Below, piece after piece: positions 1 to 64,000 of a stretch of DNA of 64,000 nt. The notes beneath the pieces were generated by a model. The model saw only the letters and a program-made list of their open reading frames with translations. It did no database searches and had not been told where the DNA came from. This stretch comes from Chondrosia reniformis (Eukaryota > Porifera > Demospongiae > Chondrillida > Chondrillidae): positions 4,892,501-4,956,500 of the forward strand of contig OX359193.1 in NCBI GenBank assembly GCA_947172415.1, in the 5' to 3' direction. Position 1 is the stretch's first letter. Every line of letters begins with the position of its first letter. The position numbers and the translations under genes are program-made.

Positions 1-340
1 ATACTTTTATATTTTGTAATCTTGATGGCAAACATATTTTCTCCAACAGAATTAGTGAAGATCAATGCACACCCAAGTCAGGTGGCTCTGACAACTGTTA
101 TATATATTAGATGGTACCACTCTTCTACCAGCATCTTTCAAAACATTGCGATCATCGCACTAATACATACTTGAATAAGGTCCTATTGGTGATTCCCCTA
201 ATTCTCTCAATTTCCAATGTGGTTTTGACCGCAAGCTGTTGTTATATAAAGTAGCCGCTGCCAGAGAGCAAAATCATAAATATTGATCTAAAATGCTGAT
301 CTGATCTAAACTAGATCGTCACGTACTTATAAAATCAGTA
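1..340. other. Upstream sequence, no gene recognised
   Basis: AT-rich sequence before the receptor start codon. No conserved coding segment, RNA gene or transposon end is apparent. It presumably holds the promoter and 5' untranslated region of the SEFIR-like receptor. Confidence 0.4.
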
Positions 341-3300
341 ATGTGGCACTTCAGCTGGCGGTTTGACTGTAGGAAGTGCATTTTTTACTTCGTGTGGATT
401 GTATTTGTAGGTGAGTTCACAGCTCGTGGATGTCCCTTATAAGAGTATATCCAGATATTGCTTTGAATTTCGGATACGCAGCGACTTGCCTATGCTTTAT
501 TCCGTTCCCACTTTGACAAAAAGGGAAAATATACACACAGTCACAGTCACATGCATTTGTAGCTAGGGAGCACAGTGTATGTATCTATATAATATCTACT
601 AGTCTAGCATACGTACAAGTCTCACTTAATTTGTAGTACTAAAGGTGAGTAATACATTATACGGTTTTACCGACCCAATATCTACCAGTAAGATATAGCC
701 ATGTTGTCAGGAATCTGTAACGTTAAAAAGCTTAGGCCTTCAGTAGGTCCCCAAAACTATTATTTGCTATTACTGTTTGGTCAGTATTTGTGATCTTCTT
801 ACTCTGATTGTCTATCTATATAGATGTGGTGGTAAAAAAGTCATTTCGGGTATTATGTCAAATTGAAAATAAAGTTTAATGGCTATGGCATACTTAGAAA
901 TGTAGATATATGCATGGCCTCACTTGTTATGTATGGGTACCTGGAGACATCACACAAAACATACACATGGAATCTCATTAATATTGCATTATTGTATACT
1001 GTACTTGTGGCTCTATATATATAGTAACCCGTTGCACATGTTTGTGCATAATATGTACTTTACCAAATTTTATAATTAAATTTGCTTATTTTAATAATTT
1101 TGAATGTGATCAGATGAAATATATATATATTCTTGATATTTCACTGATCACATAATTCTGATGTTTTACTTTGCTGCAGAAGCTGTTAATGACTGCTTAC
1201 AAGCAAAAATCAATACTACTGAGTTAGAAGATCCCATTGTGCCCAAATCATTAATTGCCAATTTTCAATATCTAACACAAGTAGATGTTAATGTAACCCT
1301 AAAATGGGCATACATAAATCAAAGTAGGTCCATATATAGGCCAGTAAACATGTACTGATTTTATAAAGTATAACATATGTCTACATATCATGTATATACT
1401 GTATATGTATATTTAAAAAGTTGTATAAACTTTAAAATTGTATATATATAAAGACTATACTATACTATATATATATATACAGTGCAAGTTACAATATACT
1501 AAGGTAATCTAATATATATATAAACATGCAGTGTTACTTTATACATATATTATAGAGAGAGATTTAATACTGCACAAATACATGTAAATTTATGTCCATT
1601 CATTTATTTATATGTAATTATATAAATTGTATTGCTTGCCTCCGGTTCATAGCATCTCCAGAAGGGAACATCTGGTTGTGTCTCCAGCTATCTGAATTCG
1701 AAAATGATCTAATGTGTCAGTGTCAGTTTGCAGTAAGTCTCAGATGCATATGTATTTAACTACTAGTAGCATGTATAATTGTAATAGTTATTACATACTC
1801 TATACTCTACATCAGTATGTATATAATTCATATATTAACCTGCATGTTGATTATGCATGGCTGTTGACTTGTTTGCTCATACATTTCCTACAGAATGCGA
1901 CTTCCTTTCAGCAAAAAAGGAAACTTATTAAGGGTGCTTGTACAGAACACCATGCTAAGGCTAAATTCACAGTAAGTAAATAAATCTGATATAGTACCCT
2001 TTTGTTAACACAACACTTTATGTAAGAATGAAACAGTTATAATACTTTCATACCTCAGAATAAGCTATAATACACCATTTTTCAACATGCTATACATCTA
2101 TTCTAGTCTAAAAAGTCTAGGGAACTAAACCTATAGTAAAACAAGAGTTTTTCCTTCTTCTCCACTGGGCTAGACAACTATTCTGGGAATTCCACCCTTT
2201 ATCAGTGAACCTGGAAATCTTTGTGTAAATCTTGGTCTGTTACCTAAGATATTATGATTGGGGTAAATGACACATTAGTTTGGACTCCACAACTGCACAA
2301 CTCTGAGTAACAAAATCTCTTAATTACATTAGTTATACATAATACTCAATTACACAAGTATTCACTTATTTTATGTGTCGACCTAATTAATGTCACCATC
2401 ACCTGTGGAAATTGACACTGTTGATACTTATGTATATTCATTAATATATACCATCACCTTTTCCTCTTTTGTGTACATTAACTGAATTCAACTGAAATGT
2501 GATTTGGTGCTTATTGATTGGGATATTACATAATAGATTGAATCAAATTGGAAAAAGACTTGGAATGTGAGTGTTCCAAACTGCTGGGAAGCAATGGGAG
2601 ATGATGCCACCAGTGTTTGCAGAGAAAAAAGTAAGTTACCATTTTACATGCAATACCAAAACAGAAGCTTCTAATTGTTCTATACACATACATCTTCTGT
2701 TTTAGTGCCTCCTCCTCCTACCAATGTTAATGCTTGGGGTAAAAAATATGACAAGGTTGTAGTTAGCTGGACAGCTCCGCAAAATTCAACAATGTCAAAT
2801 CAAGACTACTGTGTAATTGAAAGTAGAAGTGAAAACTCAAACCAAAAAATATTTGGATGCTTTAACTGCTCAACTATGATCATTAACAGTACATATGATC
2901 TAGTTGGAGTAAAAGTAAGTAATAATGATAATCCATACAATGAAATCAAGGGTAAAATTGCTTCTTTTGCTAGGTTTGTGCAGCTGTAAAAGTTAGTAAA
3001 GATAGCAATGACAAAAGAACCAGTTGTTCTCTGATTTATACAGTAGACAATTTCATACTTGTGTGTAGCCATAGTGTATACAGTGAAATCAGATGGATAA
3101 CGCCAGAACCTAACAAGGCCAAATCTATCGATGTTCATTATGTGGTATGGCCTATTATCGGTATTTTACTGTTGCTCATATTCTTGACACTTGGTTCTGT
3201 GTTGGTGAAAAGGCACTGCCGAAAAGGTAGAGTACCCATACCAGTAGTCTTGACTTGGAATTCAGCGTTTGTGGTAGCATCCACTAATGAAGACAGTGAG

Positions 3301-3720
3301 ATGAATCAAAAGATACGCCAGTTGTGTCATTCACTTGATCAGAGTGATATAATTCCAGTATACTATGAATATGAGCGATACAAACAGGACTCAAGCAGTC
3401 CCGCTGCATTAGGGTTAAACAGATGGGTCAGTCGACAGTTGACGGAAAGCCCTTTTGTAATATTTGTGTGCACTGATAGGTTTATAGCAGAATGGAAAGA
3501 TGAAAGTAATGATGCAGTAGCACCTCTTGTTTCCACAGTAAGACATTTCTTTGATAGTGAATGTCCAAGTAGACAAAATATGAGGCGCTTCATTGTACTA
3601 CTAACCACTAAATTGGACAGCATCACTAGCAGGCTACAGTATCTTAAAGTTCTTGAAGGTGCCTTTTGGGAAACTAGGAATTTGAGGGAACTGAAAGACT
3701 ATCTCACATCAAATACTTAA
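341..3720 (+). CDS. Single-pass receptor with SEFIR-like cytoplasmic domain (IL-17 receptor-like)
   Basis: Spliced model join(341..410,1180..1323,1653..1732,1894..1971,2537..2630,2706..2914,2974..3720), about 473 aa; phases agree at every junction and all introns are GT-AG. Exon 1 encodes a hydrophobic leader (CIFYFVWIVFV). Exons 2-6 encode a Cys-containing ectodomain with fibronectin-III-like strands (VDVNVTLKWAY; KVVVSWTAP). Residues about 281-303 form a transmembrane helix (WPIIGILLLLIFLTLGSVLV). The intracellular part from about 313 begins VPIPVVLTWNSAF and contains SPFVIFVCTDRF, the alternating hydrophobic-strand layout of SEFIR/TIR folds. In animals SEFIR domains of IL-17 receptors bind Act1-type adaptors. 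An extra exon between 1971 and 2537 cannot be excluded because both flanks are phase 0. Family placement rests on architecture and a few motifs, so it could be another SEFIR or TIR-like receptor. Confidence 0.7.
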
Positions 3721-4753
3721 GCAAGTCAACAGAGGAGATTTGCATAGCCTTTTAATGAAACATCTATGTAATGAATATCTCCATGTTTTATCAGTCATAT
3801 GGAACAGTACTTTAGGTTAGGAGCTAAACAATGTGCTCTTTAAGTCAATTTATATGTCTAACGAAATGATGAATTGTATTGAACAAATATATAGTAAGGT
3901 TGCAGTGACAGATCTTGAAAATAAAATAATGGGCACTTTATACAAAGGCACTATAATTTGTAGGTGACTGGCCCTGGGGTATACTCCCTGTAAACGTTTT
4001 GATCATGAAATTGATTGATTTTGATGTACAAACTATACAATGCATTTAGCACATAAATCATTTCTTAATTAATGAAGGTACATAAACTATGCTATTTGTG
4101 ATACTTCAAGAGAGTATGATTGTACAACTTAACAAGGGAAACAATAACACACATTCTTTCTATATCCAACTATTAACAACTTCAATAAAAGACTGCTCTT
4201 CCATGTTTCACAATTGTTGGTATATATATCACAAACATGAGTAGGTCGCACTAACTGGGTTTTATAATTATAATTAAATTTTGCTACCAGGTGAGAAGAT
4301 GTACAGTACAACCATATATTTGCTATAGACTAATCATTAAGTACATATGTTAACCATACAAGGAGGTAGGGGGTGGGCTCCTCAACCTCCCTGGAACTGC
4401 CACCTGTGTTGTTGTAATAGATGCATGAACATACCAGTTGAACAATTGACTCCAACTAAGAAGCCCGAGGCTAACAGCAAGCAGTTGGCTATTTCTTGGA
4501 ATTGCCGCTCCAATGTAGCAACAATTAGACACGTTCAATTTCATGTATCGATCAAGTTTTTATTTCATAAATAACAAACAACATAATTAGATATATCCAC
4601 AATACAATCAATTACACAAAAACCTATATTCAATCTGTTATTATTATTCACAAAAGCTAAAGTAACTTTCCCATAAAAAGTGGTACTGTAGTGGAATACC
4701 ACATTTTATTTCTAAATTCAAGGAGTCTCAGCACTGTACAAGAGAAAGACAAA
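3721..4753. other. Convergent 3' region between the SEFIR-like receptor and LIS1
   Basis: The plus-strand receptor and minus-strand LIS1 genes converge here. An AATAAA sequence lies near 3919 on the plus strand. On the minus strand, AATAAA copies lie near 4705 and 4558, about 45 and 190 nt past the LIS1 stop. A slightly GC-richer stretch at 4360-4540 is open on both strands but matches nothing I recognise. Confidence 0.45.
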
Positions 4754-7700
4754 TTACCTACATTCCCATACTTTAACCGTTTGATCAACACTACCAGTGA
4801 CTACATAAGGGGCTGTTCGATGAAAATCTGTAAATAAAGAACAATCAGTCACTGTCAAATTTGTAATGAAAAAATGTTTAAGGTTACTGCTTTACTAACC
4901 AATGCATGTCGCAAAATGATCATGAGCAACAAGAGTTTTTGAACACCTCTGATTCTTGAAATCCCATATTCTAATGGTTTTATCATCAGCTACACTCAAT
5001 ATAACTTTCCCTCCAGGATGAAAAAGAAGACCTCTAACCCAATTGTCATGACCAACCTATGTACAAAAGAAGGAGAAAACCAGAACATACAAATGCCTAC
5101 TTAAAAAAAAAAACAATAATCAGCAGTATACCATAGAAAGGTACTAAGAGCAGGATTACAAATAACTACAAATTGTAGATTTATCATTCCTTATTCGTAC
5201 ATAAGAACATAATCAAAAAGGTCAGTGCAATGGTTAGTATGGTAAACATGAAAATCTTCTCGGACTTATTAAGGCAGGTATGTGTAGTTATGATGTCACC
5301 AATGCATAAGTCAGCAAATCTAAAACATAATGACTATTTTAAAACCAAGCAGCAAATAGTGAATATACAATTAAAATCCATCTTACTGAATCACATATTT
5401 CTAAACTGTTTGATGGTTAAAATAGTCAAGGATTTGTGGATTGAAAATATTAACTTCTACCTACCAGTGTCATCAGACAGACACCAGTGGACACATCCCA
5501 CATTTTGATTACTTTATCCCTGGAGCCAGAAATGAGGAAAGGACCGGGAGAGCTGTCCTTTGTCTACAAAACAGAGAAAGATATAATGAACCACTGAACA
5601 GGTGCAAATGAATAAATACAACAATAGGCAATTGAGTTTCCACATAAGCTATATACGCAGTAGTCTACCTCAATCAAATTAAATATCAAAAGGGGGTAAA
5701 CTGGCAGTAGTCAATCCATGTGTAGATCTACATATCTACATCTGCCCTAAGCAAGTGAGAGATGGTGCAATCATGCACACTAACATAATCCTTGTCATAT
5801 TACATACATACTGCTATTTATTCAAAAAGGTGTCAAAAGAACGTACTTATGACACATACCAGATAATCAGATACATAGTAACTTGGGAACAGATCTTATA
5901 CTCTGTTAAGAGATGGTAGTATTCCCATACACAGTACATACGTACGTAAGTACAACCATGTAGCACATATGCATGTACATGCATATGTTCAAAGTCTATA
6001 AAATTTAATGTAATTAAGAACATAGCAGTCTACATACAAAATGTTGCCATGCAAATGAATCAAGCGAGCCCACAAAGATAATGCAGCAAATGCATGCAAT
6101 TTACATTTATGATTATTTACATACTTACTTCTATTCCAGTAGCTGCAACTATATGAGGTAATGAAGACTCGGGTGCCCACGCAACACTTTCTATGACATG
6201 TTCATGGCCTCGTAATTCAGTTTTACATTCTTTAGTTGCTGTATGCCATATACGAATTGTCTAGAAAAAGTATAAAAATGAGCTTGATTTCCAATAACTT
6301 CTATCTATTTTGTGGTTTGTGTTTCAAGACATGAATAATATAGTACAACAACATCTGTGAGAAACTAGGGTTAGTTACTTATCCAGGCACATGCCTAATC
6401 TCCAGGGAATATTTTGATAACTTATTGGAAGCCAATAAGATTAAGACAGTGGGCAGAATATGCTTTGAATGACTTCCCCTTGACTATTAGGAGTGCAGGC
6501 ATTACTTTCAAAATGCACTGTAATGACAACTGTCCCCTTGGAGTTAATAACTCCATTTGTTTTTATACATGTACGTATATGTACATAAGTAAATACATCA
6601 CATGCCTAATAGTATACTAAATGAATATTCATATCAACACTACCTTAGAAACTTACCTGGTCATTTGAGCAACTGGCTAATAATGAACCTAAAGCCATAA
6701 GAAAGCATACTGTAAAGGTAGTGCTCCTTCCCTTCATGCAATCCCTAGGTCTTCACAAGAGCCACAGTAGCCCATAATCACCACCACAAAATATACCTGC
6801 GGGTACTTGGTGGTAGTACAGATAGCTGACGAAGACACACAAAATAGGAGGCCAAAATGGGTCTCTCCCTAAATCGTGACCAGTGATTATTATTATACCA
6901 AGACACACAAAATAGGAGGCCAAAATGGGTCTATCCCTAAATCGTGACCAGTGATTATTATACCTACACAGTCTGACGAAAGTACAAAGGACTCACCATT
7001 AGGGCTGACCTTCACCACTCGTACCCACTCAGTGTGTCCAACAAATGTCTTTACACAATACCTACATATGAACAAACATCACCATTAAAAAATCTAAATA
7101 AACTAGTGGCTGCTTATAAACAGGTATAAGAGTGTTAAAATTTAGGAGTGGGTGCAGACTAAATACTATATAGAGGTCAGCCATTCACTTAGAAGTACCA
7201 AAACTTAGCCCTCATGCTATGCCTATCATCACAACTTTAATGGAATCAGTAAAATTGTGAAAATTTTTAACATATATAAGCATTTCCAACTATACTGTAT
7301 AAGTATGTCAATAATCAACTACAGTACGTACATAAAGTAGCCTTATGACCGAAGCTCACTTAAGTCCCTACTTGGTTCAAATATGGGTCTCAAGGCACAC
7401 AATACACAAACTTAGCAAAATATGTACGTATCTCCATTTTATGGCATGTTCAGTTATCCATGCAAACCATCACAAAATATTCACAATTGTAGCAATAGTG
7501 TTTATATTCACTTACATACGTACGTGTATATACGTACATAAGAATACAAACTATTACAATTAATCATACATAGTTGCACACCCCAAAGAGCTACGCACAA
7601 ACGTCTATGAAGGCCTAAATAGAACATACATACGTAGTTGGCCTAATCTCTGAATACCCAACTTACCCTGTTGCCACCTCCCACATCTTAACTGTCTTGT

Positions 7701-10700
7701 CTCTTGAGGAAGAAACTAAAAAGTCTCCAGATGGCATGAATGCCACAGAAGACACATTATGATCATGACCTGTAAAAGTTTAAAGTATGTTATAGAAAAT
7801 CAAATTACTTACGTATGTACATATGTTACAAATTATTGAAATCTGAACGTTGGCCACGCGGCACACGTGTGTACCCGTACACATTGCATACATGTCCCGT
7901 AGGCGGCCATTTAAACATGTTTAGCAATCTTGTTAATCGCTGAGAATGTGTCGAAATTCATTTTTATCTCTCAGCAAATGTTGTAGCTACTTGATTTGTA
8001 TATTTTACAAAATAAAGCAGCTATACTCTTCTCGTTTAAATAAATTAAGTCAATTGAACTTATTTGCACACGCTTACATGTATAACTGTTATTAACGCCT
8101 TCAATTCCAAGATATGAGAAACGACCGGGTTATCATCCCATAGCCGTACACGTTCATGTTCAATAATTTGTACCATTGTATGTACATACTTTTTGAGTAA
8201 TTGTTTACTCATTTTAACCACAGAGCCATTAAAAGCTATAACATTTTTTTCAAAACACCAACATGTGTTGCTTACTATCCCATGACTACCCTTGCTTACA
8301 CATACACATACGTACGTACCTTGGAGAGTCCTTATACATTCATAAGTCTGGAAGTCCCATAATTTCACGGACATATCGGCTGAACAAGAAGCTACATAAA
8401 GATAGGTATATGTATATACATCTGTATATGCACATATCAAGTAAGCTTAGTAATTGTGAAATCAACTCCCCTATAATCATAGACATGTACTACATGTACT
8501 GGTCAGTGGCGAGTATTAAGAAAGTAGAAAACACTCAGCAGCAATTGAGAAAGACTCCCCACTCAATAGTACAAGCATTTAGAAAGCAACTCCTATGCCC
8601 CTTCTCAAATGTATGTACGTAAGTATATGCACTTGGATCGTAGTTACAGATAACCATCTTATAACATCTGAGGGCCATGAATACGTATCTTGGCTCTGCT
8701 GTTGGATCTGATGAATTTTTTGCCAACTTCATTGGGTCCAAGATCAAGCAATGGAGGGAAGAAATTGACAAACTCTCTCAATTTGCCCAAAGTCAGCCTC
8801 ATGCAGTCTATGCAGCCTATACACACGACTTCTCTAGTAAATGGTACTTCCTCTTTAGATCTATTCCTCTAGATCCATCAGTCCTTAGACCATTAGAGAG
8901 TACTATAGTACTATAGGCCACTCCCTTTTACCAGCTATCACTGGCAAATCATCTGTCAGTGATCAGGAGTGGGCCTTACTTGCCCCTCCAGCTAGATTAG
9001 GCGGAATGGGCATTGAAGACCCCACATCAGTGGCTTTACTGCAATATCGTTCATCTGTTGCAGTCACATCACCAATTGTTTCCAATATTATGCAGGATGA
9101 GCGTAATAGAGTGCAAATTGTTTTATAAAAAATGGCAGATACGTGCATTTTCTCACGTTTGAAGGTGTTTATGGCAGGTTAGGGCTCCCTATTCCTATAG
9201 TGGTGAGCCTTGACACGAGTTTCTCAGTTACCCTGTTCTGGCCAGCATCAGAAAGTGGAGAGAGATATGAAGAGACACCATAACTCTAAGAGGAAACGTC
9301 GGAGGCAGCGAAAACAACTGAACACCCAAACCAAGGTTGATTGTCCAGAGATTGATGCAGGGAGCACTGTAGAAGGCTCTGTTTGTACCACCACTATAAT
9401 CAATGCTCCTCCTGACCTGACACCCCACCTTCCTCCTGACACACCATCAGTCTCTCATAAGAAGAAGATACATTTATATTCAGACAGTGATGAGGATGTT
9501 AATGATGAGGACAACCCAGCAATACTTAATAGGATTGTGCAATGCGGCCAAAATATTTATGATGAGGCTGAATTTGTGCTGGAGGAAGGTATCGGACCAG
9601 TGTTAAAGTTTGCTGACAAAGGTGGTGGGGTAGCCTTGACCCCCATCAAGATGCCAAATCTGGATGACGAAGAAAATGAGATGGATGACGATGATGCTAA
9701 GAAGTACCTGAAGGCTTGTAAGAGTATTGAATATGTTCGGGTGGATGGACGACCAGGTCTTACATTACATCGTGGGTGTCATCGTTTTTGGACTGCTATT
9801 GCAGTAACTCCTGATGTAGTTAGAACTAAAACCTGACTCTTTTTACTCTATTTATTAGTATTCATTTGTTACCTGTGTATTGTTCCCTCATTCAATCTTA
9901 CAGATTAGCTAAATTATCACTTAGTTACTAAATGGATTTTCCTTTTTCTTTGGACTCTTGTTTTACTGCATGCATATATAACTTCTATTTTATGGAAACC
10001 CTGTAAAGTAGCCTGCACTGGCTAAGTGGTCCCATTATATCATAAATCAAGAAATTCATACGTGCATCTAATTCGTGCGTATTCGTGTGAGGCGTCTCGG
10101 AATTTCCCTTATGTACGAAATAATTACTGTAACGCCCGGGTATATACACGTGTAGCTTTACAGCGCTAAGTGTGAAAGGTAGGAGAGTTTGACCATGAGC
10201 TTGCTGCGGTATTTTGCGAAGGTGGTATCGACCCCGGAGGAGACAGGAATCAGGGAGAAACCTACTGCAGAGGCCAACAAACATGTGGCAGAGGTACTCG
10301 AACGGCAGCAGCTAGGTCAATCCAATCATATGCGTACGGTTACAGTGCACTCGAAAGAATCTTGTGTATGATTGTCAGTGTTATAAATACCCAAATATGC
10401 GACCACCCAATACTGATAATGCAAATTCGCATGAATTAAATCACATTACTCTTTCTAGGAATCATCTTTAAACTTGAATTTGATGCAGCATGAATTTCTT
10501 GATTTACGGTAATTCAATTCAATTCAACAGAACCGTGTTAGAGAAGCTTAACTTAAGGCTAAACAGGTTGTCACTCAATTCAAAGAGAGAACACCAGAAG
10601 GAGGAACTACTTGCTCTGCCAATAGCATCACTTGGCTTTGCTCTAAACAAAAGTGCTTTCCAAGATGCCATTTGTCTTTGTGGGAGCTCTCAAAGTGTCA

Positions 10701-13455
10701 AACATGCCCTTAGCTGCCCATATGGGGGTTTCCCCACAATTCACCACAACGAGAACAGAGACATCACAACAGAACTCATGACTTAGGTGTGCCATAGTGT
10801 TTCCACTGAGCCGTGTCTTCAGCCCCTCTCTGGAGAGAACCTTGAACTGAGAAGTGCAATCCTAGGTGACAATACCCGTACTGACATTCAAGTAATGGGT
10901 TTCTGGGGTAACACGAGACAGAAGGCTTTCTTTGAAGTTTAAGTCTAATCCATATACAAAATATTACAGGAATGTACCCCTAGAACAATGCTATCGTAAA
11001 TGTGAACTCCGGAAGAAATGGTCGTACTTAGAACGCATTCAAGAGGTCAAACACAGTTCCTTCACCCCATTGAGTTTTTCAGTAAGCGGAGGAATTATGT
11101 AGCAAGGAAACCACATCAGCCTACAAACACCTCGCCAGCCACGTCTCTGTCAAGAGGGGCCAACATTACTCAACCATCATGAATTGGATCAGATGTATTA
11201 TTGGATTTGCCCTAATTAGATCAATGATCATGTGTCTGAGGGAAGCTTGCTCCAACAGCCATCATTTCATCAGAGAACAGGGAGTTATAGCCTCACCAAT
11301 TGACCTCACAACCAGCGAGGGTGATCTGTAAAACTCTTCAAATTCAGTATCTATACTTTTGTTGTAAAGTAACTCTTTTGGACAAAAAATATGCACTTGT
11401 GTACATTACACACTGTACATACCATAATTCTGGAAATTTTCATTGCTAAAATATTTTTGTGGTTGGCCCAAACCAAGAAAATTTCTTGCAATAAATTTTG
11501 CTCATTCATTTGTTTGTGCGAATCAAGAAGTGCTGCTGGTCTAGAGCACGAATATATTTCAACACGAAAATTTATTCCACTAAAATTTCAAACATGAATA
11601 TTTTCCGAATTATGGTATGTACGTAGATTACCTTGGTGTGAATCATACTTACCCAATAGTTTTCCTGTATGGTCAAAGGCAAGAGATTGAATGGTATCAG
11701 TGTGGCCCTTTATAGTCCTTTCAAAGTCACCAGCTTCATAATCCCAAACTTTAATAGTAGCATCCTCTGATGAGGACACTAATACGCTACAAAAGAAGAA
11801 ATATTAAAAAAGTACCTAAAGTCCTAAACACACTATATATTTATATCAGAGAACATGGCGGTACTCTCTAAGAAGGAACGGTCAAGAAAAATGGCCACCC
11901 TTTAATTGTATCATCAATTAACACCTCATAAATGGAAATATTTTTGGAATGAAAATAGAACATTTTTGGAGTCATTTGCATATGCATGGTTTTCTAAATG
12001 TCATTCCTATTTCTAACATCATTTTAATATATTTTACTTTTACATATGGATATACGTATGTATTTCAGTTTAGAAATAGGATACAAACATACACGTATAG
12101 GCACATACGTACTTGTATGTTGGATGGAATAAAACACAGGTTACAGTGCTACGATGACCAGAGAGCGAGTATTTCTCTGGTGGTCTTGGTATCCAGTCAG
12201 TAGCAGAACGGTTTTTCTTGATTGGCCCTACAGAAGTAAGGACATACATACTTATGTATGTAATTACATATACGTACCTATTGTGTACAAGTAACTATGT
12301 ATGTAGATTCTTCTTCTCAAGTAAAATTAACCTCCTTCTAGTACATCTCTTTGCATTTCTGACATTCTTGTTTCAAGATCCATTACCTACGTACGTGCAT
12401 ATGTATATACACTTGATAGTTATGGATATAAATGGGCAATACACAGAAAATAAGGCTTTCGCAAGAGTATTAATTTGTACTTAAGTACATGTTTATGTAC
12501 TGAAGTCTTAGTATGTCCTACTCAAAAGTACGTACGTATGTAAATACAAACATTAACTTAGAGGATAGAGTAGTATTTTCTAAGTAAAAGTGATACAAAA
12601 CGAGGCTGCCATATTGCATACTGAGACCAACATCTCACAGCTTTTAGTTGCATTAAAACACTAATTGTTATTTTCTGTAACATCAATAGCTAAAGAATTA
12701 GTAAACCAGATTGTGACATTAATCTCATCAGAGGAAGCAGAATCAATGCTCATGTCTCCATCTACTCATTGTATTTCAAATGCTTATTTATTTGCATATC
12801 ATATGTAACTTAGCAATAAAAAGACACAAACTGTAGCTGTGTTAAAAAAACAGATGAAGGCTGATATGTATGAGGCGTATAAAAAGAATATACGTACACC
12901 AATACAATGCAGATTTGCTATTGTGGTATACAAACATAAAGAACTGATTAGCTTATTCAAAATGACAGTGCATTACTTTTTCAACTTCATTCCTTTCATA
13001 GTGGCACTGTTTACCACAATTAAATAAATACATCAATATGTCCGTATGTATACACTTACCTTTTTCTGTAGTCTTACAACTGCTGTCCATTTCTTCTCCA
13101 AGAGACCATTATACTTACTATCACCAGAAAAATCCTAGACCATCAAGAGAGAACCAATTTACTACACTAGAACAGTACCAAACTACACAAGATTTGCTTG
13201 GATTCATAACCACAACATCAGTTAAATTATAGGCCACAGCAAAACAGTATTCAATCCATCTTACCATTTTACTCTCCTGTTTGAACAACTCTAGCGTTTG
13301 ACCATAACCCTGAGATTGCAGGTAATCTGCAATAGCATTATGCCTGTACATACGTATATAGGTACAATAACCATAAATCAGGCATGACACTTGGTAAATT
13401 TAAATAAACATTTGAAAACTTACAACTCAGATCTTTGCTTGGCTGACAGAACCAT
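4754..13455 (-). CDS. PAFAH1B1: LIS1 / platelet-activating factor acetylhydrolase IB regulatory subunit
   Basis: Complete model complement(join(4754..4827,4900..5056,5465..5563,6129..6260,6657..6688,6997..7061,7667..7769,8320..8391,11653..11786,12113..12227,12332..12386,13060..13134,13265..13343,13424..13455)): 1,224 nt, 407 aa, against about 410 in vertebrates. The protein starts [11 protein letters not shown] and continues through a LisH motif ([11 protein letters not shown]), a coiled-coil ([18 protein letters not shown]), the linker [16 protein letters not shown], and seven WD40 blades ending [13 protein letters not shown]1 binds cytoplasmic dynein with NDEL1 and NudC and controls microtubule transport, mitotic spindle position and nuclear migration. 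Every splice phase matches. The 3.26 kb intron between exons 8391 and 11653 holds retroelement remnants, and other introns are short. It is divergent from the NTPase gene at 14115. Identification is secure. Confidence 0.98.
6833..6968. repeat. 68-bp tandem duplication in a LIS1 intron
   Basis: Two adjacent near-identical copies begin at 6833 and 6901, each with agacacacaaaataggaggc and ending near gtgaccagtgattatta. They lie in the intron between the exons at 6657-6688 and 6997-7061, just outside the latter. They differ by a t/a substitution and a short att expansion. Confidence 0.85.
8650..9130 (+). mobile_element. Degenerate reverse-transcriptase fragment (C-terminal RT region)
   Basis: Inside the large LIS1 intron and antisense to LIS1. 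The reading includes [18 protein letters not shown], then [19 protein letters not shown], then [21 protein letters not shown] and [17 protein letters not shown]. The run PHAxYAAxTH...KWxxL followed by ALxxPxRLGGxGI is the thumb-side part of reverse transcriptases found in invertebrate retroelements. Stops and a frame change near 8916 show it is dead. Its continuation appears to be the zinc-knuckle/endonuclease-like fragment near 10500-11330, separated by unrelated sequence. Confidence 0.65.
9210..9836 (+). CDS. Uncharacterised 208-aa reading frame nested in a LIS1 intron
   Basis: Open frame inside the big LIS1 intron, opposite strand. The N-terminus is very basic ([16 protein letters not shown] at about 21-36). 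It is followed by a Thr/Pro-rich stretch, an acidic patch ([14 protein letters not shown]), a second acidic patch ([14 protein letters not shown]), and a C-terminal segment [20 protein letters not shown]. There are no known catalytic residues. It sits between two retroelement pieces, so it is probably coding sequence of a mobile element or a captured gene fragment rather than a host gene. I do not recognise the family. Confidence 0.4.
   Translation: MTRVSQLPCSGQHQKVERDMKRHHNSKRKRRRQRKQLNTQTKVDCPEIDAGSTVEGSVCTTTIINAPPDLTPHLPPDTPSVSHKKKIHLYSDSDEDVNDEDNPAILNRIVQCGQNIYDEAEFVLEEGIGPVLKFADKGGGVALTPIKMPNLDDEENEMDDDDAKKYLKACKSIEYVRVDGRPGLTLHRGCHRFWTAIAVTPDVVRTKT
10189..10371 (+). pseudogene. Short SLLRYF-type fragment, probably from a transposon-derived gene
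   Basis: A 60-residue frame reads [11 protein letters not shown], then TPEETG and [15 protein letters not shown]. This resembles the N-termini of repetitive zinc-finger/transposase-derived proteins seen in many copies in invertebrate genomes. The frame ends abruptly with no downstream domain, so I treat it as a fragment. It lies in the same LIS1 intron as the retroelement pieces. Confidence 0.3.
10490..11330 (+). mobile_element. Degenerate retroelement C-terminus (zinc-knuckle plus endonuclease-like region)
   Basis: Reading across frames gives [20 protein letters not shown], then [20 protein letters not shown] with a CxC...HxLxC zinc-knuckle and [16 protein letters not shown]. After a stop it continues [53 protein letters not shown] and [14 protein letters not shown]. 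The spacing of D-I followed about 15 residues later by FFEV looks like the PD-D/ExK nuclease-like domain of retroelements that carry a C-terminal zinc-knuckle. Several stops and frameshifts are present. It is probably the 3' part of the element whose RT fragment is at 8650. Confidence 0.6.
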
Positions 13456-14114
13456 ATTAACCTACTACTGAAAGAGACATTCCATTACAATGATCACACT
13501 TCACAGACGCATACATACTGACATACCAAAAACTTACGTACTTCGACTTTTCAGTAAATATTAGGCAAACTAGTTATACGTAGTTCAGTAATTATGTACG
13601 TCAAAGAATAGTTTAACTTTCTCTAATACAATACTTAATAGTCATTAGCGTGCATACTGATAACACTACTTATAACCAGTCATTACTGTAAATGATAACG
13701 CTATTGCACAACGCTATGTAAGTTCACTATTAGGACTAAGTTATCACTATTAGATATATTTTACATTATCCTTTAGGTAAACATTTCTAGATACTTAAAT
13801 ACTCCGACACGCCTTACAATAAAATGCTACTTTCCATTTACCAAATAAGGGAGAAAGTTCGTGTTTTAAATTTGACAACGTCTCTATTGGCTTACATTTA
13901 TAAATAAAAGTCTTGTATTTTAACACATATAATTCTAAACTAACAGGTACGACATCTTACCTATATCTTTACTATCATTCCCTTAGGAGAGAGAACCGCC
14001 ATAATATTTATGATGTCACAATCAATATCATGAGTAAGTACGCATGCGCAGTGTCACATTGATGGCGGTGGCCCGATATGACGCCGTAGGTAATCATCTT
14101 GCAGATGCTGTACT
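13456..14114. promoter_or_regulatory. Divergent promoter region between LIS1 and the STAND/TPR gene
   Basis: About 660 bp separates the two divergent start codons. The palindrome cgcatgcgca at 14041-14050 matches the core of the animal NRF-1 site, and gatggcgg follows at about 14061. Sequence around 14030-14090 is locally GC-richer than its AT-rich surroundings. A shared bidirectional promoter is inferred; no transcription start is visible directly. Confidence 0.45.
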
Positions 14115-17042
14115 ATGGTATTTATTCGATTGTATGGCAGAGCCTACCGTAACCTGAGAATAGTGAATTGCAGACTGTTCTCTCAACCCACTACAGTTTC
14201 GTTGCCATTTTTTCCCTTGGCATCTAGCAATCGTCAAGTCACCATTAGCGATGCATCGTCAAGCAAATGGGCAACATATATGAACCGCTTCAAAGCATTT
14301 ATAAAGAATGATCCGTTCATGAAATTTTCCTTGATTTTTGTTGGCGTTGTCCTTTCCCTAAGTCTTGGGTTTGAGTTTTACCTAAAGCAACAGAGAAAGA
14401 AGAGAGAACAATCTCGATTCTTGCAGTTGTTGCCGCCGAAACCGTTGAACACCGTTGTACAAAGGCGAAAACATCTTGGCACTATCGCAAAAGAACTGCA
14501 ATCGCCTTGGAAAACTTCTACCATACCTTCAGCTTTATTTATTACTGGGCCACATGGAAGCGGAAAGACAGAACTTGCTCGACAATACAGTGAAATGTTT
14601 TTAAAGTCAAACCCTTTAAAACCAAGCAAACCACTGGTCCTTACCGTTACTGCAACAACAAAACACTCATTAATAAATTCTCTTTCCGCTGCTCTTCATT
14701 CAACAGGCATGAGCCATGCCAAGGTTGAGCAAACAGTACAGTCTGCTGGTGATTTCTCTAGTACATTTGAGACCCGTTCAAAGGTGGCGTTTGGTTTGCT
14801 TAAGACCTTCTTTGACTCGTCAAAAAGCCCCTGTTTACTGGTTGTTGATGACCTGACAGAAGAAACATTTGATGTTTTTAGGAGATATATAAGTCAGTGT
14901 AAGAAAGCAACAGTATTAGTGACAACAAGAATGGACTGTAACAAAGGTGCTGGGGATTGGCAAGAATATTCTATCCTTGATATCAGTCTTGGGTAAGTGT
15001 TAGATGATGGGAATTTCTTAAGTTAAAGTGGATATATTCAAAGTGATAAATACGTATGTATACAGTACATAAACAACATCTACAAAAAAGCTAAAAGTTT
15101 TATATTTTCAAAATATTTTCAAATTATTTACAACAGAAAGAAAGCACGTGCAACTTTTTTAAACCTTTTTGGTGAAATATCAGTTGGCCTATCCTATTTT
15201 AAAAGGAAGCATTAATCCTACTGCCTGTTTCTCAAATACATCCATACACATATATATATTTAGGACCCTTACACGTACGTATGTAGCTGGTGCACACCAT
15301 GCAGGCAAACATTTAAATTAGTTAAAATGTTTATGGGTCACTGTTTGTTAGAAAAGGTAGTGTTACCCTTGTCATCATGACTTGTGCCACTAAAGTGGTC
15401 TTTTAGCATTAAGGGGGCAGCAAAGACACTTATGTTACATACCTCTCATGTACTTACGTAGGTTATCCATTTGTATGTATATTGTGTGCTTAGGTTATCA
15501 GAAGAAGAGGCTAACAGCTTTTTAGAGACACCAAATCGCAAGAAAGCCTTAAGACAACTCTTTGAAAGAGGATGCCACTTACCCTTAAATCTAGCGTTAT
15601 ACAGCCATCTTTTGGAGACTAGCAAATCAATTGAAATTCCTTCCTTAGAAGAGCTTAAATTACGTTCTGATGAGACATACGTCACCAAAGAACTCATTAG
15701 GTACCTTTTACATAATTGCTACACCAACAAAGAAGCGAAAGAATTCCTCAATCTTTTGTTGCTGTGTGATCCTAACTTCAATGTTCCGTTTACTGTAATA
15801 GAGGCATGTCTGAAGGAAGCTTGCCCACAGAATCACCTTTCAGATATACCCTTAGAGCCCACTAAAACCAAAGATCTAGTCTCGCCTAATATTCCCCACA
15901 GTATGGCAATTGTACAATCACTCCAGAACAGTCCTTTAGTAACTTTTGTAGAAAGAAATGGAGAAGTCAGAATCCAGCTAAGTTCTGTTGTTCATTCCAT
16001 TTTGAATGCTACTGAAACTAAAGCAATGTTACAAGAGCCTGACCATGTAAGTCAGAAGTCTTCAAGCACAAAGGCCAAATCATGGTTGTTTACATTTAGA
16101 AGTAATCAGGATGAGCACGTACTGCCAGGAATAAAAGAGGGATACTTAAATAGCAAGAGTGGTGTTCCCAGTAAACAGCAATTCATGAAAGAGTCAGGTA
16201 GTACTACAGAAAGTGACTACCAGCAGCTGCTTTCTGTGCTATCACGCAATCACAGGGTTTTGAAATCACTCTCTCAAAGCATGCTGCAAAATACTCCAAG
16301 GGAAGGCTTTGCATCTGAGTGCATATTGCCACATGTTTTATATTTGCTAAGGCATACTCCCTTATCCAGATCTGACAAGGCTAGAGCTCTGTCACTTTTA
16401 AGTTCCGACCATTCAAGATTTACCTTGAAGGAGACTGAAAAGTTTCTTGAAGATTCTCAGTCCCTTTATATGGAATTAAATGGATTTTACCATATAACTG
16501 TTGCTGAAGTTATGATGAACAAAGCAGCAATTCATTATGCCAAAGGAGACTACATCAAAGCTAAGGAATGCTTAACCCAATCTCTGAACATACATGAACG
16601 CTTGCCACCATGGGCAGGGGGTGAGAATAGGATGCTATACTTTGCCAACACTCTCTCCTCTCTGGGAGTAGTTCACAGTGCACTGTTAGATTGGGAAAGA
16701 AGTCAAGAAAATTTGGAGAAGGCTGTTGAAGTTTATAAGATGATTCCAGCTATCAGTAGTAGTCTTCCCTCATCTTTTCCAAGAGATGCAGCTACTACTA
16801 TGACAGATTTAGGTCACACATACCTTCGACAAGGCAAGTTTTCTACTGCAAAGAAAATCTTGGATCAAGCATTGGTGGCCCACAAAAATTTACAGTTACA
16901 TAAAGAAGTGATTCGTACTCTTACACTCCTTTCTTTGCTTAATGCCTTATGTGGTAATCATGAGGAAGCCCACAATTTTGAGTCAGAAGTTACGGAAGTT
17001 AAGAAGGAAATGCATGTCAGCTTGACCATGTATATAGTTTAA
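14115..17042 (+). CDS. Membrane-anchored P-loop (STAND/NB-ARC-like) NTPase with TPR-like repeats
   Basis: Two exons, join(14115..14992,15494..17042), 808 aa, phase verified (GG|G). The N-terminus is Arg-rich and low in acid (IRLYGRAYRNLRIVNCRLF), like a mitochondrial presequence. Residues about 71-90 form a transmembrane segment (FSLIFVGVVLSLSLGFEFYL). A P-loop follows: Walker A GPHGSGKT at 145-152, Walker B LLVVDD at 241-246, then VLVTTR at 267-272, the NB-ARC/AP-ATPase sensor-like motif. The C-terminal half has helical repeat pairs of TPR type (HYAKGDYIKAKECLTQSLNI; LGHTYLRQGKFSTAKKILDQ). STAND NTPases act as nucleotide-dependent signalling switches, with repeats sensing ligands. Localisation at the inner mitochondrial membrane is inference. 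An AATAAA lies near 17172. Confidence 0.82.
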
Positions 17043-17587
17043 CCTTTGGACTAGATGGTATTTGAGCGCATATACCTTTAATTTAATCCTTAATGTAAAT
17101 GTATTGAAATAATTTCCATACATTCTTGGACATGTGATCTCCTGTACTAATTGAGTTAGTACATTTAGGTGAATAAAAGGAGGTTAAAGCCTTCTCATAA
17201 AAAACCTGTTGAAAATTACAAATTGATCTGATATGTACGTAGGTACACCTATTAGTCTTAGTGGTACCAACAGAGACAAGTATATTACAGAGTGCAGTAC
17301 GCCAAAAAACCATGGCAACACAGAAGTGATGTGTATGGATAAGTATATCTTAAATTTTAATATGCCACTTCTGTGTAGTCAGGTCTGCTTACTTTAAGAT
17401 CACTATCTTGCTTCGATGGTTTTCCAGATGAATTATAATGAAACAAGCAATTGACAGAAAAAATTAAGATCAAAGTATCACTACAATAACAAAATCAAAT
17501 GTTGAATTATATAGCTCCAAATAAAGACTGCCATCAAACAGACACCAATAGAGTATATAATAATTTACTATGTATCGGGAGATTTTG

Positions 17588-17775
17588 CTATCAAATGAAG
17601 TGGAAAGTTACATTAGAACTTTTATTCGTTCTTTACTTGATCATTGGATTCCAAATAAATGTCTTATTCGTTACACAGGCAGTATCATCATTTTATATAA
17701 TCATTAATATTAAATTTAGCAGTTTTTCATCCAGTGATCAACTAAATAACGAATAATAGTTCTAATGTAAATTAT
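17588..17775. mobile_element. MITE-like element with about 45-bp imperfect terminal inverted repeats
   Basis: The left arm (ttacattagaac, ttttattcgtt, cttgatcattgga, about 17610-17650) is an imperfect reverse complement of the right arm (tccagtgatcaa, aacgaataatagttctaatgta, about 17731-17773). A related half-element occurs at about 43344-43437 near receptor B, where the right arm runs on into cacttcatttgat, the complement of the sequence just outside the left arm here. No coding capacity is seen, which is consistent with a non-autonomous DNA element. Confidence 0.6.
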
Positions 17776-18062
17776 CGCGGCCGAAAATTGATTTGCCAAA
17801 GAGCAGTGGATAGGCTGTTAGGGTTTAATCTATAGTTCAAGTTCCAGACTCTAACCTACACATTTTAAAGGAGACATATATAGCTATATGCGGAAGAGAT
17901 TTGGTGCATGGACATTCCTCAATATTCCACTTGATTACAGTGCTTTGACGGAATATCGATCGGATCGGCCGAAAATCGATATTTTTGGCCACCTTTTTAA
18001 AGGTGCAGTGCGACAGAAATTTCTGATTGCACACACTATGTTCACTCAGAAAGGCCTGTGTA

Positions 18063-18205
18063 ATTTGAAGTTCATAGCTTTCGTAGTTTTTGATATATGA
18101 ATGGCCGAAAATCGATCTGGCCGATTATTGATTGCTCTTATATATACAGTATACCTCTAAAGGAAGTGGGTGGGACCATAGGGACGAGACGATCACGTTG
18201 ACCGT
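18063..18205 (+). promoter_or_regulatory. Conserved proximal upstream region of receptor A
   Basis: The segment from atttgaagttcatagctttc to the start codon is nearly identical to 43729-43885 upstream of receptor B. It includes ggccgaaaatcgat followed by ctggccgattattgattg. Similar ggccgaaaa words occur at about 17780 and 17965. Promoter function is inferred from position and conservation. Confidence 0.45.
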
Positions 18206-21200
18206 ATGGCGAACTACGAAAGGAAGCTTCTCCTGGTTTGCTTTGTCATTGCAGGACTTCATGTCTGGTCGTCTGAATCATTAGAGAGTAAGCACTTAGG
18301 CAAAATTGCTTGATAAATAACAGTCTTTAAAAGCCATACATTTACATCAATTTCGTTTGGTTGCCGGTCGGAGGGTCGAATTGAAGTTCTGTATAACGAT
18401 ATCTGGGGAACCATTTGTGATGACATGTGGGATAGTTTAGATGCTGCATGTAGCATGTAAGGAAGTGTGTACATATATGTATGTAGATGCTACTGTACGC
18501 TTAGTAGGAGGAGGGAATGCAACTTCAGGCAGGGTGGAAATACTTCATGACGGAGTTTGGGGTACTGTGTGTGATGATAGTTGGAGTACAACTGATGGCC
18601 AAGTTGTGTGTCATCAGCTAGGCTATCCGGGTATCATATCCGCTCCTTGCTGTGCACATAACGGTCGAGGAAGTGGACAAATTTGGTTAGACAATGTCGG
18701 GTGCGATGGAAATGAGGAAGACCTCGCAGATTGTAATCACCAAGGTTGGGGAGTTCACAATTGTGGACACGGTGAGGATGCAAGTGTGAACTGTTTAGGT
18801 GAGTATTTCATAACAAATGAACACACAATGAAAGAAATAGTGTCATGGCCAAGAGTACTATCATGTAGGTCGTGTGAGATTGGTTGGTGGACGTAATGCT
18901 TCAGAAGGAAGGGTGGAGTTCTACAATGGTAGCCACTGGGGTACAGTCTGTGATAGAGAATGGGACATCAACGATGCCAAAGTTGTTTGCAAGGAGCTTG
19001 GATATCCCGATGCTAGAGTAGCAGTAGGTTCTGCTCTGTTTGGAGAAGGCAATGCACATATAGGTCTTAATGACGTTCGGTGCACTGGTAATGAAAGCAA
19101 GTTCTCAGAATGTCCTAGCAATAAACAAATTGCAAGTAGCTGCAGTCACTCAAATGATGCTGGTGTGATCTGCTTAGGTTAGTTAAATTTGTAGAAGTTG
19201 ATCAAAGGTCTTTTGGGTAAGTAAATAAAAGTAATACCTTTTTGATAAATAGTAACTTGCAGCCAGATCACATGTCAAAATGGCGGCACATGCACTGGAG
19301 GTGTATGCATCTGTGGCAGTGAGTACAAGGGAAAACTGTGTGAAAATATGGAAGGTATGTCTGAGAAATCAAAATTTGCTTTCCAATTGATATAAAATTG
19401 TGTTACCATATAAAATGTAATTACATGTGCTTATGTACTAGTTTGCTTGAGCCCTTACTCATGCATCTCTCAGTTGCTGTTATATTGGCATTAAGATAAT
19501 TTTGTGATAACTGATTACCTCTTTATTGTGCAGGTGACGTTCGCTTAATAGGTGGTAATGCCACTTCTGAAGGTCGTGTTGAAATATTCCATGAGGATGT
19601 CTGGGGTACTGTCTGTGACGACTTATGGGACATCAATGATGCAAGAGTGGTATGTCGTCAGCTTGGATATTCAGATGTTGAAGAGGCCATCCTGGAAGCT
19701 GAATTTGGTGCAGGATCAGGGCGAATCTGGCTAGATGATGTAGAATGTATAGGGAATGAAACATTTCTTGCCAATTGCTCCTTCCCTGAATGGGGTACAG
19801 CTGATTGTTTTCATTCCCATGATTCCGGTGTTAAGTGCAATGGTAAGAATTTCTTTATATAGTGAAATACTGTGGTTGAGTGAAAAGATTCTCTCCACAT
19901 GTGTAATACTATTATGTTAGTCACACGTAGTCCAGACTGCTATTTCGCCTCCATACTTTCTTGATGGTGTCACACGGAGGCGAAATAGCAGTCTGGGCTA
20001 CGCGAGACTAGTATTTTGTATTGTTTAATAGTAGTAGTAATAAGTTATACATATGAGCCATTGTTTAATAGGGTGTTTTCTATTAATATATTAGAGGATA
20101 ACTCTTGTGATAAGGTGGTGTGTCAAAATGGTGGAACATGTTTCGGTGGTGTCTGCACATGCTCTAATATTTATGAAGGAGATTACTGTGAAAGTTTTGC
20201 ATGTGAGTTACGAAATGAATATCAATTGACTCCCTTTATTGAAAACTACTGTACATTCCCTTTCCAGGTCCATACACTTGTCAAAATAATGGAACCTGCA
20301 ACAATGGTGTATGCATGTGCCTTGCCCAATATAGTGGAATTCTCTGTGAAACTAGCCTTTCTTCCACACCTTCACCAAGTGCTACCACACTTGCTACAGC
20401 TACTGCATCGGTATCCTCTACCAGCCAGTGCGCTATGCCTGCCCCAACACCTACAAATGGAGGTAAATCATTAAACTGTACATCTGCAGTATATACTTGT
20501 GTTTTGAAATGTATTACTCAAGTTCTGGCAAACTTTACCTCAAAGTACATTATTATTTGTATATGGATACTTCAGTTATAACTTCATTGGTTTCTATTTT
20601 CTAGAGACAACAAGATTTGTTAATGGCCAAAATGCCTCTGAAGGACGAGTAGAGGTATTGTATAACGGTGAATGGGGTACAGTTTGCGATGATCAGTGGG
20701 GATATGAGGAAGCCAATGTAGTTTGTAAGGAGTTAGGATGGCCCTTTGCAGTAAAGGGTACGGGGAGTGCTGTATTTGGAGAGGGAACTGGCAGTATTTG
20801 GTTTGATGATGTATCATGTAGTGGCACAGAAAACAGAATAAGCGACTGTACTCACTCTGGATGGGGCTGTCATAATTGTGGGCATCATGAAGATGTAGGG
20901 GTAATATGTGCAGGTACGTATGTTGTGAATCACATAAGGAATTCCCTATTAAGTAATGCACATGCATACAATTCACAATTGGCTTAGCAATTTTTGAGGC
21001 AAATTAACTAGTCAAAAGATTTTGCTATTCAAAGATATATAAAAATTGATACTCCTTTTCTATACTTCAGATAAGATTCGTCTAGTTGGTGGCAGAAACC
21101 ACTCTGAAGGTCGTGTTGAGGTTTACTATGATGATCAGTGGGGTCGAGTGTGCAGCGATGGCTGGGAGCAAGTGGATGCTGATGTGGTGTGCAAACAGGT

Positions 21201-24200
21201 AGGCTTTTCCAATGGGGCAAGAGAAATTCCCTCTCCTGGAAGATTTGGTAATAGTTCAGGTCAAGTGTGGTTGGATGGTATTGCATGCAATGGAAGCGAG
21301 AAATATCTGAGGGACTGTGTCCACAGTGGTTGGGGTGATCACAACTGTGCTGCAAATGGAGATGCAGCGGTTATCTGTATAGGTGAGTCAATGTAGACTA
21401 CTGTTGATACAAAAGGAGCACAGCTTGATTAATATATGTACTGTGTATGTATACTACTAAATCTTGATGGTTTCTTGTGATCCTTGTGTTTGTCAGTAAC
21501 TTGCAATGACATAACCTGTCAGAATGGAGGAACCTGCCAAAATGGGATTTGTCAGTGTGTCAGTGGTTATGGTGGAGTCTATTGTGAAAACTTTATTAGT
21601 TAGTCCGAATATAGTTCTCTACATTAAATTATCTTCTGTATGTACGGACTAAAATGTGTGTGCATATACTGTATGTATGTAGATGCTACTGTACGCTTAG
21701 TAGGAGGAGGGAATGCAACTTCAGGCAGGGTGGAAATACTTCATGACGGAGTTTGGGGTACCGTGTGTGATGATAGTTGGAGTACAACTGATGGCCAAGT
21801 TGTGTGTCATCAGCTAGGCTATCCGAGTATCATATCCGCTCCCTGCTGTGCACATAACGGTCGAGGAAGTGGACAGATTTGGTTAGACGATGTCAGTTGC
21901 AATGGAGATGAGGAAGACCTCGCAGATTGCCAACACCAAGGTTGGGGGGATCACAATTGTGGACACGGTGAGGATGCAAGTGTGAGCTGTTTAGGTGAGT
22001 ATTTCATAACAAATGAACACACAATGAAAGATATAGTGTCATGGCCAAGCGTACTGTCATACAGACCGTGTGAGATTGGTTGGTGGACGTAATGCTTCAG
22101 AAGGAAGGGTGGAGTTCTACAATGGTAGCCACTGGGGTACAGTCTGTGATAGAGAATGGGACATCAACGATGCCAAAGTTGTATGTAAGGAGCTAGGATA
22201 TCCCGATGCTAGAGTAGCAGTTGGCTCTGCTCTGTTTGGCGAAGGCAGTGTACCTGTACTTCTTAATGACGTTCAGTGTACTGGTAATGAAAGCAAGTTC
22301 TTGGACTGTCCTAGCAATAAGCAAATTGCAAGTAGCTGTAGTCACTCAAACGATGCTGGTGTGATCTGCTTAGGTTAGTTAAATTTGTAGAAATTGATCA
22401 AAGGTCTTTTGGGTAAGTAAATATGTAAAAGCAATACCTTTTTGATAAATAGTATCTTGCAGCCAGATCACATGTCAGAATGGTGGCACATGCACTGGAG
22501 GTGTATGCATCTGTGGCAGTGAATATAAGGGAAAGCTGTGTGAAAATGTGGCAGGTATGTTTGAGAAATCAAAAATAGCTTCCCCGTTGCTTTAATATTG
22601 TTTGACCATGTAAAATGTAATTAGAAGTGCTTATGTACTACTGTATAAAGGGAATTTTTCATAAATTTCATGGTTAGATGGTATTTTCTGCAAACATGGT
22701 GCAATGGCGCTCTGCGTATACATCTGTTGGCAAGCTTAAAAAAATTCCTTTAGTGGTTATAAATGTTTTTAGATGCTGTATGTACGATGTTGGCATAGAT
22801 ACAAGCAACTACAGCATGAGGAGTAGCTCAAGTATATAAGCTACTCTATAGCGGGAAATTGTCGCGGGAGAAAGCTTTCATGGAAGTCCTAAAATTTGCT
22901 CAAACAGAAATATTCACATTTTGCTAAATGAAGATACCTCTATACAATGGCGGTATTTAGACAAAACAATCAAGATGGATTGCTTCAATTTGTACAATCG
23001 TAGACACTATGGTACAATGATACCACAATGTGAAAAAATTGACTAGATAGGTAGGCACATGCTCAGACAGCATATCGCTTCTTCCTTCATGATTTCATTT
23101 CTGAGACTGTCGTGTGTTATACTACAGCTGCCCTTGCACACTGCCCAAAAAGTATGAGAATAACTACAGGATGAGCAGGATCGCTAACTATGAGGTAGAC
23201 TTCAAGGTTTGCGGCTACTATGTCTATCACTACACAGTGGAACCTCGCTTACCGACCACCTCAGTATTAAGACCACCTCAAAATTGCAATTGCAATTTGG
23301 TCCCGAGTAATTCTTGTATCTCGCGCTGTACTTTAGGTGTTCAGAAAAGAGACCACCTCAGAATTTGCTTTTACGACCACTATTTTCGGATCGATATATA
23401 AAAATAACCGGCAAATAACCTCGGTATAATGACCAGGTGTGAAAACAAAGTTCAAGTTCCCTTCGTCGCCAATGCCATATCTCATAGAAACCGTTTGTGC
23501 AAGCTTTACCTTAAAGTAAAAGTGCTTTCTAAATCCCTTTCGCTGGTTCAATGCTCGACGTTAAGGAAGAAAAAGCTTATTTTTAAGATAGAAAACGAAA
23601 GCCAGCCGAGCGTCCGCCATTTTGTTGACAGATATTTCTACGGGTACATGTACGTAAAAATTTCAGAATTAGGACCACCTCAAAATTAAGACCAACAAAT
23701 GTGGTCCCAAATGTGGTCCCAAAGGTGGTCGCATTTGTGAGGTTCCACTGTATTTGGAAAGCTGCTGTCGGGAAAATGTAGCCGTGCCAGCAAGACAATC
23801 CTCACGATCCATTTGCCATCTCAACTTGAGATGGCAGCAGGACAGCAGCTGAAGTGCGCTAGTAGTCTCAGAATCAGATCACAAGCATGAGGCACTGAGC
23901 CCTCTGAGCATGCACAACAGTCTGTTGGGGTGCATCTCTGAGTTGCTGTGATATTGGCATTAAGATAATTTTGTAATTACCTTTTCATTGTATAGTTGAA
24001 GTTCGCTTAATAGGTGGTAATGCCACTTCTGAAGGTCGTGTTGAAATATTCCATGAGGATGTCTGGGGTACTGTCTGTGATGATTTGTGGGACATCAATG
24101 ATGCAAGAGTGGTATGTCGTCAGCTTGGATATTCAGATGCTGAAGAGGCCATCCTGGAAGCTGAATTTGGTGCAGGATCAGGGCGAATCTGGCTAGATGA

Positions 24201-27200
24201 TGTAGAATGTATAGGGAATGAATCCTACCTGTCTAATTGCTCTTTTCCTGGATGGGGCGTAGCCAATTGTACACATTCTAGTGATGCTGGTGTGATATGT
24301 GTCTGTAAGTTCATTCCATATGTATATGTGTATACCACACATCGCAGGTTATATATATATACATACGTACAGACATACACTTATACTGTTTTAAGAATTC
24401 CAGTATTATTAAACAGTTGAAGTATAGGCACTGTAAGTGGATTTGGTAATAGGCTGTATAAAAAAGCAGCAGTCTACCATAGAATATGCTATAATAAACA
24501 CATGGCTTATTAAACTTGTAGGCCATTCTGCAAGTACCTTGCAAGTAGGCTAGGATTATGAATGTTAAGGTTGCCATCATGTAAGTAGCAACTGGGTTGT
24601 GTAATCACATTTTCTAACTTGTGTAGCTTTGTGATAATTATGTCAGCACTTCCGATTATAAGAAAAAGACCTAATTTCAAAAGTACACATAAACTAAAAA
24701 TCAAGAAATTTCTTTCACATCATTTGGCATATACAGTAATTAGACCCTCAATGGAGTGTTTTTTGACAGCCAAATCATAATTCAAGACATTACCTGATGT
24801 GCTATTTTACCAAAAATATATTTCAGCTGCAGCAGTAATATGTATATCCCTTAATTGAACCAGGCTACCCTAGCCATTTTAAAAGACATTGCAAAACAGT
24901 GTCACATTTCACAGAGGCTGGTCAGAACCAGGGTTATGAGGGGAAAGAGAGCCATGGGAAGTCTTGTCAGCTGCCTACTTTATTATTACTTTTAATTGTT
25001 TCATGCTAACGATACCAGTAAGAATTGAATCTGGTATAGCATTAAGTGTATTTACATTTGCAATGGGAGATTATTGTGTGTGTGTGCGTGCGTGTGTGCG
25101 TGCGTGCGTGCGTGTGTGGAGCTACATATAGGCTGTGCATATCACATACATTTCTTAATTTTGTCACCCCTAGCTGATAATGCTTGCAATAAAATTCAAT
25201 GTCAGAATAATGGAACATGCTTTAAAGGAGTGTGCTCATGTGTAGACGGATCTACTGGAACACTTTGTCAGGAGATTGCTTGTGAGTCATACCTGTGTTA
25301 TTCCCCTGGGTCTCTGTTTTAACCTTTTACAATTATGCCACTTTCATTGACAGGTCCTTATCCTTGTCAGAACAATGGTACCTGTAATAGTGGACAGTGC
25401 TCCTGCCTGAGTTCATATGAGGGAACATTTTGTGAAATCAGAAGGGACAGGGTTATCACTACTTCCATATCTTGTATGTATCATATTCCTAATTTTTTAA
25501 TTAATATATTCTGCCTACATGATGTATCCTTTTGAATTTTTTAGCTTCTGAGTCAGAATCTTTTGAAATGATTACTTCATCTTATTCTATCCAATCAACA
25601 TACTCCAGCTATACATCTAGTGCACTTACAACTGAATCTTCTACCTCTGACACTTCTATTCATACAATATCATCAGTAACAATAAGACAATCAAGTGAAA
25701 CATTCACTCAATCCTCTGGTCAGCCATTCTCATCATCAGCTGTGTCTGCTAGTCCAACAGAGGGTGTGAGACAGACTAGTTCATATCAGCTGGTATCATC
25801 ATCAGTAGCAATAAGGCAATCAAGTGAAACATTCACTCAATCCTCTGATCAGCCATCCTCATCATCAGCTGTGTCTGCTAGTCCAACAGAGGTTGTGAGG
25901 CAGACTAGTTCATATCAGCTGGTATCATCATCAGTAGCAATAAGGCAATCAAGTGAAACATTCACTCAATCCTCTGATCAGCCATCCTCATCATCATCTG
26001 TGTCTGCTAGTCCAACAGAGGTTGTGAGGCAGACTAGTTCATATCAGCTGGTATCATCATCAGTTGCAATAAGGCAATCAAGTGAAGCATTCACTCAATT
26101 CTCTGATCAGCCATCCTCATCATCAGCTGTGTCTGCTAGTCCAACAGAGGTTGTGAGGCAGACTAGTTCATATCAGCTGGTATCATCATCAGTAGCAATA
26201 AGGCAATCAAGTGAAACATTCACTCAATCCTCTGATCAGCCATCCTCATCATCAGCTGTGTCTGCTAGTCCAACAGAAGGTGTGAGGCAGACTAGTTCAT
26301 ATCAGCGGGTATCATCATCAGTAGCAATAAGGGAATCAAGTGAAACATTCACTCAAACCTCTGGTCAACCATCCTCATCATCATCTGTGTCTGCTAGTCC
26401 AACAGAGGTTGTGAGGCAGACTAGCTCATATCAGCTGGTATCATCATCAGTAACAATAAGACAATCAAGTGAAGCATTCACTCAATCCTCTGATCAGCCA
26501 TCCTCATCATCAGCTGTGTCTGCTAGTCCAACAGAGGTTGTGAGGCAGACTAGTTCATATCAGCTGGTATCATCATCAGTAGCAATAAGGCAATCAAGTG
26601 AAACATTCACTCAATCCTCTGGTCAGCCATCCTCATCATCATCTGTGTCTGCTAGTCTAACAGAGGTTGTGAGGCAGACTAGTTCATATCAGCTGGTATC
26701 ATCATCAGTAGCAATAAGGCAATCAAGTGAAACATTCACTCAATCCTCTGATCAGCCATCCTCATCATCAGCTGTGTCTGCTAGTCCAACAGAGGTTGTG
26801 AGGCAGACTAGTTCATATCAGCTGGTATCATCATCAGTAGCAATAAGGCAATCAAGTGAAACATTCACTCAATCCTCTGGTCAGCCATCCTCATCATCAT
26901 CTGTGTCTGCTAGTCTAACAGAGGTTGTGAGGCAGACTAGTTCATATCAGCTGGTATCATCATCAGTAGCAATAAGGCAATCAAGTGAAACATTCACTCA
27001 ATCCTCTGATCAGCCATCCTCATCATCAGCTGTGTCTGCTAGTCCGACAGAGGGTGTGAGGCAGACTAGTTCATATCAGCGGGTATCATCATCAGTAGCA
27101 ATAAGGCAATCAAGTGAAACATTCACTCAATCCTCTGGTCAGCCATCCTCATCATCATCTGTGTCTGCTAGTCCAACAGAGGTTGTGAGGCAGACTAGTT

Positions 27201-30200
27201 CATATCAGCTGGTATCATCATCAGTAGCAATAAGGCAATCAAGTGAAACATTCACTCAATCCTCTGGTCAGCCATCCTCATCATCATCTGTGTCTGCTAG
27301 TCTAACAGAGGTTGTGAGGCAGACTAGTTCATATCAGCTGGTATCATCATCAGTAGCAATAAGGCAATCAAGTGAAGCATTCACTCAATCCTCTGGTCAG
27401 CCATCCTCATCATCATCTGTGTCTGCTAGTCCAACAGAGGGTGTGAGGCAGACTAGTTCATATCAGCTGGTATCATCATCAGTAGCAATAAGGCAATCAA
27501 GTGTAAAGGGAACTGTTGTACAAACGGACTCTGTGCGTATTGCAGTATCATCACAAGAGACAAGTCTATCATTGTTGTCCTCTAATCAACCATATTCGCT
27601 GCCTGAATCAACCAATTCAGCCACACCCAGTCCTACAAGCCTTTCAGGTATACATGTATATTTCTACCAATAACATCTTTACATACGTACATTTGTTTAA
27701 TATGTTTATGTTTCCTAGTGAAGTAGTCCTTTATTGTGATTTGAGTACTTCGGTTAATTTTGCAGACTTTGAATGTAAAGATATCAATGATATCTTCTTC
27801 CAAATACATGTATATGAAAATCAGGCATGAACTGTTAGTCATTTCTTCTGGTTAACACTCATAAAACAACCATTAATAGCTTAAATTGTTGTCGTTGCTT
27901 GATTCCATATAATTAAATGATTCCATTGCATTCAAATGGTATTTGACTTTATTTTACTGGTCTATATCTGAACAATTTGTGTGTAAATTTGTAGATAATG
28001 TGTGCCTTTCCTTAACGGAAAATATTGACAACTCAAAAATAAAGACATCATTCACATGGCCGAACACAATATTTCACCAAACAGCAAGTATTCAGTGCCC
28101 TTGTCCTGCCTGGCCTCAATTCACTAAAGGACTCCATGCCTTCAAAGTCTGTGGGGAACATGGTTCCTGGGAAAGAACCATACTAGATAACTGTATTTTC
28201 TCAAATGATGTTGACAATCTCTGCTTAGGGGTTAGTTACCCTATAATGAAAATGTCACGCTACTATCATACTTGTTATCTGCCTTATATGTACAGAACTA
28301 TCCTGATGTCCTCGGTAGCCTTTCAGATATAATCCTGAGTACATCAGAACCAGGAGACTTGGCTGTGATTGTTAATATTTTCAACTATTTTTCTCAGAAG
28401 TCCAATATAATCAACATTCCCGTAGTAAGTCTGGGTTATTATTGACTCTCTGCCTGTGGTTATGATGTAGCTGTTGTTTTCGAGATGATTTCAATAAACT
28501 GTGCTTAACTTGTATTTCCTGTCTAGATGAGGAATTTACTGTTGGAAGCACTTAATGTCCTATTGATGAAGACCACAAGCATTGAAAATATCATGTCTTT
28601 AGACTCCCTTACATTGTGAGTGAAAATACCTAATTGATAACCATCACATACGTGCGTATGTATAGTATATACTATGTCTATATTTGAATAAAGTGTAGGT
28701 ATCACTATGGGATATACTGACTTTGCATGCCCCAAAAGTTGTTAAATACTTACTAAGAGATATCATTAATCTACTTTAAGATTAAGACAAAACTGTCTTT
28801 GTTGGCTAATTGTGACTAATTGTCGCTAAAATATGTACATGAAAGAAAACAATTTTAACTTTTTGACATAGTCAATTTCCCTATTTTGCAATATCTTTGC
28901 AGATATTCCTAATTGCTCAGCCTGTGCATTCACACAATGTGTAGGTATCCCTATGGGTACTGACTATGCCCCAACAGTTTTTATACTGTAGCTTCCTTCT
29001 GTTGGTTTATGAATGTGGGTATACCATTAATCCAATAGCCCCTTTTTAAATCTAGACCAACCCATTAGTGTAGACATGTACATGATAAAAGAAAACTATT
29101 TTAACTTCGACATTGGGAAATCTCTTGTAAGCCACCTTATAAATATATATTGCTTACAACCTTGAACTATTAACATGTCATATTAAATACCATAAAACCT
29201 TGTTAATACAAAGTTCAAGACACTGCCTAGAATTTCATGTTAAAATAGAGGAATAGTGAAAGGCTATATGTATACATGAATAGTTATGTTGTTTAGGTTC
29301 AAGAAGGTAACCTTTAATTTTAAATAGAGAACTAAGAGAAAGATTGCCAAGGTCATTCATGGAGAGTGATATTTCCGGAAATAGCTGTTTGGTCTAGTGG
29401 AGGAGAAGAAAGAGAGGACTTGTATCCGCAACCCTCTAGGCCTCACTAATTACTGTTATAGGCTATTAGTCATATACTTCGTAGGCATTTTAGTTTATTG
29501 GTGTATTTAATTTAGTTTTCATTTATATATGTAACTTACAGGATTACGGATTCATTAGAGACTATTGCAGAAACTTTGGTATTCAGTGGTGGTGTGGTAA
29601 TTTTTGAAAGGAAGAGTTTTGTCTTTGAAGTCAGGGATATTCCTTTAGAGCAGATACCACTCACTGGATACTCCCCGTATCTAGGGATGCAATCTAAAAC
29701 CAGAGCAGCCTTACCCTGGTCTCTCTTTAGCAACTTAGGCAGCACGAGGATTCGGATTAGTAGTACAGTGTTCTTCAAGAATACATTTTTTTCAAGCAAA
29801 GATTCAACTTTATCCATTTACAGTGACATAGTGTCTTTATCCATTATCAATAGAACTGTCTCAAATTTGAAAGAACCAATTTTACTTACTTTTTACAAGA
29901 CAGGCCAAGAAGCTGTAAGAATACAGAACATTTTACCAGTGTGCATAACTCATGTACATTTATACCATCTACATTACATATGTTATTTTACGTATGTAGG
30001 CTGAAGCACTGCAGCCAGCTTCCTGTCGTTTTTGGGAAGGTGAGCACAACAGCCAATTTGCAAATTATTTTCATTGTAGAATTAAGTATAAACGTATTAG
30101 TGATGTAACTCTTAAATTGTACCATCTACATTTTCAAACATATCTATAGGGCTCCAAAATTCAAAGCTAAACCACTACTCACATTAAGTGAATTTAATAC

Positions 30201-31210
30201 TTCCTGGATTTACACATTATACCCTGTATCTTTAGGTGATGTTCAAGAATGGTCAGTTGAAGGCTGTGTGAACAAAGTTGAGAATAATTCTCATGTAACC
30301 TGTGAATGTAATCATTTAACTAGCTTTACCTCAATAAAGGTAAGTGGGTATGTAGTGTATGTATATATCTTTCAGATGCTTCATCTTTCATCATTTGAGC
30401 ATCTAAAGATGATAGATGAAGCATGTCTGAGAGATACTGTAGGTTGGCACAGCTATAAGAAATCCTTTATCATCTTCAATGTATTTGTTTCATATGCTCT
30501 GTTACATGTTTACTGTATTTGATATTCTAGGTTAAGTCCAGTGACTCCAATGTAACTGAAAACGCTGATACCCCAATTAATCCGATCACACTAGTAACTA
30601 TCATTGTGCCAAGTGTTGTAGGAGGAGGAGTTCTAATAGTTCTTATCATTGGTATTTTTTGTCTCCTTTATTTCAAGTACGTAATATATTACAAAATAAT
30701 ATTTTTGGTGTTTTAAGCAGACTGTTTTCAACTTAAAATTAATGCATCTCCTTTTTGATATCTTTGTTTGAAGATGTAAGTATTCCAAAAAGCATGCAGA
30801 GTTTACAGTTAAAGGGGTTTCAGATCTACCAATCCAAAATCCTCTATTCTATGAAGATGCCTTTGACTTTGTCAGTACACTAGACTCAACAGCTGTATCT
30901 ACTTTGCGGCCTGGATCAAATACCAGTAAATACAAAGTGTAAATGCATTTTCATTGAATGTTAATTCACTGTCATTTTCTGTATCTTCTCAGAGTGGCTG
31001 GATGAACCCATTACAGCTATTGATGAAGTAGATAATGCATATGTTGAAGTAGATACTCCATATGTTGAAGTAGATAATGCATATGTTGAAGTAGATAATG
31101 CATATGTTGAAGTAGATAATGCATATGTTGAAGTAGATAAGGCATATGTTGAAGTGGATAATGCATATGTTGAAGTAGATAATGCATATGTTGAAGTAGA
31201 TATAAAGTAA
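18206..31210 (+). CDS. SRCR receptor A: SRCR/EGF ectodomain, mucin-like stalk, HRM-GAIN-GPS, single TM
   Basis: Model join(18206..18287,18487..18798,18869..19177,19253..19354,19534..19842,20095..20202,20268..20462,20605..20913,21071..21382,21497..21598,21683..21994,22065..22373,22453..22554,23996..24304,25174..25281,25354..25473,25545..27647,27995..28230,28296..28424,28527..28615,29542..29914,30000..30039,30236..30339,30531..30676,30774..30925,30993..31210), 6,990 nt, 2,329 aa, all phases consistent. Order: signal peptide; eight SRCR domains (GRVE...WGTVCDD...VVCxxLGY...WLDDVxC) interspersed with seven EGF-like exons (CQNGGTC); Ser/Thr stalk of fourteen 43-aa repeats; HRM-like segment (FTWPNTIF...CPCPAW...CGEHGSW); GAIN-like region; GPS (CECNHLTSF); TM helix; tail of eight YVEVDNA-type units. 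Such proteins act as cell-surface adhesion or pattern receptors; ligand unknown. A possible 9-nt microexon at 27766 was left out. Confidence 0.85.
18336..18480 (+). pseudogene. Relic of the first SRCR exon in receptor A
   Basis: Matches the intact first SRCR exon of receptor B (44032-44328), but the acceptor CAG has become CAA. Ten bases are missing after gccggtcg, tg is inserted in gctgcatgtagcatg, and the 3' two-thirds is gone. After aaggaag the sequence jumps to the lead-in of the next SRCR exon. The ancestral first SRCR, second SRCR and first EGF exons of receptor A were therefore lost. Phase still allows exon 1 to splice directly to 18487. Confidence 0.9.
19927..20001. mobile_element. 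26-bp perfect-type hairpin (MITE-like) in a receptor A intron
   Basis: Arm 19927-19952 (gtagtccagactgctatttc then gcctcc) and arm 19976-20001 (ggaggcgaaatagcagtctg then ggctac) are reverse complements with one mismatch, around a 23-nt loop. The corresponding intron of receptor B at 51126-51234 lacks it, which indicates a recent insertion rather than a structural part of the intron. Confidence 0.8.
22640..23935. other. Insertion in the intron before the last SRCR exon of receptor A
   Basis: Equivalent introns elsewhere in the locus are about 180 nt; this one is 1.44 kb. The extra sequence is shared with receptor B (about 53820-54705), so it predates the block duplication. It contains a decayed frame with [11 protein letters not shown] and an inverted repeat around gccatctcaacttgagatgg. 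Receptor A alone also carries the DNA transposon at 23235. Confidence 0.6.
23235..23750. mobile_element. Non-autonomous pogo/Tc1-mariner-like DNA transposon
   Basis: A 516-bp element with 12-bp perfect terminal inverted repeats cagtggaacctc/gaggttccactg, continuing imperfectly with gaccacct. It is followed by TA at 23751; the left flank reads CA, a probable decay of the TA duplication. The paralogous intron of receptor B shows the empty site ctatatttgg at about 54496. No transposase frame remains. Confidence 0.85.
25075..25117. repeat. TG/CG-rich microsatellite in a receptor A intron
   Basis: Alternating tgtgtgcgtgcg sequence lies just before the EGF exon at 25174. The equivalent position in receptor B (56373-56420) has a longer, purer tg tract. 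Confidence 0.85.
25677..27502 (+). repeat. Fourteen 129-bp tandem repeats encoding the Ser/Thr stalk of receptor A
   Basis: Direct repeats of 43 codons, consensus [20 protein letters not shown] then [20 protein letters not shown] then SSY. They are near-identical at DNA level and lie within one 2.1-kb exon (25545-27647). More than a third of residues are Ser/Thr, typical of an O-glycosylated, extended mucin-like stalk. A/S, D/G and P/L variants alternate between units, suggesting unequal crossover or conversion. Confidence 0.95.
27995..30339 (+). other. HRM-GAIN-GPS module of receptor A
   Basis: Exon 27995-28230 encodes an HRM-like segment: WPNT, then CPCP, then KVCGEHGSW and DNC. Exons 28296-29914 encode a helical then beta-rich region consistent with GAIN subdomains A and B. 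Exons 30000-30039 and 30236-30339 encode the GPS, with CRFWEG, WSVEGC and CECNHLTSF. In adhesion GPCRs and polycystin-1 the chain self-cleaves between Leu and Thr of HL-T, and the halves stay associated. The catalytic His and the Thr are present. Confidence 0.85.
30376..30424 (+). other. Intronic hairpin just after the GPS exon (receptor A)
   Basis: Arms 30376-30392 (atgcttcatctttcatc) and 30408-30424 (gatgatagatgaagcat) pair with one mismatch, 15-nt loop. The receptor B copy pairs perfectly. It begins 36 nt downstream of the donor site. Confidence 0.6.
31028..31204 (+). repeat. Eight 21-bp tandem repeats encoding YVEVDNA units in the receptor A tail
   Basis: Direct repeats of tatgttgaagtagataatgc; units read YVEVD followed by TP, NA, NA, NA, KA, NA, NA and IK, then stop. 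They lie C-terminal to the transmembrane helix and are therefore cytoplasmic in this model. Eight evenly spaced tyrosines in an acidic context could be phosphorylated and bind SH2 domains; that role is inference. Confidence 0.93.
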
Positions 31211-33541
31211 ACCTTTACGTTGACCTTTATTAGATATCTGAAACATTTTTTGTATTTTGTTGCTTATGTATTATTATTATTATTTATTATTATTGATTTG
31301 AGTGCACCATGTGCAGTTGCACACTAGGGCTATATTGTGCCCCATGTAGCACTATACAAAGGATACATAAACAAAATTGGATAGATATACCTCAGTTCTA
31401 TACAATGTTCTGATTATACTTTACATCAATACACCCCAGTTGCAGTTGCTACATATCTTCATGCCTGGTTTATCCCTACCAACAGAGGCTGCTATTTCCC
31501 TTCAAGCTTGACTGACATGTATTAACCTGCCTGTCCCCCAATTCCCTTCCTTTTTCTCTCCTGGTCTTTCCTGAACCCGTTACCGTCTCCACTTCTTTTT
31601 CATAATACCTTTTCCTTTGCCTCGTCTTCTCACCACTTTGCCGTCCATCAAATTGCTAAGTTGAATATCTTCACAACATACTTCCAATTTGTTGATAAGC
31701 CGTCTAATTTCCTCCACTTTCGCTTCAATCCTCTGTATCAAATCCATAATTCTACCTTCGATGTCCTCCCTAAAAGAGTGAAGTCTTTCTTTCATTTCTG
31801 TAAACTCTTTCCTACTGACCTCTTCTCTGTCTACAAGCGCTTGGCATTGGATCAAAATTTTTGTCGTATACAGAAAAAGCAAATTGAACATCATCCTATA
31901 TAGCATATTTTTTGGTAAGTATATATGAAATAGATAATGCCTAATCCTATTATATGCACACAAAGTTGAATTATGTTCTACTTCATGTAGTCATTTTCAT
32001 ACAATGCTCTGCTCAGGGCATTTTTCTTACCTGATATATATACATCTACTTTAAAGCAAAGGCATGAGAGTTTTGGATGAAGATAGAGGAGTCTTCGCTT
32101 TTGCCACTGCATGGGCCAAACAGCTGTTTCTGGGAATTCCATGCACCTTTCATCAGTGACCAATCTTTGTCTTTTTCTTGATCTTAATTTGTGAATGCTT
32201 CCCTATATAATTTTGGCAATATAAGACAAATTTTAGGGGTGGCTTAGAATAATTTGACTTCCTTCTTCCTATTGGGATTTTCTATGCAACTTTGCCTGTA
32301 CTGCAGTGTGCAGAATCTAACTCAAAGCACAATGATGACTATTTTGAGAATTTTAAGAGTACTATTTCGAGAAATTTTATAGTACTGGATTATTTTTCAC
32401 CTTAAGGCTCTATACATATTATACCAAAGATGCTTCATTCACTGTATCACTTTATTTTATGATGCAACATCAGAGTGGAGAACAACCACTAGTCGCGCGC
32501 AGCCAGTAGAATTCCTAGTAACTACTGATTCTTCAGAAGGTTTATGTATATAAATCTTTGATCATGATTGCCACCATTAATATGGTGATTATATATGATA
32601 TACGTATGATCTCTAAGCCAAAACCTGTAATGGCTTTTATCTGACAGAAGAGAAAGTTGGGGATTGAAACCTATAAAATCTTTTTTTTCATGATTGTATA
32701 TAGTTTTCCTTGCTAGGAGGGAGAGCTAAGTTAATTCCTTACCTAAACTGGATGTTTGGTATTTCCTTATTCAACTATTAATAATCTAACAAAATTGTGG
32801 TTTCAATCACTGCATGTAATTGAATCAAGACCATGAGTTACTCATAGCATATTATATATTATATGACAAATGTCAAACATATACATGCACCAGTTAAAAT
32901 GTCTTATTGAGCTAGATAATATTAAGAATTTCCTTACCTACTGGATGTTTAGCATTCATCATTTGAATACTTATTCAACATGAATTTATATGCATGCATA
33001 TCATATAGCCCCTATCTATACCTGAAGCTATACATATTACATATTGTTCAGCTTAATACACTATAAAAGAAATAATACTTATAGATAATATAGAGCAGCC
33101 TTGTAACGTGAAAATAATCTAAAGGTTTATTTTCCTCCTATAATATTAGGAAAAATTCAATAAATTGCTGGCCTAACATTTTAACACTGCATATATATAT
33201 ATTACCAGATAAACTGCAGCTTCACTAATGCAAAGTATATATAACATCAACTATTAAAGTTCATCATGAAATGAAGAGCATTATACTAAATTTTGCAACT
33301 TTCTGACTATATAAATATAAAAAAATACAGCAGTTAAAGAAACAGCTATAACATATTCTACTGCTGATTATCTATAGCTATATAGATGCAATGAATCTGG
33401 AGAAAATTAAACTGACTCAACTAAATTCTGGATTGGCAGGCTCATCTCCTTCTCTTGTCATAGAGTCACTCTGCAGCTGATGCAAAGCTAAATCAAGTGA
33501 AGTGCATTTTTCAATCTCTGAATTAAGAGTAGCTAGGAGTG
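31211..33541. other. Intergenic region between receptor A and TMEM45-like copy A
   Basis: Contains the inserted (att)n-tailed element at about 31267-31903. After it comes AT-rich sequence without a recognisable gene. Position about 31990-32020 matches receptor B's downstream sequence at 62813-62842; from there to about 33807 is absent from copy B. A short word ctgggaattcca near 32130 recurs near 2189. Confidence 0.5.
31267..31903 (-). mobile_element. Retroposon-like element with coiled-coil frame and (AAT)n tail
   Basis: Present here but missing at the paralogous site near 62660-62675, where cttataccatatttttgg-type sequence is uninterrupted. On the minus strand it encodes a charged coiled-coil (REEVSRKEFTEMKERLHSF; RIEAKVEEIRRLINKLE) and then a conserved 3' region complementary to gggctatattgtgccccatg. 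It ends in a repeated AAT tail (att on plus, 31269-31296). A second member lies at about 37340-38110. Confidence 0.65.
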
Positions 33542-33984
33542 CTAGCAATTAACATCAGAACTATCGCCATCCTTCAGCTCCTCTCCCATCAATCTGGTAG
33601 ACACTTCTCGATACAATAATTTCCCATTTTCCAATTCCATACCTCTTGGATTTAGGTAGGATATATATATGATGCACCTTTTGAAGCAGCTGTCACAGCA
33701 ACATCCATTGAAACAACAGCCAAGTAAGTAAAACAATAACATAAATACCAAAATATAGACAACCTGCTGCCAGGGACTGGTACAGGATGTCTTGATGGCT
33801 CTCTGTCTCCCAAAAGTCTTTATTAGGACCAAATAATACAATGCCTATTTCTACCAACCAGGTACCTTGCATGATTATGCTTGTCGACAAGGCTGTGTTG
33901 ATAAGTAGGTGTTTGGGATATTTAGTACGAATGAGGCTGCATACTCTGCCAATTAAAGCAGTGGCGACCAGAATCAAGTGCATC
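33542..33984 (-). pseudogene. TMEM45-like copy A, 3' exons only (5' truncated)
   Basis: Readable as complement(join(33542..33644,33697..33984)) with a 52-nt intron. Residues run from RMHLILVATALIGRVCSLI through NTALSTSIIMQGTWLVEIGI and FWETESHQDILYQSLAAGCL to a C-terminal membrane span (YFGIYVIVLLTWLLF) and the tail MELENGKLLYREVSTRLM. TMEM45 proteins are multi-pass membrane proteins of the DUF716 family. Homology to copy B stops exactly where the (att)n tract begins at 33987, so the first half of the gene is missing here. This copy keeps the final exon that copy B lacks. Confidence 0.8.
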
Positions 33985-33985
33985 C

Positions 33986-33986
<1 letters not shown>

Positions 33987-34074
<88 letters not shown>

Positions 34075-34075
34075 T
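33987..34075. repeat. (ATT)n microsatellite
   Basis: About 29 uninterrupted att units directly abut the truncated TMEM45-like exon and the retrotransposon downstream. Confidence 0.98.
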
Positions 34076-34189
34076 ATTATGAGTACAATAAATTAGTAAA
34101 ACGGGGAAATACACTAACACCAGAAATTAAAATACAACCTTAACGTAAAATTTAAATTTTACAATGGATAAATAATAATAATAATAATC

Positions 34190-37155
34190 ACACTAAACCA
34201 TAAACTCAATGTTGACTGCTGCACTGTTAGGGAGGGATGCAATTACCGATGTAGCATTCCCAACCTGGATGGCAATGGAAATCCTCTGCATTAGGAAGGC
34301 ATGTGACTTTGGTTCTCCAGTCACCATCCTGAGACGCTTGCTAAGCTCCCTCAGGAAAGCCCTGGACTTGGACCTATAGAGCCACATGTCTCCATAGCTA
34401 CTGGCTGGAATCGATAGATGCTGTCGAGGTGAGCATACTTCTTGGCCTTCTCCTCTTCAGCATGAGAGGCAGCCCCTCCTGGCTCAATGGCAGCTCTCCG
34501 GGAGTGTGATTGACAAAAAGTGTCGATACATGTGGCATCCCATACTAAGTACTTTCCCTGTTCCCAGGGGACCATGGTCATTCCATCAGGGCGATTCCCG
34601 TCTGACCGGTGAAGCCCAGAAGGTTCCAGCCGCGACGGGATTTTCGCAGCTGTGAGAGCATGTTGGATGATGTTGTTCACTGCGTTATGGCGCGGAAATC
34701 TTCCTTGGCTGAACCTACAACTTAGACCATGCCTGGCAAATTGATCAACCTCAATGCCACAATGTGCACACTGGTGGGGCTGTCCGAGAGAGGCTCCCAC
34801 TCTCAGTCCCACAGCTATCCGGATGGCCTCATCACTCATCCTCAGCCCCAGGGAGGAAACTGGCGGGGCATTCAACCATGCCCCAGATCCTACTGAGCTG
34901 GCTGCCAACAGCCTGGCTTTAGACACATCATCCTTACATGATGCAAGGATGCTCTCAAACAAAAAGTCTATCCTTGGTTTATCCCAGGCCTTCTGGCTAG
35001 TGGACACAGTTGGAACAGGAGTCTCGGGTGGTAAGTCTTGCTTCCATGCCCTCAAAGCGGAATCCTTTTCCTCATATAAGGGGATGTTGAGAGATGATCT
35101 GGTAGCAGGTCTAGCACCAGTGAGTGGGCTCCATCAGCTGAGGCCAGAAAGGCAGTAGGTGCAAGATGAGAGGCCCTTCGGATGCCAAGACCACCAGACC
35201 ACACAGGGAGTGTGGCCTGAAGCCAACAAGGATCATCTGAATGGAAGTTGATGTTAGTGATCTTGGAAACAATGGATAGTAACAACTGGTCCCAAGAGAC
35301 CAACAAGGGTGCCACTTGAAAGGCTGGTGATGTGCGCAAAACATGTAACAACTTAGGCACAGAGAACGAATGACAGAGGAGAGTAAGAGCATCGTGAGTA
35401 TGGAGATGGTGCAAGCGCTCTCCTATCAATTGAAGGTTGCTAATTTGGGAATCCAACACCGACTCCAATGAACTGGTTCCCAAAGGGGATCCCAGCAACA
35501 TTGCTTGATCAGGGCAAACATACTGCAAGCCAGGGAAAACAGATAGCATACCCTCTATGTCGGATCGGTTATTGGAGATAAGCTCTGATTTTGTTACATT
35601 GAGGCGTAAGCCTAGCTGCTGGCCCTCCTCCTCAATACACCTCAAATCCGCCGAAATGTTCTCAAGTGTGCCACCTATCGTGCCATCATCAAGATAAAAG
35701 ACTTTGTACTCTGACTTCAACCTAGATACAAGATCTTGGATTGACAAACAGAACAGCAACGGACCAATAGGATCCCCTTGCTGGATACCCTCCGATGATG
35801 TGATCTCGACTTCGTCCTATAAGAGGACTGACTCCATGGAGTAGGCTGAGTGGACATATGGTAGCAGTTCAGGAATGAACCTCTTGACCGCACAGATCAT
35901 TTTGTCACGCCTAACACTGTTGAATGCGTTTTAAAATCCACCTTAATGATAGCCTTGTTGGTGGATAGATTGCTCAAATAAATCCTTGTGGCATGGACTG
36001 CTGCTTCCATGCCATCTGGAACTCCAAACCCTAACTGGTGGGGGGCCAAAAGGTCCGGGATTGTGGTGAGAGCATGGAGGCATGCACATTTGGACGTGAG
36101 CCTCCTGATGGCCCCCCCAACAGCTATTGGGCGAATACCACCCCTTTCCTTTGTGAGTGCTGTAAGTTTAGCACCAAACAAGAGAGGATGGATTGGTGCA
36201 GGAGTCCTACCTTCTAGGATCAAAGCAGTCAAGGCAGTTAGTGCATTCAAAACACTCAAGGCACCTTCCTCTGCTGCTGGTCCAATGAGATCTTTCAAAT
36301 GCTGTGGCAACAGACCATCCATTCCACCGCTAGAGCCATTCGGAAACAACATGATAGCTCTCCTAACTGTATCTACATCAATAGCAAAACCCAAAGAAGT
36401 TGGGTGTGGTTGTTCTTCAATGGTGGAATTCTTATGCCGGGGGGATGTTTCAGTCTCATTGTTTCAACGTTGGAAAGGGAGTGTTCTGCTATTGTGTCCC
36501 TGCTGCAGGCCAATCTCACTGCACCTCTGTAATCCCCCTCCTCTAGCTTACTGCTAACTCTAGCAGCCAACGCCTCCGTGACGTCCTGCGATTTTGACGA
36601 CTTTCCTGACTTTCTTCCATAGCTTCTGACATTGTGGGAGGGATCATTAAGGTTGTTGCTCTCCTCAGACACTTGTTTGTTAATCAAGGACGCCAAGTTC
36701 CAGCGTTTACCTCCTCGCTGAGGCAGGCGCAGGCATCTCCTAGGAAATTGGAGAAGCCTATCCCAAGCCGGCACATCATCACGCGACACCACTTGCTCAA
36801 CGATGGCAGCGAATTTTCTAGCGGCAGATGGTTGGGACAGGCGAGGAATTCTTTTAAGAATCCTTGCAGGCTTGACAAAGAGCTTTAACATCTCCCGAAT
36901 TTGGGAACACTGAGATCCCGAATCGTTCGGACTAACACAATCTAGCGTGTGAGAATCTTCCATATTGTCAGTTACGCTGGAATTTGCGGCTATAATTGAT
37001 GAAGACAAACGGTTTAGATTTTTGCATCTAGCTGGATTAGATAGTGAAGGCCAACAATCAACACACGATAAACCATTCTTTACACACTGGCACCTTACAC
37101 AACGCCCAGTCTTCATACACGGGCAACATCGAATTTGGGATCGCACCGCCATCTT
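34190..37155 (-). mobile_element. Non-LTR retrotransposon with C-terminal nuclease-like domain, inactivated
   Basis: On the minus strand, in order: Cys-rich N-terminus (CCPCMKTGRCVRCQCVKNGL), a conserved linker (KLEEGDYRGAVRLACSRDTI), reverse transcriptase (GSSGGMDGLLPQHLKDLI; GIRPIAVGGAIRRL; active-site FYLDDGTIGG), a zinc-knuckle-like CAHCGIEVDQFARHGLSC, then RPDGMTMVPWEQGKYLVWDA. The last has PD followed 13 residues later by D, the restriction-like endonuclease signature of R2/R4/NeSL-type elements; no APE endonuclease is seen. Frame changes near 36380, 35760-35897, 35053 and 34370 break it. It ends near aataataataat at 34170. Confidence 0.75.
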
Positions 37156-37286
37156 TTCACACTTCTATTATTTTTATTTATTATTATTATTATTATTATT
37201 TTTTTTAATATTATTATTATTATTATTATAAAATTTAAATTTACAATGGATAATGGATAAATAATAATACTAATATAAATTTGTTT

Positions 37287-37328
<42 letters not shown>

Positions 37329-38760
37329 GGAATTATTATTATTATTATTTAGGTGCATCTTGTGCTGGACGCACACTATATAGGGCTATATTGCCCCATG
37401 TAGCACTATACAAAGAGTATGAAACATACATTCGGGTTAAACATGGATAAACACAATCAGTATAGCTTCTACTTCATCGATCCCCTCCCAACAACCCTAT
37501 CTTGAGCTCGAAATCTTCCCTGAGAGAATTGTTTATTCATGATCAGCCTCTCAATTCTCCAAAATCTATGGTTCCATTTCGACTACAATTCCATCAGCAG
37601 TTCCTCCTTTCCTTTGAACTCAAACCACTAAATAGCCTTTCCTCCTCTTCTTTTGAAAATCCTTTCCACTCATGTCTTCCAGCCACAATAGGTAGTGGCC
37701 TCCCTCTGGACTTGACTAGCAAGCAGTGATCTACTCATTCCCCACAATTTCGAATTCCTTATCTGCTTCCGTGGAATTTTATTTTTGCAGTTCTTCTTTC
37801 CTTAGACTAGTAGACTAGTCAATTGTGATGCAACAGTACTAGTGCTGACGCTTTGAGTTCTTACATCTTCATGTATGTACTCCGAACCACAATAAGACTC
37901 TGGACTCCCTACCCTATCTTCATTCTCATTCATCTTTGTTTCTTGCAATTTGGTCAGCATCTGTTTTAGCTGCTCTATTTCATCTTCTCTAGCTTCAATC
38001 CTACTTGCAAGCCATCATTCTTTGTTCTGCATTTTCTTTAAGGGTGACAAGTTCTTCCTTCAATTGAGCTACTTCATTCATACGGATATCCTCGTTATCA
38101 ATTAACCTTCATCATACAAATTCTTCCTAGGGAGCTAAACTTCAGGACCCATCAAGGTGGTATTATCAATGGTATATATATATACACATCTAATGACTCT
38201 CCATTGTATATAGTCAGGTATAAAACGTATTCAGCTAATGAAGAACCACAGCTATTACACAGATAACATTACCACAACTCTAGAAGCAATACAGAAAACC
38301 TGTACATGTAACCCAAGGCATAATTCAAATCAACTTTAAATTGTTTAAGACTTGAGTTAAATTTTACCACTTATGACTGTAACTGGTTTCACTTATGCTA
38401 ACTTTTCTCTACATTCTTCTGAAATACCAGACACTCTAAATCAAAAATTATTACAATTTCATAAATGGTCAGACAAGGGGGAATACACTGTACCAGATAT
38501 TCTAATTTAATATTTATCATAAATTCATAAATGGTCAGACAAGGGGTAATGTAAGTTCTTCTTACATGTGAAAATATTTAAACTGTCAGATGATTATGTA
38601 AAGGTATAAAAATGCACAGCAATTAATGGATTATCGCAGTCCGTATCTAAATGGTAAAATTATATCTGTTACTCAAGAACTATTACAACATTAAAATAAC
38701 TTTCATGTGATAATTGATACATGCATAGTTAAGCAATAGTAAATAGCTGAATACAAAAAC
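37156..38760. other. Repeat-rich gap: ATT tracts and a second coiled-coil element
   Basis: (att)n tracts lie at about 37165-37230 and 37285-37345. From 37350 the word gggctatattgccccatgta repeats the conserved end of the 31-kb element. On the minus strand at about 37920-38110 a coiled-coil reading (VAQLKEELVTLKENAEQRM; EAREDEIEQLKQMLTKLQET) matches that element in style, with a frameshift. From 38110 to 38760 only AT-rich sequence is seen, with a short direct repeat of ataaatggtcagacaagggg (38461, 38525). Confidence 0.5.
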
Positions 38761-40867
38761 CAGTCCGACAACTCATCCTTCACTCTGACACAAGCCTCAC
38801 TCTTCTTGTACAATGGCCCTCAGCAGTCTTCCCTTCACACCATATTCCTCTAACACATTCCACAGCTTTTCTCTACCCACCCTATATCGTAGGCCTTTTC
38901 CAAATCCATACATGCCACCACCATCTTCTTGTTCTTCTCTAACATCTTCTCACTCATTTGTCTTATGGTAAAGAGCTGGTCCACGCAACTTCTGCCCTTT
39001 CTAAAACCAACCTGAGCTTCAAGTCCCTTGCTTTCCGTCACATCTCTTGTCCTTTCATCCAGTATCCTCGCATAGACCTTACTTGGTATGCTGAGGAGGC
39101 TTATGCCCCGGTAGTTCTCACATTTCAACTTGCTTCCTTTCTTATGCACTGGCACAATTACTGCTCGTTGCCAGTCTCCAGGAACTTGCCCATTTTCCCA
39201 TGCCAGACACATTATCCTATGAAGCCACTTCACCACTACCATCCTTCCAGCCTTCAACATCTCAGCACTAATCCCACATATACCTGGCGACTTCCATTTT
39301 TCAGCTTCGATATGGCTACTTCTACTTCCTCAGCTATAATAGGTACCCTCTCCACCTCCTCTTCAAGTTGCTCCTCCCTGTTTAGTTGGTTATCACTCTG
39401 ACCTTGAGTACCCTCTTGCAATAGATCACTAAAATATGCCTTGCATCTTTTACAAATTCCTTCATCATCTACTATCACCTGGCCACTTTCATCACATATT
39501 TTCCCTGCTACATCTGCTCTACTTACACTATGTGTGCGGACCCTACTCCAGAACCTTTTCTGGTTCTTTTGGAAGTCATCTTGTAATGATCTGCTAAGCT
39601 CAACCCATTCCTCATTTCTTGCATGTCTTACCACTCTTTTTACTTCCTTTTTTGCCAGTTGGTACTTCTCCTTTGCCTCTGGTGTCTGTTGCTGCAACCA
39701 TTTCAGATAAGCCACCTTCTTAAAATTTATTGCTTGCTTCACATTTTCATTCCACCATCTAGTTCTTTTCTTAGCATTTCTGCACTGTTGCATCCCGCAC
39801 ACACAGCTGCTGTTTCCATTATATTCTTCTTAAACTCTCCCCAGACTTCCTCTACATTGCTGCTTTCCCAGTGTCTTGCCCTATCTAGATTCCTTTCTAG
39901 CCTCAAACTGAATCTCCATCTCACTCCTTCCTCTTTTAGTTTCCATCTCTTTAGGTACTGTCTTCTGTTTTCTCCTCGTTTTACCTCTCGCCTTTTGTGG
40001 TGCCTTTTTGTCAACTTCACCTTCATGACTACAAGGTGATGGTCGCTTCCAATTTCTGCCCCTCGGATGACTCTCACATCATTTACAGTTCGCTTCATAT
40101 CTCCTCTAACCAAGAAGTAATCTATTATGGACCGCAAACCTCTTCCTGGGCATCTCCATGTGAACTTGTGTATATTCTTGTGTGTTCATTATCCTTCGAT
40201 CATTCTCTACACAGAAACTCAGGAGCCTTCTCCCGCTGTCATTCTCTACTTCTTCCCCATGTTTCCCCATAACGTCACTCCATCTCCCCACATTGTTTCC
40301 AACTCTCACATTAAAGTCGCCCATCACCACCACCCTATCTCCTCTTTGTGTTCTGGCTATCACTTCCTGCAGCCATGCATAGAACTCTTCCTTTGTGTTA
40401 TTATCCTTGTCATCCGTTGGTGCGTACACTTGCACTATCGTTATTCCTTCTCCCTCGATCTTCAGCCTTACCATTATGCACCTTTCATTTACACACCTCC
40501 AACTTCTGACGCAATCTCCCCATCGCTTCGCCACCACTATGCCTACACCACCTCTGGCTCTGCCTTCCTTCACCCCCACGTACACATAGCTAGCACCGTC
40601 AATTACCTTCATGCCATTCCCCCTTCCTTTCGTCTCGCTAAGGCCAAGTATATCTAGATTGTATCTTTTCATCTCCCGAATCAATTCTTCTTCCTTGTTC
40701 CTAGTAGATCTAACGTTCCAGGTACCTAATCTATATACTTTATCTTCATTCTTCGTCAGCGATAGCATCTTAGTTTCTTCGGTGGGTTGTCAAATCAAAG
40801 ACAGGAATCCCGACGCGAAGGCTCAAAACACCGACTTTTTCACACCATCCAACATCATATCCTGTAA
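38761..40867 (-). mobile_element. LINE 5' part: APE endonuclease and N-terminal reverse transcriptase
   Basis: On the minus strand the sequence encodes an AP-endonuclease-like domain (LGTWNVRSTRNKEEEL; LSETKGRGNGM; VVVMGDFNVRVGNN), a linker (RTRWWNENVKQAINFKKVAY) and the start of a reverse transcriptase (GDWQRAVIVPVHKKGSKLKC; ENYRGISLLSI; VGFRKGRSCVDQLFTIRQ; DLEKAYD). It stops at 38761 just after EYGVKGRLLRAI...DELSDW, before the catalytic Asp-Asp box. The domain order and motifs fit an RTE/CR1-like LINE. Frame changes near 40110, 39800 and 39254 make it inactive. Confidence 0.85.
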
Positions 40868-41006
40868 AATTCAGCAGCAATTAATAGGAGGAATATGGGT
40901 ATCCGAACAAGTTAGATACACTACTGAAACATAACTAGATATTTGGATCAACACATTATGAACAGTTGAACAGTTGCATAAAGCAAATCCCAAATGTAAC
41001 ATGTAC

Positions 41007-43032
41007 CTCTTCTAGTTAATCTTGTATCAGCATTATCTGGTCTTAGAGACAACCGAAACTCTGCACAACTACCAGAAAACAATTTTAAGCATGAAATACA
41101 AGGTATGTACGTATGTAGGCTTCTGTTACCTTGTAAACATGCGATATGGTTCAGTTGTACCATTAGTTGTGAGATCGTCAATTAGTACTCCTATGTACCC
41201 ATCTAATCTTCCAATCATAAATGGTGGCCGCCGAAAAATTGCTAAAGATGCATTTATCCCAGCAATTACACCCTGTGACCAAAATTATACGAAAAGGTTA
41301 TATGTATTATATTTTTTGATGTAATTAATATATGTAGTAACATGTTATATATAATAATGAGAAATACACCACCAAAAATAATACAAAAAGTCAAGTAAAT
41401 ATGACATCTTTATTTATGTAAAGATCACTGATAAGAGAATCAATCAATCAAATCAGATAGAACATGTCCCCAAAATTTGGGGGTCGTTCTTACAATAATG
41501 AAAACAAAAACAACAGTAAATATACCCTGCAAACCAATAATATACTGAGCAGTTACGAGCTACTTAAAATTATCTAGCCATCTTTTTGGTGGTCTTTCTC
41601 TGGGTCTCTTCCCTTCTAAGTCTCCTATAAACACTTTCTTCGTTGTTCTGTCATTGTTCATTTCCTGCAGTCTCATCAGCCACTTTTCCTGTCTTCTCTT
41701 CACAAGATCAAGAATGCCTTCTTGACCTAGCCTCTCCCTTATAACCTCATTCCTCACCCTATCTACCTTATTCACTCCTTCAATTCTCCTCAACACCCTC
41801 ATCTGTGTGGCTTGCACCCTTGACTGCAGCTTCTTTGATAGGCTCCAAGCTTCACAACCATACATTAGCATGGGTATCATGGTGGCGTTCACAAACTTCA
41901 GCTTGGTGTTCTTAATTGCTTAGCTCATTCCTTTGCAGCACTACATCGCTCATTCCTTTTCAGCACTACATCACTCATTCCTCCAATCATTCTTGTTGCA
42001 TTTCCAATCCTCGCCTCAACTTCCTTTTCCATATTACCATCAGCACTGATCACCACACCCAAATACTTCATTTCATCCACCTGTTCTAATTCCTGATCCC
42101 CTATTCTCACTTTACATAGCCCTTTCTGTCTTGCGACCCTCATCACCTTTGCTTTTTCCAATTTACTTTCAGCTCCCATCTGCTAAGTGCTTTACTCATC
42201 AACCCTAGATTCTTCTCAAGCCCCTCTACTGATTCTCCCATTAAGACCATATCATCTGCAAACATCAAGTACTTCCACACTCCTGGTGGAGAGCTTCACC
42301 CCACTCACAAAATCTCTCCTTGCCTCCTTCACCACTTTATCCATTACTGATAAGAGAAACATCTAACTATTGTAGAGCTTAGCAAGATATATTCTCATCT
42401 AAAGCACTAAGAAAACTTTACATTTCTATTACTTCAGGTAGTTACTATGCACTTATACAGGAGACTTAGAAAATATGATGTTTTTGATATTTATACTTTA
42501 TATACTTGTGAAGCGGCTTCTTCGTACCCAGTAGTATCATTTATCTGCCCAGCCAAAAAGAGTCCTTTGACTTTGTGACTCTCTAATGATGGCTTCAGCT
42601 GTCTGGGATCCAGATAGTCGTACTCAACACCATAACCTGTGTGCATGTGTTTGGTAGTATTAACAGGATCAATTATAACTGAAAAGGACAAACCTGGTTG
42701 GAGAATGTTCGCATTCTCTAAACCAGCTATGCAGTTCACCATTTGCTGTTGTAAATTAGTAGGTAGAGTACAGGATATTCCATTAGGATAAATTACATCA
42801 CTATTTAGACCTACACAAATAGATAGAATGAAAAGGTTTCACTTATTAAGAAGTTACATAATTACTAGTATACTCACTGAATACACACTTATATAATACA
42901 CATGACCTAGCTACAGTATACCATGCCACATTAGAATTGTTACTTCTATGACAGTAACCTTCTGGTTCAAGCCATATCTGATGGTGTCTTCCTTTGAACC
43001 TGAGCACTTTAGATTCAATAGATGGACAGTAT
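41007..43032 (-). pseudogene. MTO1: Orphan internal exons of MTO1 / GidA-type tRNA modification enzyme
   Basis: Five consecutive exons read in frame: about 42947..43032 ([22 protein letters not shown]), 42694 to about 42811 ([27 protein letters not shown]), 42506..42636 ([34 protein letters not shown]), 41130..41272 ([33 protein letters not shown]) and 41007..41068 (SCAEFRLSLRPDNADTRLTR). MTO1 with its GTP-binding partner makes taurinomethyl-uridine in mitochondrial tRNAs. The FAD-binding N-terminus and C-terminal third are not found nearby. SRCR receptor B starts 850 bp upstream and a LINE lies downstream. Probably a displaced fragment; a functional gene with very long introns is less likely. 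Confidence 0.82.
41440..42345 (-). mobile_element. 5'-truncated LINE insertion with 13-bp target-site duplication
   Basis: On the minus strand it encodes the RT Asp-Asp box region (FADDMVLMGESVEGLEKNLG), KVRIGDQELEQVDEMKYLGV and YGCEAWSLSKKLQSRVQATQ, then KRPRERPPKRWLDNF. The 3' end near 41440 is a TGAT-type simple tail. Identical actgataagagaa copies flank it at 41427-41439 and 42346-42358. It lies in an intron between MTO1-like exons. Frameshifts near 42180-42280 and 41900 inactivate it. Confidence 0.88.
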
Positions 43033-43885
43033 CTAAATACAAACAATGAACACTCATGATCACATCACACAAATCTCTAAGTGTATACCTCCAACACCCA
43101 TACACATGCCTGCATTTATTGTCAATTCAAAAGTTAATACTGTACATTTTCTCATTCAAAGGTTACCTTGGCTGCTTCCCAAATTTTGCAAAAGCTTGGA
43201 AGCCATTTAATGCGTTGCACAAGCATGCATCGAGAATATATTTGTCATAAAATATGTGTGCATGTATGAATATATAGTCCTAAATACGTATTAGTAGAAT
43301 ACTGTAAATGAATTATACTGTTATAAAGCATTCCACAATATTAAATCATTAATATTAAATTTAGCAGTTTTTCATCCAGTGATCACCTAAATAACGAATA
43401 ATAGTTCTAATGTAATTTTCCACTTCATTTGATCTCTATATACATAGTACAGAATATATGGAAAACGCCTTTTTTAATATATTTTGTTATAACATAACAT
43501 CACAATAATAATAATACAGTACAATACAATTTACAATAGAGAGCATACAGCATGCATAAAAGAAAGTTTGTTATTACAGTAAATGTCCGGATTAATCAAA
43601 CAGATGCTGCAAGATAGATGTCAGTGGGGATCAGACATGAACTCCTTGCTGATCTCGAGCCTCTGGTTGCCATGATGGATTGTCGCAATAGAGTGAGAGA
43701 AATCCTGCATCTCAACATTTAATCGTCTATTTGAAGTTCATAGCTTTCGTAGTTTTTGAGATATGAGCGGCCGAAAATCGATCTGGCCGATTATTGATTG
43801 GTTACTCTTATGTTTATAGCACCTCTAAAACCAGTGGGTGGGACTGGAAAAGGGCGTAGTTTAGAGAGACGATCACGTTGACCAT
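43033..43885. other. Region upstream of receptor B
   Basis: Holds the half MITE-like element at about 43344-43437 and, from 43729, the conserved proximal region shared with receptor A, including ggccgaaaatcgat at about 43771. The intervening 43440-43728 has no recognised gene. No further MTO1 exons are visible. Confidence 0.5.
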
Positions 43886-62587
<18,702 letters not shown>

Positions 62588-62819
62588 AGTGAACCTTTAC
62601 GTTAAATTAGAAGTTACTCTATATCTCCAAATATCTGAAACATTTTTTGTATTTTGTTGCTTATATACCATATTTTTGGTAAGTATATGAAATAGATATC
62701 ATATATATATATAATGCCTAATCATATTATATGCACACAGAAGAAACTTGTTTAAATTCAAGTTGAATTATATATGTTCTACTTCATGCTCTACGTATAC
62801 AGAGTATTAATAGTCATTT

Positions 62820-63561
62820 TCATACAATGCTCTGCTCAGGGCTCTCTGCCTCCCAAAAGTCTTTATTAGGACCAAATAATACAATGCCTATTTCTACCAA
62901 CCAGGTACCTTGCATGATTATGCTTGTCGACAAGGCTGTGTTGATAAGTAGGTGTTTGGGATATTTAGTACGAATGAGGCTGCATACCCCGCCAATTAAA
63001 GCAGCGGCGACCAGAATCATGTGCATCCGTGCATCGAGGGAGGTGCGTCCTCCGACATGAAAGAAGAACAGTATTCCTTCCATCAGCCATGCAAAACCAT
63101 AAAAAAACTTTCCAGTGTCCTTGGGAAGTGACTTGAGGCCACAGTGAATGGCTAAATCAATGACACCAGAAAGAATAAAAAAGGAGTACATGGTTGCGTG
63201 TTGGGCTTTCTCGACGCTGAACGGCTTTTGGCTTAAACTAAGCGGTTCCCAAAAAACATGCCAATTTTTTTCTTCTTCGGGAGTTAATTCGAGAAAACAT
63301 TCTACAAAACCAGCCAAAATGGTGAATAATAAACGGAGGCATGGTTCAATTGGTAAACGGGGAGAACATGGAAAAGGAATGAAAGAAAGATGTTGGTATC
63401 CGTTCAACCACCTCTCCTCCGTCGAACTTAATTCCTTTGCGATTTCTACAAGTCTCCAATTTCCTGTTATAGAAGTGTCCGACAACACTCATTACGGCCC
63501 AGAGTGTGCCATACAGGCCAATGAAGATTCCGGGCACCCAGTGACCAGAGAGAGATCCCAT
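62820..63561 (-). pseudogene. TMEM45-like copy B, 5' part, lacking the last exon and with a frame change
   Basis: Starts MGSLSGHWVPGIFIGLYGTL at 63561, matching the MGxxxGHxxPG start of TMEM45 proteins. It then needs a +1 frame change before SPRLPIEPCLRLLFTILAGF; this could be an unrecognised mini-intron or a frameshift. Downstream are AQHATMYSFFILSGVIDLAI, KFFYGFAWLMEGILFFFHVG, HMILVAAALIGGVCSLI and QGTWLVEIGIVLFGPNKDFW. After FWEAES the sequence jumps into other sequence (PEQSIV, stop), because a segment matching 32020-33807 of copy A is deleted, taking the final membrane-span exon. Multi-pass DUF716-family membrane protein; probably non-functional or altered at its C-terminus. Confidence 0.72.
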
Positions 63562-64000
63562 TGCCCTTATTATCGCATAATAAACATAAAGAATAAAACC
63601 GCTAACGGCATAATATATACGTGCACAGGAACGTACAAGGACACGTTTCCGCCAACAATATACATACCTTGACACTTACATCATTAGACGAGCTGGATTA
63701 ACTATCCTTATAAAACCTTTAGGTTAATCAATTAAGCATTGAAAGGCATATATACACGTACAGACTTTGCGGATATAACAGCCACAGGCCGCACATTAAT
63801 TCAGTGTATCACCATATATTTCCTATACTTGACAGACAACATGTTCAACCTCTGATTTTTATAAATTATAACAGCAGAAATCACAAAAATGTCTTATAAA
63901 TTACATTATACATACTGGCTTTAAGTGTCACTGACTGTATTATATTAATTATATACCCTAAACATAAATACTTTGTGTTAATTATGTGACTGGGAGATAG
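63562..64000. other. Sequence upstream of TMEM45-like copy B
   Basis: The frame stays open upstream of the chosen methionine to about 63675 but lacks family similarity, so it is treated as 5' UTR or promoter. The remainder is AT-rich with nothing recognisable. Confidence 0.4.

Follow-up and report, generated by a model that had tools for sequence, protein, structure and literature searches.

A tandem gene family of apparent single-pass SRCR-HRM-GAIN proteins in the sponge Chondrosia reniformis

The window analysed here, a stretch of 64,000 nucleotides, lies on chromosome 5 of Chondrosia reniformis, the kidney sponge. It holds a gene, present in three tandem copies, whose product would be a type I single-pass surface protein, with an ectodomain like that of a sponge SRCR adhesion GPCR and a C-terminus reduced to one hydrophobic helix and a short tail. 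The copies look like members of a dedicated single-pass GAIN family rather than broken GPCR genes. That the SRCR-HRM-GAIN protein has this architecture and also cleaves itself is, taken jointly, a reading in which we place good confidence.

The model of copy 1 (positions 18206-31210, forward strand, as for all exons given below) joins 22 exons into 6564 coding bases, or 2187 amino acids, with one stop, and its 21 introns are all GT-AG and in phase. Exon borders were chosen by their fit to frame and splice signals; despite this choice, it is very unlikely that 21 in-phase GT-AG introns over such a coding length with a single stop arose by chance. The predicted order is signal peptide, eight SRCR domains, three EGF-like domains, a mucin-like repeat, HRM, GAIN, GPS, one helix and a short tail. 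Exon 1 (18206-18287) holds the start codon and a signal-peptide-like segment, [27 protein letters not shown], and ends in phase 1 at the donor GTAAGC. By the criteria used it was the sole candidate in the scanned upstream stretch of each of the three copies, among which it is homologous (43886-43967 in copy 2), and in copy 1 it joins in frame. The next three exons (18487-18798, 18869-19177 and 19534-19842; phase 1-1) match Pfam SRCR with E-values of 3.8e-32, 3.1e-29 and 1.6e-32, and five more SRCR exons follow in phase at 20605-20913, 21071-21382, 21683-21994, 22065-22373 and 23996-24304 (2.2e-32, 6.6e-30, 8.3e-33, 1.6e-29 and 1.2e-33), so that all eight score 101 to 116 bits for PF00530 against a cut-off of 26.1. 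Between the two groups lie two EGF-like exons, 20095-20202 and 20268-20462, which score 18.6 and 29.3 bits for EGF_2, respectively below and above the cut-off of 22.1; for the end of the second, two donors leave the reading frame open, of which 20462 was taken. The third EGF-like exon (25174-25281), also in phase, scores 18.5 bits, again below that cut-off. The Ser/Thr-rich mucin-like exon (25545-27647) contains 14.2 copies of a 129-base (43-residue) repeat between 25669 and 27503. A first-pass annotation, made from the letters alone, had described a mucin-like receptor with numerous SRCR domains, and the in-phase model, which has these domains and the mucin stalk in one gene, agrees with it.

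The same annotation had proposed that an HRM-GAIN-GPS ectodomain is fused to one membrane anchor, which is upheld with unequal strength for its parts: among the Pfam families that it had proposed as a check, SRCR and GPS were recovered, HRM fell below the cut-off in the spliced protein and the GAIN model gave no match. The HRM exon (27995-28230), placed also by its phase, is borderline by Pfam: at 28039-28197 the genome profile search gave 26.5 bits, just over the cut-off of 26.2, and the spliced protein 22.2 bits (E 1.8e-4); in copies 2 and 3 the corresponding exons gave no match at E 0.001 in the genome search. The GPS exon (30236-30339), which reads C-E-C-N-H-L^T-S-F and follows the CRFW exon (30000-30039), is recognised strongly, with 42.4 bits (E 1.5e-8) at 30244-30330, a score that rises to 43.9 bits (E 3.4e-11) once the exons are spliced. 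For the GAIN exons (28296-28424, 28527-28615 and 29542-29914), joined by their splice phases, the GAIN profile of Pfam (PF16489) had no match anywhere in the genome and was equally silent in every control, which makes it uninformative, and a single-sequence AlphaFold2 model of the main GAIN exon alone (29543-29914) had a mean pLDDT of 32.7 and was set aside as uninformative. The GAIN assignment therefore depends on similarity to adhesion GPCRs of solved structure: the window protein aligns with the GAIN domains of ADGRG1 (2.3e-8), ADGRL3 (2.8e-7) and ADGRF1 (5e-4, query 96-325), and with a profile of ten paralogous exons from which the GPS was left out, all eight matches listed at E up to 1 were adhesion-GPCR chains, six of them below 0.01 and the best at 1.9e-5.

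Reported cleavage determinants are the H-x-S/T site, the Gly-Cys pair and the phenylalanine of CxFW (PMC13062082), and HLT, Gly-Cys and the Phe of CRFW are present in copies 1-3. An ADGRE2 ectodomain placed on the PDGFR helix is reported to be cleaved efficiently, and its 1TM truncation to reach the surface, while the full 7TM enhances ADGRE2 cleavage (PMC12488864). Since the three determinants are present and the ADGRE2-PDGFR chimera cleaves, self-cleavage of the window protein at HL^T is likely by analogy.

The membrane exon (30531-30676) encodes a single hydrophobic helix, [29 protein letters not shown], followed by two cytoplasmic tail exons (30774-30925 and 30993-31210). The first-pass annotation had ended its feature, 27995-30925, at the first of these; its exons stand and its end does not, since 30925 reads better as a splice donor and the stop lies at 31208-31210. 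Left unspliced, the frame would close about five codons on (KYKV, then a stop), which is less likely because all three copies retain both splice sites of this intron, the donor behind 30925 and the acceptor ahead of 30993. The expectation of no further helices was confirmed to the extent that no 7tm_2 (PF00002) match at E 0.001 was found within 6 kb downstream of any of the three copies. Helix number was rejected as a sole test of class, because the helix score of copy 1 (2.71) lies within the 2.40-2.97 spanned by the highest-scoring helices close to eight 7TM loci, the helices of L042 and L043 overlap this range too, and two of the eight 7TM loci (L003 and L004) likewise show just one above-threshold stretch in the 1.5 kb examined. 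Past the stop of copy 1 a second hydrophobic stretch occurs near 31256 in TTA-rich DNA; copies 2 and 3 have no second above-threshold stretch.

The eight-exon block that starts at HRM and ends with the first tail exon recurs with equal spacing and phase in copy 2 (59524-62458) and copy 3 (locus L027), and all eight exons are open in the three copies. Genome-wide, 92 GPS matches were found, 61 with a 7tm_2 match within 6 kb downstream and 31 with none; at C7:7059935, one of the 61, the 7tm_2 match 4.7 kb away may be a neighbour's. Among the 31 loci there may be some 7TM genes whose 7tm_2 the search overlooked. On chromosome 5 all 12 GPS matches are without 7tm_2 in this interval. Two GAIN-exon queries, with E cut-offs of 0.001 and 0.01, returned the same 13 loci in about six clusters, none with 7tm_2, and eight of them have SRCR arrays upstream (three on C5, three on C3 and two on C10). 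Individual inspection covered 20 of the 31 loci: in every one a leading hydrophobic helix follows the GPS within 950 bases, in 18 it is at least 48% Ile plus Val, and in 18 the H-x-S/T site is kept.

These features encourage us to ask what a GAIN domain could do on one helix. We propose that it would fold in the ER and cut its own chain between L and T of HL^T, and that the SRCR/mucin fragment would remain docked non-covalently on the anchored stub, as predicted from known GAIN domains. The SRCR arm might bind microbes, matrix or a neighbouring cell, and binding, with or without pull, could release the fragment or loosen the GAIN domain. Because the protein has no 7TM bundle of its own, the result would be that the SRCR/mucin fragment is freed and the stub changes its state, a change possibly read by the tail or a partner receptor. 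Mechanosensing, shedding and tail signalling are what we infer for the window protein; signalling by the membrane-anchored stub is suggested tentatively, at somewhat less than even confidence.

Two alternatives concern just this last step. On the one hand, cleavage could merely free, or weakly hold, an SRCR/mucin coat or opsonin, with helix and tail as a passive anchor. The SRCR/mucin-like ectodomain, a tail with no Pfam domain above cut-off and the shed NTFs reported for adhesion GPCRs (PMC13197933) are consistent with such a shedding or docking device. So is the last tail exon of copy 1, in which a 21-base repeat present 8.5 times codes for (Y)VEVDNA: this tyrosine repeat is absent from copies 2 and 3 and was rejected as a conserved signalling motif of the family, and the short last exon of copy 2 reads by eye as ending in [23 protein letters not shown]. 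Against it, all three copies keep an open frame in their first tail exon, although they are little diverged, and we regard a purely passive anchor as possible but rather doubtful. On the other hand, the single-pass protein could join a 7TM adhesion GPCR as a partner subunit, lending it the SRCR arm or a tethered peptide. The 1TM and 7TM isoforms of Drosophila Cirl are reported to pair (PMC13197933), and five 7tm_2-bearing GPS loci (on C2, C3 and C7) have SRCR matches within 25 kb upstream, a putative gene linkage; the 1TM form here appears to be a separate gene and not an isoform, and pairing of this kind seems unlikely.

Decay of adhesion GPCR genes stripped of their 7TM exons would fit recent tandem copies with modest dN/dS (0.51, 0.46 and 0.20, from few changes), the cysteines lost in L042 and L043 and the HxG that replaces the nucleophile in L040 and L045, but is very improbable given that the 2187-codon model is open, that the exons compared are intact in each of the three copies, that the GAIN set of 13 loci is devoid of 7tm_2 and that H-x-S/T is retained in 18 of 20 loci. 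That splicing adds six more helices from further downstream is hardly credible, for although exon-by-exon HMM searching may miss short or diverged exons, the identical search finds 7tm_2 at 61 of the 92 GPS matches (at least one possibly a neighbour's), a DUF716 ORF occupies the opposite strand about 2.5 kb past the stop of copy 1, and tail exons and stop are present in all three copies.

The preferred reading, a dedicated single-pass family, can be set against known systems. With adhesion GPCRs of class B2 (ADGRG1, ADGRL3, ADGRF1) the window protein shares the GAIN-GPS layout, HL^T, the cysteines and CxFW; it has a GPS, a GAIN by homology and a borderline HRM, a domain that is common before GAIN in this class and not required, but no 7tm_2 C-terminal to the GPS, so that a tethered agonist would lack a receiver in cis. 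In the models known to us, the GAIN/GPS module leads into either a 7TM bundle or the 11 helices of polycystin-1, which receive the tethered agonist, and Drosophila Cirl has, to our knowledge, no SRCR. The 1TM isoform of Cirl/Latrophilin likewise carries an adhesion-GPCR ectodomain on one helix, but is described as a variant of a 7TM gene (PMC13197933), whereas the Chondrosia locus has no 7tm_2 within 6 kb downstream. Polycystin-1 also holds GAIN/GPS outside canonical adhesion GPCRs, with 11 helices (PMC9672506) against one in the Chondrosia model. Amphimedon has adhesion GPCRs with multiple SRCR repeats (Aq712029 and Aq715659; Krishnan et al. 2014, PMC4302439), and HRM and GPS occur in the same receptor set; these are classed as Adhesion (7tm_2), whereas the Chondrosia protein has one helix. 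The combination is thus less unprecedented than the first-pass annotation held, since SRCR adhesion GPCRs and 1TM Cirl were already published; our literature search turned up no single-pass SRCR-HRM-GAIN gene family, and the novelty looks like that of an apparent family, beyond one odd gene. With a natural one-helix family one could study the purpose of cleavage where no GPCR is attached, be it shedding, a mechanical fuse, a trafficking licence or partner activation. More broadly, it is conceivable, though we hold it with reserve, that sponges possess single-pass GAIN receptors as a class of their own, dedicated, tandemly expanded and variably fitted with SRCR arrays, in which a single helix and tail, or else shedding, would be coupled to GPS cleavage and fragment release independently of 7TM; if so, the GAIN switch would be a transferable module, used for surface recognition in early animals, and not a GPCR part. 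The sponge SRCR superfamily offers the closing comparison: its genes are tandemly expanded too and proposed for immune recognition, the main text of that report containing GPCR, HRM and hormone receptor nowhere and 7tm once (PMC10855680). In a sponge reported to be high in microbial abundance (PMC12181767), the window protein would tie the GAIN module to the SRCR arrays of these expanded immune-type receptors.

The window lies on chromosome 5 (G000:C5:4892501-4956500) of the searched genome, which amounts to 117,379,552 bases in 15 contigs; for this assembly, odChoReni1.1 of Chondrosia reniformis, 14 chromosomes, a mitochondrial sequence and 17,340 annotated protein-coding genes are reported (PMC12181767). 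The model of copy 1, the first of three tandem copies of the gene, was built from splice sites and reading frames and contains 22 exons (18206-31210), with all 21 introns GT-AG, 2187 open codons and the only stop at the final codon. A signal-peptide-like start is followed by eight exons for SRCR and three of EGF-like type, then by a 129-base repeat (14.2 copies) in a Ser/Thr-rich exon. The 3′ part comprises an HRM exon, three GAIN exons, a small exon coding CRFW and the GPS exon, and ends with a single membrane exon and two exons for the tail. Exon 1 is the only qualifying candidate in the scanned upstream stretch of each copy, and its versions are homologous across all three. One free choice was made at the 3′ end of the second EGF exon: of the six donors considered, only 20378 and 20462 leave an open frame, and 20462 was used. 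The complete model from SRCR to tail is that of copy 1; for copies 2 and 3 the comparison starts at HRM and covers eight exons, the last being the first tail exon.

The first-pass annotation had proposed an HRM-GAIN-GPS ectodomain, the parts of which are supported unequally. All eight SRCR exons are confirmed by Pfam. EGF_2 exceeds its cut-off in one EGF-like exon and stays below it in the other two, and GPS is far over its cut-off both in the spliced protein and in the genome search. HRM of copy 1 is marginal, being slightly over the cut-off in the genome search but under it in the spliced protein; the HRM of copies 2 and 3 is not listed in the genome search at E 0.001, and the solved ectodomains of the glucagon and PTH receptors give weak support (E 0.02 to 1.6). 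GAIN has no Pfam match, but phmmer aligns it to several solved structures, among them ADGRG1, ADGRL3, ADGRG3 and ADGRF1. A profile from ten paralogous large GAIN exons, with GPS not included, lists adhesion GPCRs only, eight chains in total up to E 1 (best 1.9e-5); AlphaFold2 without an alignment gave an unusable model of the main GAIN exon. The described determinants of cleavage are H-X-S/T, a Gly-Cys pair and a phenylalanine stacking on the histidine (F803 and histidine 836 in L1; PMC13062082). CRFW, GC and HLT are all present in the sponge protein, and in the ADGRL3 alignment the F of CxFW is located 33 residues before the histidine.

The single membrane helix is coded directly behind GPS, in an exon giving a stretch of 30 residues that is followed by a lysine-rich turn and tail. 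No 7tm_2 match was found within 6 kb downstream of copies 1-3 in the genome search (E 0.001, 150 of 153 candidates scored), and such a match is present behind 61 of the 92 GPS matches. With a score of 2.71, the window's helix overlaps the highest-scoring helices close to eight 7TM loci (2.40-2.97). So do the helices of loci L042 and L043, and 15 of the 20 loci read without 7TM reach at least 3.1. Over 1.5 kb, three stretches exceed the hydrophobicity threshold in six of the eight 7TM loci and one stretch does so in the other two; therefore hydrophobicity alone is not decisive for the window. The earlier claim of a single helix followed by a tail and a stop, with no more helices, stands on the tail exons together with the lack of 7tm_2 and the single-pass family.

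Throughout the genome, 31 of 92 GPS matches have no 7tm_2 within 6 kb downstream, including all 12 on C5. Some of these may be 7TM genes that the search missed, as several belong to clusters in which the other loci do bear 7tm_2. A genome search with the copy 1 GAIN exon gives 13 places. The distant L038 counterpart of this exon gives the identical 13, all of which are GPS loci without 7tm_2; as they are grouped in about six clusters, they do not represent 13 independent events. SRCR arrays lie upstream of eight of the 13. Within the 150 best of 893 SRCR candidates, these arrays have at least 25, 8 and 10 matches (C3), 7 and 4 (C10), and 5, 8 and 8 (C5). In the array of 25 (G000:C3:6337224-6350581), which precedes a GPS locus lacking 7tm_2, many matches score the same, which suggests recent homogenisation. 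SRCR is not limited to the single-pass set, since SRCR matches also occur no more than 25 kb upstream of five GPS loci with 7tm_2 (three of them on C3 and one each on C2 and C7) and of an additional locus without it (C3:5475469).

Twenty of the 31 loci were read (copies 1 and 2, L027, which is copy 3, L029-L044 and L045). The leading helix lies within 950 bases of GPS in all 20; a single stretch exceeds the threshold in 14, and weaker extras appear in six. Outside the window family there are 17 of these loci, and by eye 10 of them (L029, L030, L032, L034-L039 and L044) have a helix start like IIVPSVVG of the window (IVVPVVLG and similar). H-x-S/T is retained in 18 of 20, with H-x-G in L040 and L045, and cysteines are lost in L042 and L043. 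Within 4 kb downstream of GPS in L036, more ORFs were seen by eye that hold SRCR-like stretches and, after them, a Ser/Thr-rich segment and a single helix of very high hydrophobicity; no GPS was noticed there.

The eight compared exons are 95.5-100% identical among the copies, with the same intron positions and no difference in the GPS exon. The dN/dS values are 0.51 (copies 1-2; 10 synonymous and 18 non-synonymous changes), 0.46 (1-3; 13 and 21) and 0.20 (2-3; 7 and 5), which, with the exon identity, is compatible with a functional gene, although weakly on its own. A 21-base coding repeat in the last exon (31024-31202, 8.5 copies) gives eight YVEV units and is expanded in copy 1 only; by eye, copies 2 and 3 share another ending of 10 residues. 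We take YVEV as a possible SH2 site of the YxxV type, not as a trait of the family. A truncated SRCR piece of 25 residues was seen by eye at about 18371-18445, after the signal-peptide exon of copy 1 and before its first intact SRCR; because an intact counterpart of the piece is present in copy 2 (ORF 44001-44354), the first SRCR of copy 1 may have been lost.

The duplicated block seems to include a neighbour gene, since a minus-strand DUF716 (TMEM45-like) ORF, opposite to the copies, follows both copy 1 (33693-34070) and copy 2 (62820-63485). Between these copies, retroelement-like minus-strand ORFs (34351-37164 and 38850-42182) were recognised mostly by eye, the part tested matching reverse transcriptase PF00078 (35052-35813, E 1e-8), and a minus-strand ORF matching GIDA (PF01134, 42491-42835, E 8.6e-28) is directly upstream of copy 2. 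On the plus strand, the ORFs of 14094-17042 give AAA/NPHP3-like ATPase matches below cut-off and then tetratricopeptide repeats. The ORF at 2974-3720, also on the plus strand, has no Pfam match at 0.001; it codes one helix followed by a tail with an apparent resemblance to a SEFIR (IL-17 receptor) domain.

The architecture of the protein is established at the level of sequence, and its signal peptide, surface display and self-cleavage are predicted. The ADGRE2 ectodomain on a PDGFR helix is cleaved efficiently and the 1TM truncation of ADGRE2 gets to the surface, so 7TM is apparently not needed for cleavage or surface delivery; the full 7TM enhances cleavage, and quantification of the 1TM form was not possible (PMC12488864). 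The SRCR/mucin arm could be released by ligand or pull, and the stub, having no 7TM in cis, would act via its tail, via a partner, or not at all.

No description of a single-pass SRCR-HRM-GAIN gene family was recognised in the literature searched, the coverage of which excludes most subscription papers. Since the Halichondria study considers GPS in combination with 7TM (PMC8242945), it would probably omit single-pass members. An Aplysina gene up-regulated after microbial signals was termed a GPCR from its GPS motif (PMC6208332). In non-holozoans GAIN is encoded in other genes, and Fonticula has HRM-bearing non-GPCR membrane proteins (PMC12716839). The 1TM variant of Cirl pairs with the 7TM form (2026 review, PMC13197933). 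SRCR and HRM also occur in adhesion GPCRs of Amphimedon, SRCR repeats in two and HRM in at least eight (Krishnan et al., PMC4302439). The window protein is no adhesion GPCR by membership, because 7TM was looked for and not found; if self-cleaving, it would work like the extracellular half of one.
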